NCBI GenBank assembly: GCA_035578155.1
Contig: JAPWDM010000014.1
Span: 14,999,501 to 15,063,500, forward strand
Length of the DNA: 64,000 bases
Source of the DNA: Brachynemurus nebulosus
Taxonomy: Eukaryota > Arthropoda > Insecta > Neuroptera > Myrmeleontidae
Reading direction: 5' to 3'
A model generated the notes under the pieces. It was not told the origin of the DNA, made no database searches, and saw only the letters and a program-made list of their open reading frames with translations. Shown one piece after another: positions 1 to 64,000 of this stretch. Position 1 is the first letter of the stretch, and each line of letters opens with the position of its first letter. The translations under genes were made by a program, and so were the position numbers.

Positions 1-760
1 TGTCTTTATCTAGAATGTTGCTTTTTACTCTGAAATATACCTATATAATTTTATATACACACATCGGCATAATTAGCGGAACACAAAAAAAAAATATATA
101 AAAACCTATTTATTAAACAAAGTTGGCAGATTTATTTTCATTTTTATTTAAAATAATATTAAAGTAACGAATCAATTGACTTTCCATAGAATTGTTTTTA
201 TTTATTATTGATGCAATTCTTTTTAAGAGGTTTGGCACTTTCGAATTCAAATGCCGTTTTTTCTCAATATGGTCGAGCTTCAAACTGCTGTAATTGAAGA
301 ATGGCAAAGACTGTCCCAGGAAACTATAGAAAAACGAATAGTATAGAAAAACGAATGGAAGCTTTGATAAGAGCACGGAGGGAACTAGGCGGGATTAAAA
401 CGCTGTATTTCATTTTCTATTTGTTAAATAATCTTTAACTTAAATTATTCTTAGACGACATAAAATTCCAAAAATTTGCCATTTTATATGGTTACTTGCT
501 TTGCTACCGAAAATAAAGATATATCGACTTGTGAACATGTAATTTTAAGTGAATAATTAAATAAGATTAATATTTTCTTGAAATTAAATGGTTTGTTTGA
601 TTTTTACAGATTTTTTGTATGTTCCGCCAATTCTGCCGGTGTGTGTATCACTGGTACTGGCAGATTCAAGTCAAGATCTGAATTGTGTCTATCTTATCTT
701 TTTGCTATCTATTCGATTACGTAATACGAAATGTCGGATTCTTCAATATTTCGTATTTTA
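1..760. other. AT-rich non-coding stretch
   Basis: I see no gene here. The longest frames (87 codons on the minus strand near 113-376 and 64 codons on the plus strand near 588-782) have no recognisable motif, and their composition is what AT-rich DNA gives by chance. Confidence 0.6.
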
Positions 761-1102
761 TAATATATATTACGTGATTTAGATTGTAAGTTACATATTA
801 CATACGAGCGAAAAAGTTACGCAAGAGCCGCGCAATGACGAACGCGTAGCATGCCTAACAACCGAGTTACATACTATAATTTATCTACGATTAACATTCA
901 TTAAAACCAAGTGCCAACATTCAGTTTTTAGGTAATATAATTTAGTACAGGTTTTAATGTAACATATGATATAAAATTAATAAATGTATAACCAGCTATG
1001 TTTCTTTACATATAGGCGCGTGTAAAGTATAAAATTTAGCACAGGTATATTTAAAATATAGCTTAGCTAAATAAGCAATTTCACGGCAATCGTAGATAAA
1101 AT
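761..1102 (+). repeat. Hairpin-capped repeat, family 1, copy A
   Basis: This is one of three copies in the window (the others are 9129-9573 minus and 53631-54049 plus). The head is an imperfect inverted repeat: TATATTACGTGA near 764 is answered by a GTTACATACTATA arm near 860-880, with a CG-rich loop between. The second arm runs into TTTATCTACGATTAACATT. Its inverse, GGCAATCGTAGATAAAAT, marks the tail near 1085-1102. It has no coding potential. It is more diverged and shorter than the other two copies. The mechanism of mobility is not known from this sequence. Confidence 0.75.
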
Positions 1103-1976
1103 GGTTTATCTGCACAGACGGAAAAAAATGTTTACTGTAAATCGTAAAAATTGAAGGAAATTTGAAACCACTCCACTAACCCGCTACTTAATATATTGCA
1201 CATAAGGCATATTGCATCGTGTTCATAATGTTCACACCTTTTGAGTATGTATTAAAAATTGCTATAGAAAATACAATAATTTCATACTCACTTTGAAGGA
1301 TTTTTTGAACATCTATACAGTACGAACAACTTATACCTACCCCCATATTATGTATAACATTAGTGTATATTTATGTAGCTCACTATACGCGAGCTATATT
1401 ACTTTCGATCATGCAAACTAATGCACGTAACCCGCTTTATGTACATTGGGTCTAGTAGGTATATGGTCGAACACATTTAAATTCACAATTGTTTCAGAAA
1501 ATCGAGGAACAGGCCAATGATGCATATAAACATGCAACAATAGGCTATTTACTCTAATTCCTATCGAGGCAACTATATCCATAGTTTAGTCTGTTGGTAA
1601 GTTCCTGTTTACCTGTATACATAGCTTTCATTTACCGTAGTAATTAATGAATAGTGTTTACAGTGTGTTCGGATCATGTGTCATTGTTCCCGTGGTAAAT
1701 AAAAGATTCTAGGGGACCTGTATTAATAGATGACCAGTAGATGCGCCTGAGATAATTTCGATGTAAATTAGTTTATTAAATTTAACAACAATAACAACGT
1801 ATAAATGAAGCCCGCGGCCGGCCTGACCAAAAGCGGGGTCTGATTGAAAACTTTGTTCTGATTCAAAATTTATGTAGTCAGTGTAGGTAGGGCTTTCTTA
1901 TATATCTATAAAGTATCAGTTAAAAATAAACTGTTTGAACGAAATGCATGGTTGCTCTCGTTTTTTATATTATGTA
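1103..1976. other. Non-coding stretch
   Basis: There is no gene or repeat that I can support. A short GC-rich patch near 1809-1830 (GCCCGCGGCCGGCC) stands out from the AT-rich background but has no partner nearby. Confidence 0.5.
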
Positions 1977-2911
1977 CAGGGCCGGTGCAAGGTTATTTGA
2001 CGCCCTAGGCGAAACATTTTTTGGCGCCCCCGAACTTGATAAACACTTTTAGATATAATAATTGTTGGAAGTCATACACTGAATCTTCAACTTTTAACGT
2101 GTGGAAGTTTTTCACAAAGTATATTAACACAATTAAATCACTAACGTAAAAGCCCCTATACTAGAACGCAATTTAATAGTCGAACAGTTTTGATATTTGT
2201 AGGTTTTTTTTAGAAATAACTTCATTAACATATAAAATATCGAAACTGTTCGAGTACTGAATCGCGTTCGAGTATAGAGGCTTTACCCTAATTAAATAAT
2301 AAAAGAAAAAGATAAGAAAACAAAGAAATATAGAAAACAAAGTATAACAAAACAGAAAATAAAAAAAAACTGGAAATTATATTTTACTTTTCGTAGTCTT
2401 AAGCTTAGAAAATACAAGAACCAGTTCATTCAGGACGATGGTTTGCGCTAATTCTTGTTAAGTTGACATTGTCGCTAAGTCTAACAGTCTTTCCTGTGTC
2501 ATAGACTACGTTATTCTTGTAGACCGGAATCATTTCCGTCAGTAACTGGAATAACATTAGATCGTGTAATATGAAATGTCGTTTTTCGACCACTTGCCCA
2601 ACCATATAATGCAGATAAACGTCGACACTTTTTTGAGCATTAAAGAAATATTTTAATACAAAATCATAAAAGGAGATTATTTTAGAAAAAAAAATTGGCT
2701 GACCCCTTTCTTAATATACTTTTTTATACTTTATACTTTGACAACAAAAATTTCCAATTATTGAAATCATTTGAAAAGTGAATTTAGTTAACAAAAATAC
2801 GTACTATGCTTGCCAAATTTATAATTTTTGCGTCCCCAGATTTTTGGCGTCCCTCGATTTTTGGCACCCTAGGCGGTCGCCTAATTCGTCTATATGGTCA
2901 CGCCGGCCCTG
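1977..2911. mobile_element. hAT-like non-autonomous DNA element, 935 bp
   Basis: The left end begins CAGGGCCGGTGCAAGG and the right end closes with CGCCGGCCCTG, so the termini are inverted. Both subterminal regions carry a CCCTAGGCG motif in opposite orientation. The 8 bases before the element (ATTATGTA) and after it (GTTGTGTA) agree at 6 of 8 positions, the two differences being transitions. An 8-bp target duplication and CAGGG-type ends are characteristic of the hAT superfamily. No transposase frame survives, so this is an old internally replaced or deleted copy. A separate palindrome sits inside it at 2144-2288. Confidence 0.8.
2144..2288. repeat. Palindromic insert inside the hAT-like element
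   Basis: The left arm (about 2144-2202, with CCCCTATACTAGAACGC and CGAACAGTTTTGATATTT) is repeated in reverse complement at about 2232-2288 (CGAAACTGTTCG, GCGTTCGAGTATAGAGG). The arms are about 55 bp, with about 30 bp between. It is probably a foldback MITE that landed in the older element. Its outer sequence ACGTAAAAGCCCC is seen again at 59244. Confidence 0.7.
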
Positions 2912-5900
2912 GTTGTGTAGATATAATTGTAATGACAAAACACGTAGGTACTTATATGCAGTTTTCATTTTATTTTTCTAACCCTATACTACATCTGGTA
3001 CAGAACCGTTGTGACCTTACTACTTTTGATATATAGAACCACTGTGGCCTTGATGATACAACTTAAGAAGAGTCCAAAAAGATCAATGTTTTTGATATTG
3101 CCGGCCAATTTATTATTTCTTTAAGCAATTTTTTTTAGTGTTTTCAAATTTTTTGTTTTCATTGCTCCAAAATCTGAAGACATTGCACTTCATCTGTTCA
3201 GAAAAGATTAATAATTCATATTTTGGATGTTCTGATCAATTTTTTTTATTCCGCCATTATTGTCAGTTCTCTGGTCCCAAAATTTGAAGGTAAATTCTTA
3301 TAGTTCTCGGTACGTTGCATAAAAAAAAATAAATTTTTTCGATATTTCCCTTTGTTTTCGAAATATATCACAACACAATAATAGAGTTCCAACAATAAAG
3401 TTGACCTTTCGCACCAATTTTAGCGAATTTGGTGACAAAATGACGAAATCACAATTGTTTGATAAAAATTTTTGTTTATTTCCTTCAGTTACGCAACCAC
3501 GAAATTTCTTAATGAATATTTTTCTGAATAAAATAATAAGTAATTTTTGCGTAAAAAAGACAAATACTTGAAAATTGTTTTTTTCCACAGAACGTACTGA
3601 ATGTCTTAATTCTGTTACGAGAAAACGTTTTAAAAATTCTAAAAGGTTGTACCAGACTAGTATTCTAAAATTTCAACAGAGAATTTTTTCTGTGCCTGTC
3701 TCAATACACAACAAAAACAAAACCCTTTTTTAGTATGATAAATAACCCCTTACGGGTTTCCGTTGTTTACATACAGGAAAATATTTTTTAACCAATTTCT
3801 ATAAATATTAAAAAAGCTCAACGTTATATTTTATATATTTCTTTTCTTTTTTTATAAAAATGGGGAAGAAAAAAATAATAATGTCGTTTATCAACATAGC
3901 TCCTTTTTTTGCTTGAAATTATTTCCTTTGCGGTATAGCTTAGTATTAACCAAATAACGCACTGAACACTGAACGAAAATATCCCAGGTGTACAATTTAC
4001 AAAAACACTAAATGTGATCAATTTCTATAACAACAATAACGGTATATATGGTATACTGGTACCACTTGTACCGACGGTTTGTTACAAATAAGTACAACAT
4101 TAATAATCTAAACCTTTATATTTTCTCTTTACGTGCATTAATATTTACCAGGTCGTTGTGCCTTACAATATATCAACTTACGCGTGTCTATATAATGTAG
4201 ATGTGTAATGTACATATAGGTCAAATCAACTGAAAATAGTGTAACGTCATTAGCAAATGAAGCAAAATTAAATGTACAATTTTAAGTTACTCATGGAAAC
4301 GCATGATAACCTCCATGCGTTATTCATAACAAATTCGTCAGTATCCAATATCAACCGATCACAATCAAAAATCAAATAATGTTGATTAGATCTTGTGTGA
4401 ACCATGTCCTGAGTTGATCTATTTTGTTGTTTAGTTGTGTTAAATTTACACACTATATTGTTTGTAACGCCAATTTGGCATATATGTATCATTATTTTGT
4501 GTAGAAGTCGATTATAAATAGACATACATGATCTCTTAACTATAGGATCACAAGTAGCCATAGACAAGGATATTAGTTTTGAGTCTGAATACCAACATAT
4601 TAGTAAATTTTATCAATAGTATATTCCTTTCTGGGAATGATACCGCTATTAGAATTCTGTATGCACATAGCCTGGAAATAGTTTTAGTAACGCTGCATAA
4701 TGCGCATGTATGTGTTACAACACGCTCTAGTGTTTATCCAATGAAAATTATTTAAAAGGACGCCAGTTACAATTAGCCAATCATGTTAAAGTATTTCGAT
4801 ATCCTGTTTGTATGTAGGTTTGCAAATAACGCTTGTTGGTATCAACTAAAATTTAGAGTATTTCTCACAACAAGTTAAAAATAAAGAGTGGAACAAAGTA
4901 TTTAAAATAAATGTATGTTAAATAAAAATTATTTTTGAAATGTATTGAGTGGAAAAATTGATAAAAAATGTTATTTTGTATTGTGTGAAATTTTCAAGCA
5001 AATATAAGAAAGATATATTACTAAAAATAAAATCGGTATTTTATTTCGTTTATCCTGAGAAGAAGTTATTTATGAAAAATTTTGTTATGGAAAGTTGTAA
5101 ACATAGATGTTTGAGATATTTTAAGAAAATATGTTAATAAATTTGATGAATATTGAATCCGCCATTTTGGATGAAGATTATTTTTATGAAGCACGTATGC
5201 AATCGTCGTAAATTATGAGTTTGTGCATTAAAAACAAAAGTTATTTGAAGTTAAATATAATTTATTTGAGAAACGTAACGAGGTATCACAAGTAGCCTTT
5301 CCTAGAAAGTTAATCCCTGTATTGAAAATATTTATCCTTCTAAGTAAACATATTCCGGACTTCGACATTTCACCACCTCCACCTAATAACTTTGAACCCA
5401 TCCCGATAAACATTCTACCACTGAATATTTTCCTAACTGATGTGCTAAAGGAATCCCATCTTTCACCCCGTAACCCGTTACGTGGACACTAGTTCCATCA
5501 GCTAGTGCATTCGCCACAAAAGGTACCTGTATTACGCTATCATAACATAGAGCACCAGCTTACCATTGGATACACTCATCTGGGAATGATACCACTGTCC
5601 ACGTAGGTCAAATAGTTCCATGTTAACTTGTAACTTTTATAAAAAAATAAATCTATCTGTAAAATGTAGAAAATACTAATTTCTTCAGAAAGCTGAACAT
5701 TATTATTGTATTCATTTTGTTTTAATTCGTTTTCATCTCCATCACTTTTGATTAAACGTAAGTAAGTAAACTATGATTTCTTAGTGGTGAAGGAAAAGCT
5801 TCCTCACAATTTTTGTGGGTATCACAAAGAGCCTCATCATTTTTCTAAATCCTTAACATTATTTCTTTTTTACTCTAGTAATGCCGCCACTCATACAAGT

Positions 5901-6462
5901 ATAATTACTCATTACTCAGAAATAAATGCGTGAAATAAAATTCACATGGTATGAATATTCGGATCAAAATAAGCAAAATTCAATTCCGTTTGAAATAAAG
6001 TCGGCAATATCCACTAGTTCAAATTATAATCTACAATCTCCAACGTTTAGAACTGAATAACGCGGAAAGTTTAAAAATTCGTGGACTTTGACACTGAGAA
6101 TCCTTTTTTATGGCTCATATTTACAAATATACTAATTTTTGTTAGTATATTTTAACTCCAATAGTCTAAATCAGTTTTTCGCGATTTCCCAAAATTTGAG
6201 CAAGGTGGAAATTGCCGACTTTGGAATGACAGCCCTCAAATTTTTATGTACACTTACTAAGCCCAACTTTCAAGTCTCGGCAGATTTTAAATAGGAACGG
6301 GAAATTTCTAGGAAGTTCTAGAAAAGTGTATTGTCAATTTATTTTTTGATAACTATCAAACTACTGGTAAAATATTACCGCGTTACCAGCTAAAAATTCT
6401 TTGATATTTTTGTGATTTACTGGTATAAACGGTACCTAGCTTTTACAAAGCTGATAGATCTG
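2912..6462. other. Unique AT-rich non-coding DNA
   Basis: There is no supportable gene. The longest frame is 99 codons on the minus strand (4268-4567). It matches no family I recognise and shows no splice or promoter context. A short phrase, CTGGGAATGATACC, occurs twice (about 4633 and 5580), and TATCACAAGTAGCC/ATCACAAGTAGCC occurs near 4548 and 5284, so degraded repeats are present, but I cannot give element boundaries. Confidence 0.5.
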
Positions 6463-6893
6463 CAGTGTTCAAGCAAAAGGCAACTAGTCTAAAATTTTCG
6501 AATTTGACGTTTGTACATATTTAAATAGTTATAATAATTCTCTACAGATTTCTAATGTTGTTTTTTATTAAAAAGTATTAATTTACATAAAAAAAAAAAA
6601 TATCTGAAGTTGGGTCGTTCAAGCAAATAAGTACAAGCCCTATCTAACGACAATGACGGAAAATGTCATGTGACTGGCCATGTGATCAGCCATTATCTAT
6701 CTTTGTCCAAATAAATTGATTTGTATAAAGAACGAAAGAAATAAATGCTTCTGTTTCTAACAAAAAGAGCAGCAATTCAGTTTTTTAGTGGGTTTCTTCG
6801 TCGGTCTTTAATTTAATCTTTTTCTAAAATCGTTTTCTCCATTTTTCCTAAAATTGTCCAATTGTGACAAATGCCTCTTTGCTTGAACACTCC
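6463..6893. mobile_element. Short element with inverted ends, possibly hAT-like
   Basis: CAGTGTTCAAGCAAAAGGCA at 6463 is matched in reverse complement by TGCCTCTTTGCTTGAACACT near 6872-6891. The ends are about 18 bp with one or two differences. A third copy of the core GTTCAAGCAAA lies inside near 6619. I find no clear 8-bp target duplication, so the superfamily is uncertain. It has no coding capacity. Confidence 0.5.
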
Positions 6894-7367
6894 AGAGATG
6901 ACAAAAACTATATTTCGTATACAAACTGTACGTTTCCCCATATAAAACGTTTCTAATACATTTCATTAAAGAAATACTTCTAATGAATGAAACGAATTAT
7001 CCTTATGGTTAAAAAAAAAGGTAACTTAATTAGCTTGTGCCAGACATTGTAGGTAGGCACAAAGTCCTGCTGTATTTCAATTTAAATCGAATTAAAGATA
7101 GAAACGTCCAGTACTATTTATTCATATCAAATGTAGACAGCAATAATTACATGCACGAAACGTATAATATAGTGAGTCACACAGAGCCAATTATAATTGT
7201 AAAGTACATTATTAAAGTCTTTGATAATGTTAATTTAGTCAAATCCAATTTTCTTCTTTTATGTGCCTGCAGTTTTGAAAGTATAAAGCGAGAAATAACT
7301 TTTTTAATCTACATCGGTCGTGTAATTTCACTTAAATAATAATATAGCAGTTGGATATTATTTCTAA
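6894..7367. other. Non-coding stretch
   Basis: A 100-codon plus-strand frame (7037-7339) is present, but it has no recognisable domain and an AT-driven residue composition. I see nothing else. Confidence 0.4.
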
Positions 7368-7782
7368 AGCCCGATTCAGACGCAGCCAGTAGTTTAGTAG
7401 AGTATAGTAATTTAGTCAAGTGGACATACTGTTCATACAGGGCAAGTAATTTAGTAGAGTTTGTTGAAATACTGCGAGTCAAAACAATCGTTCACATACT
7501 GCTAGTATTTAGTTTAGTCGATTAGTATAAAGTCGAATGCTTGAGTCCTTAATTTTCTTTCTTTCCTGAGAATATGTCGATATTATATTTTTAATTTTTT
7601 TTTACGATTTCTTTTTGAACAAAACCTTCCCATCGTTTCTTGCAATTTCAAATACGCTGCTAAATTTGTTTATTTTTGTAATTTTCATTTTTCACATCCC
7701 ATAGACATTTATTTGTCAAACTGGGCGAGTACTAAATTACTCGACCACTCGACTAAACTACTGGCTGCGTCTGAACCGGGCT
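7368..7782. mobile_element. MITE with TAA target duplications, 415 bp
   Basis: The ends AGCCCGATTCAGACGCAGCC and its near-perfect inverse (GGCTGCGTCTGAACCGGGCT) continue inward as CAGTAGTTTAGT / ACTAAACTACTG, so the inverted repeat is over 30 bp. TAA flanks both sides (7365-7367 and 7783-7785). Three-base TWA duplications are typical of the PIF/Harbinger superfamily, so that is the favoured assignment. Internal sequence repeats the TAGTAATTTAGTAGAG motif. There is no transposase. Confidence 0.8.
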
Positions 7783-7929
7783 TAAAGATGCTTCAAATAC
7801 TATTTATAGAACAAAATGATACGATATTTATATAGGCTTCTGGATATTTTATTTTTTTAAATTATCCTCAGCGTAAGAGATTGTTATTCAGTGATTGTTA
7901 ATATTTTTGATAAATTTTGTGAGTGTATG

Positions 7930-8100
7930 TATATTTGTACGTGGTTTTTTGTCCACGTAATTCTCAGAAGCTACGAATCCGATTGTAATGAGTCTTTTTG
8001 TATTGATTTAGGTATCTTTCAACTGAGGGAATGACACTAATTTCGTAAAAATCGGTTCAGTAGTTTAAGAGATATACACACTTAAGTGTTGCTGGCAAGG
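7930..8100. repeat. Degraded dispersed repeat with an 'AAATCGGTTCAGTAG' motif
   Basis: The phrase AATTTCGTAAAAATCGGTTC at about 8040 followed by AGTAGTTTAAGAGATATACA resembles a phrase common in dispersed insect repeats. No boundaries or coding frame are visible. The call rests on general resemblance only. Confidence 0.3.
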
Positions 8101-8159
8101 TTATTATTATTACTGTTATTAGTGCATGAAATGTTGCCAAAGTACTAAAACCAAAAACT

Positions 8160-8445
8160 AAAAAAAAAAAAAAATTAAAAAAATTGAAGCAATTTTAAAA
8201 ATCAACAGTTTGGTTTGAATTTGCAGTATCTTTTATTAGTTTAAATTAAGTAATAATTGAAAATAAGACCGATGTCTTTTCAATCAGACTAATAGTTAGT
8301 ACCTTAGAGTCGATACCATATTTTTGGATTATACTGGATTTAATCCAAACTAATAAATGATACAGCTAATTATTATTTTGAACTTTTTGTACAAATTGCT
8401 AGTTTTTTAAATTCGTTCAATTTTTTTCTTAATTTTTTTTTCTTT
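8160..8445. repeat. Imperfect long palindrome
   Basis: An A-rich left arm (AAAAAAATTGAAGCAATTTT, then ATCTTTTATTAGTTTAAATT near 8230-8250) is answered in reverse order by AATCCAAACTAATAAATGAT near 8343 and by AAATTCGTTCAATTTTTTTC near 8410. Arms of about 90-100 bp enclose about 90 bp. It is probably a foldback-type MITE. No target duplication could be fixed. Confidence 0.55.
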
Positions 8446-9128
8446 TGCGTTTTCTAAACAAAATTACCTGTTAAGGACTTTGAGTCCCTAGAATCGAAAT
8501 GGTGAAAACCAATTGAAGGCAACAAAATCGGATGTGTTTTAGAATAAAAAAGATTTTTTTGAATATTTTGGTATTTCATCCATTATCTATATATAAAAGA
8601 TTGTAAAGAATTAAAACGACTAATTTATGAAATGTGTATTGTGAAAAGGATTACGTTACGAATTGTCAGGAACTTTGTTTAAAGTTTTGATCAGTTTCAA
8701 ATTAACTCCATCATTAAATGATTAAAAGCAGACTATTCTCTATGTTCAGTTTTAAAACTATTTCTACTTTTAACTTTTATTAATTTTCATCTTTTAAAGT
8801 TTGTTAAATCCTTTTAGAGGTAGTAAACACATTTTTAAACTGTGAACTTTTGCCTGTACTATATATCTTGATCTTTGTTCATGATTTGATTATGTTAGGA
8901 TGTTTCTATAAAATATGTACGTTTAAAATATATGAGATAGCGTTAATAAGGTTAGTTTTTGTTATTGACATGTTTTAAAAAGTTACATAAGGTTATTTTT
9001 TCAGCATAATTACTATTCGTGTAACATAAGTTCTATAAATGTCATTGTCTTTATTCAGTTATAATCAAATACAGAAAACCGGCGGAAAAGAGTAATTACA
9101 CTTTCGTATGATAAAGCCAAAAAAAGTA
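8446..9128. other. Non-coding stretch
   Basis: This is AT-rich DNA with no gene, no clear repeat ends and no conserved motif that I recognise. Confidence 0.5.
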
Positions 9129-9573
9129 ATTTTATCTACGACTACCATGAAATTGCTTCTTTATTGTACAAAATACTATCTAAGTAAGCTACGTTTTACA
9201 CACAGCCACATATCCAGCTGTACAAAAAATGCCCCTTTACACGTATGTATGCTAAAAATAATAACGCCTACTACACTTTTATTAATTATTATAATTATTA
9301 TAATAATATGATATACAGTGATATACATGATATATATTATTATGTTAGAATTTGTAAAAAAATTTTACCTAGCAACTGATTGTTTACGTTTGTTTTTAAT
9401 AAATTTCAAATACTACATAATTTTAATGTATTGGTATTTGTAGATTTGTACCAAATTTTTATCGTTTATTGTGAATTTCATGTTAATCGTAGATAAAGTA
9501 TAGTACGTAACTTGGTTGTAAGGCATATGTGTGTAATATGCAACTTACAACCTCAATCACGTAATATACTATT
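9129..9573 (-). repeat. Hairpin-capped repeat, family 1, copy B
   Basis: Read on the minus strand it starts AATAGTATATTACGTGATTG at 9573. The second arm is about 110 bp further on: CAAGTTACGTACTATACTTT. It is followed by the inner repeat TTTATCTACGATTAACATG. The tail at 9129 (plus-strand TTTATCTACGACTACCATG) is the inverse of that inner repeat. This is the best copy for reading the true head terminus. An (ATT)n-rich run lies inside at about 9281-9312. No protein is encoded. Confidence 0.8.
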
Positions 9574-10202
9574 ACATGGTTGTGCTATTATTTTCATATA
9601 TTTTGGACATTTAAAAAAGGTATCAAAATAAAGAAAACTTCAATAGAGAATGAATTGTTAGCTGATACTTTATGCCTTTATATTAAGGTTATAGAGTATT
9701 TCATTTCAGTTTCGGATTATTACGTATGGAGTAAGATGGGAAATACATTTCAGTTAAACTCTATCTTGCCCCTCACTCCACAACGTGACTGAATTTCAAT
9801 TGGTTGCTCTTTAAAAATTTGTCGAATTATTCATTTACAAACTACATAGATAATACATTTTGTCCTGTTGAATTCTCCGTCTTGCCACACTTTTTACTAT
9901 TTAATAATAAGTTTAACAGATTTGAACATTATAGTATTCCATGTTTGCTTATGATTAATCAAGCATTTTCATTTGCAGAAAAACCGCTTTAATTTATTCA
10001 ATTTTGTGAAATGTTTGTCCTCTCCTAACATAAATTCTCCGCTTTACCTATTTTTTGTTCATTTGTTGTCGTTTAATATCAAAAAATTAATAACAGAAAT
10101 TACAAATAAACAAAAGTTTTATGAAATTGGTTGAAAGTAGAACACTTACTAAAGTTTTTTTTTTTTTTAACTTCTTTTATTCTGTCATTCAGAGTTACAT
10201 AT
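9574..10202. other. Non-coding stretch
   Basis: Two frames of 62-70 codons are present on the plus strand, but neither has recognisable features. A run of T occurs at about 10157-10170. I see no gene. Confidence 0.4.
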
Positions 10203-11809
10203 TAGGACTGTTACAGATATGATATTTAAAAAGCAACTGCAGATGCGAACGCGGATGCGGATTTGCTACGAACTACATCTCCAGATGCTAATGTGGATAT
10301 AGATTTTTAAAATGTTTTTTGCCATATATATTTTTTTATAATTAATATAACACTACGCCATTTCAAGACTTACTTTTATCAAATATCTTTAAATAGCAAA
10401 GAAATTCAGTGCGGAACGAATCAGTGTCAGGAAAGGGCAAAAAGTTCTCTAAAAATGTGTGTTCTGTTTTCTTTTTGTTTGACATAAAGCCTTCGATTCG
10501 ACTGTTCGAAAGCTTGTTCATGTTACAATTGAGCCGTTTATTTTGAAAGTGGGGCAAGTCCACTTTTGAAAAAAATGAAGATAATGGTAGTTATAGATAA
10601 GACTTAGTATGATCTTTTTATCTGTCAACAGTTCATAGTCAAAAAAATTCAGAAGCTTAATATTTGGAAGATTGAAGTTTTAGCTTTTAACAGTATTGTA
10701 AATCTGTTTATTTTGATAGTGGTGCAAGTCCATCTTACAAGTAAAATTTCCGGGATCGGACCTATTGATTTTGATGAAACTTAGATATGTTGCAGAACAC
10801 TAAAAAATAAGTAATACGTATTTTTTTTTATCTGCAGAAAAGCGGTTTGAAGGGGTGAAATCGTCCTGCAAAAATTGGGGTGAAAATTTAATTTTTCAAA
10901 TATCTCGAAAACGGTAAGAAATAGAGCGTAAGCTTAAATTGGCGATATTGCTCTTTTTTAAAAAGCTATCCATTAATATGTAACTTGTTTAAATTATACC
11001 AACGGGGGTAGCTTAGGGCTAAAATTTGGGGGTTAATTTTGCAAAAAGGGGTAAAAAATAAAATGTAATTGTTTGTGTGAGTTTTGTCTACAGATTTCAA
11101 ATGTACGTAAAAAAATCTAATCGACCTGTTTTCACTCAATTTACAAATATCAAATCCAGGGGTAGTTTACTACGGGGGTGACTATATCGACATAATCGTA
11201 CTATTTGAGTAATTGAAAACTTCTTCAAGGAAAATAGTTTAAAACAATTAGAATAAATTTACAAATTCATTTTAAGCAACACTGCAAAGGGGGGAGTCGC
11301 CCTTTTAAAATACATATTTATTTTCATACACTCATTTCTACTACTAAGGCACTGGCAGGGGGTAATAATGTCCCAATATGTGCTTCTGAAGTTGAACTGT
11401 CGTATAAAAAGTTTTTATTATGTTTATTTTTAAATGATAAAACTCAAATATTATCCATTAAAATTAACGATTACAATAATTCATTAATTTTGAAAGTGAG
11501 GCAAGTCCATTTGGTTTATAATAAAACCACTATTTTTTTACTCAGCGCTATGAACACTATTGGATTATAAACTTACATTATCTAATACCACAAAATACAA
11601 AAAATATGTCTATTAACACTTACCAATATTTTTAAATTTATTGAAACGCAAACACTTAAATATCTCGCATTAACAAAATATGGACTTGCCCCACTTTCAA
11701 AATAAACGGCACAATTCTTAAAAATCCGCATCCGCATAATACCCGCAATAAAGTTAGTGTAGATGTTCCGCATATGTGAATGCGGTTGCGGATATTTGCA
11801 ACAACCCTA
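10203..11809. mobile_element. Nested pair of non-autonomous elements, outer one hAT-like
   Basis: The outer ends are TAGGACTGTTACAGATAT at 10203 and, inverted, GATATTTGCAACAACCCTA ending near 11809. Both subterminal regions carry GCGGATGCGGAT or its inverse. The flanks match poorly (5 of 8), so a hAT assignment is only suggested. Inside, a second inverted pair about 37 bp long lies at 10525-10562 and 11681-11716 (GCCGTTTATTTTGAAAGTGG and inverse). The core TTTTGAAAGTGGGGCAAGTC recurs, diverged, at about 10708 and 11490, giving four copies. No transposase frame is present. Confidence 0.6.
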
Positions 11810-12372
11810 CTACACAAACGTACATAAATAATATTGCTAGGTTCCTACACTGAATCATGATGACCTATAGATAGTTTAGTTTTTACTGTACAAACTCAAT
11901 GAGGTCTTAAATTAACTATTGATTTTACAACAAATATTTATCCGGGAATGAGCGAGCATTCGGATATTATGTTATTTACTTTCACAGTAAATTTTGTTGT
12001 ATTTAATTTCATTTTCTGTTCCACGTAGGTAGAAGTTATCAATATCAAAAGGAGTGTATCTATCTACCTGAGTGTATATATAGTTATCTACAACTGTTAC
12101 AAGAAAGATGAATTGTTATCGGATATTGGGTGAGGGTGAAATGAAATCGATTAGTTATATAATTTAAACCACCGCCTCACACCAACGGACGGAAAATAAT
12201 TTGATTTGTTAAAGGTGTTAGTGATTGTATGAGGTCAGCAGATTATGATCAATAATGTTTTTATAATGAACAGTTTGCAAAATTAATATAACTTTTACAA
12301 TAGTTATGTATACCTGTTTTCATTCGGATTTAGAACAACAATTATCGGAAATTTTTTCACTGTAATATTATG
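11810..12372. other. Non-coding stretch upstream of piggyBac
   Basis: There is no gene or repeat that I can support between the nested element and the TTAA that flanks piggyBac. Confidence 0.5.
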
Positions 12373-12841
12373 TTAACCCTTTATAAGCCATTGTTACCAA
12401 ACGGTCACAGGATTTTCTCATACAATTTTTTATCACAATCTTAACTCCTTTATAGTTTTTTACCTCAAATTTAGCGTCCTAGATGTCATAGCAATGTATA
12501 TTATAAATGAGAGAAATCTAGTGGTAAAAATAGGAATTAAAATTTTAAATGAAACGTACGGATTTTTATAAGTGTTTGTTAGTTCCCAGAAAAATTGAAA
12601 TTTGGTGAGTAAAAACATATTGTAAATTTTTTAATATATGTAAAATGTGTTTAAAAAACATCAAATATTTACAAAAAAATATTTCTAAGTACTAAGTAAT
12701 CTTAGATTTTGAAATATTTTTGTTTAAATATCATTGTTACCAAATGTTCACTATGGCCTTCAATCAGTACTAGAAGTTATAACTGTTTTGTTACGAAATG
12801 ATCACAATGGCCTATTTTATATTATATTTTTATTTGTAGAA

Positions 12842-14647
12842 ATGGCATCAAATATTGGGATTTCGCCTCGTTTATTTTATGGTAAAACGTCTGGTATAGC
12901 GATTTTACCTCCATTTGAATCAGATGCTTCAGATGATTCAGATTCTGACAATGAATACGAAAATGGTGAAAATGATATTCTTGCGATTGAATCTGATAAT
13001 GAATTTATTCCAGTTCCACAAGAAAATATTATTATTGACGAAAGTGAACCTGAAAATGAAACTGATCAACCTTCTACTTCCAGAAATAATAAGAAAGGGA
13101 AAAAGGTGGGACTAGAGTTTTGTTGGAAAAAGCGAGACCTAAAGTTAGGCAATATCGACAGCGAGCGTCTAAACGATTCGTCTGTAAATCAAGTTACCAG
13201 TCCTTTAGAATATTTCTTAAGTTATTTTTCTTATGATTGCATAGACCTAATAGTAGAGCAAACAAATCTATATAGTGCGCAAAAGTCAGGTAAAAGTATT
13301 GACGTAAATCGAATGGAAATTACTGATTTCCTAGGAATATTGCTATTAATGGGTATTTACAATTTGCCTAGCATTTATGATTATTGGGCAAATGATACTC
13401 GAATAGATAAAGTTGCCAATGTCATGTCTAAAAATAGATTCAAAATAGTTAAAAGATATTTACATTTTTGCAATAATTTTGGTGAAAATGACCTTCGAGA
13501 TCGATTTTGGAGAATCAGACCTCTTATGAATTTGATAAGAGCTAACTGTCTCAAATACCAAAAAGATTTAAATTTCTCAATAGATGAGGTAATGATACCG
13601 TATAAAGGTACTCGCGCTGGAAATTTGAGACAGTTTATTCAAAACAAACCGCATAAATGGGGTTATAAATTATTCACTCGTGCAGGTGTGTCTGGTATTA
13701 TTTATGATTTTCTAATTTATCAAGGAGCCCCGACTATGGAATTATTAAAGGGTTCAGCTTTGGAGTTTACCAACAAAGAAGAAAAATTAGGCCTTGGAGG
13801 TCAAGTAGTAGCTCTGTTATGTAAAACTATCAGAGATCCGGAAAAGTCTACTTTATGTTTCGACAATTTCTTTTCTAGTTTAAAATTACTTACGTATTTA
13901 AAAGAGGAAAAAAATATTAAGTGCTTGGGAACAATTCGAAATAATCGTATTGGAAACTGTCCACTTTTAACAGATAAAACTCTTCAAAAAAAAGGTCGTG
14001 GAAGTTATGACTATAAATCGGATAAGGGAATAATTATTGTGAAATGGGCAGATAATAAATGTGTTTTATTGGCATCCACGTTTTGCGGTATCCAGCCTGT
14101 GAAAACAGCTAAACGTTATTATAAAACTGAAAGAAAAAAGCTACAAGTTCCGTGCCCAAGTATTGTAGAACACTACAATAAACAAATGGGGGGTGTAGAT
14201 AAATCGAACACTCTAATTGAATATTATCGTACCCCATCAAAATCTAGAAAATGGTATATGCCGGTGTTTGCGTATTTGTTAGATTTATGTGTTGTAAACG
14301 CATGGCTTGTTTATCGAAAAGACTGTGAAATACTTGGGGAAACATATATATCTCTGAAAAAATTTCATTTAGAAATAGCAAATTGCTTACTTAAAGTGGG
14401 AAAACCTGTACGAAACAGAATTCTCACTGAAAATTCGACATCACCACGATCTCCCAAGATTCCCCGACCAAATATTATGGTACAAAGAGATGGGTTGCAT
14501 CACTGGCCAGTACATACGACAAGAGGACGTTGCCGTTATTGTAGTAAGGGAGTAAGTAGAATTAAGTGTGAAAAGTGTAATTCTAGACTATGTATAAATG
14601 CTTCCAGAAATTGCTTTTACAAATTTCATAGTTTGAAAGAAAATTAA
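12842..14647 (+). CDS. piggyBac transposase, full length (about 601 aa)
   Basis: This DDE-type transposase cuts at TTAA and moves the element that encodes it, acting in the nucleus. The frame is open from 12734 (637 codons). I prefer the ATG at 12842, because the first 36 residues look like translated leader and a T-rich tract ending TTTGTAG, acceptor-like, stands just before it. Counting from 12842, residues about 24-85 are acidic and disordered (Asp/Ser/Glu-rich). The DDE_Tnp_1_7 core follows. The first aspartate is in SIDEVMIPYKG (residue 248), the second in CFDNFFSS (341) and the third in MGGVDKSN (453), matching the family's DDD triad. The C-terminus (about 564-596) has a Cys-rich domain, CRYC then CEKC and further Cys and His, as in piggyBac and PGBD proteins. 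No stop or frameshift is present. The 3' side has AATAAA at about 14747. Confidence 0.95.
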   Translation: MASNIGISPRLFYGKTSGIAILPPFESDASDDSDSDNEYENGENDILAIESDNEFIPVPQENIIIDESEPENETDQPSTSRNNKKGKKVGLEFCWKKRDLKLGNIDSERLNDSSVNQVTSPLEYFLSYFSYDCIDLIVEQTNLYSAQKSGKSIDVNRMEITDFLGILLLMGIYNLPSIYDYWANDTRIDKVANVMSKNRFKIVKRYLHFCNNFGENDLRDRFWRIRPLMNLIRANCLKYQKDLNFSIDEVMIPYKGTRAGNLRQFIQNKPHKWGYKLFTRAGVSGIIYDFLIYQGAPTMELLKGSALEFTNKEEKLGLGGQVVALLCKTIRDPEKSTLCFDNFFSSLKLLTYLKEEKNIKCLGTIRNNRIGNCPLLTDKTLQKKGRGSYDYKSDKGIIIVKWADNKCVLLASTFCGIQPVKTAKRYYKTERKKLQVPCPSIVEHYNKQMGGVDKSNTLIEYYRTPSKSRKWYMPVFAYLLDLCVVNAWLVYRKDCEILGETYISLKKFHLEIANCLLKVGKPVRNRILTENSTSPRSPKIPRPNIMVQRDGLHHWPVHTTRGRCRYCSKGVSRIKCEKCNSRLCINASRNCFYKFHSLKEN

Positions 14648-14739
14648 AATTTTGTTTTTGTTTTGCCAATTTCCTAATTTTATTTGAAAGAGAGTTCTGT
14701 TTGTAATTCTATGACTAAAAAATTTTGTTTGTAATTATT

Positions 14740-14756
14740 AAAAAAAATAAATAAAA
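14740..14756 (+). promoter_or_regulatory. Probable polyadenylation signal of piggyBac
   Basis: AAAAAAATAAATAAAATAA lies about 100 bases after the transposase stop and before the right subterminal repeats. AATAAA is the canonical animal signal. In DNA this AT-rich, chance occurrence is common, so the call is positional. Confidence 0.5.
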
Positions 14757-15040
14757 TAATTTTTTTTTAAATGAATGAATTAGTTTATTTTTTATTTCCT
14801 TTTTTTAGAAGTTATAACTGATAAAGTTTTAGTTGTTAACTATGACAAAAAAATGGTACTCCAAAGGCCATAGTAACCAAATGGTAACATTCGGAAAAAC
14901 TGATTTCCACCGATTTTCCTCACTTTTTACGAACGGTTATTGAATATTTGGGCGCTATTCATGCGTTGTGTAAAATTTCATTTAGTTATTCCTTCTAGAT
15001 CTATGCGTGGCCTATAAAGGGTTAATACCCTTGGCGTATA

Positions 15041-15315
15041 TTATTCTGCATAACAGCGAATTTTCGATTACAAAAATTAATTTTTCTCGGAAACCCGCTT
15101 ACATAGGATAGCAGTTCAAAAACGTACCTTATGTGGTTTTTCTACTCCTTGCTATATAGTGTAAAAGAAAATCTAAAAATTTTCGAATTTTGGAAAATGT
15201 TTGCAAAACACCAATTCTTTTTGAGTTTCGGACATCGAATGTATCTGGCTGAACAACTCATTCATGGGTGGGAGACTTTCAACGTTTGCACAAAATTTCG
15301 TAAGAATAGGATAGT
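15041..15315. repeat. Degraded dispersed repeat
   Basis: CTGCATAACAGCGAATTTTC near 15051 and GTATCTGGCTGAACAACTCA near 15241, then GCACAAAATTTCGTAAGAAT near 15288, recur in diverged form near 29617, 30266, 31445-31560 (inverted), 31970-32010 (inverted) and 32150 (inverted). It is non-coding. It belongs to a middle-repetitive family whose complete structure I cannot resolve. Confidence 0.5.
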
Positions 15316-15316
15316 A

Positions 15317-16200
15317 GGGGACGGACGGGCAAGACGGAGAGGTTGACTCAGATCCAATGTCATCTGCTTCTTCACTTTGCACTTAATGCGATCATTTGTC
15401 AAAAGGAGGCACTGTAGTTTATTTGCGTGTGTAGTGACCGAGAAACTGTTTTGACGAGAAAAAGTCAATAAATAGAGGTAAATAATTTATGAATTATTTC
15501 TTTGTATATTGCAATTATTTATTTTTAATGATTTCTGTAATTTGTATGATCATTACAAGCAACAAATTCGTGCTCGTATTTAGTTTGAATCTATTAGTTT
15601 GTAATTGTAGGTTAAGTTAGTTAAAAATGTGCTTGGCGGGTAAAATGGAGTCAGGCAAAATGAATAAGAAATTGAAGCTTCTCTAGTCAAAAGGAAAATT
15701 GTTTTAAATAATCCCGCACCTTTCAATGAAAAAGAAAAGAAAATTCGTTTAAAAAAGATAGAGTCAATCAAAGAAAATCAAAAAGATAATTATTTTTGTA
15801 CTGTCTGTCAAGAAAAATACATATATTCGCAATAGAAGACTGGATGCAGTATAATTTTTGCCAGGAATGGACCCATGAAGCGTGTTTTTTATACACATGT
15901 CGATCGTCGTCGTCGTCCTTTTGCGATAATTGCGACGATTAATTTATTTATTTTTATTAGAATAAGTTTTGCCCGTCCAAGATATTCATTTTACCCGCCC
16001 TAGTAGGGCAAAAAGAATAATTGCAACTTTTTTTCAAGTGTTTTTTAATGTGGTAAGATAAGAATTTTTGTTAATTTTCTGTTTACTTTATTAATCTTAA
16101 GTAACTGAAGACTTGTTATCTTGAGATAAATAAATAATTTTGTTGCAATCTCATACTTCTTTTTAGAGATCAAATTAGCATTACTTGCCCGTCCGTCCCG
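15317..16200. mobile_element. pogo-like element with TA target duplication, 884 bp
   Basis: GGGGACGGACGGGCAAG at 15317 is mirrored by CTTGCCCGTCCGTCCCG ending at 16200. This 17-bp repeat has one difference, and TA flanks each side (15315-15316 and 16201-16202). A TA duplication fits Tc1/mariner/pogo. Extra copies of the TTGCCCGTCC and GGGTAAAATG phrases occur inside near 15640 and 15970. Part of a transposase survives at 15668-15942, and its zinc-finger tail points to the pogo group. Most of the coding region is missing. Confidence 0.8.
15668..15942 (+). pseudogene. Remnant C-terminus of a pogo-type transposase (PHD-like zinc finger)
   Basis: From 15668 the frame reads a Lys/Glu-rich linker and then FCTVCQEKY, with the first Cys pair at 15797-15808. 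It hits a stop at 15833. Shifting frame at about 15836 restores DWMQYNFCQEWTHEAC and then, after a Ser run from (TCG)n, FCDNCDD and a stop at 15940. The spacing C-x2-C ... W-x-Q ... C-x2-W-x-H-E-x-C ... F-C-x2-C matches the PHD-like finger found at the end of some pogo/Tigger-type transposases in insects. The catalytic domain and the N-terminal HTH are absent. It is one frameshift away from a continuous finger, so it is a pseudogene. The family call is inference from the motif pattern. Confidence 0.65.
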
Positions 16201-17046
16201 TAATTGAGCTATTACAGCAGGTATCGTGGTAAGATTTGGCCCGGGACTCTGAATTTTTTTAAACTTCTTAAAATTCGAAAATTATATATGTATGTTGCCA
16301 TGTTATTATATGAAAAACGGAAAATCAAAAAAATCTATTTGATTAGCTTACAGGGAAAAAGTAAGCACGATGGAATCTAATCGAACGGGCGCTATTTTCG
16401 TGCTCAGTATAAGTGCTTTTCAAATTTTTCCAACGCCTATAATTTTCCGGAAAATCGGAGAAATTTGTTTTAGGTCAGAAAAGTGAGCTAGTCATTTGCG
16501 GATTAAGGAAGAATAACCTATACTATATTTTCGTGCTTATTTCGCGCTGTCAAAAAATAATTTGGCGAAAACTCAGTAGAAAAACGGAAAATCTAACAAA
16601 TCTGACTAAATCTTCCAGGGGAAAAGTAATCACAACTAGCTCACTTTTCTCACCTAAAATGTTTCGTAGAAAAAACGCTCATAACCTCACTATTTCATTA
16701 GAAGTTATTTTCCTACACAAGATCAAGGATTAATTTACACATGGGAACATTTTATTTTATTTTCGTAGTATTATAAAAATTGCGATAAATACAAATGAAA
16801 AAAACACTTAGTAATGCCTAATGCATCAACTTATATTCTCACACAATGTACTGATTAAATCCTTAAAAACATTCAGTAACTCTATCACAAAATTAATGTT
16901 CATATTTCTCACTTTTTTTACATTCCTTTCCATTATGCATATTGACGAGCTTTTTCTTTTAAAAAAAAAAAATGGTTAAAATTGCATAAAAAAGACAAAC
17001 AAGAAATTGCACAAAAGAGACCGCATAATAACAGTTTTTACATATT
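16201..17046. other. Non-coding stretch
   Basis: There is no gene. The phrases AAAACGGAAAATC and GGGAAAAGTAA recur between 16310 and 16630, suggesting a short internally repeated region. Confidence 0.45.
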
Positions 17047-17050
17047 TTAA

Positions 17051-17218
17051 CCCTTTGCACTCGAACTATTTCTTAGTATGGGTAATATTTTAAACAAAAG
17101 TAGTTTACTTACATATTTTATTTTTATTTGCATAGTACAAACATTATATCTAAATATTAAATTTTATAATTTTCCTTAGTGTGATATTTGAAGAGAGGCG
17201 CCTTTCGAGTGCAAAGGG
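17051..17218. mobile_element. piggyBac-type MITE, 168 bp
   Basis: A perfect 15-bp inverted repeat, CCCTTTGCACTCGAA and TTCGAGTGCAAAGGG, is bounded by TTAA at 17047-17050 and 17219-17222. TTAA duplications and CCCTTT ends are shared with the autonomous piggyBac at 12377-15021, though the rest of the end differs. That element might or might not be able to move it. It has no coding capacity. Confidence 0.88.
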
Positions 17219-17222
17219 TTAA

Positions 17223-18059
17223 TACCATACTCTTTGTGTTATATTATAGTGCTAAAAATGTTGAGTATACAGGGTAAGAGAATAAGTAATGGTGTAACCA
17301 AATGAAAATTTTTTACGTTTAAAGGGAAAATTTATTCAAAGTTAGTTTTTCTTTTTTTGTATAAACTTTTCCTTTGAATTTCTATACAATGTTTTTATTT
17401 TTCTGGCAAGAAAGTTTCTTTGATGAAAAAGATTGTGTATGGGAAATCTTTAATATTTCGCAATGAAATATACATATTGCTTTTACTGTGATTACATCCT
17501 ACTATTCCACAATTCGTGTTTTGTATATTACATAATATGTATACGTGCATATATTGCTTGTTCGGAAACTAAAGGCATCCAGTTTAAAGCCGCCATAGTT
17601 AAAATCTATCTTTATTTATGGCATTTTAGTATATAAAGTATGAGAGATGAGTTACAGGCAATAATTCTTTTTGCTCATTTGACCCTTTTTAAAACTGCCG
17701 TGAGTTCGCAAGCAATAGAATTAATTTTTGATGAACTCCAAGCAATGTTCCCACAAAGTATCAAATATAGTAATTTTTCCTCTTTGTAATTTTTTCAAAA
17801 TCGAGTTTATCTGTGAGCCATTTCAAATAATAATTACTTATTATATAATAATAAATAAAACTCAAAGAATGTGATGGTAAAATAATCAAAGAAGCAATCG
17901 ACGAAAACATTGTTACATGTAAAATTTGGTTCTTGATACTCACCAATTTATGCTGTGTTGTTTTTCTAATTGTTCCTTAGTTGATCGTTTAATTTTAAAA
18001 ATTTTTTTTTCTTTAATATAGTTAGGTACCTACATATAATGTCTTGTTCTTCAAATTTC
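17223..18059. other. Non-coding stretch
   Basis: I see no gene and no repeat ends. A 61-codon minus-strand frame (17761-17946) has no recognisable motif. Confidence 0.45.
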
Positions 18060-18297
18060 CTTTTCCTTTCCTGAGAATGGTTATCTAGTGAAAGGCCGCC
18101 CTTGGTTCGGGAAATCTAGATGAACTAGATTCGTGCAGGTTGTGGGTTTTCTACGCCCACGCGATGTTCACCTTTCGGTTTTGTCTCTGTAGGTCGCTAT
18201 GAGTTCTTTGGTTTCGACGCCCACAACGCGTGATCGCTCGTATTGGTGAATTCAATAAATAAAACACTCGCGTATTTTTAATTGTACGAATATAATT

Positions 18298-18697
18298 ATT
18301 TATTAAAATATTTAATTAATTAACAAAATTAATAACAATATCATAAATTGACTTTGTAATAATATCAATATAATATAAGTATCAGTTTAGATCGTTTTTG
18401 AGGGAAAGGGGACCCAAAACTAATTTAGTTGTTGTTACAAGTAAAGATAAAATTAGAATGAATCAACTTTTTCCAAGTTCGTTATAAAATTTCTTATTAT
18501 TTTTTCTATAGAACATTCCATGAGCTTCTATTTGAGATAAACATATTTTTCATCATATGAAAGAGTGAGATACATAAATCACTTAAGTACATAATATTAA
18601 GTCTCAGAACTACCCCTTGTGTGGTGTTCTCTTGACCAACCAGATCTGTTATTGAAGCACCTTTGTCACACTATCTTTCTGCTCACTATAATTAGGT
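18298..18697. repeat. 400-bp tandem duplication, copy 1
   Basis: From TATTTATTAAAATATTTAAT the sequence repeats with a period of 400 bases (for example, TATTAAAATATTTAATTAAT at 18301 against 18701). Both copies share GGGAAAGGGGACCC and ACTACCCCTTGTGTGGTG. Differences are scattered substitutions and short indels, so the duplication is not an assembly-identical copy. Confidence 0.9.
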
Positions 18698-19095
18698 ATT
18701 TATTAAAATATTTAATTGATTAACAAAATTAATAACAATATCATAAATTGACTTTGTAATAATATCAAAATTATAAATATATGTATCAGTTTAGACCGTT
18801 TTTGAGGGAAAGGGGACCCGAAACTAATTTATTTGTTGCTACAAGTAAAGATAAAATTAGAATGAATCTACTTTTTCCAAGTTCGTTATAAAATTTCTCA
18901 TTATTTTTTCTATAGAAAATTCCATGAGCTTCTATTTGAGATAAACATATTTTTCATCATATGAAAGTGTGAGATACATAAATCACTTCAGTGCATAATA
19001 TTAATTCTCAGAACTACCCCTTGTGTGGTGTTCTCTTGACCAACCAGATCTGTTATTGAAGCACCTTTGTCACACTATTTCTCTTTTCACTCTCA
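18698..19095. repeat. 400-bp tandem duplication, copy 2
   Basis: This second unit ends around CACACTATTTCTCTTTTCAC, the counterpart of CACACTATCTTTCTGCTCAC in copy 1. It differs from copy 1 by roughly a few percent by eye. Confidence 0.9.
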
Positions 19096-19681
19096 CTAAT
19101 ACATGATATTATAATTTGCATTACTGCAATTTCTATACAACTGACATAACATGAATGTTCTAACTATTATATAATCTCTTTTAAAACTGATACTTGTTAA
19201 TTTTCTTAGTTTAATTACAAAAATTTTCATTTTTTGGAAAACTTCAAATGGAAACTATTTGATTTTACCCAGCGCCTGTTCCATGCGGCGCTACACTAGC
19301 TATCGAAACTGGATGATTAGAAACTATAATTGTTTCTTTAATTTTTTTACCGTCACATTTTGTCACTTCTGATATTACCTATTTGAATATTTTTACGAAA
19401 TTGGGAGGTTAACATTATTATTTTAAAGTCAATTACACCAGTAAGAATTTCTAATAAGAATAATATTATGACAAAATTTTTTGACGACCTTCCGGAATAA
19501 ACGATGTATTTGCCCAATACGATTCCGCTGATAGCTACAAGAAGTCAACGACACGCAACAAGGTTGCCTAGAGAGAAGAGAGATGTTCTTTTTGAATTTG
19601 AATAATACTGTGCGCAAATGGATTATCTTGGTATGCCTACTTCTTAAAAAATGTGCACACACACTCTCACACACCTTAAAG

Positions 19682-20357
19682 CAGGGGTTTTCAAATTTTT
19701 GCATCGAGAGGTCAAATTATAAATGCCAAAATATTTGGCGGAGTAAGAAAATATTTTAAAATAAAAAAGAACACAAAGGAAAAATAAAATTGTTTACTTA
19801 AGCTTTGTCGTTTCAATGAAGAAACAGAATCGTTTCGGTGAAAAAAAATTGAACTTGTTGCCGTCATTACTCATTACAAATACTCAGTTTTTTAATTGCT
19901 CCCGAAGCCATAACTTTGATGACAAAAACAGGAAACTTAAAACTGTTTATAGGTTTTTCGTGCTACATTTTTCATTTTTGATCAAATCCGAATTGTAAAG
20001 ATAACAAAATATCATAGGCGGAAATTAAACTATACTTCCTAAACAAATTTGGTTATCTTAACCTAAGAAGTAGATTTATGTAAAAGTAGTTCACCGAAAA
20101 AATTACCATAGAAAAGTAACTCGCAGGAAAACCAATGCTGGACACCACTAACATAGAAAATCAATGTAATAGCAAATATTAAGTTTTTTATATTCCATAT
20201 AAAAAACTTAATATTTTCCAACGGAAAATACAGCTAGATTTATAGATTCATTGCGAAAACAAAAATTTAAGTAAGTAATCTTTACGAATTTGAAATTGTA
20301 AGCGGTCTGGCATCGCGGGTCACACTTGGTTCGCAAACTATACATTGAGAACCCTTG
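19682..20357. mobile_element. hAT-like non-autonomous element, 676 bp
   Basis: The element begins CAGGGGTTTTCAA and ends in the inverse, TTGAGAACCCTTG. The 8-bp flanks CCTTAAAG (19674-19681) and CTTTAAAG (20358-20365) agree at 7 of 8. Eight-base duplications and CAGGGGTT-type ends are typical of hAT. There is no transposase frame. A perfect hairpin lies inside at 20174-20216. Confidence 0.8.
20174..20216. repeat. Perfect 19-bp hairpin
   Basis: AAATATTAAGTTTTTTATA, a 5-base loop (TTCCA), then the exact inverse TATAAAAAACTTAATATTT. It sits within the hAT-like copy. Its function, if any, is unknown. Confidence 0.85.
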
Positions 20358-20493
20358 CTTTAAAGAGTACATTGATTACAGCGTTGATGAAGATATCCGT
20401 AACAGCAGTATTTAACATATTATGTATAAAAAATAAATAAATAAATACTTGGCTAAAAGAAGAAAAGAAAAAACATGTGAAGGTACTGTAAGT

Positions 20494-20853
20494 CAGTGTT
20501 TTTCAACCTAAGGGTTGCGACCTCCTGGGGGGTCGCGAGGCCTTTTTAAGAGGGTCGCAGTTTCCTTAAAAATAAAACAACTCCAGTTCAATATATAACA
20601 TGTAATAATGAGAAGGTTAATTAATGGTTACACTATAAGTCGTCAACTGCGATTTCGACATAAAAATATGCCTATTTCAAGTCCTTAATTACGTATCTAA
20701 TCGATACCTGTAACTATGAAAATAATCAATAATGATGAACGGATTCTATATTTATCACATAAAAAAATAAAAGTAATAGCGGAGGGTAGAGGGTCGCGGA
20801 ATATTTTTCCATCCTAAGGGGGTCGCGCCATGAAAAAGGTTGGAAAACAAGTG
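20494..20853. mobile_element. hAT-like MITE with GGGTCGCG subterminal motif, 360 bp
   Basis: CAGTGTTTTTCAACCTAAGG opens the element. The closing sequence AAGGTTGGAAAACAAGTG is its approximate inverse, with one extra base. GGTCGCGAGG, GGGTCGCAG, GGGTCGCGG and GGGTCGCGCC occur near both ends. These ends resemble a widespread hAT MITE type. No 8-bp duplication could be confirmed. Confidence 0.6.
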
Positions 20854-21339
20854 AAAATTTAAAGTTTCTAAACTGGTAATTTTAACCTTAAAATTACACA
20901 TTCTCATCTAGGTATGCTGTGATTTAAAAAGAACAACCTGTCTATCAATAGTTGTACATCTCCATTTATTATGTAACAAACAAAACCATACTGAAAGTCA
21001 GAGTTTCGTATATAGGTAGGTACATTTAGAAACTCTTGAAAATGTTTTTCCTCAAGACATTAAAGTTTTTTTTCTTCCTTTTTCATTAAAATAAAAGTCA
21101 ATTTTCATTATTCCAATGTGATTTATGCCCATCGTTTATACTTTGAAGGAATTCTAATCTAACCCATACAATAGCCAGTTATCTTATTATTGGATTGAGG
21201 TTTTATTCGTGTCATGTGGAACGTATAGAACGTAAACGTAAACTTTTTATCGGTTTATGTGTACCTTTTTCACATGATTATAGCGTAACGTATTTTTAAC
21301 GTTTGTACGAAAAAAAAGTGTTCAAGGTTGTAGCGTTTT
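20854..21339. other. Non-coding stretch
   Basis: I see no gene or repeat. Confidence 0.45.
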
Positions 21340-24185
21340 TAGGATTCCGTAGTTCAGACAATGAAATTCTTATGCAATTGACCGCTTTGTAACAGTAAGT
21401 GTCTGATTATTAACAAATTAATGGTTAAATTTAATACTAAGGGATCTTTTACAAGTGATGCGCTGTGAAAAAGACACTTTTTTGGAATTTTTTTTGGAGA
21501 AACTATTTATCGTAATGAAAAAAAAAAAAAAAAACTTTTGTACATTAAAGTACTCGCACATATAACTAAGTGTATCTTAAATATTTTTCTTTTATTTTTG
21601 ATCAGCCATCTGCTCTAGCAAGCCAGTTGAAGGGCCCCAAAAGGGGCCCAAAATCTTGTTGATTTCGAAAAAAATCAAAACGGTGCCAATGATTCAAAAA
21701 AAAACTAAAAGTCCGATTGATTAAAACTTGTTACATTCTCTTGCTTATAGTGTTTCTTGTAAGATTATCTAGAATCAGTCCTTAAAATAAAAAATGCGAT
21801 TTTTTAGAACGCCTGAAAGGTGAAAAAAACAGAGCAGCTTTTCTTACTTATTCAAAAGGGTCAAAGTATGAGGTCTGATGGATTGATTCTAGAGAATTGT
21901 ACAGAAAACTTTTTTTTGAATCGTTGGCAATGTTTGGAATTAGAAAATTTACATGTGCTATTCAACAAACCTACAAGTACAGGTGAAAAGCCAACCAAAA
22001 AGAAAAAAAAATTATTCATGTAGAAATTTTTTTTTTACTTATTAATTACACGAGAGGTTTGTATTTTTTCGAATAAATTTGGGTTCGTTTAACGAAAATT
22101 TGTTGCCTAGTTGCCTAATTTTTAACGAGAAGAACTGTCAACTAATAAAAACGGGACAAATTGCTTTTAGGCAAGAAATTTGAGTTACAGAAAACACAAA
22201 TTTAGCCAGAAAAAATATAAAATTCAAGAGTAATTAAGGCAATTTATTCATATCATTTGATACATTGTTACTATGTCTCTGAAGTCAGTTAAATTTATCA
22301 ATACGAATTTTGTTTCATTTTTATCGTGTTTACATACAATGAAATGACCAATAAAATGTTTTGTACCATTTTTTCGCTGTAAAAATCTGTCCTAACTTTT
22401 TCTTTCACGATAAAAGTGAAAAAACTAAAATATTTCATGAAGGAAGGAAAGAAGAAGAAGAAGGTAGGTATATAATATTGTAAAGGAAGGAGCATTTCTC
22501 AAAATACTGACCAACATATTATGAATATTAACGTGCTTATTATGAATGACGTTATTTTGTAAATAAACAGTAACGATTTTAGTGTAACTAAAACATTGCC
22601 ATTGCTTTTAAAACAATATATTTAGTATATTTTTCTTATAATTGTGATTTCTATATAAAAACATAAATATTAATTAATTACTTTCAATATCTGTTTTATT
22701 TGAATCAATAATCCACTCCATAAGAATGCTGTTCCACTATTTTATCAGTTAATTTTTCGAATTCTTAATTGTCTACTAAATCATTGCATTTCTTAACGGT
22801 GCCTAAAGAATATTATAAATTACTATAAACTGAAAACAAAAATTGCTGAAATTAATCGATTATTTACAATTTATAACTATTTCTGTAAAAAGATTACTTT
22901 TTCGTTTATAATCTTCCATTACTAATAAGACATATCTCTTTGATAAAGGTAGACACAAATATAAATGAAACTATACATTTATTAAATTATCATTTTATTA
23001 ATAAATAAATAAATGCAAACAAAATACACAATCTTGAAGTTAAATTTTTATAGGTATGATCATTAATTTTACTTAAATAACGCCACTGAAATGAAGTGTC
23101 AATTTAGCCTATATTTTAGTTGTTATCTACATAATTTTATTTTTTACAATATTTTTAAAATTTTTGTCGTTATTATTATATGTTTTAAATAAAAAACGAA
23201 TTCCTTATTTACTTAGAGTAATTCCTTTTTCGGTATTTCCTTTACTTTATGTAATGCTAAAATTGGTATTTTTCCGCTTAACTAAGGTTTTTAAATGAAA
23301 AATTTAGAAAAATTAACAAATTTTCGCTAGAAATGGTTGCATTTATTGATTAATACAATATTTACTTACCCAAATATCATATTTGTATACCACAAAGTTC
23401 ATTGTTGTCTATATCCTATTCTTATGTTTCATATTTTTTGTGGCACATTCAAAGGAATCTGCGTATTCACTCTAACATACTATATTATATTTTTTCTGCT
23501 CCTGTTGAAGAACACACTCATTACATATCCGTTAATTGTTGAGAAAGTTAGGCATTATTCAAAGGTGTGGAGGAATTTTCATTACTCACTACCTTTTTGA
23601 CCAATGAAATCACCGTATTAACCATTATTCAATGGGCTGGCTTTTGTTTTGTGTATAATATACCTATCAATTTTTAATTTCAAATATGTTGCGTAGTAAC
23701 ATCTAAGTAAACAATGTAGCTTGTATTTTGTTTTCATCGTTTGTACATATCTAAACATTTAATGAAATTAGAGATAGATTAAAAATTGTGTTCTTTTGAT
23801 TTAAAAAAATATCAAAAGAATACAATTCAATATTTTAAAAAAAAGTCGTAGAAAAAATATCGTATTCTACTCGCTTGCAATGGCTATTACTCACTCAGAT
23901 GCATTACCAGCTTGTTGAATAATATACTAAATAACTTGCCTCTCTCTTGATACACCGGCTTCATCCATATTCTTCTATATCAATGCAATATTCTTATGGA
24001 ACTTGATACACATGAGTTAAATTGTTATTAAAATAGTTTCTCCAAAAAAAAAAATCCCCAAAAAGTGTTTTTTTAGCACATCACTTGTAAAAAAACAGAC
24101 CCCTTAAATAAAAACAAGAAATACTTTATCCCGAGAATTGTGAAAAACTCTAGCTGCTGAGCTACGAAATCCTGACTTAATATGT
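21340..24185. mobile_element. Possible 2.8-kb element with long degraded inverted ends
   Basis: Left arm 21340-21515 contains AGGATTCCGTAGTTCAG, TTTTACAAGTGATGCGCTG and TTTTTTTTGGAGAAACTATT. The right arm 24030-24180 contains their inverses in the opposite order (AATAGTTTCTCC, CACATCACTTGTAAAAAAAC, CTGAGCTACGAAATCCTGA). The arms are about 160 bp and well diverged. The 2.5 kb between (21520-24020) is AT-rich, with no frame longer than 87 codons, so no transposase remains. Terminal bases and target duplication are not resolved. Confidence 0.5.
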
Positions 24186-24910
24186 GCTTAACCGCGTTTT
24201 TCTTGTATTTTATTAGCAGAATATAAAGAGAGTGTTTAAAATAAAAATGGTAAAGGTGTTTTATTGGGTATGTAAACCTACCTCGAAGCTGGGTTGTTTA
24301 TTGAACTTAATGCCTTTATAAATCTTAACCAGACTAATAAAAATATAAATTATAGTTCCTTGTTTCAGTAGAGATTCGTTCTGATATGGTGGTAAGCAAC
24401 TTCTACACTTGTCCGGTAGATCGTGAGTTCAAAATTAATCAGGCGAATTATATCATCATCAATATTTTCATTTTCCCATCAACAACTCATTATCGGTAGT
24501 GTTATGCATGTAATTTGAAACAATAACAAAATCCTTTCAACATAAAATAGCCATATATTATATTAATATCTTCCCAATGGCAGGATTAAATACTCATGAC
24601 AAAATATTCACAACACAAATGAACATGAAACATAATATCCGTGGCAAAAACAATCAAAAGCTAGTAAAGTTAATCACTTAAGTCATCTATATGATTAGCG
24701 TTTTTGACATTCTTCTTTGCTCGAATTTTCTATTATAGTGATGATGTTTGTCATAGGTATTTAATCCTGTATCTAACCGTTATCTGAAACTTTATTATCT
24801 GATATTTTTCATCTATTTGTGACCCAAGTATAAGGAAGGTAGTAGCAAAATAATAAAAATATTGAAAATTTTTGTCAGGCTCCTAGAGTCAAATTAATTA
24901 AGTCAGAAAG
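24186..24910. other. Non-coding stretch
   Basis: I see no gene and no repeat ends that I can define. Confidence 0.45.
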
Positions 24911-25382
24911 GTATGTTATACACCAAATGATTAAAGTGTGATTTACAATCCTGTGTATGAAGTTTGTTATCAGAGGACATGTAAGGGCCAACTATTCCCA
25001 CATAAGATTGAAAGAAACACTTTAGATTCGTGGCGTAGCGCAATTCCGGATAATTCAGAATTATAAAAATTAGGAAAGAAATTTTTAATGTTGTTTAAAT
25101 TGTATGGAATAATATTACACCAAGTATACTTTGGATAAATTAACCAAATTGGAAAATACATCCTTATCTTTATCTATAAGTTGTAATTTGTTTATTTTAA
25201 ATTAGTAATTCACTACCTAATAACGCTATTTAACTTAAATTTCGTTTGCTGATTGGTGACGCCTTATGAAATTTTCTTGCATGCTGATCGGCTTAAAAGC
25301 GAGAGCAAAAGTATTTTCAGTTTTTTACTCCTTATTAAGAAGGACTGGAGTACGTATTTTAGCTCCGGAATTTAAGAAAAAT
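24911..25382 (+). repeat. Hairpin-capped repeat, family 6, copy A
   Basis: The head GTATGTTATACACCAAATGA and the phrases GTGAAGTTTGTTnnCAGAGG and CTGTAAnGGCC match the copies at 59072 and 59837, allowing for decay (here TATGAAGTTTGTTATCAGAG and CATGTAAGGGCC). The inner repeat GCAATTCCGG occurs near 25049. Its diverged inverse, CTCCGGAATTTAAG, marks the tail near 25363-25376. This is the oldest-looking of three copies. It is non-coding. Confidence 0.7.
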
Positions 25383-25485
25383 CTATTTCTATACTTTTGG
25401 TCGATAAAGTGAAAATTGATGAAATATTCAGGTGCATTTTTTTAGTCAAAGTGATAATTAATATAACTCACAATTATGTTTAAAG

Positions 25486-25602
25486 AATAGCTTATTTCTC
25501 ACGAATATGAGTTTGTTGCGCGAGCCCGCAGGGCGACTACAACAATTAATATGAGTGAGAAATAAGCTTTTCCCACGTATTTTATACTATACTTTTTCTA
25601 CG
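25486..25602. repeat. Hairpin cap, family 7
   Basis: AATAGCTTATTTCTCACGAA...GTTTGTTG is answered by CAACAATTAATATGAGTGAG and AAATAAGC, with a GC-rich centre, GCGAGCCCGCAGGGCGAC. The second arm runs into TATACTATACTTTTTCTACGA, closely like the inner repeat of family 1. The far end of this element is not identified. A GTAGAAAAAATTG near 25873 is a weak candidate. Confidence 0.65.
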
Positions 25603-27246
25603 AACCAATTTTTTTTTCGTAAAATTTACATTAATATTTATTTAAATAATAATTAGTAAAAATTTTTTAAATTAATAATAGTCACTGGTCATACATATGT
25701 ATATTTTTTTATATATTATCATAGTATTATATATTAAATTCACGGAACAGCCTACTTTTTTTTATATCAAGCCGTGGCAAATTATTCCGCACGCTCTTTT
25801 CCGCACTGTGTGGGCAATTGTTAATTTTTACATATAGTTAGCCGTGCACAAAATGTTCCTTTTAATAGCAGGAGTAGAAAAAATTGTTTTAAGCTTTTTT
25901 TTTCATACGGAAAAAAGGCCTACATTTTGTGCCTTCTTTTTATTCAAACCGCCGCCATTTCTTCAAATTTCAAAAAAAAGAAAAAACCTCCATAGGAACA
26001 TATAGCGGCTTACTCGCACATTGATAATCTATTTGATTTTTTTTTCGGTTGGAAACTGCGGCCGCAATTGTGGGCACCAATAGCCTCGTTTTTTTAAAGC
26101 CACTTTTTTCAAAAAATTATAATTATAAAAAATAAATAAAAATGAACAAAAAAATATTTTTGTATTGTTAAATAGTGTTATTAATCGTAACAATACAATT
26201 TATCCCCATTCCCCCATCCTATCCATCCGAAAAAAAATTCAAAAATTTACTAATTTTCGGCCGGTCACACTGTAATGGTACCTTAAGAAACATTAATTGT
26301 AAACACTTTCTTAAAGCTTTGGTATTGCATATCGTGTTGTCTCGGGAAAATTTCTTTAACGAATTTCCTTAATAATTTTTACATAATGTTTGTTTGAATT
26401 TACTTAAAAATTTAAAAAGACCATCATATATTGAATCACAAGTGCTTAGCTATGTTGTTTACTTTTCATTTCCTATCTATCATTTCCGGACTAAAAGTAA
26501 GAAATATTTCCATTTTTATTCCTTTTTTATTCAATTATTGCCTTTCATTTATCTGCGTGAAAAACAACTGTTGTTGAATATTGTATAATAAATATATAAA
26601 TTTTTATTATTTTCATATATTCAACCCTATTATGATGACTGACAAGTATAATAAAATTCATACTAAGAAAAATCACAAAATTTTTATAGCCAATGTGATG
26701 TAATATTGTCAACTTTTGAGTGGCATTAATGTAAATTCTACGTGAAAAGTGTTTTACTGTTGTGAGATTTTTTGTCGTATTATTATATAATATAAAATTT
26801 ACATATTTTTTTTATGAAAAAATGTAAACAGTTTTTTTTATTATATTATGTTGGTACGTCTTCAGTTTTATGACGTTGTGCTAAATGGAAATACAAATTT
26901 TAATGTATGGATATAGGTATAACTTTTTATGCATTGAAAAATATTTTGATTATATAACTAGCTACTTTTTTAAATAAGACACCAAGTGATTATATTGAAA
27001 GTATCCAACGATTTTATTAATCTTATCCTTGAGTGTTTATCTTGAAGTCCATTGTCAAATTTATACTCAGTATTTTATAAATAAGCTTTTAGCAAATTTA
27101 CAGAAGGAAAATTCAAATATTATAGCCGTTGGCATGATGAGACTTGGAGGCCTGGGATTGTCACAGCGTTTTATTTTGACGTATCCAGAACCCGGGAACC
27201 ATATTCACTAAAATTTATACATGCAGGATGTTTCAAGCAATTAAGA
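25603..27246. other. Non-coding stretch
   Basis: No gene is supported. A short inverted pair occurs near 25848 (GCACAAAATG) and 25923 (CATTTTGTGC). Frames of 60-65 codons have no recognisable domain. Confidence 0.45.
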
Positions 27247-27681
27247 AATAGTATATTGTGCAATAAGTGCGGGAAATTGTCGATTGCCCACGAAAGCGAA
27301 GTTCATTCGCATGAGTGAGCAATCGACAATCCCGCACGAGTTGCAAATACTATTTTTTATTACGAATTTCACATACTTTTTCTATTGTTATTACTATTTT
27401 TGACATTTTTATTACTTTTAAAATAATATTTTTGAGTGTTCGTCTTTTTTTTCTGAATTAGTTATTGTTTAAATTACTTGGTGGTTTCTATAGAAATAAT
27501 TATCAAATATTTATTAAATGAAAAACCAAGAGGTGGCTTTGCGTGTTTTGATTAAATTTTGCGTGTTTTATTGCCAATTTGCGTGCGGAAAGTAAACTTT
27601 CCGCACGCAAAAAAGTATGTGGGAAGAGTACAGTGGGCAAACAGCTATTTTGCGTACAGAAATGTGTGCGGTAATAAAAAT
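27247..27681 (+). repeat. Hairpin-capped repeat, family 2, copy A
   Basis: It starts AATAGTATATTGTGCAATAA. The head folds on itself: AGTGCGGGAAATTGTCGATT pairs with AATCGACAATCCCGCACGAG, and the outer AATAGTAT pairs with ATACTATT. The second arm continues TTTTTTATTACGAATTTCA. The tail carries GTAATAAAAAT. A further internal palindrome, GTGCGGAAAGT/ACTTTCCGCAC, lies at about 27583-27610. This copy has lost about 25 bp before the tail compared with the copies at 47418 and 54054. It is non-coding. Confidence 0.85.
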
Positions 27682-28410
27682 ATCAATTATAACACGGAAA
27701 AATTTGTTATGATGAAAAAGTGTTTCATTTCATTATTATTAGATATTTTTAGTAAAAACCTAAATTATATTGCGTGAAAATATTGTTTAAAAGTAATTAA
27801 AAGCCAATAACAGTAAGTTGACTAAAATAATTATAAATAAACCTTATGCGCTGGCTTCGCTTAGATGTCTGTTTTGTTTTCATTTTGGTATTTTATATAA
27901 TTTCCTGTAGCAGAGTACATTTATATATTGTAGAACTTTGGGCTGCGGTTTCACCTATGCGTAAAATTATCAGAATTTTAGGTCCAAGTTATTTATAGTG
28001 ACTGGTTTCGCTCGTCAAACAACTCGTAAGTAGAGATGTCGTCCGGGGTAATTTTTTGTTCCGTTCCCAGCTTCCTCAAAATTAATTTCTCATTCCCACG
28101 CGCTCCCAATACTGAAAAAAATTATAAATTCCAATTAAGTCCCCCCGCCACTAAAATAAAAAAAAATGGTACATTCAACTTTGACTTCTGAAATCACTGA
28201 AGGCAAGAATGCTACAGTGTACTTTTATAAAGATCTAACAATTTTTGACTGATTGTGAGATGTAGTTTCTGGGAAAAAAGGAAAATATTTTTATTCGCGT
28301 TTCTTTAACTTTTTGAGAAGTATAGGAATTACTATAAACCATCTGCCATCTGAAACAATTTATCTATACTATATGCTACCATAAATTCTCTCCCAATTGG
28401 ATATCTTTTA
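27682..28410. other. Non-coding stretch
   Basis: I see no gene. The part near 28030-28145 is C-rich on this strand and unlike its surroundings, but has no defined ends. Confidence 0.4.
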
Positions 28411-28857
28411 GGTCCGATTTACATTAACGCTCCGCTCTCGGTACACTCCCGCTCCACTCTCGCTCCGACCTAATCTTGTGTTCATATTACAGTGCTGATA
28501 TCATGGTGGTACCTATTCGTTCTCTGTTCACATTATAATGCCCCTCTGGGTACGGTCGCAGTTCGGTCTCTGTTCGATACAAATATCTTTTCATAGCAAC
28601 TGAATGCAAGTGGAGTGAAGTGGAATTAAAAGAGTATTTACACTATAGGTACAAGTCATAACAAGTCTGATATCGCTCCGATAAAATATTACCCGAGTGG
28701 TATTGATATTGGAGTGGCATTGAAGCGGGAGCAAACCGTGACTGATATCGGACCGATATCAGTGAATACACTCATTGTTTATTGTGTAAAAATATTTCAT
28801 CGAATCGGGAGCGTAGTGATATCGTACCGAGAGCGGAGCGTTAATGTAAATTGGGCG
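28411..28857. mobile_element. MITE with TTA target duplications, 447 bp (copy A)
   Basis: GGTCCGATTTACATTAACGC opens the element, and GCGTTAATGTAAATTGGGCG closes it. The inverted repeat continues through CTCCGCTCTCGGTAC, for about 33 bp. TTA flanks both sides (28408-28410 and 28858-28860). A second copy is at 61544-62003 with TAA duplications. TWA duplications favour PIF/Harbinger. The interior has several short palindromic CTGATATC/GATATCAG and CGGACCGATATC motifs. No transposase is encoded. Confidence 0.85.
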
Positions 28858-30257
28858 TTACTGTCTTATGTGAGTCGGAAGTGTACTTACTTTAAAGTTA
28901 AACCATAAAAAAGTTTTCACGTCACTTCACCTTATTCAAATATTAAATAAACAATTTTCATAAATCAAAAAGAAAAAAATATATAAATGTTAGACAAGTC
29001 GTTGCTCCCAGCAATTAAAAATAATTCATTAAAATGTAATCGCTCGACGGTTTGTCTAAATATATTTTAAAAGTAATTTATACTCTCCACCCAATGCTGT
29101 TATGCTGCTGCGTGTGAAATTAAGCTGATGCGTGGTTTTCATATTTTGTGTACAAACAAACGAACCAGTGCGTAAACGAGGGTTGACTGACTCCTATTAA
29201 TTTCATTTTATTTCAGAAAATCTCGTTCGTTCTATGTATGTTCGGATTCGCCAAACGGGTACTTAAAATTACACTAATTGCACACTTAATGCGTTTGACA
29301 CTTTTATTTTACTTCCACGCGTCGACATACGCGTAAATGATTGTGGAACAGATGGTATGTAAAAATTTCAGTTATATAATATGATGGGGACAGGGCCGGA
29401 TTTAACCAGATAGAAGCCTACGCAAGTTTTGTGATCTTTTTTTCTCCAAATCTCTGGCTTTCTAATCCAGATTGTGTAAAATTTTAGGAGTTGTTAAAAT
29501 TGACAGTAAAACTAATGTAAAAAAATCTTGAGCACGAAAACTCCCAGTTTTTTTTTTATTATCAAAATTTAACTATTCCGTCTGACAACTCCTCTTATCG
29601 AAAAATTCAAATACCCCTGTTGCGGCATCTGCATAACATAGCGAATTTCCAAATATTGGGCACTGGCGGATCTCATCTAAGACCTGTATCCATTTAAAAT
29701 AATTTAGCTTTCTAATAGTGAAACTATTTTCAAAATCAATTCAGTAGTTAATTTTTGGCGCTTTTGAGTCCTCAGGACCCTAACAAATCTCATATAGTGT
29801 AGCATATATCTATTTAACAACATATTATTAAATTACATAACTATAGTTTTCGATTTTTTTTCTAGGTATGCAAATATATATATAAATTATATTTTCGCTC
29901 TAAAAGAGGATATCATACAAAAATTTCCTTTCCATAACGTACTCTTAAAAAATCTGACTAATTTTAATTTAAATAGATGAGACATAGCTATTGTTATTAT
30001 AACACATACATAAATACTGAATAACTAACTAGCACTGGTTTTATCTAGAAAAGAATTGCTAAAACGATGAATGATTTATTTAAAAAAATTCAGCAAATTT
30101 TTTAATTTTTCTTAAAAGCTAGTCCACTTAGTACAATGTTTTAAAAGCTTATCTTATGAAACTTTTTACGCCCTTTTCGGTAGTGTCAAAAAAAATTACC
30201 AAGTCTTGCAAAAAAAACCACTAAAAATGGCGAAAAATGGCCAAAAAAACCTAGTTC
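28858..30257. other. Non-coding stretch with a hAT-like end fragment
   Basis: CAGGGCCGGATTTAACCAGA at 29391 looks like a hAT terminus, but no inverted partner was found, so it is a broken copy. A repeat phrase, GCATAACATAGCGAATTTCC, near 29632 recurs inverted near 32155. Near 29213 a TTATTTCAG acceptor-like site precedes 19 open codons. That is not enough to call an exon. Confidence 0.45.
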
Positions 30258-30365
30258 TGGGCATCCGACGTATCTGGCTAACGAACTCAGCCGAGCCAGT
30301 CCGGATTCCAGCACACATACCAAATTTCATAAGCATTAAACGTTTCGTTCGAGAGTTATCGTGTA
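30258..30365. repeat. Dispersed repeat copy
   Basis: GCATCCGACGTATCTGGCTA and CAAATTTCATAAGCATTAAA then CGTTTCGTTCGAGAGTTATC match, inverted, the segments near 31445-31560 and 31965-32010, and in part 15236-15315. Confidence 0.6.
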
Positions 30366-31398
30366 CTAAAGTTTCGTTGTATGTTTATATAAATATTAAA
30401 TTAAAAATTAAATTCTCAAATTACGATTTATTATTTTTTTTAGAGCCACCTATTTGTTTTGACGCTCCTGAAAATTTTTCAATTAAACGTAAGACGTAAA
30501 GAAAATCAATTACCTTGCCAGCGAGCGATTGACTTTTGGCGGAGGAACAACATTTCTTGGGAATGCTATCATTCCTCTCATTTAAATGTGCGGAACTATT
30601 GAGAATGATCACTGTATTGATAACAAAATCACATACCTAAGTAAAAATTCTTTTGTTTTAAAATTTGAATAACACTAGTTTATTCTGTGTAGCTAAGAAA
30701 GTAATTAGGCTTAATGAAGCTAAAATACTGGTTTTGGTTATTCAGTATAAATTTTTTTCCTAAAGCTCTTTGCTATACGTTTACGAAAGAAAGAAAACGT
30801 TAATTGGGATGAAAGTATAGTTATGTAGGTATGTTTTTGAATAATACTGAAAATATTAGGACATGATCATTGTGTAGTTGAGAATTTTTTCTTTACAATT
30901 AATTTGATATTTATTCAAGATTTTATTACAGTAATCAAAAAATTGTAAAAGGGCTACGGTAAAGAACCTACGGTCTCATTTTTCAACCTAATATACCATT
31001 TTTAATTTTACATACTTTAAATTTTATATATTTATTTTGTAAATTGAACATTGAAAAATTCCTGTTTGAACAATTCAACCTTCCGCTCAGTAACTTCCTG
31101 CAGGTATTGAACGGAAGGATGATGCTAATGATTTAAAAAATTTTCAATTTCCGGTGATTGATGGGAAATAACCATGTAGGTTAAAAAAATTACAACGAAA
31201 CAAAAAAGTAAAATATTTGAATAACAATGTGTGCGTTACGTTATTACGTATATGTCAGTATTTTTTTTTTTTTTTAGCGAATTTCCAAAACTGGAAATAC
31301 GCTATTACAGCCACTGTCATGACACGACTTCAGTCCGGGACTATGGCAGAAATTTGTTTTGAGGTCCCTAGAAACCGAAAATAATATTCACTAAAATT

Positions 31399-31400
<2 letters not shown>

Positions 31401-31444
<44 letters not shown>
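31401..31444. repeat. (AT)n microsatellite
   Basis: An almost pure run of AT dinucleotides about 40 bases long directly abuts a dispersed-repeat copy that starts GTCCGCACGATGACTCGAAC. Such repeat ends often nucleate or expand microsatellites. Confidence 0.95.
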
Positions 31445-31448
<4 letters not shown>

Positions 31449-31580
31449 GCACGATGACTCGAACGGAACGTCCTAGGATTACGAAATTTGGTGAAAGTAT
31501 TGGAAGTCCCAAACCGTTGGACGAGTTCGTTAACCAGACACGTCGGATGCCAGGAACATGGTTTTTGTTCTTGCAAAAAA
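31445..31580 (-). repeat. Dispersed repeat copy, inverted
   Basis: The minus strand reads GGCATCCGACGTGTCTGGTT, then CACCAAATTTCGTAATCCTA, then GTTCCGTTCGAGTCATCGTG. This is the same order as the copy at 30258-30365. It is non-coding. Confidence 0.6.
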
Positions 31581-31717
31581 TTAGTTTTTTGCCAAAATTT
31601 CCACTTATTCAAAAATTTTTGCGAAATTTTTTTACACCATTTAAAAGAGAAGAAAAAACTACATAAAAAAGGTCTTTAAACTTTTTTTCTATGTCAATTA
31701 GTTTCCGAGAAAAACTA

Positions 31718-31801
31718 TGTGAGTTAGAATGTGATCTTAGCGATGTAATCTTAAGTGATGTAATCTTAAAGTCTTAAGTTACTCACATTCTAAGCACATA
31801 T
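31718..31801. repeat. Hairpin with internal direct repeats
   Basis: TATGTGAGTTAGAATGTGA is mirrored by TCACATTCTAAGCACATA. Between them, GATGTAATCTTAA is repeated twice. It is a local structure with no known role. Confidence 0.6.
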
Positions 31802-31959
31802 TCGACACACTATGTATAGTCAAAGAAGATATAGTGTATATATATATAACGTCAATTCGTCACTACCCATACGATCACATATTAATTATGATACATGTAT
31901 AATGTTGATGTAAAGCCGGTTCTACACGATGCGGACACTTAGTAAACATATATATAAAT

Positions 31960-32290
31960 GTGTCCGCACGATAACTCAAGAACGAAACATCCTATTTTTA
32001 AGAAATTTCGTGAAAACGTTTACGGTGTTTTGGACATTTTTTGTGAAAAAGATTTGGCGGAATGAGGCGGAAAATTCACATAAAGAAGGTTTTTTTTATT
32101 TACATTTACTTTATATCAACTAGTTTCCGAGAAAAACGTACTTTTGTAAATGGAAATTCGCTATGTTATGCAGGATGCTGCGACAGGGGTATTTTTTTAT
32201 TTGACGCGATATACGTCGGACACTACAAACAAATGGATGAATAGTCACCAGTGAAAATAGACTTTAATTATAAAAGATTAAAGTCTATAT
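31960..32290 (-). repeat. Dispersed repeat copy plus 12-bp hairpin
   Basis: The minus strand carries CACGAAATTTCTTAAAAATA then GTTTCGTTCTTGAGTTATCG (about 31969-32010) and GCATAACATAGCGAATTTCC (about 32153-32172). These match the pieces at 30258-30365 and 29632. At 32257-32288 a perfect 12-bp hairpin, ATAGACTTTAAT/ATTAAAGTCTAT, is present. Confidence 0.5.
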
Positions 32291-32559
32291 CTCGACAATT
32301 TGAGGGTTTCCAAATTTTTTTTGTTTTTAGAAAAAATTTTGGTATTTATTTTAAAGAGAAAAAAATTATATAACTGTCTGCTGTTCTCCCTTGGAATTAA
32401 AAAAATTACTATTATATAATAAATTTACGTGATTATCTAATATACATTCAGAGACTGATTAATTTTGCTGACTGATAGTTTTTGACTATCTTGCAATTTT
32501 CAAATGAATTTTCTCATTTGTAGTGAAAATAAATCGATTTAAATTAAAAATCACAAAGT

Positions 32560-32572
32560 GATTGAAAAAATT
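32560..32572 (-). terminator. RNA polymerase III terminator of the tRNA
   Basis: On the minus strand the tRNA is followed by GGATAATTTTTTCAATC. The run of six T is a standard Pol III stop. Confidence 0.7.
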
Positions 32573-32576
32573 ATCC

Positions 32577-32648
32577 GGATCGGCTGGGAATCGAACCCAG
32601 GATCTCCTGGTTACTAGCCAGGCGTGCTAACCTCTACACCAACGATCC
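32577..32648 (-). tRNA. tRNA-Thr (anticodon AGT)
   Basis: The minus strand folds into a full cloverleaf of 72 nt without CCA. The acceptor is GGATCGT with CCGATCC (6 of 7 pairs; position 7:66 is T-C). The D arm is GTGT/GCAC with an 8-base loop, the anticodon stem CCTGG/CCAGG with loop CTAGTAA (anticodon AGT), the variable region AGATC, and the T arm CTGGG-TTCGATT-CCCAG. The internal A box (GTGTAGAGGTTAGC) and B box (GGTTCGATTCC) support RNA polymerase III transcription. A T6 run eight to ten bases after the 3' end is a proper terminator. A GTGATTGAA/TTCAATCAC inverted pair flanks it, and the D arm looks more like the Val/Glu type, so a tRNA-derived element or a decayed gene is possible. Confidence 0.8.
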
Positions 32649-33770
32649 TATGCTCGGCAAGCGTCCGAGCCGGACACTCATTCAATCACCTATATGTATT
32701 AGTACTCTGTCTGATTCGAGAAACAGTTACAATTTTTAGTTAGTTGCAACAGTAACAACAGTTGAAGTTGAAAGTTTTGGATCATAGGACAGACATTTTA
32801 TTAAAAATATAATCTAAAGCGTAAACAAAAATTTCTTTTTCAAGCTTTCACAGTATTAGGAATAATTCTACACGAATAAAAATAATTTAATAGGTTTAAC
32901 AATTATAGAACGAAGTCCAGATAAATTATTTTTAAAGAAGGAATATTGTTAGGCGTATTTTAATGTAAGAGAAAATATTTTGTTCCAATCTTTCCTTTAA
33001 CAATGAATTTCTATAAAAAAAATCGAAAATTAATTTTTTTTACTCTATGGTATCGAATTTTTCTCTTAATAAAATTTTTCTCTATAATTTCAACCACTTC
33101 GTTTATTATATCTTTTTCAAATCTAATTCAGTTGAATGTCAACAATTTTCTCTTGAACTTGTTAACATTTTTACAGTTATTATATAGATTTCTTCATCAA
33201 CACTTGATGCCATTAACAAAATTGAAACTACACCTGTGTGAGTACTAATCGAAATACTACACAAAACCAGTGGTGTACAAATTAATTTTTACAGGGTGGC
33301 AATGTGGATTATTATAGATAAGTGTTTCAACGTATTTAAGTTTTCTTAAAGAGATTTACTTTATTTTCAACTATAAATTAAGTAAATTGACAGAAGTAAA
33401 ACAATGTCTGCAAAAGGAAATTGAAATATGTTAAAAATACTTCTAAAATCAAAACTAAAATGAAAAATTATGTAAGATAAAATAGAGACTCTTATAGTCC
33501 AGCTTACTTTATCGGTACATAGTTACTAGCAAAACTTAATCAGTACAAAGAGTCTGTCTTCTGAATTTCGAGATTTATTTTTCTTACATCGTGTATAAAA
33601 CAGTACCGATAGACAAAATCGAAACAAATTAAAATCAGTTGTTTTCTTTAAAAACGTTTCTCGAAAACGAATTTACGTAGAATAATGGTTTAAAAAACCT
33701 TTAACCTTTTTTATTCATTTTTTCCATTTTAATAAAAGTTTCGAAAAACTGTTGACTTGAAAGTTCCTTT
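32649..33770. other. Non-coding stretch
   Basis: I see no gene. An 81-codon frame at 33003-33248 is hydrophobic because of T-rich codons and has no recognisable identity. CAGTGGTGTACAAATTAATT near 33268 resembles a transposon end but has no partner. Confidence 0.45.
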
Positions 33771-33774
33771 TTAA

Positions 33775-34014
33775 CACTTTACGGTTCGATGAGACAGCAT
33801 CTGTGTCACAGCCGTTGAACAACAGACTGTAGGTATCGACCAATCGTGATCAGCGTTTATATAAGTGTGATGCCATCGCATAGGTGCGTAGCTACAACAG
33901 GTTTGCTGCCACATCGTGAAGTGCCATCACTCACGGTAATTAGACGGAGAGCGAGTAATGTTTGTGTACGCTTTATACGAAACTGTTGACGTGGTACAGT
34001 ATTGCGTCAACGTG
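33775..34014. mobile_element. Candidate TTAA-flanked MITE, 240 bp
   Basis: TTAA occurs at 33771-33774 and 34015-34018. The inner ends, CACTTTACGG and (inverted) CACGTTGACG, share CACnTT. The interior is much richer in G+C than its flanks and holds ATCACTCACGGTAATT and GCCATCGCATAGG. This is piggyBac-like by target site and length, but the very short end match makes the call tentative. Confidence 0.45.
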
Positions 34015-34018
34015 TTAA

Positions 34019-35244
34019 GTTGCCTCGGGGTAAGTTTAATGTGTAGACGTGCGAACTATATAGAGTTAACTTTTCTTAAAAACCAGTTTATTTATAATAA
34101 TATTTAAAAAACCTATCTTATTTAATTTTTTCTGCTGTTTTCGGTGATACAAACAATTAGGGAAGCCTTTCAACTGTAACAAATTTTGGGAAAAAATTCA
34201 TGGTTTTTGACAAGAAATGGTTTTTAACGTTTTCCAAAATCTTATAAAAATAAAATATTTCATTCGAGAGTTATCCTTGAAATATAAATATGAGTTTCTC
34301 TTCACATCTATAAACCGTTCAGTCCGCGATCTTTTGATTAAGTTGCACATGTCTGTTTTATAGTATGTTACCTACTGTTTTGACATTTTTAATATTATCA
34401 ACACATCTACCAATATAGTGACAGTGCACATCTTAAACATCTTGATATACGTCACTGTTTATAACATCTAATAAATTTCTTTCATCATAGCCGAATGTTA
34501 CGTTACGTGACGTTATATATCAATATTATCTCCGTAATATTTTCGTTCTTCTTAACAATTTCATAAAAGACAGCGTCGATAAGAGGAGAACGATAATACA
34601 AAATTTATTTTACGTAATAACCAGCGAGCGAGCGAGTTCAGTTATAAGAACGTAAAGTAAAGCACATTTCTGATATTTGTTCTACCATACCTACCAGCCT
34701 ATTCGCCGCATCTTTGTCACTCGCATTCACCTGCTAACGGTCTTTGTTCTTTATTCTCTACATGTGAGTGTCAACAAAAATAATCGTTATCGTTGTAGAA
34801 AATTATAATACATTTATAAGGGTGTACGTCTTTGCAGACACGGGAAGGCGAGCAAGGGTGAGGGGGTGTGCCACACAGGTGTATATGTGCGTACATGCGT
34901 GCGTGAGTTCATGCATTATACGTATTCATGCATGCTGTATGCGTGACTTGTATTTTTGTATCGTCTATTTAAATCAAATCTCTTTTATACACTCCTCAAA
35001 CCATTATGAAAAGTTATCTGCTTGTACAAGCCTTGGTTATGTATGTGTAACAACTGCAAGTGGAGTTTTTAGTTTCAAGTCGAGTGTATTACTGGTATCG
35101 GTAGTATATATGAAGGGTAATTTTAGAATCACGGTTTTCCTGTCAGTTGAAAAATCTGTGCTTATTATTGATTTTATGAAGTATTTTATTAAAGTAAATT
35201 GAAACTTATTGTAAAGTGGATAAAAGGCAAAGAACCAGGAGGTT
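34019..35244. other. Non-coding stretch
   Basis: A 144-codon plus-strand frame (34768-35202) is the second longest in the window. Its middle comes from GTGYRTRY-type low-complexity DNA (near 34855-34935), and it has no domain I recognise, so I do not call a gene. A GAGCGAGCGAG run lies near 34625. Confidence 0.45.
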
Positions 35245-35420
35245 GTTTTTTTTATAGGGTTCCAAAGAAACAACTTGAAATTTTTTAGTTTCGTTAAATC
35301 CGTCTGCCCATCCGTCTGTCCGTCCGCCACTTTCCCATAGTTATTACGTCTTTTGGTCTATGAGCATGAAATTATGCATGGGTATGCTACAACGTATCAA
35401 AAAAAATTTCCTTTTTTAAT
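35245..35420. repeat. Dispersed insect-type repeat with CCGTCTGTCCGTCCG motif
   Basis: TTTTTTATAGGGTTCCAAAG followed by CCGTCTGCCCATCCGTCTGT and GTCCGCC resembles a repeat type common in insect genomes. Only this fragment is seen, without ends or frame. Confidence 0.5.
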
Positions 35421-35919
35421 TATTTTCTCCATTGAAAAATGGAGATGAAAATTTCTTTCCACGATAAATTCCTTGTATCATTTTTCATTTTTAAGTTCTG
35501 TTTACGAAATACTGAGCTTTAAAATGGCGGGTAGCTTCGCTGTCCTCCATACTTTTTAAATTGTTGGCTCAAAAAATCTGAAAAAGTCATAAGTACTAGC
35601 ACTTTCACTCAAGTAAAATCCTTTCGGCTAAGTTATGTTGAGAACTTACTGGGATATAGGCAAACGAATTTTCGAAAATTTTATACTTAATGACCCTAGT
35701 AAATCAAAATTTGCAACAAGGTATGTTTTAGTAGGTATTAGAGAGTATTCTTCAAAAATTCAAATCTACTTCGTCAAGGAAAATTCTGGAAAATGTGGTG
35801 TTTCGTTTTTCCATAGTGTATGGAGAAATAATTTCATATAGATCAATTCCAATCTAAAATGAAATCGAGGTTCTTCTAACCAATTTTCATTTCTAAGGCT
35901 TGTATGCGAGTTAAACTAA
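35421..35919. other. Non-coding stretch
   Basis: I see no gene. A 68-codon frame at 35635-35841 has no recognisable domain. Confidence 0.4.
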
Positions 35920-37392
35920 CAAGGAGATGCACCCAGAGTGAAATTCGGGATTTTAATGAAACACCGTTGCTGTGTAGAATAGGCAAAAATAAGGGACCCG
36001 TGTTTTTTTTATCGACCATCTTCTACGTTTAAGGGGTGAAACCAGCGCCTAAAGTTGGGGGTTCAAATCGTATTTCTTAAGATATCTCGAAAGCTATAAG
36101 AGATAAAGGAAAACTTTAAATTGATTAAATGTTACACTTTGAAAGACCTATTCACCTGTATAGGTTAAACCAGGGCCGTATTCATAAGAGGGGCTGGAGG
36201 GGTGAAAATGGGGGTAAATTTTCTTCTACAGCCTGAATGGTTCAATGTGTCAACTTTTTGCCATCATAAATATAAAAAGCACCAAAAATTAGGGGACACG
36301 TGTTTTTGCGTTTTTTCGAATTTTGTGTGGTATTCAAGCCATATAAGAAAGAAAAAATAATTTACATTATATTGCATTATTATTGATTGCAAATACGTTG
36401 TATATTTTTCTATTTTTATGTTTATTACATCCATGAAAATGTAAATTTTTATTTTCCGATAATGATTCATGTATTCTTCAGTATTTACTTAATTGGTAAT
36501 TTAGCCATGCGTATATTTGGTTACTCGTATTCGATATTTTTTATACCTATTTCTACCAAAGTTCTCTGGTCTGCAAGTGTTAATGAATGTTCAAGAAGAA
36601 GCAATAATCTTCCGTTCAACAACTGCCTTTATCTTCTTACAAATTCGTTTTTAACCAAATAAACGCGATTTATTTGTTTCTCAACATTCAAACTATTTTT
36701 CTTATTCTTTTTGTATGTTTTATAGGTGCCAACCCCATTCCCCAAATCGCAACATTTATTACAAACACCTGAACAGTAGTGAGCGACAGAAATTATTGCT
36801 TCTTCTCGAGCATTCATTAACACAAGCACACTAGAAACCTCTAACTTTGGCAGAAATAGGTATAATAAATCGAATATGAGTAACCAAATGTACACATGGA
36901 TAAATTACCACATAAGTTAGTACTGAAAAATATATGAATCGTTATCGGAAAGTAAAAATTTACATTTTCATGATGAAAATCAACATGAAAATAAAAAAAT
37001 ATAGAACGTATTTGCAATGAATAATAATGCAATATAATCTACTCCATTATTTTCCTCCTTACCACTAGAACCACTCAGGCTGTACCAGAAAATTTACCCC
37101 CATTTTCACCCCTCCAGCCCCTCTTATGCACATGGCCCTGGTTTAACCTATACAGGTGAATAGATCTTTCAAGGAGTAACATTTCGTCGATTTAAAGTTT
37201 TCCGCTATTTCTTATAGTTTTCGAGATATCTTAAGAAATACGATTTGAACCCCCAGATTTAGGGGCTGGTTTCACTCCGAAAACGTGGAAGATGGCCGAT
37301 AAAAAAAAATCCGAGTCCCTTATTTTTGCCTATTCTACACACCAGGGAAGTTTCATCAAAATTCTGAATTTCACTTTGGGTGCATCTCCTTG
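35920..37392. mobile_element. 1.47-kb foldback element (near-complete palindrome)
   Basis: CAAGGAGATGCACCCAGAGT at 35920 is mirrored by ACTTTGGGTGCATCTCCTTG ending at 37392. Inverted similarity continues inward almost to the centre near 36656. About 320 bp of close match (AAAATGGGGGTAAATTTTCT against AGAAAATTTACCCCCATTTT) is followed by a more diverged segment (GTGTTAATGAATGTTCAAGA near 36578 against TCGAGCATTCATTAACAC near 36808). The two arms are each about 700 bp. A target duplication is not clear. It is non-coding. Pairs of 60-90 codon frames inside are the two arms read in opposite directions. Confidence 0.9.
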
Positions 37393-38387
37393 CAAGACTT
37401 GTAAAATGTATTTATCTATTTTTTAGATAAACTGTAAAAAATTTACAAAGGTTCATTACATTTTATGTCGAAAATTGTGAAAAACTTAAACTAATAAGGA
37501 ATAAATGCGCTTCCAACACGCAATTCACGAATTTTTTTTCAAACTTAGCGTTTCTACTCATTTACGTTTAGAAATTTTGCAACATCTAATAAAGCAAATA
37601 GTCCGAGTGTAAGTAACGCACTTAACGAAATCGTAATAAGGGCTTTTATAGCATGACTATCGAGTCTTCCATCTGAAGTCTTTCTACTAAAATATAAATA
37701 TTAGTTAATATTGTCATACAAAATACCAACTTTTCTTTTGTGACAACAATATTTAAAATAGAGTATTTAAAAGTGTCCTTCCCAGCGCTTCTACCCTAAC
37801 ATTCTTTCGTGTACGGCAGTTCACTTACCTATTAGCTACTAATGTTATTCAGTGCATCCTTTTTTTGCTTATGTGTCATTCAAATCATATCTATGATTTC
37901 TTTGAGATTTTTTATTAACTTTTTACAAGACAATCTCAAAATATAAAATCGCCTAGGAACAAAAAATTGCCCGTGATTGATTTTTAATCTTGATATCAAG
38001 AATATTCTCCCAAACTTTCAGATATTCAAAGTCCTTTGTATGTTTTGGTCTTTGAACGTAAAACGCGCTTGAAAGCGTGAAATAGCAGTTGTGGCTTACT
38101 CGTATGTTCACTCATATGTATATGCATATGCATGTGTATATATACAATACATATACCATTATTTGCCGAAGTAATTTCATTTGGATTATTACGTGCCGAA
38201 ATTTTAAACACCTTTTCGTTGAAGTGACATTTATTTCACCGAAGCCATTTCTATATACATTAAAAAAAGATATTGTTATTGGAGTTTAAGGTCATATTAA
38301 ATATTAAACCTGAAAAACAGAGATCAATTTTTTTCTTGTTAAAAATTTTCTGTAATTAACGTTTTTTTAAAGGTTTTTCTCTCCTTA
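37393..38387. other. Non-coding stretch
   Basis: I see no gene. A short ATGTATATGCATATGCATG run near 38115 is palindromic, low-complexity DNA. Confidence 0.5.
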
Positions 38388-39003
38388 AGGTGAATCGATC
38401 ACTTGAAATTTTCCAAGTTTAGAATTTGAAATTTTAGTATATTATAGAGAAATATATGATGCATTCACTGACACTATTTTGAATAATTTCTGACGGGTAG
38501 CTTAGAAGAAATAAATTTTAAAAGTTAGAATTTTTAACGTACGAGTAAATGGCAAAGAATGATTAGAGGTGAATCAGTGGTATGTATTTAAGTAAGCTGT
38601 GTCATTAAAAAACAACTTTAAGATTTAAAAAAAAAACTGAAAATTGTTTTCTTTTATGTTTTTGAATCATTAAAAAACTATTTTGTTTAATATTGGACTT
38701 TTAGTTATTGTAATAAATAGAAAAAAAAAAACTATACAAATGTCATTTTATACTAATACACCCATAATATATTTGTGTACCCATTAGTTATTATGTGTGC
38801 ATACACGTCACTACCAGAATGCAATTTATTACTTTTAAAATTATTAAAATTAGGGGGTTGAACAATAATCAAATATTAATACTGTTACATGTATTATAAA
38901 ATTTAAATTATTTTTGTACACATAAATTATATTTATTTATAGAGAAAAGAATAGACTTAGTAATTCATTTGTCACAAATTTGTCAGTATTGTTCGATTCA
39001 CCT
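38388..39003. mobile_element. TA-flanked MITE, 616 bp
   Basis: AGGTGAATCGATCA at 38388 and its inverse TGTTCGATTCACCT ending at 39003 are flanked by TA (38386-38387, 39004-39005). The inverted ends are about 14-16 bp. The TA site suggests the Tc1/mariner group, but the alternative boundary reading AAGGTG is possible. No transposase is present. Confidence 0.55.
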
Positions 39004-39750
39004 TAACAGTTTTTTATTTACACATCGAATACTTTTTTTTTGGATAAGACATAATAATGTAGATTCTGTTACTTGTTACACTATTTTTGTTACTTTAATT
39101 CAATTACATTATATACGATCCCATTAATTTAATTATGAAAATTCCTTTAATGCGATACCTACCCACATTCTACACGTTCTGTAATTATAAATGTTTACAC
39201 TAGGGGATAACAAAAAAACATATTCATTATATTATTTTATGCCCCAAAGTTTCACACAAAAAAGGTTGGTTAACTGTTTTGTAGTTTACATGATGAGACA
39301 ATAAATTTTATCGTTTTAATAGAGGTGTTTGCTAAATAATTTACCGATCTCCTACCTTTACTTTCGATGTATATTTATTTGTATATATAGTCGACTCTTC
39401 TTAAATTGGATAGCGACTAATTTTTAGACATATTATCCTTGATATGGACTGAATTTTTTTAAAGAAATAATATCCCCACCAGTGTTAATAAAATTAATAA
39501 TGATTTGGTAGTTTGTTTTTTTAGATTTAAGAGCATACATTAGCTTTTTTGGGCTTAGCTTTAGACTAGGTTTTTATATTTTTGAAAAATTACCTTTAAG
39601 CGTTGTCACAAAAATTTGATTCGAGTGAAACAGTATTTGAGTTATAAAATTTGACTGGCGTAATATGTCAACTCGAGTAAACTAGTACTATTGTTATCTT
39701 TTAGAGTTTTAGACTGAAGATAATAAAATATTACTTCGGACCAACTGTTA
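39004..39750. other. Non-coding stretch
   Basis: I see nothing definable here. Confidence 0.45.
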
Positions 39751-40386
39751 AGCTAGTGTTTCACCTAACATTTAGATTTTATAAAATTATAATCTTTTGT
39801 TAAAATTATAATTTTATGGTAAAATGATTTTTTATGAGGTGTTTCAATTAAAATCTAGATTTTATAAGCCGAGTATGCCGACTATAATCGATCGAAGAAA
39901 CGACTATTTAATTCTAAGGAAAAAAAATGGCGCCAAATGTCAGTTTACAAAAAAACAACATTTATTGCATACTACTAGTACATTTATTTGAAAAAATAAA
40001 AAGGCAGTTTTTAAAAAATATTCATGGTCGTTGTACAATTTAACATGGTACTAAATTTAATATTAAAATTTATTTTTTCATCAGTAATGTTAGTAATTTT
40101 CATCAATAATGTTATGTAGTAAATTTTTTCATCAATAGTGTTCATTAATAATAGAACTAGATCTACATTTGCTACATATCTGTCACTTCTGCACATGAAT
40201 TTTTTTAGTTTTCGCCATTTTGATTTGTAGGTGAGGGTTAATTATACTTGAAAAATTCTTATAATATCTAGATTTTAGAAAATCTAGATTTTAAATATAT
40301 TACACCTACGATTACACTAAAATTTAAGCCACGCCCCCGTAAAATTATATATTTATAAAATCTAGGTGTTAGGTGGAACACTAGCT
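39751..40386. mobile_element. MITE with TTA target duplications, 636 bp
   Basis: AGCTAGTGTTTCACCTAACA and the inverse TGTTAGGTGGAACACTAGCT continue inward through TTAGATTTTATAAA. TTA flanks both sides (39748-39750 and 40387-40389). TWA duplications again point to PIF/Harbinger. Internal copies of AAAATCTAGATTTTA give further palindromes. A 61-codon minus frame inside is not a transposase. Confidence 0.8.
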
Positions 40387-40440
40387 TTAGTCAGCATCGA
40401 TTTACCTCTTCAGTAATTTTATCTATCAAATTTCTATAAC

Positions 40441-40880
40441 AAAGTAACAAGGTTACAGCAGTTTTACATCAAAAGTAGTAAGGTTACAGCGAGTCTGTAT
40501 CAAAAGTAGTAAGGTTACAGCGAGTCTGTATCAGAAGTAGTAAGGTTACAGTGAGTCTGTATCAAAAGTAGTAAGGTTACAGCAATTCTGTATCAAATGT
40601 AGTAAGGTTACAGCGACACTGTATCAAAAGTAGTAAGGTTACAACAATTCTGTATCAAAAGTAGTAAGGTTACAGCGAGTCTGTATCAAAAGTAGTAAGG
40701 TTACAGCGATACTGTATCAAAAGTAGTAAGGTTACAACGATTCTGTATCAAAAGTAGTAAAGTTACAGCAATTCTGTATCAAAAGTAGTAAGGTTACAGC
40801 GATTCTGTATCGAAAGTAGTAAGGTTACAGCGATTCTGAATCAAAAGTAGTAGGATTATAGTGACTTTCTACCAAAATGT
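40441..40880. repeat. 31-bp minisatellite, about 14 units
   Basis: The unit is close to AGTAGTAAGGTTACAGCGAT followed by TCTGTATCAAA, with a period of exactly 31 (for example, GTAG at 40506 and 40537). Units differ mainly at the GCGAG/GCGAT/ACAAT segment. The first and last units are more degraded (AAGTAACAAGG, TAGGATTATAG), as expected for arrays that recombine internally. Confidence 0.95.
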
Positions 40881-40883
40881 TTG

Positions 40884-41492
40884 TACCGAAGTGAAATAAA
40901 AATCACTTTTCAATATACGTTTTTTCATTATAGTTGTAATTTTATTATATAAAAAACGAGAGCAGCCCTGCATTTTGTTCAGAGGGTATACTTTCAACTA
41001 AAGTTTTGCATATAAGAATTTTGTATTTGCCGAAAACATATTATGTCGGTAACTTTCTTGGACAACCGTAATCCCATAAGAAACTACCATTTGTTTAAAA
41101 TTGTCAAATGGCTTCCATGGAGGTCATCCTTTCTCTCTGTATTATTGTACGAAATTTGTTTCAAGGCTCCGCGCGCTCATTTTGCACCGGGCCCCACTTT
41201 TGTTCGAACTGCCTCTGACTGTAGTTCTCATCAAATACATTTTCTCGTTTTCTTAAAACATTAAAAAAAAGCAAGAAAAAAATTGAACCAGCTATTCTCA
41301 CGTGATGATTACCAATTTTTTTGATGTTTACAAAAGAGCAAATTATTTGCCGCCGTATACATATTATATTATTGTATTGTGTACGGCGTTACGGATTCAT
41401 ATCACCTAATAGTTTCTATGAACATCTGTTTCACGAACACTTTAATAGGGTGTACACAGTGGTGGTGGCAGACGAAGTCGACCAAACGTATA
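40884..41492. other. Non-coding stretch
   Basis: I see no gene. A G+C-richer patch near 41160-41225 (CCGCGCGCTC, CACCGGGCCCC) has no partner. Confidence 0.45.
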
Positions 41493-42628
41493 CCGTAGAC
41501 AGGGATGAATAGGCACGAATTCAGACTTCACACCGTGTTTTTGTATTTATTTTATGAGGGCCTAATCTCTACTATGTTAAAACTTTACGTGAGGATGGTC
41601 ACTTGATCACGGTATCCTAAAATATCGGTGGTTTTTTAAGAATAACAAAAATCATTTCCTCTCTATGATAAATAGGGGTCAAAAGAGACGATAAAGGGGT
41701 GAATGGGAACAATCCGTAGAACCAACCAAAATTGAAAATCAAATATAGTTTCGAATTTTTTTGTATCTGTACATCCAAAAAAGGAAAAAATATTTTATGA
41801 ATTCCTGTAGAAATAAACGTAAAATTCAATGGTTATAAAATATAGAAATGTTATGTTGAATGTCTTTATAAAAATATCGAATGACTTGATGACCTTGAAA
41901 ATGCTCTGTTCTATGTTTCAATAGATTCTTCATCCGTCCCTAATCACCCCACATTCGTCTCTTTATACTTGATAAAATGTTCTTATTAACCTATAATACT
42001 GTTCCTATTCACATTTTTTCCGTCCCTAATATTAACCTCAATTTAGCCCTAAGTCAAGTGTCAAATCCTCATTATTTCCTCTTAAAAAAATTTAAAAAAA
42101 GTCTCTTTTTCTCAGATATGTTTCAAAATAACTAAAATTTCATTAGACAACAATTTACTGATAAAAGCACCAAAATAAATAGTTTTTAGATAAAGTTTTA
42201 AGAACCAAAAAACAGTACTGTTTGAAGACGACAATCTAAACTGATTTTTTAATATTTTTTGCCCAACTTCAAGCTTAATCACTATTGTTACCCAAAAGAA
42301 TAATGTTTATACTATAATTTAAGTAAGATATATATTCGCATTTACGTCTAATATTTTTAAACTAAGTTAATGAATAACATTTTTTTTAAATAATTAATAC
42401 TAGACAGGTTTATTTTGTGAAAATCCATATTAAAACTGTCTAGTATTAATTATTTGAAAAAAGAACAATTTTTAGTTATGTTTTTTACCTGAGGATGGTG
42501 TAAAAGCCGAAAGTCGACTCGTGTTTTTCTATGATTTTGCTGTGAAAAGTGACAAAGCAACGATCCCATGTTTTAACATTTTTTTTGTCCCTATTTACTC
42601 GCCTGTCCCGATTCACTCGCGTCTACGG
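41493..42628. mobile_element. TA-flanked element with internal repeats, 1136 bp
   Basis: CCGTAGAC at 41493 is mirrored by GTCTACGG ending at 42628, each next to TA. The flanking subterminal zones hold GGGATGAATAGG, GGGGTGAATGGGAAC, GTCCCTATTTACTCG and GTCCCGATTCACTCG, that is, several variants of one motif in both orientations. No frame survives. The perfect end match is only 8 bp, so the superfamily is open. Confidence 0.5.
42388..42455. repeat. 24-bp hairpin
   Basis: AAATAATTAATACTAGACAG is followed 20 bases later by CTGTCTAGTATTAATTATTT. It is nested in the preceding element and may be a small insertion of its own. Confidence 0.8.
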
Positions 42629-44872
42629 TACCTACTGCAGCAATAGATAGGTATGTCTGTATCTATTTGTGAACGTGCTCAGTCCATTTACAATTAATCT
42701 TGTAAACACCTCCTGTTTGTGCTACAATCGTACACTGATATACTGGTTGTATGTCGGGTGTTGACGGGGGACGTTAGCGGGGGTGAGATGTAACCAGAGA
42801 GATAATAATACGTGACCAATTTAATATCGAAATTGAATCATGTTTGTGACTGGGTGGGTAATGTAACGACATAGATATATATGTACAATGTTCAGATAGA
42901 TAGCGGTGTATTGCATTATATGTTGAGTTTTGTTCGCTACAGAGATTTCAGTATAATATTAAGTGGGTTTCATTTTTCGCTTTTTTTAGGTCAAGTTCAA
43001 GGAGTTCAAATATTTCATTCAACAACAGTAAATTAATACTTCTGTTTTAGACAAGAAAATACTATTTATAAGAATTATTTAACCATTTAAATTTATTATA
43101 TAATTTTATAGCTTTCTCTACAAAAAAAGAACAGAACGGTAATAAAACAAAATATTAGGTAGGTGTGAAAGTTCGATCTACTTTCTACGTGCTGAATTCG
43201 AATTTAATAAAATGAACCTGTGCTTCTTTCTTCTTTAATTTCCAGACCCCATTTTCTAAAGAATTCACAAAAATACCCGTTTAAAATAATTATTAACTAA
43301 CAATACTTTGATTAATGCAAAATGTCTCATCAAGATTCCTTTTCAAGGAAATTACGTAAAAAAATTTAGTGATGAAAATTTTCTTTCACACTTCATCTTA
43401 TTTATAATGTCTAGCGGCCGGTTTTACATTCATAATTTTAAAGGTTCTTTAACTAAAGTTACTTTTAATTTAAAGTGGACTTTATTTTTAGCATTGTTTT
43501 ACAATGATCAGGTTTACTTACTTCTGTTAAAGGACTTTTAAGTGTTGCATGGATACGAACTATAAATGATCGTAGCTAATCTTACATTTAAAAAAAAATA
43601 ACTATAGAAACGAAAATATGAACATGATTGGAATTGAAAACTACATTAATTCTTTTTAAAAGAAATTTATCATAAATACAATGAATCATAAAAGAAATCG
43701 CGGGTAACCCAGAAATCGTTCAGCCAGTTTAACCCAAAAGGAATGTTTTATATTAATCCAAGACGTAAAAATAATCAAAAATATTATTGTTAATAAGCAA
43801 ACAAATAAATTTTTGTTTTATTTATTTAAGGTACGAATATTTTATGGAAAAGTTATGCTTATAAACAAAATTCAATGATAATAATCAGCAATAACAAATA
43901 TTTTAAAGCCGACTTTAAGCCGTAAAAGTCGAGATAATTCTTATTTTAGTTTAAAGTCGACTTTTACACTAACGTGGCTTTAAATATGATTGTAAAACAG
44001 TACCAAAAAATAGAATCAGTTTTAAAGTTGGATTTAGTGTTAAAGTAGGCTTCAAATGGGAATGGAAAACCGCCCGTAGAGGACTTTTTCCAGATTTCTC
44101 TGGACAATCCTTCTAGTAATTTTTAAATTATATTTATATTTAACAGGAAATATAATTTTTCCGACTGCTTATTCACCGAACATGTAATTCAATAAATGTC
44201 GATAATTTCACAAGCATTAGAGAGATATCTAAGAGCAATTATTTAATTTTCAATGGAATTCTTGCAGCTCGGAATCATTTCCACATTACTTTGTGTAATA
44301 TGAAATGCCGTTTTCTATAACTCAGTTCCAAAACATGGAAATTTTATCGTCAAAAACCTTCTTTTTATGTAAAGCTAACCCCGCTATTTTCTTTTCTTTT
44401 TTTTTTTTTAAAGCAAAAAGAAAAATTATAATCATTATAAGTCACACATCCTTCTACGGACTGGTGAGGTATTTTCGCGGATCGACGATTCGGGAACATC
44501 AGCCTATAGTAATATATGTTATGAGTAATATCCAGAGAGTTATGGGCCTTATAGCAACGTGTTTTTCAGTAGGTGTCATACATTGTCTACTTTATAAGCT
44601 TAACAAAGCTACCAGTGCAGTTGAAGTTGCATTGTCGAATTATTTGTCAGTGTCCCCACCTCTTTCCTTGTTTGTATAAATATATCCAGTGTTTGATAAG
44701 ATATAAATATTTTATTATCTATTGTTGTAGATAACAGATTACTTAAAATATATAGATAATTATACATAGATAATTTAACCGTTATCTAATTAAAATTTTA
44801 GATAACAAATAATATTTACAAAAATAATACACAAGGTTCACTTTATTATTTTATTGATTATATCCGATTCTA
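42629..44872. other. Non-coding stretch
   Basis: No gene is supported. The longest frame, 124 codons at 44305-44679, has no recognisable domain. Near 43907-44055 the phrase TTTAAAGCCGACTTTAA and its variants recur in both orientations, suggesting a small palindromic repeat. Near 44690-44815 GTTATCTA/TAGATAAC recurs in both orientations. Confidence 0.45.
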
Positions 44873-45905
44873 CACTAAGAAAAAATTACAGTAAAAATTA
44901 CGGAGCTGCCGGAAACCAGGCTCAAGTGACCAGTCGGTAGGAAATTATCAAGCAAAAATATAAAAAATGCCTTTCAAACATTATTTTTTACGATTCATTT
45001 GAAAATTTTTCCTATACAGCTTAAGAATTTTTCCTATACAGCTCCGTAAAATTCGATGGGCTAGTAAAATTTCAATTTCAATTTCAATTTTTGTAAAATT
45101 ATACTAGACATTGAAGAATTTTTACGGAGTCACAGTGTAATTTTTAATAAGCTAGACGGTAGACGCTATTTGTTATCTCTATTTTCTCCTTGAAACCTGT
45201 CTTTCAGCATGTCTCTCACACAAGCATCACACATAACTGACGATAAACAGGCTGCACCAAGGTCATTTTGAATACCTAACTCACCAGCAGTCCGACCGTT
45301 ACCAGTTTAGTAGCAGTAGAGCCATGTTAGTGAGTGGATGTGTACCAGGAGTGTCATTTTTTTTTAAATAATAAACTATTTAATGGACTTTACATTTAAA
45401 ACAAAGAATTGTTTTTTGTGTTTCATGAAAATCGCATTATTTTATTATTGATAAAGAACTAATAATTAAGATATAATAATTAAGATTTTTAAAAAACTAC
45501 GTTGATTAAAGATTTTTATATGTATTGATGTTTATTGAAACATGTTTTTCTACAAATAATAAAAAACCACAGAATATTTTTTCAATATTAATAATTTGAT
45601 CTTAATCCTTACCCTTCTATCAATATCTTTTTAAACTATTTTAATTCAATTATTTATTAATAAATAAAAAAAACCTTATAAATAATACGGTAAAAGAGTA
45701 GAATTTTTCCTGTACAGCGCCGAAATTTTTACGGTGTCACAGTGTAATTTTTACTGTGCAGTCAAATTTTATGGAGCTATAGGGTAATTTTTACTATACT
45801 CATCGTACTTTTTCCTTTGCCTGTCACTTATGCCCGCATTACCAGAGAGCTCCGTAATTTTTCACTAGAATTTTCCATAAAAATTACCGTATTTTTTTCT
45901 CAGTG
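44873..45905. mobile_element. TA-flanked element with CACTnAGAAAAAA ends, 1033 bp
   Basis: CACTAAGAAAAAATTACAGT and the inverse GTATTTTTTTCTCAGTG are flanked by TA (44871-44872, 45906-45907). A 30-bp inner phrase, TTTTTACGGnGTCACAGTGT followed by AATTTTTA, occurs at about 45119 and 45724. CTCCGTAA-type motifs are scattered throughout. It is non-coding. It is related in its end sequence to 55188-55974. Confidence 0.75.
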
Positions 45906-47417
45906 TAGGTACTTTTTATGACGAACTTTCTACTTCAAGGTTTATTTAAATTTTGGCTCCTAATTCTGGATTTTCACAAAGTCACTTTTTAAATATGTTA
46001 ATTATAAAGTATGGTGACCATAGAAAATTTTTGTAAGCACAAAATTACAATAAAGACGGATACGCGCGTTTATAAAATGTCTATTTCTTCATAACTCATC
46101 GAAATAAATACGGCTTTTGCACACACCTAATATGTATCAAATTTTTTTTGTTTATTTGAATTCACATGTCGAGTTTCTTATTTGGTTATTACTTTATAAG
46201 CAAGATATTACTCGAAAACAAAAATCATATTTGAAAAATCATATTTCATTTTCTTCTGAAGCTATTTCTTTTTTTCATAACAAAAAATTAAATAAACAAA
46301 AATAAGAACAAAAACAACCACATATGGTACAAAAAAGTTCATATGATGATTTATTTTTTCTTCTTATTAAATTTATTTATGAATTTTTCCTTTAAAAAAA
46401 TTATTTTTCTTTATTTTTGATATTCATAAAACAAATAACGTAAAAACACGTTTTTCATTTTATATAAGTCAAATATTGATGATTGATCTTTAAAGATTGA
46501 TCGTGTTTATTGTAGCATGCTGCTGATGGTTTTATTTGTAAAAGGGATTTCAATACTTTTAGGCAAAAAAAGGATTTCCTAATACATTCACTTCTTTCTT
46601 TGATACTGCCATATTTATTTAGATGTGGCTAAAATATTTGAAATATATTGTTATCGATGAGAGTTATTGTTTCAGTTACTTATTGTTAGTTGAAATGAAA
46701 GCTTAAAGATATCTTATAATTATGTGAATTCGAAATATGCGAAATTGTAGGGTTTTAATGTCCCACTTGTGATTAACTAGAAATTGGAATGTATATATTA
46801 GGAACCGTTGTGTGAGAGCAAGGCAATTAGTTGTTTTTTTTATTTTTTTTATTTATTTATTTTTTATTTTTTTTTTTTTATTTTTTTTATTTTTTTTTTT
46901 TTGAAGAAATTGAAAGTTGCATTCATTTGTCTTAAATTTATAATTTTCGTTCCCAGTGTTGCTACCATTATAAACATAAAATATAACTTTAGGACTAGTG
47001 AATTTACGGTTCGATACAAAGGACTTTTTCGTGGTAAGAAGCTCAACCAAATCCCAGTTAAAGGTGAAATTACTAAAGAGCATGGTAGGATAATCATGAG
47101 ATAGTAGCCCCGGACACATTGAGGACTGATATTTTAATTATTTCAGGTATGTACATTACTACAATACAGATTACAGAGGTTTTTTTTTACTCGATATTGT
47201 AATTTACAATTTAATAATAGGGATACAACCTAACAAAAAAGTCACAACAGGAAAATAAATCATAGTTTCTGAACGAGTTTGGTCACTTTTACAGAATAAA
47301 TTAATATTTGACACTCAGATTATCCAAATATCAGCAACAGATTTGATTCATATCATTCTTTTAGATATTAATTTAGCAAAGAAAAATTAATTTTGACGAC
47401 ATACAACGTAGGTATAC
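45906..47417. other. Non-coding stretch with a T-rich tract
   Basis: I see no gene. The T-rich run at 46832-46903 produces long artefactual frames of Phe/Ile or Lys/Asn on either strand. Confidence 0.5.
46832..46903. repeat. T-rich low-complexity tract
   Basis: About 70 bases consist of T runs broken by single A (TTTTTTTTATTTTTTTTATT). No poly(A)-tailed element is recognisable beside it. Confidence 0.9.
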
Positions 47418-47927
47418 AATAGTATATTGTGCAATAACTGCGGGAAATTGTCGATTTTCCACGAAAGCGAAGTTGATATGATGATTTGCACGCACTCACG
47501 AACGTAGTGAGTGCGCTCATTCGCTCGAGTGGGGCAATCGACAATCCCGCACGAGTTGCACATACTATTTTTTATTAGGAATTTCATATACTTTTTTCTG
47601 TTATTGTCACTATTTTTGACATTTTTATTACTTTTTAAAATAATATTTTTAAGTACTCGTCTTGTTTTCCTGAATTAATTATGGTTTAAATTACCTTGTT
47701 GGTGGTTTCTATTGAAATAATTATGAAATATTTATTAAATGAAAAATTAAGAGGCGGCTTTGCGTGTTTTGATTAAATTTTGCATGTTTTATTGTCAATT
47801 TGCGTGTAGAAAGTTACTTTCCACACGCAAAAAAGTATGCGGGAAAAGTACAGTGGGCAAACAGCTATTTTGCGTACCGAAATGTGTACGCCAAATTAGT
47901 ACTTCTCCCGCATGAGTAATAAAAAAT
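47418..47927 (+). repeat. Hairpin-capped repeat, family 2, copy B
   Basis: It starts AATAGTATATTGTGCAATAA, as do the copies at 27247 and 54054. The head arms GCGGGAAATTGTCGATT and AATCGACAATCCCGC are separated here by a longer loop with a second hairpin (GCACTCACGAACGTAGTGAG, then GCGCTC). The tail is CTCCCGCATGAGTAATAAAA. This is the most complete copy of the family. It is non-coding. Confidence 0.88.
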
Positions 47928-48488
47928 TTTTAAAACCCCTGAAAACTGTATTTTTGTTGCTGAAACATTAAATTTGAAGCCACTCATAGATTTTCGATAC
48001 CGAAACTTATTGACATGGTTTGGTCGGATTAATTTCTTTTGATTTCATAAAATCAGAATTTCAAAAACAGTAGAAAAATCACATTTCCTGAACGAATTTG
48101 ATTTTTTTGACCTGAGAACGTGATTTATAGACGGGTAGAACCATAATTTTCTAAAGAAATTCTTGCTAAATAATCTTAACAAAATTCGAGACTGTACACG
48201 ATCTAGCATCGCAGGCCATATTTTTGTAGTTTACGAACCGCATTTGGCTCGCGGATCGGACTTTGAACTCCTGATTTAAATGTTACAAAGCTTTTTATTC
48301 GCTGATGCTTCCTATCTGCCAAATTAATATCGAAATCTTTCCGCTCAGTCAAATGAAGAATCTTTTTAAGATATGGAAACTCAATTTTTAGATTAATCAC
48401 ATTATAGTTCTGATTTTATGATGCCATATAATTTTGGTATCACTCTGTTCATCCAGTCAAGGTTAGATGACATTAGTTTGAGGAGCTG
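47928..48488. other. Non-coding stretch
   Basis: GCATCGCAGGCCATATTTTTG near 48207 and GAACTCCTGATTTAAA near 48267 resemble the right end of the hAT-like copy at 19682-20357, so a truncated relative probably lies here, without a left end. Confidence 0.4.
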
Positions 48489-49747
48489 GGGCCCGTTTCT
48501 TGAAATCGTTCGCATAGTTACGTATACGAAAGTTGCGAATACTGTAGATGCGTATACGTTTTTCTAAACGTTCGCAAGTAGTTTCTTGAACATCTCATAA
48601 GAGCATTCGTTATACAAAAAGTATGCTTTTATTTTTCATAAAAATTTTATATGACAACACCGCAAATGTAAACTTTTATCCTTTTTTAAACAATAAAAAA
48701 AAGATTATTTCCTTGGTAATAATAATTATGTTTGCTAAATTTTAAATTAAGATAACTATGTATAACAAGTAATTACATATTGTTTTATATCTAAATATTC
48801 TGTTACCCTTGGAAAACGAGACAACGTATTATAATTACTTATAAATAAATAGATAAATAAATAAATAATAGAAATGTGGGCGAAATAAAAGTGGAAATAT
48901 AAACCACGAGCAAAGAATTATCCTTACCAAAAAATAGCAAATTTTCAACCAACTTTTCTACATTAATGCTTCAAAATTCTTCTACTTCGTAACAAAGTAA
49001 CTGCGTTAAAATAAGCGTAGACAAAATAACGGTTTTTCTATGACATTCGTCTTCGTATCTAATTTTTTGTCTATTGGGAGCTAAAAAAATCCCAATCATA
49101 TCATGTTTGCATGTACTCTAACTCGAAGCAAAATCCTAATTAAGAGTAAAGAAGAAAATGAATACGGAGCCCCAGTGAAACCTTAATTGAAATTCCTGAT
49201 GTCGGTTCCATATTTTTTTAATGGTGCATACCATTTTTATTGGCAGAAATAAGTGAAAAATAGGCGTCGGAGAAGCATCACTAAGACCTTATTTTGAAGC
49301 AAAAGGTAATTATTACAATTGGGACTCCTCAAAGGTATCATATCCCTTTTAGTCATGGAGCCAAATTCTTACATAAAAGTTTTTTTTCTTTTTGAATTTT
49401 CTATTTGACAAATCAAATGCATTATTTCTGTGATTAAATAAATATCCTCGGACTTTCATTAATTTGATTTCCAAAATTTTCCCCTTATAATAACCGCTTT
49501 GGTTATAATATTCATTATATTTTTTTTCTTTCATTTGTAGAAAAATGAAAATATGAAATTATTCATATATTAGAAAAAATAGAATTCGAACGGTTTCAAC
49601 CATCCGTTTCTATGCGAACAATAAATTGCGAATACGTTTTATTAAACGTATACGTTTTTTTTCCAGAAACTACTTTTTTGAAAAAGCGTTCGTAAATTGA
49701 GAATTGCGTATACGTTTTATTTGCGAATGATTTCGGGAAACGGGCCC
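48489..49747. mobile_element. 1.26-kb element with 3-bp CTG repeats at its ends
   Basis: GGGCCCGTTTCTTGAAATCG and the inverse CGAATGATTTCGGGAAACGG then GCCC form ends of about 27 bp. CTG flanks both sides (48486-48488 and 49748-49750). The subterminal zones repeat TGCGAATACG, CGTATACGTTTT and its variants in both orientations. There is no transposase; frames do not exceed 62 codons. The superfamily is unclear: a 3-bp duplication is compatible with PIF/Harbinger, but CTG is not the usual TWA. Confidence 0.75.
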
Positions 49748-49750
49748 CTG

Positions 49751-52336
49751 GTTGCGACCTGAAATTCTGAACGTTGTAATTCAATTTAGAAACATCAATC
49801 AGAACACTGATTTTATGACTAATTTTAGCATAGTTTCAATTTTTTTTTTTTTTTTGTGCTGTATCTTACGAATTTATTTCAAAATTTTCTATAGTTTTAA
49901 TAATAATTATTACGTCAGTTTTGTAAATTTTGACTGTTATATCTTTACTTATTCATTACTTTCACGGGATGATGTTCAATAATTTTGTGTAAATATCATT
50001 TTATTATACCGTTAGTTTGTTTTAAACATGAGGCATCTTTATTAACATTATCGAAAGAAAGTATATAAAACCAATCTATATGGAAATAAAGATTTTATTT
50101 GAAAAAGTTTATTGAAAATATTATATACAAAAGATAAAAGGTTACTCCGTTTTCCTATATACATATAATATTTACTCCTTTTAGTATAACGTATAGAAAA
50201 GAAAATTGCCCAGAACTTTGTTTGAAAACGATCCATACAATCTTTAATACTTTAGTAATCTCATCCGAGTTTTCATATTCACTCAGTGTCATATGTTACA
50301 TTGTTACACACACAGATGAGACAGATCAAGCCTACATATAAGAAAATGTAATCCGAAAGTTGCAATAAGTAGCAATTTATACCACTACTGATTTAGTCTG
50401 TTACTGACTGTCGTGGTGTTCATTATTATAAATATCATTTAAACAGAAATTTAAACAGAAAAAAGATATGAAGTGTATCCGTATTTAAGTGTTAAAGTTC
50501 TATTGAATAAAAAATTTCTCAAAATAAAGGGATATCTTTCTTAAAATAAATAAATTTATTTTTAATTGACTAGTGGTAACATACGGTGGCCATCATAGTA
50601 TGTACTATATGTATGCGAACTGCATACATCATCATCAACATGTCATACTAACACATTGATATATTCGTGTCCATACATCATGTGTTTTGGTCGTGTGTGT
50701 GCTGTGTTACGTCACTCACTCGTTACAACGGGTACAGTTTGGTAGACTTACTAGTTTCACCCCTTGGTTGCACACATGTATTTCAAGACGTGAATTTTAA
50801 GGCACTATACAGGTGCTAAAAGTATGGATCAAGTTTGTATTTTCTCGAGTTACTTATTTCCTAGTCTAAAAACATTACAGATCAAGGAAGCTAAAATAAA
50901 TTAAAAAATTAAAGAAGGTGATTAAATTAAAACCGATGTTAGTGTTGACGTGTTTTAATAATTAATTATAATTTATAAATAATTATATCCATTGGGCGAA
51001 AGAGAAACCGGTTTCTATTCCGGTACCCGACAGCGGAATCGTATATAAGTCGGGCCCTCATTCACATTATGTGTTTGTATATGAGTGTTGGTCAGAGTAA
51101 AGCAAAAAGGCCTAGAAACACCGTCGAAAGATCCTTATGTCTTTTTTTTCTCCATGAGCGTTCGAGTATACCCTAGAATCCTTTAGTAGGGCAATAGGGT
51201 TTGGAACGCGAAGAACACAGCAATTCCGACAGTTCTGGATCATTCCTTCGGAGGAATCTACCCTCACTTCCAGATTTACTATTTGTTTTGAATGGTTATA
51301 GAGTATTTTGTATATAGCAGTATAAGCATGGATCATAAATCATTACAATATGTATCTTCAATTTTGTTTAATATTTTCCAGATGTCCAAATGACCAAATA
51401 CCTTATATTCATTCATTTGTTTTTATACATATAGTTTTTAAAATTCTGGAATACATATTTTTAAGTATTTTTCTGTCGAAAAAATACCAAATTACCTATG
51501 TTTCGGTAAAATATTTTACTATTGTTAAATAATATTGTTAATTCTAATGGTATTTAAAAAATTTCTTGGTCTGTGTAAATAAAAGGATGAAATTTAAAAA
51601 CTGATGTCCATGTATTTTTTTAAAATTATTTTAGAATTGCCACCACATCTTTGGACTATTTAAGCTGTGATTTTTCGCTGTTGCAGTTCGTGTGTATGTC
51701 TCTTTAAATTAAATGCGCAGTAGAATGGAAGAAAATTTATATTTAACTATTTTTTTGTTGTTATTCCGTTTACTTTGTTCTACTATTTTATATTTTGTAT
51801 TTAGTTTTAGTTAGATTTTTAAAATCTAAAAATGATGGAATTTGCTATTTATTACTGTTATCAATCATTTTCAGTAAAAAATATTACCTACTTATAGAAA
51901 AACGATTTTCATTAAGAGTGCTTTTTTAATATTTTTATTTTTATCTATACTATTTTCATTCAATACCAAAATATACCGAAATACTGGAATTCCGGTATTT
52001 TAAATTTTAATACCGAATAAACACCGGTATTATAAAAAGACACTGATATTCCAAGCATTAGACCTGAGATACAACAAAAATTAAAGCGCAAGTGTGGCGG
52101 CTAATGGTGGCTATCTCTAATGGTAACCATTTTGGTTTTCTTAGTGGCTTCCTATCTGAAGTGCTATCTTTTGGCATCACTATGATTACAAGAAATGGTA
52201 CACTTCAATCAAAATATGCAATTTTCATTGGTATACTCCATGTATTAATAAATGAAGTACCATAAAACTTGAAGAACTTGCGATATCTAAAATAATGAAT
52301 CAGGTAAATTGATGACTAGGTACACATATTATACTG
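49751..52336. other. Non-coding stretch with scattered repeat fragments
   Basis: No gene is supported. ACTGGAATTCCGGTATTTTA, then ATACCGAATAAACACCGGTA (about 51982-52032), is a degraded ATACCGG-type repeat. A CGTATATAAGTCGGGCCC sequence at 51040 looks like a TATA-type promoter and is noted separately. Confidence 0.45.
51040..51057 (+). promoter_or_regulatory. Candidate TATA-type core promoter
   Basis: TCGTATATAAGTCGGGCCCT is a good TATA element followed by a G+C-rich stretch, and stands in an unusually G+C-rich 90-base block (about 51000-51090). No downstream gene is recognised. It could be the promoter of a lost LTR or of an unannotated transcript. Confidence 0.35.
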
Positions 52337-52339
52337 TTA

Positions 52340-52941
52340 CGCTCCTTTCACATTGTACGCCGTACGGCAAAAACCGTACGGTCCCATTTTGTTAGTGGAG
52401 TGAAGAAAAGAATTGGACCTTTCACATTACACGGTCACGTACGGCGTTTTTAGCTCAGTAGTGTATGTAATTAAATGGATGCTTTCGCATTAGACGGTTT
52501 TTCAACGTACTGAATTAACTTTTTTTTGTTGAATTTCATGTTAATTATTAATTTTATTTGTGAAATGGATGAAACTAATGTTGAATGTGATAAGCAGTAT
52601 TTTAATAGATTATATGTAATTTCGAAATTGTGTGTTTTGATGTTAATTTCGCCAAGAAATTAATCAAAGGAGTCTGTAAACATCCGAAAATAGTTGACAA
52701 CTTATTTTCGTCATTTTTCAGGTCTTCAAAGAGTGTGATAATAAATAATCCTACTTTCTATTTCCTCTGAGTTATAAAATTAACTTTAATCACACTTGTT
52801 ACTTGCGTAATGTTGCAAATCAAATGAAGATATTCAGTTTACAACGGCAAAAAACCCCGCAATATGAAAGCAACAATATCACGGCAAAAAGACGTACAGT
52901 TTTTTACCGTACGGCGAAAACCGTACAATGTGAAAGGAGCG
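52340..52941. mobile_element. MITE with TTA target duplications, 602 bp
   Basis: CGCTCCTTTCACATTGTACG and the exact inverse CGTACAATGTGAAAGGAGCG are flanked by TTA (52337-52339, 52942-52944). Copies of the palindrome CCGTACGG lie just inside both ends, with AAAACCGTACGG variants. The TTA duplication favours PIF/Harbinger. The long perfect ends suggest fairly recent mobility. There is no transposase. Confidence 0.85.
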
Positions 52942-52944
52942 TTA

Positions 52945-53630
52945 GCTGTATTATTTTGCTATTTATATCTAAAAAGCGTTCCTTGAGCTGGCTTACATTC
53001 TTTCTCGTGTGGTATGCCTTCATTATATCTGTTGGTACACTTGAAGCATGACTGCACTGGTCAAAGGATGTTTTCGTTTTTGACTTTTTTTGCTTTTTTT
53101 TACATTTAAAGGAGAAAAAATAATTGCTGTGAAACTCATTATATTCATTCATAACTATAATTGCACATAGTTTTCGAGTGATACTGCTGTTGTATATGAT
53201 ATGATTATTACATTTTTATGTTAAAAAGAACTATTTTTTTAAAAATATTTAATTTATATTTATATTAAATGTTGGCACAACAGATCTCTTTATCTCGTAT
53301 ACGTATACTAAAAAGAGGACTGCAAACAAAAAATATAATTAACAGCAAAAAACAAATTTTTATCAAAGCACATAAAAGCTCGTAGACGTCGGTATGCATT
53401 CGGCATGTTGGTATGTGTCTGTCTACTTTACTCGTGTGGTATTCATAAATTTATACTATTTTATTAAATTAAAGTATCTTTAATTCTGTACTCTTGTATG
53501 CACTACACATTAATATGCCCATATATGTGGGGTAAAATGACAAAAATTTTGATGGGAAGGAAAAGAATTTAATTCAAGACCGTTCTTACAAATATATTTA
53601 TTTCTATATTAACTATCTCTTAAGCTGTTG
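52945..53630. other. Non-coding stretch
   Basis: I see no gene and no repeat that I can define. Confidence 0.45.
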
Positions 53631-54049
53631 TAGTATATTACGTGACTGAGATTGTAAGTTGCAAATTACACACGAGCCTAAAAGTTAGGCAAGACCCGCA
53701 CAGCGGCGAGTGTGTAATATACCTTACATCAGAGTTACGTACTATACTTTATCTACGACTAGCATGAAATTCACAATAAATGATAAAAATTTGATACAAA
53801 TACAATACATTAAAATTATGTAGAATTTGAAAATTAAAAACAAATGTAAACATTCAGTAAATTGCTAGGTAAAATTTTTGTACAGATTCTATTATAATAT
53901 ACAGTATAACAATTAGTAAAAGTGTAGTAATCTCTGGTATTTTACATATCAATGCGGGCAAAGAGCCATTTTTTGTACAGCTGTATGTAAAAACATAACT
54001 TAACTAGATAGTATTTTGTAAAATAAACAAGCAATTTCATGGTAGTCGA
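53631..54049 (+). repeat. Hairpin-capped repeat, family 1, copy C
   Basis: The head TAGTATATTACGTGACTGAG folds with CAGAGTTACGTACTATACTT. The loop carries ACACGAGCCTAAAAGTTAGG and CGGCGAGTGTGT. The inner repeat TTTATCTACGACTAGCATGA is answered at the tail by AATTTCATGGTAGTCG, after which the next repeat begins almost at once. It is non-coding. Confidence 0.82.
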
Positions 54050-54053
54050 AGGT

Positions 54054-54546
54054 AATAGTATATTGTGCAATAAGTGCGGTAAATTATCGATGGCCCACGA
54101 AAGCGAAGTTGAGTGAGTACGAACGTAGTGAGTGCGCTCATTCGCTTGAGTGCACGAGTGCATCCCGCACGAGTTGCAGCTACTATTTTTTATTACGAAT
54201 TTGACATACTTTTTTCTATTATTATTACTATTTTTGACATTTATAATATTTTTTAAAATAATATTTTTAAGTGTTCGTCTTTTTTTTTCTAAATTAGTTA
54301 TTGTTTAAATTACTTTGTTGGTGGTTTCTATAGAAATAATTATGAAATATTTATTAAATGAAAAATAAAGAGGCGGCTTTGCGTGTTTTGATTAAATTTT
54401 GCGTGTTTTATTGTCAATTTGTGTGTGGAAAGTTACTTTCCGTACGCAAAAAATTTGTGGGAAGAGTACAGTGGGCCAACAGCTATTTTGCGTACAGAAA
54501 TGAGTGCGCCAAGCTAGTACTTCTCCTGCATGAGTAATAAAAAATA
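54054..54546 (+). repeat. Hairpin-capped repeat, family 2, copy C
   Basis: AATAGTATATTGTGCAATAA starts the copy four bases after the tail of family 1 copy C, in the same orientation. The head arms are partly decayed (GGTAAATTATCGATGGCC). GTACGAACGTAGTGAGTGCG is kept in the loop. The tail is CTCCTGCATGAGTAATAAAA. It is non-coding. Confidence 0.85.
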
Positions 54547-55187
54547 TTTTATGTAAGGCATTTGAACGTTTATAAACTTATTTTAATTTTTGAAATGAAA
54601 ATTTCTATAGCAAAGGTACTTCTCCGTGAAAGTGTACAGAAATCTGTAATATGAAAGTGTAATGAAACCCGTAATGTCTTTGGCTGTAATGAAATCTGTA
54701 ATGGTTGTATAGTGAAACAAACGCTAGTGGCTAGTGATTAATATTTTATATTGTTAACGTTGTTTAATTTATCTACAGTATTCTTGATGTCATTCTTTTT
54801 TGTAATATTTTTAAACGTATATTATGTACAATTCGGTTTTCCTTAATAATAACAAAAATTAATAAACATTTTATATTCTAAGAGCATTCTTAAGATTAAA
54901 TTAATATTTTTATTCACCCCGAATATAGTGAAATAAAACATAAATGTTGGGGACATTAATCTTCACAAAGTTTTGAGTGCAGCACATTTTTCGTTTCGGA
55001 GATATAACTAGTCAAATCTGTTACTTAACCTACCCAATAAATATATACTAAATCCGAGAAATGTTAGACTGAAGGGGCTGAAAGGAGGGTTGTAACTATA
55101 GTAGACAGAAAACTCTCATTTATAATGCACCACAGATATCGTGATGGTTAATTCCTATGAAAAAGTTGTTCCACAAAAATTGTTGTA
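54547..55187. other. Non-coding stretch
   Basis: I see no gene. TGTAATGAAATC-type phrases repeat briefly near 54640-54700. Confidence 0.45.
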
Positions 55188-55974
55188 CACGGAGAGAAAA
55201 TTCCTAAAAAATTACTGTGCTCAGCACTACAATCGACGTGTAAAAGGCGAACATATTAAATTCTGTAAGGTAAAAATATAAAGATTATAATTAATCATAA
55301 AAAATTTAAAGTATGGCATGTTCTTTTCGTAATATTATCTCCGTAAAATTTGTAAAACAGCACAGTAAAAAGTTCCATTACCGACAAAAAAATAATTTTT
55401 AATTGTGTTTATTAAAAAAAATTACCATGCTAACATGCTAATAATAGAAAGAAAAAAAAACAGAAAGAAGGTTGGTTTTGTTGGGAACGCTGTAATGAAA
55501 TGTACCTAAATCAGCGAGTTACATGGGTTACATGCGAACCATAGGTGTGGACTGTGGGAGAAACTTTGTCAGACAGCTCCCACCAAGCACCTTGATGCAG
55601 CTAGTAGTCAGTTGCTTTTACACTCTCTTAGGATGATGTCATCGTTTAATTCATCTTTTTGTTATTTACCTATCTTTAGTATATGTATTACAATATATTG
55701 TTGGCAATCATTTTTGTATACATGTTTTTACAGGTACAGTGCAACCAATATAAGGTCGCGAGTCAGATGCGCAAATGAAAGAGTACGACAACAAGAATTA
55801 AACTATAATATACATGCATAAGAGTGTGATAAAAGTTGTGTTAGCACCACATTAAATTTTACCATGCTAGCACATATTTTTTATTTTGGTCGTCGATCGC
55901 GCACGGATTATAGGGGAGCATAGTAATTTTTCTGAAATTTTCTCTACAAAAATTATAGGATTTTTCTCTCCGTG
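55188..55974. mobile_element. TA-flanked element with CACGGAGAGAAAA ends, 787 bp
   Basis: CACGGAGAGAAAATTCCTAA and the inverse AGGATTTTTCTCTCCGTG, flanked by TA (55186-55187, 55975-55976), continue inward with AAAAATTACT / AGTAATTTTT. The end sequence parallels CACTAAGAAAAAA of the element at 44873-45905. There is no transposase. Confidence 0.75.
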
Positions 55975-55976
55975 TA

Positions 55977-56620
55977 TTTTGGGTGAAAATATATTATACT
56001 CAGCAATTGTTCAAATAATCTCCACGTCTACTTATGGTGAGAAAGGGATGTATGAGGGAGATACTGCGATAACCTACCGTAGACGTCCGGGCAATCAACC
56101 CCAATAAAAGTTAGATTCCCCTTAAATGGTCACACCTCCAGCACCTTACACATACTTAGACACAAATGTGTCTATATTTAATATAGCGTGGGTTGATCAA
56201 GCGACAGGTTGTGGCTCGTCATATTCTCTAAATAAAAAGTACTTTGTGAGAATTTTCAATAGGTCGTCTAAATGGGCGGAATTTTGGGTCACTCTTTATT
56301 AATCTGCAAGTTATTATCCTCTTATTAAATGTCCCTTTTTTATCCTTCCGTTTCCCTTATGCAATACCTACGTGTTTTACATGTACCAAATTCTATAATG
56401 TAAAACTATATGTACACGTATATAATGATATTATGCTTTTTCATATTGACTAGAATGGCTGCGTGGTACCTACCTATAATATGTAGCTACGTTAGTTACG
56501 TCGAGTTCGAGCACAAAGAAGTACATACATTTTACGATAATTGAGTTGAGGTACTGCAAGTTTAGATATGAAATGCAGTTATTATTTCATACACTACTCT
56601 AGAGCCTACTAAGTACTATA
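55977..56620. other. Non-coding stretch
   Basis: I see no gene. ACCGTAGACGTCCGGGCAAT near 56075 resembles the end of the element at 41493, but no mate was found. Confidence 0.4.
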
Positions 56621-56904
56621 TACAGCCTTGGCCAAAAGTGTTAAGCACCCCCATAAAACACGTGTAATTTATAAATTAGTTTAAAAATGACTTATCTGCT
56701 TAATAATAGAATGAAAGGCAATACTAAAAGTTAATTTTAAACAATAGATAAAGGATTTTACGGTATCATAAAACACCTGCTCCACAAAACGTGAAATATG
56801 AAGTTTTTTGAGAAATAATGTAATTTATTTGTTAGTCTTTTACTAACTTTTGGGATAATAAGAAGCTGCTGAGTGTTGTTTATTTGTGTAGTAGAGACTC
56901 AGTC

Positions 56905-57330
56905 AAATTTAACTCACCTCAAAATTAGATTCATCAAATTATACCACATTGGACCATCTTCAGAAGAATGCTGGTGTCTTAGCGCCCATTCTACACGATT
57001 CTTCTTGTTATTGTCGGAGAGCCAAGGCTTCTTCCTGGCTTTGCGGCTTTTTAAGTCTGCTTCTGTGAGTCTTCCTTTTACAGTTCGGAAACTAATTAGT
57101 TTCCCAATCTCCTCCGATAAAACTGCAGTGAGCTCAGAAGAAGTTTTCTTCCGGTCCTTAAGTGAGTCACGGATAAGTTTTCTAACGTGGCGGTCAGTAG
57201 TAATGCTTTTTCTGCCCGTTCTCATTTTATTTGTGTGAGAGCCAGTCTCCGCGAACCTTTCAATGGTAGATTGCACTGCATCTCGTCAAACTTTTACTAA
57301 TTTAGCAATCTTTACTTGAATCTTCCCTTC
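56905..57330 (-). pseudogene. Truncated Tc1-type transposase
   Basis: On the minus strand, the frame from 57276 gives 120 residues. It contains the second helix-turn-helix region of Tc1 transposases (TGRKSITTDRHVRKLIRDSL, residues about 20-39) and the linker KARKKPWLSDNNKKNRVEWA. The similarity extends upstream of the ATG, through KIQVKIAKLVKV, then a TGA stop, then RDAVQSTIERF, so the stop is a mutation. Near 56920-56945 the first catalytic region (FDESNFE) is still legible, but in another frame and next to a stop. Everything beyond, including the remaining catalytic acids, is absent, and the terminal inverted repeat begins instead. The Tc1 assignment is secure. The protein is not functional. 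Confidence 0.88.
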
Positions 57331-57555
57331 TACATATTACATCTGGATTTTTACCGGTATTTCTGTGTTAAGTTCTCATTGTTTCGGCATTTCGTATTAC
57401 AAACTGTCTCTACTACACAAATCAACAACACCCAGTAGCTTCTTGTTATTCCGAAAGTTAATAAAAGACTAACAAATAAATTACATTATTTTTCAAAAAA
57501 ACTTCATATTTCACGTTTTGTGGACCAGGTGTTTTATAGTACCTTAAAATCTTTT

Positions 57556-58405
57556 TTGCACGATCGTGTATTTTCATGCATTTACTGATGCTGTTAACAA
57601 TGCTGGTAAGTTACATTTCCCGAACGTTTGCTTATATCCATGGAAACCAAAAAATAACAGTGCGGTAAGTGAAATAGATGCGTGGTAAGTTAATAGGAGT
57701 GTGGTAAGTGAAATTAGCTCAAAAATGATTGTAATTATTTATTTATATTGAAATTAAAAGTACAATTTGAACAATTAGGAAAATAAATCGATTAATATGA
57801 AAATTTTCACTAGTTTGCACATTATTATTATTATTATTATTGGCATTAATCTTCTTATTTTATTGACATTTCAAAAGGTCGTTCTATCATTAAAATTTTC
57901 TGTGGTTTTCATAATCTTCCCTTCATTTTACGAGAATAAATTTGCAGCCAAAATTAAAATTCTTCGTCAATTTCATTATTCTCACTAATATTATAGTTTA
58001 ACAATTTTTTCCCATTTTTTTTAATAGAAAATTCAAAAAAATATTTACACCAATTAAATATTGACACTTAATTTTTTATTTACAAATATAGTTGTCAATT
58101 GTCACTACAAAGATTCGTATAGTTGTTAATATAAAAATTTATAATATTTATTCATGGCATTCTATGTCATAATATAGAAATATAAATTTCACCTATATTA
58201 TCTGAATTTTATTTTTTATTTACTATATTTTTATTCTTTAATTATTTTAAATCGATCGTGCAAAAAATATTACACAATACACGATGCGTTAATTGCCTTT
58301 ACTGATCTCGAAAATTACAAAAACTCGACCCCGCGGGGCTCGTTTTCGCAACATTTTCTCGATCAGTAAAAGCAACTTACCGAACTTATATTGTAAAATA
58401 CTATT
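57556..58405 (-). mobile_element. Hairpin-capped repeat, family 8, nested in the Tc1 end
   Basis: Read on the minus strand, it begins AATAGTATTTTACAATATAA exactly at 58405. It folds through a head of about 145 bp (AGTTGCTTTTACTGATCGAG against GAGATCAGTAAAGGCAATTA, with GAGCCCCGCGGGGTCGAG in the middle) and continues TTTTTTGCACGATCGATTT. The tail ends CACGATCGTGCAA at 57556. The boundaries come from comparing the two Tc1 inverted repeats. The interrupted side joins AAAATCTTTT to ATCTTTTG, which matches the unbroken arm (inverse of 56744-56756) without extra bases. The AAAAGAT repeat on both sides already exists in the intact arm, so no target duplication is needed. It is non-coding. Confidence 0.85.
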
Positions 58406-58534
58406 ATCTTTTGTTTAAAATTGACTTTTAGTATTGCCTTTCATTCTGCTGTTAAGCAGATAAGTCATTTTTAAATTAATTAATGAGTTACGCGTGTTTT
58501 ATGGGAGTGCTTAACACTTTTGGCCAAGGCTGTA

Positions 58535-59071
58535 TATGTATATAATGTACTTACTATAGTACAGCATGTAGTACTATCACAGTGTTGTGTATCGTAAGTA
58601 CCTATATAATTCTGTATTATAAAAGTGAGGATAATACAGTACCGTTGACGGAAGAGCGGACACTACTGATTCAGTTTTATAGAATGTTATTAGTAAAAGT
58701 TTTTGTATTTTTGTACGTGTGTTGTTGGTGAAAATATGTAAAAAAGTGGTTTGTGCCTATTCCCTATGAGCATAGGTTGTAGTAAAATTTCCACAGTAAG
58801 CGATGTCAGCTATTTGTGACGTATATATCTACCAGTTGCATTTCGTGACCTAAAATTTGACTGGGGCTAACAAAAATCTGGTTAACACCGGTTAAAAAAT
58901 TTAATAAGCAATAAAAATTGCGTAGTTTTTAAATTTACAAATGTATTGGTTGTCAAAACAGCCTATCAGTTAGTGATTCAGATTATTTTCTTAAATAAAT
59001 ACTTCATAAGAAGGATACAAGTATTGTTAAGTTTAATATAAATTTAGATATGTTAAGTTTAATATAAATTT
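58535..59071. other. Non-coding stretch
   Basis: I see no gene or repeat ends. Confidence 0.45.
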
Positions 59072-59836
59072 AATAGTGTGTTATACCAAGGGACTAAAAT
59101 GTGATTTTTAATCCCGAGTGTGAAGTTTGTTGCCAGAGGGCCTGTAAAGGCCGGAGGATAAGAATTTACACGAGAGATAAAAAAACACTTTGGTCCTGTG
59201 ACGTATATATTTTTTTTTGCAATTCCGGACAATTTAAAATTAACGTAAAAGCCCCCATTACGGAACACTATTTTTAGGTGTGTCATTAAAGTGGTTTATA
59301 AAAACTAATAAATAAATTAAACACCCATTTTTTTTCTTAATTAGCATGAAACCAAGTTTTTTTAATCCAATGAATACGTTTTTAAGAAAATATAATCCAA
59401 AAATTGCGATTTATTAATATTTTTGTTTTATAATTTGTTGGCATCTATAAAAAAAACGGACAGAATATATTAACACCTTTAATAAATCAGCACGGACACC
59501 TAAAAAAGAACACGTATGTAACGTACATGAGATACATCACATACATCTTCTGCCATCTTTTCACGTATAGTCAACTACATATAGTTCACTTTGATATGTA
59601 TAAATTTTAAAAATTGTCGCGATTTTGACAAATTAGTTTTAGAATTGAAATAAAATAAAATAACCACTGTCGTTTTTTTACAAAATACATAGATGGCGAA
59701 ACAATATTTGTGAAAAATACAGTATTCTCATCGTTTATTTCATCGAATATTTAAACCATTCTGTGTTTCCTACTTTGACATTCTATGTATTACTAGATGT
59801 CACTCTATGACATGTATTTTAGTCCCGGAGTTGAAA
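59072..59836 (+). repeat. Hairpin-capped repeat, family 6, copy B
   Basis: The head AATAGTGTGTTATACCAAGG and the loop CCAGAGGGCCTGTAAAGGCC match copy C. TTTTTTTTTGCAATTCCGGA near 59210 is answered at the tail by AGTCCCGGAGTTGAAA. An unrelated segment occupies 59244-59515. It starts ACGTAAAAGCCCCC, as in the palindrome at 2144, and has inverted TTTTTAGGTGTGTC / GGACACCTAAAAAA ends, so it is probably a nested insertion. It is non-coding. Confidence 0.75.
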
Positions 59837-60344
59837 AATAGTATGTTATACACCAAGGGACTAAAGTGTGAGTTTTAATCCTGAGTGTGAAGTTTATTTC
59901 CAGAGGGCCTGTAAAGGCCCGAGGCTACAAATCACACGAGGAATAAAAAAGAGGCACTTCAGTCCTTTTTTTTGGAATTTCAAATAATTTAAAATTATAA
60001 AAATTAAAAAAATTACTTAAATGTCATTCAAATTGTATATAATAAAATTCCATCTAATATACTTTGGATAAATCAATCGAATTGTACAATACAATATACA
60101 TAACTGTTTGTCTTTGTCTAGAAGTTTGAATTTGTCTACTATTTTCAATTACCTAACAACGCTATTTAATTTAAGTTTTTCTGTAAATTATACGTGCTGA
60201 TTGGTTTAAAAGCGGGAGCAAAATAATTTTTGAGTCCCTTTGGACTAAAAGTGAATCTTTTAGTCCCTTGGGACTAAACATGACACTTTACTTCCTATTA
60301 TGAGGGACTAAATCATGTCTTTTAGTTCCGGAATTGCAAAAATA
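59837..60344 (+). repeat. Hairpin-capped repeat, family 6, copy C
   Basis: AATAGTATGTTATACACCAA begins immediately after the tail of copy B, head to tail. Head arms AAGGGACTAAAGTGTGAG and GGCACTTCAGTCCTTTTTTT flank GGGCCTGTAAAGGCCCGAGG. The tail is AGTTCCGGAATTGCAAAAAT. Several copies of GGGACTAAA lie within the last 110 bases. It is non-coding. Confidence 0.82.
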
Positions 60345-60931
60345 ATATTATTTTACAATTTTGAGGTTTTAACATTGAATTTCAAAGTATTGCCTACATT
60401 TTTATACAAAGTTTTGTCCGATTAAATTTAACTTCTCTACAGTCAAATTGTTTTAATAATACTATCGTTAGGTAATGCTACCGTTCCACTATATCAGACT
60501 TTTAATAAAAGTCCAAAATTGATATGATGGAGAGTTGGAAGCCACGAAAATTTAACATAAATCATGGATTTCCAAATAATAAAACTCGATTTGAACTAGC
60601 TATAGGGTTTAGAAAATGTTTTCTAAAACAATAAAACAATTTTTGTTTACTTTTTGGAATTAAATTATACGTGTGTGTTCAGATTTTGTACACCGCCGTG
60701 TGCCTGTTATGTAGAGAAGATATTTTACTCTTTACTGTATAAATATTAATTGCGATAGCTGCCTCGCTTGCTGATGACTCTGCCTTTATAATTTTCTGTC
60801 TATATATGAAAAGGCTTCTTTTTTGTCTGTTCTTATGTAGGTATTTGCTTTTAATTATAACTGCAAATAATTTTTTTTCTCACTACACCTAAAGTTAGTA
60901 CCTACACACCTATTTATTTTAATCATATAGG
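60345..60931. other. Non-coding stretch
   Basis: I see no gene or definable repeat. Confidence 0.45.
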
Positions 60932-60933
60932 TA

Positions 60934-61227
60934 CAGTAGAAGCCCCGTAAACTTGCGCTCATTAAACTTACTGTCTCTCTAATCTTGACTGAATAATTTC
61001 CCTACTCTTGACAATATTTTCTCCCACCATGATTCTTCCGTAACCAATTAAATTCGTAATTAATGACGCGTATAGCGTATATTTGTTATCCTTCTCTACC
61101 TATCTCTATTTTAGATTTAAATTGCGTATGTTGCGTATTCAGTGTGCATAGGAGTAGTAAATAGTGGGAATGTTAAGACTAGAGAATGGTCCTGGACATG
61201 CTTGTCAAGATTAAGGAGCTTTTACTG
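60934..61227. mobile_element. pogo-type MITE, 294 bp
   Basis: CAGTAGAAGCCCCGTAAACT and the inverse AAGATTAAGGAGCTTTTACTG are flanked by TA (60932-60933, 61228-61229). TAATCTTGAC occurs near the left end, with its inverse GTCAAGATTA near the right. CAGTnGAA-type ends with TA duplications are typical of pogo/Tigger MITEs. There is no transposase. Confidence 0.78.
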
Positions 61228-61543
61228 TATTTTTGTCGGAGTTTACACAGAAGTTATATTTATTAAGTTTTATTATAATTGAAATGTTTACGTAATTATA
61301 TTATAATAATTGAGGAGAAAAAACCCGACTTTATTCTTTTTGACAATTTTTTCTTTTTGTTTGTTTAAGATTTTTAAAAAAAAATACTTAATTCTCTTTA
61401 AAAGGAAAAAAGTCAATTATTTTTAAATTAAAATTTAGTTTACATGGAAGGCCAGGAATTGCCGGAAAAAACTGAAAGTATAATCAAAAAGGAAAGTATG
61501 ATAAATTTTAAATTTGCGAATATCGAGACGACATAAGAATTAA
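61228..61543. other. Non-coding stretch
   Basis: I see nothing definable here. Confidence 0.45.
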
Positions 61544-62003
61544 GGCCCGATTTACATTAACGCTCCGCTCTCGGTACGATATCACTAAGCTCCCGATTCG
61601 ATATAATCTTGTTGTGTTCACATTACAGTGCTGATATCATGCTGGTACTTATTCGTTCTTTATTGACATTATAATGCCGCTCTGGGTACGCTCGCAGTTC
61701 GGTCACAGTTCGATACAAATATCTTTTCATAACAACTGAATGTAAGCGGAGTGGAGTGGAATCAAAAAACTGTTTACACTATAGGTACAAGCCATAGCAA
61801 GTCTGATATCGCTCCGATAAAATATTACATGAGTGGTATTGATATTGGAGTGGCATTGGAGCAAGAGCGAACCGTGACTGATATCGGACCGATATCAGAG
61901 CGATGATGTGAATACACTTATTGTTTATTGTGTAAGAATATTTTATCTAACCTGGAGCGGAGTGATATCGTACCGAGAGCGGAGTGTTAATGTAAATCAG
62001 GAC
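61544..62003. mobile_element. MITE with TAA target duplications, 460 bp (copy B)
   Basis: This is the second copy of the family at 28411-28857. The ends are GGCCCGATTTACATTAACGC and GTGTTAATGTAAATCAGGAC, with TAA on each side (61541-61543 and 62004-62006). It matches copy A through TATTGATATTGGAGTGGCAT, GACTGATATCGGACCGATAT and ATCGTACCGAGAGCGGAG. Small indels separate the copies. Finding two copies at different TWA sites confirms the boundaries. Confidence 0.88.
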
Positions 62004-62022
62004 TAAAAGTTTTGTTAAAACC

Positions 62023-62586
62023 TGTTGGGATCCTACGGTACTTAACATGGCGTACGGCTTAATGGAGCTTAACTGTACCCCGATAGAAGTTCAGCTGCAC
62101 GCACGGAAGCCGTCACCATCAAACGCTAGTATATTTGCCTAGCAAGTGGCGTAGCGGTTTAGAAGGGGGACCGCTTCTTTATGTAATGGTGGAATGTTCT
62201 AGAAGAATCGAGAAGTTCTACCACATCAAAAACAACTGCGAAGACAACAAAATACGTAACTAGAAAAACAACTTACGTCAGCTCCAACAGCAGCATAAAA
62301 GCAGGACTCGCGAGGCCATTAATAGGAATTAAAAATTAACAGTGGTGAATAACGATCGTGGTATCTATCAAGAGTGAAACAGGAATCGAAACTGGACTTG
62401 GACGTGGAATCAGAATTAGAATTAGAAGAAAATTTGGAACCTAGAATTGAAATTGAACTTGGACTTGGAAAAATATTTATCTATTACATTCAAAATTGTC
62501 ATTTCATATTTCCAATTGTTAAATAAAATTTGTTTGAAACTTCTGTTTTCTTATTTTTTTTTTTTGTTTTTTTGGGCAATTCACAC
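62023..62586 (+). repeat. Probable LTR of a retrotransposon
   Basis: The segment starts TGTTGGGATCC and can end ...CAATTCACA. It has the internal order of an LTR: a G+C-richer U3; a TATA-like CATAAAAGCAGGACTCGCG near 62291; an AATAAA near 62521 with a T-run after it; and then TTGGGTGCTCCGATAGTGTT at about 62597, which could be a primer-binding site. Imperfect GAATTAGAA/GAAATTGAACTTGG repeats lie at 62370-62475. No gag or pol frame follows within the window, so this is a solo or truncated LTR. The class is not determinable. Confidence 0.5.
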
Positions 62587-64000
62587 ATTGGAAACATTGG
62601 GTGCTCCGATAGTGTTCATTGGCGAACCAGAGTACCACAACAACAAACGGAGATGTGAATTTTGTGTTTGTTGTGTAAAAATAGAATATAAAAATTATTG
62701 GTAGCAAATTTTTTTGCCTCTGCATGACTATTTTTGTAAAACAGTCGTAACGGAATCTTGTAAAAATTAATACTTTCATGACACTTTTAATTTAAGATAA
62801 AGAATCATAGAAAATACTAAAAAATTCAAATAAAAGGGTTTTAAAAACCTACGACAATAAAGCTCTAAAAAGTTACAAATAAAAGTTTCTAGAATTTCAT
62901 ATTTAAAATTTAATTATAATTTAGAATAAGCTGATTTTAATTCGTCGTGTGATTTGCCAGTTTTGGTACGGAACACTAAAAAAAATCTGTTTTAATTTAT
63001 TGCCTTTGAACTTTTAAGCTGGTATCTTGGAGCACAAAAATAATTTTCTAGAGAAATATTCATAATTAAAGAAAATACTTTCAAAGAAATATGCTTTATT
63101 TCAAATGCTTCTGATAGTGTATCTAGAATTTTTCTGTAAATATTTTAGTTATAACATTTTAGAATAATTTCTTGTAAAATTAATTATTATTATAGTATTA
63201 AAGGAATAGTTTTCACTGGTTTCTCAGTAATTTTTCATTAACATACCCAGATAATTTTTACCTGTAAAGAAGGTAAACTTACATTATAATAAAACAGACA
63301 TATTTACAGTGAAATTTGTTGAATATTGCTGAATGCAGGCGCGATGAGAGAATAGGGTAGCCGGGATTGCAGCCCCGAGGCCAGAAATTGAGGAGCGGTT
63401 CCGTAGCTGTCGATAGAGGGACTGGAAAAAAAGTTAATAGATTTTATTTTCTACTCACTACTTATTTTTGGAGAGGAAATTTTTGCGGTGTGTTCCCGGG
63501 ACCCTACATTTCTCTCCATTGCCCTTACTGAATGCCACAATACTAAAGCTTAAAATTGTTATTATTACACTATAACAAAGAAAATTAACTTTACAAATAC
63601 TTTACTGATAGGAACTAAAAACTATTTTAAGGGGTAAGTTCCCAGTTAATGTACGGTAACTTTGTAAAATTTGTGATTCTTTATGCCTTTACCTTCAGTT
63701 GAAATATTTAAGAAATTTGTCATCTTTAGACGTACGTTCACATTTTTTTTTTTTTTTGTATGGCTATTTTTCTAAAACAGTTGTAACAGAATCATGTAAA
63801 AATTAGTACTTTCATGGTTCTGAATTTAACACAAATAATCATGGAAAATAATAATTTCAAAAAACACTCATGGATTTTATATTCGACATGACATTTGGGA
63901 CACTGGAAGATGTATGCACAAAGATGATACATTCGCACAAAATAATATTTAAATTTAAAACAAAATCTTAGAGCGGTTCTCGACTAAAGGTAGTGAGGTT
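62587..64000. other. Non-coding stretch with a 100-bp direct repeat
   Basis: A phrase of about 100 bp occurs at 62712-62815 and again at 63748-63850 (TGACTATTTTTGTAAAACAG / TGGCTATTTTTCTAAAACAG, then AAAAATTAnTACTTTCATG). It frames 930 bases containing a G+C-rich patch near 63337-63425. These may be two fragments of one dispersed repeat. There is no gene. Confidence 0.5.

What the first reader, a model, noticed from the sequence alone, without database searches (positions are those of the whole stretch)
53631..60344. Five repeat families share a hairpin-cap architecture and the AATAGTAT start
Families 1 (761, 9129, 53631), 2 (27247, 47418, 54054), 6 (24911, 59072, 59837), 8 (57556) and probably 7 (25486) have little sequence in common, yet are built alike. 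Four begin AATAGTATnTT. A 100-150 bp hairpin with a GC-rich centre follows. Its second arm (often ending ACTATnnTTT) runs into a T-rich inner repeat ending in ACG or CGG (TTTTTATTACGAA, CTTTATCTACGA, TTTTTGCACGATC, TTTTGCAATTCCGG). The inverse of that inner repeat is the far end (TAATAAAAA, TCGTAGATAAAA, GATCGTGCAA, CCGGAATTGCAAAAA). So the hairpin lies outside one of two inverted repeats. Conservation of structure over sequence suggests several non-autonomous lineages mobilised by related machinery that reads the cap. Asymmetric inverted ends with subterminal hairpins recall Helentron-associated elements, which is the best known alternative.
Basis: partly seen in the sequence, partly recalled or inferred. 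Interest (0 to 1): 0.8.

Follow-up and report, generated by a model that had tools for sequence, protein, structure and literature searches.

The report
Helentron-like elements with long hairpin ends

Summary
Read with the hairpin last: 5'-T(2-6)-inverted repeat ... inverted repeat-hairpin-ACTATT-3'. One empty site is visible: family 8 lies in one arm of a Tc1-like inverted repeat; the other arm shows insertion in a TTT tract without duplication, with ends at the T-run and at ATACTATT. Two head-to-tail junctions (F2|F1, F6|F6) agree. One F6 copy keeps both ends around an unmatched interior. Some families share distant 3'-end sequence (F2-F8, F1_9129-F8), so 'little in common' is too strong. 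Departures: the inner repeat lies 76-149 nt from the 3' end, most of it hairpin (papers seen: 20-60 bp, stems of 5-10 bp); no significant 5' hairpin in 7 of 7 copies tested. Weak spots: 4 of 11 hairpins and several repeats are not strong singly. No partner could be sought: the genome search did not complete (11 tries). Verdict: non-autonomous Helentron-type elements, a long-hairpin variant.

The parts
760..1101 (-). F1 copy (decayed, 3' end degraded); inner repeat 880-890, outer repeat 1090-1100
9130..9573 (+). F1 copy; 5' TTTTATCTACGA, 24-nt inverted repeat (22 of 24), inner repeat ends 76 nt from the 3' end, ends ATACTATT
53631..54055 (-). F1 copy; its (diverged) 5' end abuts the 3' end of the F2 copy at 54054, sharing TT
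27247..27680 (-). F2 copy; hairpin z -9.9; lacks the 43-nt hairpin tip of F2_47418; 5' end TTTTTATTAC
47418..47926 (-). F2 copy; hairpin z -8.5
54054..54544 (-). F2 copy; 13-nt exact inverted repeat; hairpin z -2.3
24905..25381 (-). F6 copy with degraded 3' end
59072..59838 (-). F6 copy: F6 ends around about 570 bp that match no other element here; its 5' end abuts the F6 copy at 59837, sharing TT
59837..60342 (-). F6 copy; hairpin z -4.1
25486..25883 (-). F7 copy; ends GCTATT; inner repeat 25592-25602, outer TTTTTTCTAC (far end weakly supported)
57552..58405 (+). F8 copy; 15-nt exact inverted repeats 57552-57566 / 58253-58267, palindromic stretch 58268-58400, ends ATACTATT; (ATT)7 and a 19-bp tandem in the interior
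56618..58537 (.). Tc1-like element with arms of about 280 bp; right arm split by F8, left arm serves as the empty site

Best explanation
These are non-autonomous Helentron (Helitron2-type) elements, i.e. HINEs, with an elongated 3' hairpin. Inferred mechanism: a Rep-helicase made by an autonomous Helentron elsewhere in the genome nicks at the element's 5' T-run, peels off one strand while replication follows, ends at the 3' hairpin/ACTATT end, and joins the strand into a TT of a T-tract, with no target duplication. The 5' inverted repeat can pair with the inner 3' repeat and so mark the end of the transferred strand (a role proposed for Helitron2 in PMC3627910). Shown here: layout, boundaries, target and lack of duplication (one empty site), exchangeable interior (one copy), head-to-tail neighbours. 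Inferred: the enzyme, rolling-circle transfer and the role of the hairpin.
For: Layout as described in PMC3627910 and PMC4067079 (passages). Empty site in the other Tc1 arm: AAAATCCTTTATC against AAAATC[element]ATC, no duplication; flanks of 11 copies were tried, 1 gave an independent empty site. 11 of 11 copies begin in a T-run of 2-6, number varying, as reported for HINEs. No flanking direct repeat over 3 nt in 11 of 11 copies at the boundaries chosen; the 3-nt one (F8, ATC) is already twice in the empty site. F2|F1 and F6|F6 junctions at the termini. F6_59072 matches F6_59837 over its first 27 nt and in two pieces (32 and 108 nt) of its last 170 nt, not between. 3'-end similarity of F8 with F2 and F1_9129. 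F8 carries an (ATT)7 microsatellite and a short 19-bp tandem, as many HINEs do.
Against: No autonomous partner seen. Of the 8 ORFs of 120 aa or more in the window all 8 were scanned: six gave no Pfam match above its cut-off, one is Tc1-like, one piggyBac; shorter or broken Rep-helicase remnants were not sought. The 3' hairpin is far longer than in the published elements seen. A 5' hairpin, listed as a Helitron2 feature, was not significant in 7 of 7 copies tested (F8 nearest, 9% of shuffles as good). Only one empty site. F7's far end rests on 9 nt (p 0.054; local 0.28) and F6 repeats are degraded within each copy. F1_53631's 3' end is not closer to F8 than controls in one direction (14 of 193).
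Confidence: 0.86

Rival explanations
1. Non-autonomous DDE (cut-and-paste) elements, i.e. MITEs whose outer end grew a hairpin.
For: Short inverted repeats are present at both sides.
Against: The two outermost ends differ (T-run against AATAGTAT read inward), the repeats are asymmetric, and the one empty site shows no target duplication.
Confidence: 0.06
2. A separate hairpin-ended class moved by another single-strand (HUH) nuclease or a tyrosine recombinase that recognises the long hairpin, only resembling Helentrons.
For: Long hairpin that contains or nearly reaches the 3' terminus; no significant 5' hairpin.
Against: Inverted-repeat position, T-run, TT target and no duplication all match Helentrons.
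Confidence: 0.06
3. Chance palindromes in AT-rich repeats with no common origin.
For: Some single features are weak: hairpins of F1_761, F6_24911 and F6_59072 not significant; F7 and F6 repeats weak. A blind scan (T-start inverted repeat plus hairpin) gives at 11 nt 10 hits in 6 distinct places against 0.75 hits on average in 20 shuffles, but only two of the six places are elements of this list (F1_9129, F8), one is a mixed F6 pair and three lie elsewhere.
Against: AATAGTAT excess, copies in register with ends at the same places, and the empty site for F8.
Confidence: 0.02

Closest known systems
HINE / DINE-1 (Helentron-associated interspersed elements; Thomas et al. 2014, PMC4067079: passages and one section read)
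   Same: Subterminal inverted repeats (11-15 bp) at the 5' end and just inside a 3' palindrome; T-run boundaries with varying T number; TT target; no target modification; no coding capacity; some carry microsatellites or tandem repeats (F8 here).
   Different: In the mite HINEs the inner repeat lies 38-60 bp from the 3' end with a 5-10 bp palindrome; here it lies 76-149 nt away and hairpin fills most of that space. No significant 5' inverted repeat/hairpin here.
Helitron2 (Bao and Jurka 2013, PMC3627910: passages read)
   Same: Asymmetric terminal inverted repeats of 8-15 bp with the 3' hairpin outside the inner one; begins with T; insertion at T-rich sites, in the exact-ended copies without duplication.
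   Different: Inner repeat about 20-30 bp from the 3' end there; a 5' hairpin is a listed feature there, not significant here.
Canonical Helitron1 (as given in passages of PMC3627910 and PMC5148889)
   Same: 3' hairpin, no target duplication, presumed rolling circle.
   Different: 5'-TC, CTRR-3' and A|T target are absent here; inverted repeats present here.

Membership tests
Helentron/HINE | Subterminal inverted repeats, 5' one at the terminus, 3' one just inside the terminal hairpin | tested here: met
   Strong in F8 (15 nt exact), F1 (22 of 24, 19 of 22 nt), F2 (13 and 11 nt); weaker in F6 (9 nt in one copy, 11 of 13 in another; the core CCGGAATTGC is outer in one copy and inner in the two others) and F7 (9 nt, p 0.054)
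Helentron/HINE | 3' palindrome | tested here: met
   7 of 11 copies z -4 or below, each family represented; much longer than published
Helentron/HINE | TT target, no target site modification | tested here: met
   One empty site (F8); no flanking direct repeat over 3 nt in 11 of 11 copies
Helentron/HINE | T-run at the boundary, number varying | tested here: met
   T2-T6 at the 5' end in 11 of 11 copies; in two of them the first TT is shared with the neighbour's end
Helentron/HINE | Autonomous partner with Rep-helicase(-endonuclease) and the same ends | not testable with these tools
   The genome search 'own' not answered in 11 tries; four viral contigs and one genome-contig scans with F1 or F2 words only: 0 hits
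Helitron2 | 5' hairpin involving the 5' inverted repeat | tested here: not met
   First 45 nt of 7 of 11 copies against 300 mononucleotide shuffles: share as stable F1 1.0, F2 0.76 and 0.63, F7 0.64, F6 0.22 and 0.29, F8 0.09
Canonical Helitron1 | 5'-TC and CTRR-3' termini | tested here: not met
   Copies start with a T-run and 7 of 11 end ACTATT
DDE/MITE | Symmetric terminal inverted repeats and target site duplication | tested here: not met
   Ends differ; empty site without duplication

The most novel reading that the evidence does not exclude
A Helentron lineage has replaced the short hairpin some bases before the 3' cut by a large hairpin with exchangeable, often GC-rich tip whose foot pairs with the cut site itself (AATAGT with the final ACTATT in F2; to within 3 nt of the end in F1_9129), so that end recognition rests on a big structure more than on sequence, and one partner mobilises several diverged families through it.
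Probability: 0.22. Interest if true: 0.6.

Novelty: new variant of a known kind. Interest (0 to 1): 0.4.

Why it matters
If several families in one genome keep a long terminal hairpin while interiors change and tips are lost, Helentron end recognition may depend on a larger structure than the short hairpins in the papers seen. Search rules built on those short hairpins could miss such elements.

Tried and rejected
Candidate sixth family at 20168-20847 (minus strand; hairpin 20174-20216, GCTATT end, 9-nt repeat TTTTCCAAC): rejected, because its far repeat lies in what looks to me like the end of a hAT-type MITE (impression from the sequence, recalled, not searched). Palindromes 2149-2284 and 42381-42462: strong folds, no such layout seen. 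AATAGTATnTT at 4615 and 43066: no hairpin beyond shuffles. Of the other hits of the blind scan I looked only at 11535/12606 (nothing convincing); the rest were left as probable chance. The mixed F6 pair joins repeats of two neighbouring copies. Hairpins of F1, F7 and F8 were aligned for a common GC-rich tip: suggestive by eye, but no local match there reached p < 0.02. Compensatory changes were not counted: at most 3 copies per family. Rfam: only the tRNA.

Searches for relatives: four viral contigs patterns and one genome contigs pattern, from F1 and F2 only, gave nothing, as expected for insect-like DNA in microbial collections. The piggyBac protein search (332 proteins, 120 listed) placed the window only roughly: named hits include beetles, planthoppers, a mealybug, butterflies, a tick and many fish; best identity among those listed 55%.

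In print: eight searches listed no paper whose title or abstract start I recognised as describing long-hairpin Helentrons. I saw passages only of PMC3627910, PMC5148889, PMC4344730, PMC7492417, PMC3630058 and PMC6544945, and passages plus one section of PMC4067079. Repbase and supplementary files were not searchable, so I do not claim that the variant is undescribed.
Full report
Setting. The window is AT-rich (28-32% GC) animal DNA, probably arthropod (inference): it carries a tRNA-Thr, a 601-aa piggyBac transposase frame (12842-14644; PF13843, E 3.6e-71) and a Tc1-like remnant (HTH_Tnp_Tc3_2, E 2.9e-19). The species is unknown; named piggyBac relatives include beetles, planthoppers, a mealybug, butterflies, a tick and fish.

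Observation. I turned each copy so that the hairpin comes last. The 11 copies then follow one plan: a run of two to six T, an inverted repeat (F1 TTTTATCTACGA, F2 TTTTTTATTAC, F6 TTTTTGCAATTCCGG, F7 TTTTTTCTAC, F8 TTTTTTGCACGATCG), an AT-rich interior of about 0.2-0.7 kb, the inverse of the repeat (mostly followed by a short A-run), a hairpin, and the 3' end. By the end reads ATACTATT in 6 of 11 copies (F1_9129, the three F2, F6_59837, F8), CACTATT in F6_59072, GCTATT in F7; F1_53631 stops at ATACTA, and F1_761 and F6_24911 are degraded. Within-copy repeat statistics are strong for F8, F1 and F2_54054, fair for F2_47418, weak for F7 and F6; in F6 the core CCGGAATTGC is exact on the outer side of one copy and on the inner side of the two others. 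Hairpin statistics: 7 of 11 have z of -4 or below; F2_54054 -2.3; F6_24911 -1.0, F6_59072 -0.9 and F1_761 +0.7 are not significant. In the F2 folds the last base is paired; in F1_9129 pairing stops 3 nt before the end; in F6, F7 and F8 the main stem stops earlier.

AATAGTAT. The word occurs 14 times against 7.0 expected, 0 of 100 shuffles reaching 14; 6 are element ends and 2 the opposite foot of F2 hairpins, so the excess is due to the elements. With up to one mismatch AATAGTATnTT is only mildly enriched (41 against 28.4, 3 of 100 shuffles).

Boundaries and target. F8 lies inside the right arm of a Tc1-like element with arms of about 280 bp. Joining the flanks of F8 and searching the window gives a match to the untouched left arm of 89% over 243 columns across the joint: empty ...AAAATCCTTTATC..., filled ...AAAATC[TTTTTTGCACG...ATACTATT]ATC.... 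So the element sits in the T-tract without duplication, and its ends are those inferred from the layout. The ATC on both sides is already twice in the empty site. Flanks of the other 10 copies gave no independent empty site (three further hits are matches of the flanks to their own place or to the neighbouring copy). The other copies show no flanking direct repeat above 2 nt. At 54054 an F2 copy's 3' end abuts an F1 copy's (diverged) 5' end, and at 59837 an F6 copy's 3' end abuts another F6 copy's 5' end, TT being shared. The simplest reading is that the T-run at the 5' end of one element served as target for the next (inference); PMC4067079 (passage) mentions distantly related Helitrons lying directly beside each other in bat and maize.

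What is conserved. F6_59072 keeps the F6 5' end (27 nt, 85%) and pieces of 32 and 108 nt (84-85%) of its last 170 nt, while about 570 bp between match no other of the 10 elements at E 0.05. F1_9129 and F2_27247 each lack 43 nt at the hairpin tip relative to a sister copy while the outer stem remains. Between families I compared the last 36 nt, anchored at the 3' end, for 9 of 11 copies (without F1_761 and F6_24911), 31 cross-family pairs, each against 193 other CTATT sites of the window (two numbers per pair: controls scoring at least as high, either way round). F8 with F1_9129 0 and 0, with F2_27247 0 and 0, with F2_54054 0 and 0, with F2_47418 0 and 2; F1_9129 with the F2 copies 4 and 0, 6 and 3, 2 and 0; F2 with F6_59837 2 and 2, 2 and 2, 4 and 2; F7 with F8 2 and 3; F1_53631 with F8 1 and 14, with F2_47418 4 and 33. 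The other 18 of 31 pairs exceeded 5 controls in both directions. A free local comparison of hairpins gave p < 0.02 (uncorrected) in 7 of 46 cross-family pairs, mostly at the same 3' ends. F1_53631 and F7 match over 51 nt at inner repeat and hairpin foot (69%, E 6e-4), but matches of that size also occur between AT-rich interiors in the same call, so this is weak. F1, F2 and F8 thus look like diverged relatives; F6 and F7 are less clear.

Comparison. Helitron2 has asymmetric terminal inverted repeats of 8-15 bp, the 3' one upstream of the 3' hairpin, and a 5' hairpin (PMC3627910, passages); HINEs have subTIRs, a 3' palindrome, T-rich target and no target modification (PMC4067079, passages and one section); oyster HINEs agree (PMC7492417, passages). 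The elements here meet these points except the 5' hairpin (7 of 11 copies tested, none significant). Microsatellite or tandem units, frequent in HINEs, are present in F8 ((ATT)7 and 2.8 copies of 19 bp) and, as short two-copy rows, in some others. The inner repeat lies about 20-30 bp (Helitron2) or 38-60 bp (mite HINE) from the 3' end there, with stems of 5-10 bp (mite) or 9 bp (Calliphora, PMC3630058, passages); here the distance is 76 (F1_9129), 119 (F1_53631), 130 and 149 (F2), 107 (F7), 138 (F8), 137 and 144 nt (F6_24911, F6_59072). That is the part that differs. I cannot say it is undescribed: Repbase was not available and only open papers were searched.

Coding capacity. Of 8 ORFs of 120 aa or more (stop to stop) six have no Pfam match above its cut-off, one is Tc1-like, one piggyBac.

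Limits. The host genome could not be searched, so copy number, consensus sequences and the autonomous partner are open. One empty site is one case. F7's far end is weakly supported.

Noticed in passing
12842-14644 (+): Uninterrupted 601-aa piggyBac-type transposase frame (PF13843), best listed relative about 55% identical.
   Followed up: partly
56618-58537: Tc1-like element with long (~280 bp) inverted arms and a frame that matches only the transposase HTH_Tnp_Tc3_2 domain.
   Followed up: partly
40348-40967: 31-bp tandem array; inverted matches at 2984-3051 and 1918-1973.
   Followed up: no
28407-28851 and 61540-61997: Two copies (86%) of a ~450-bp element with inverted ends rich in GAGCGGAGCG-type words.
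   Followed up: no
35920-37392: Large inverted repeat, arms about 600-690 bp in two matched pieces, 84-89% alike, spacer about 180 bp.
   Followed up: no
18297-19078: Direct duplication of a 404-bp unit, 1.9 copies, 95% matches.
   Followed up: no
2149-2284; 42381-42462: Strong isolated palindromes, possibly MITE-like.
   Followed up: partly
20168-20847: 20-bp-stem hairpin followed by GCTATT; layout otherwise not supported.
   Followed up: partly
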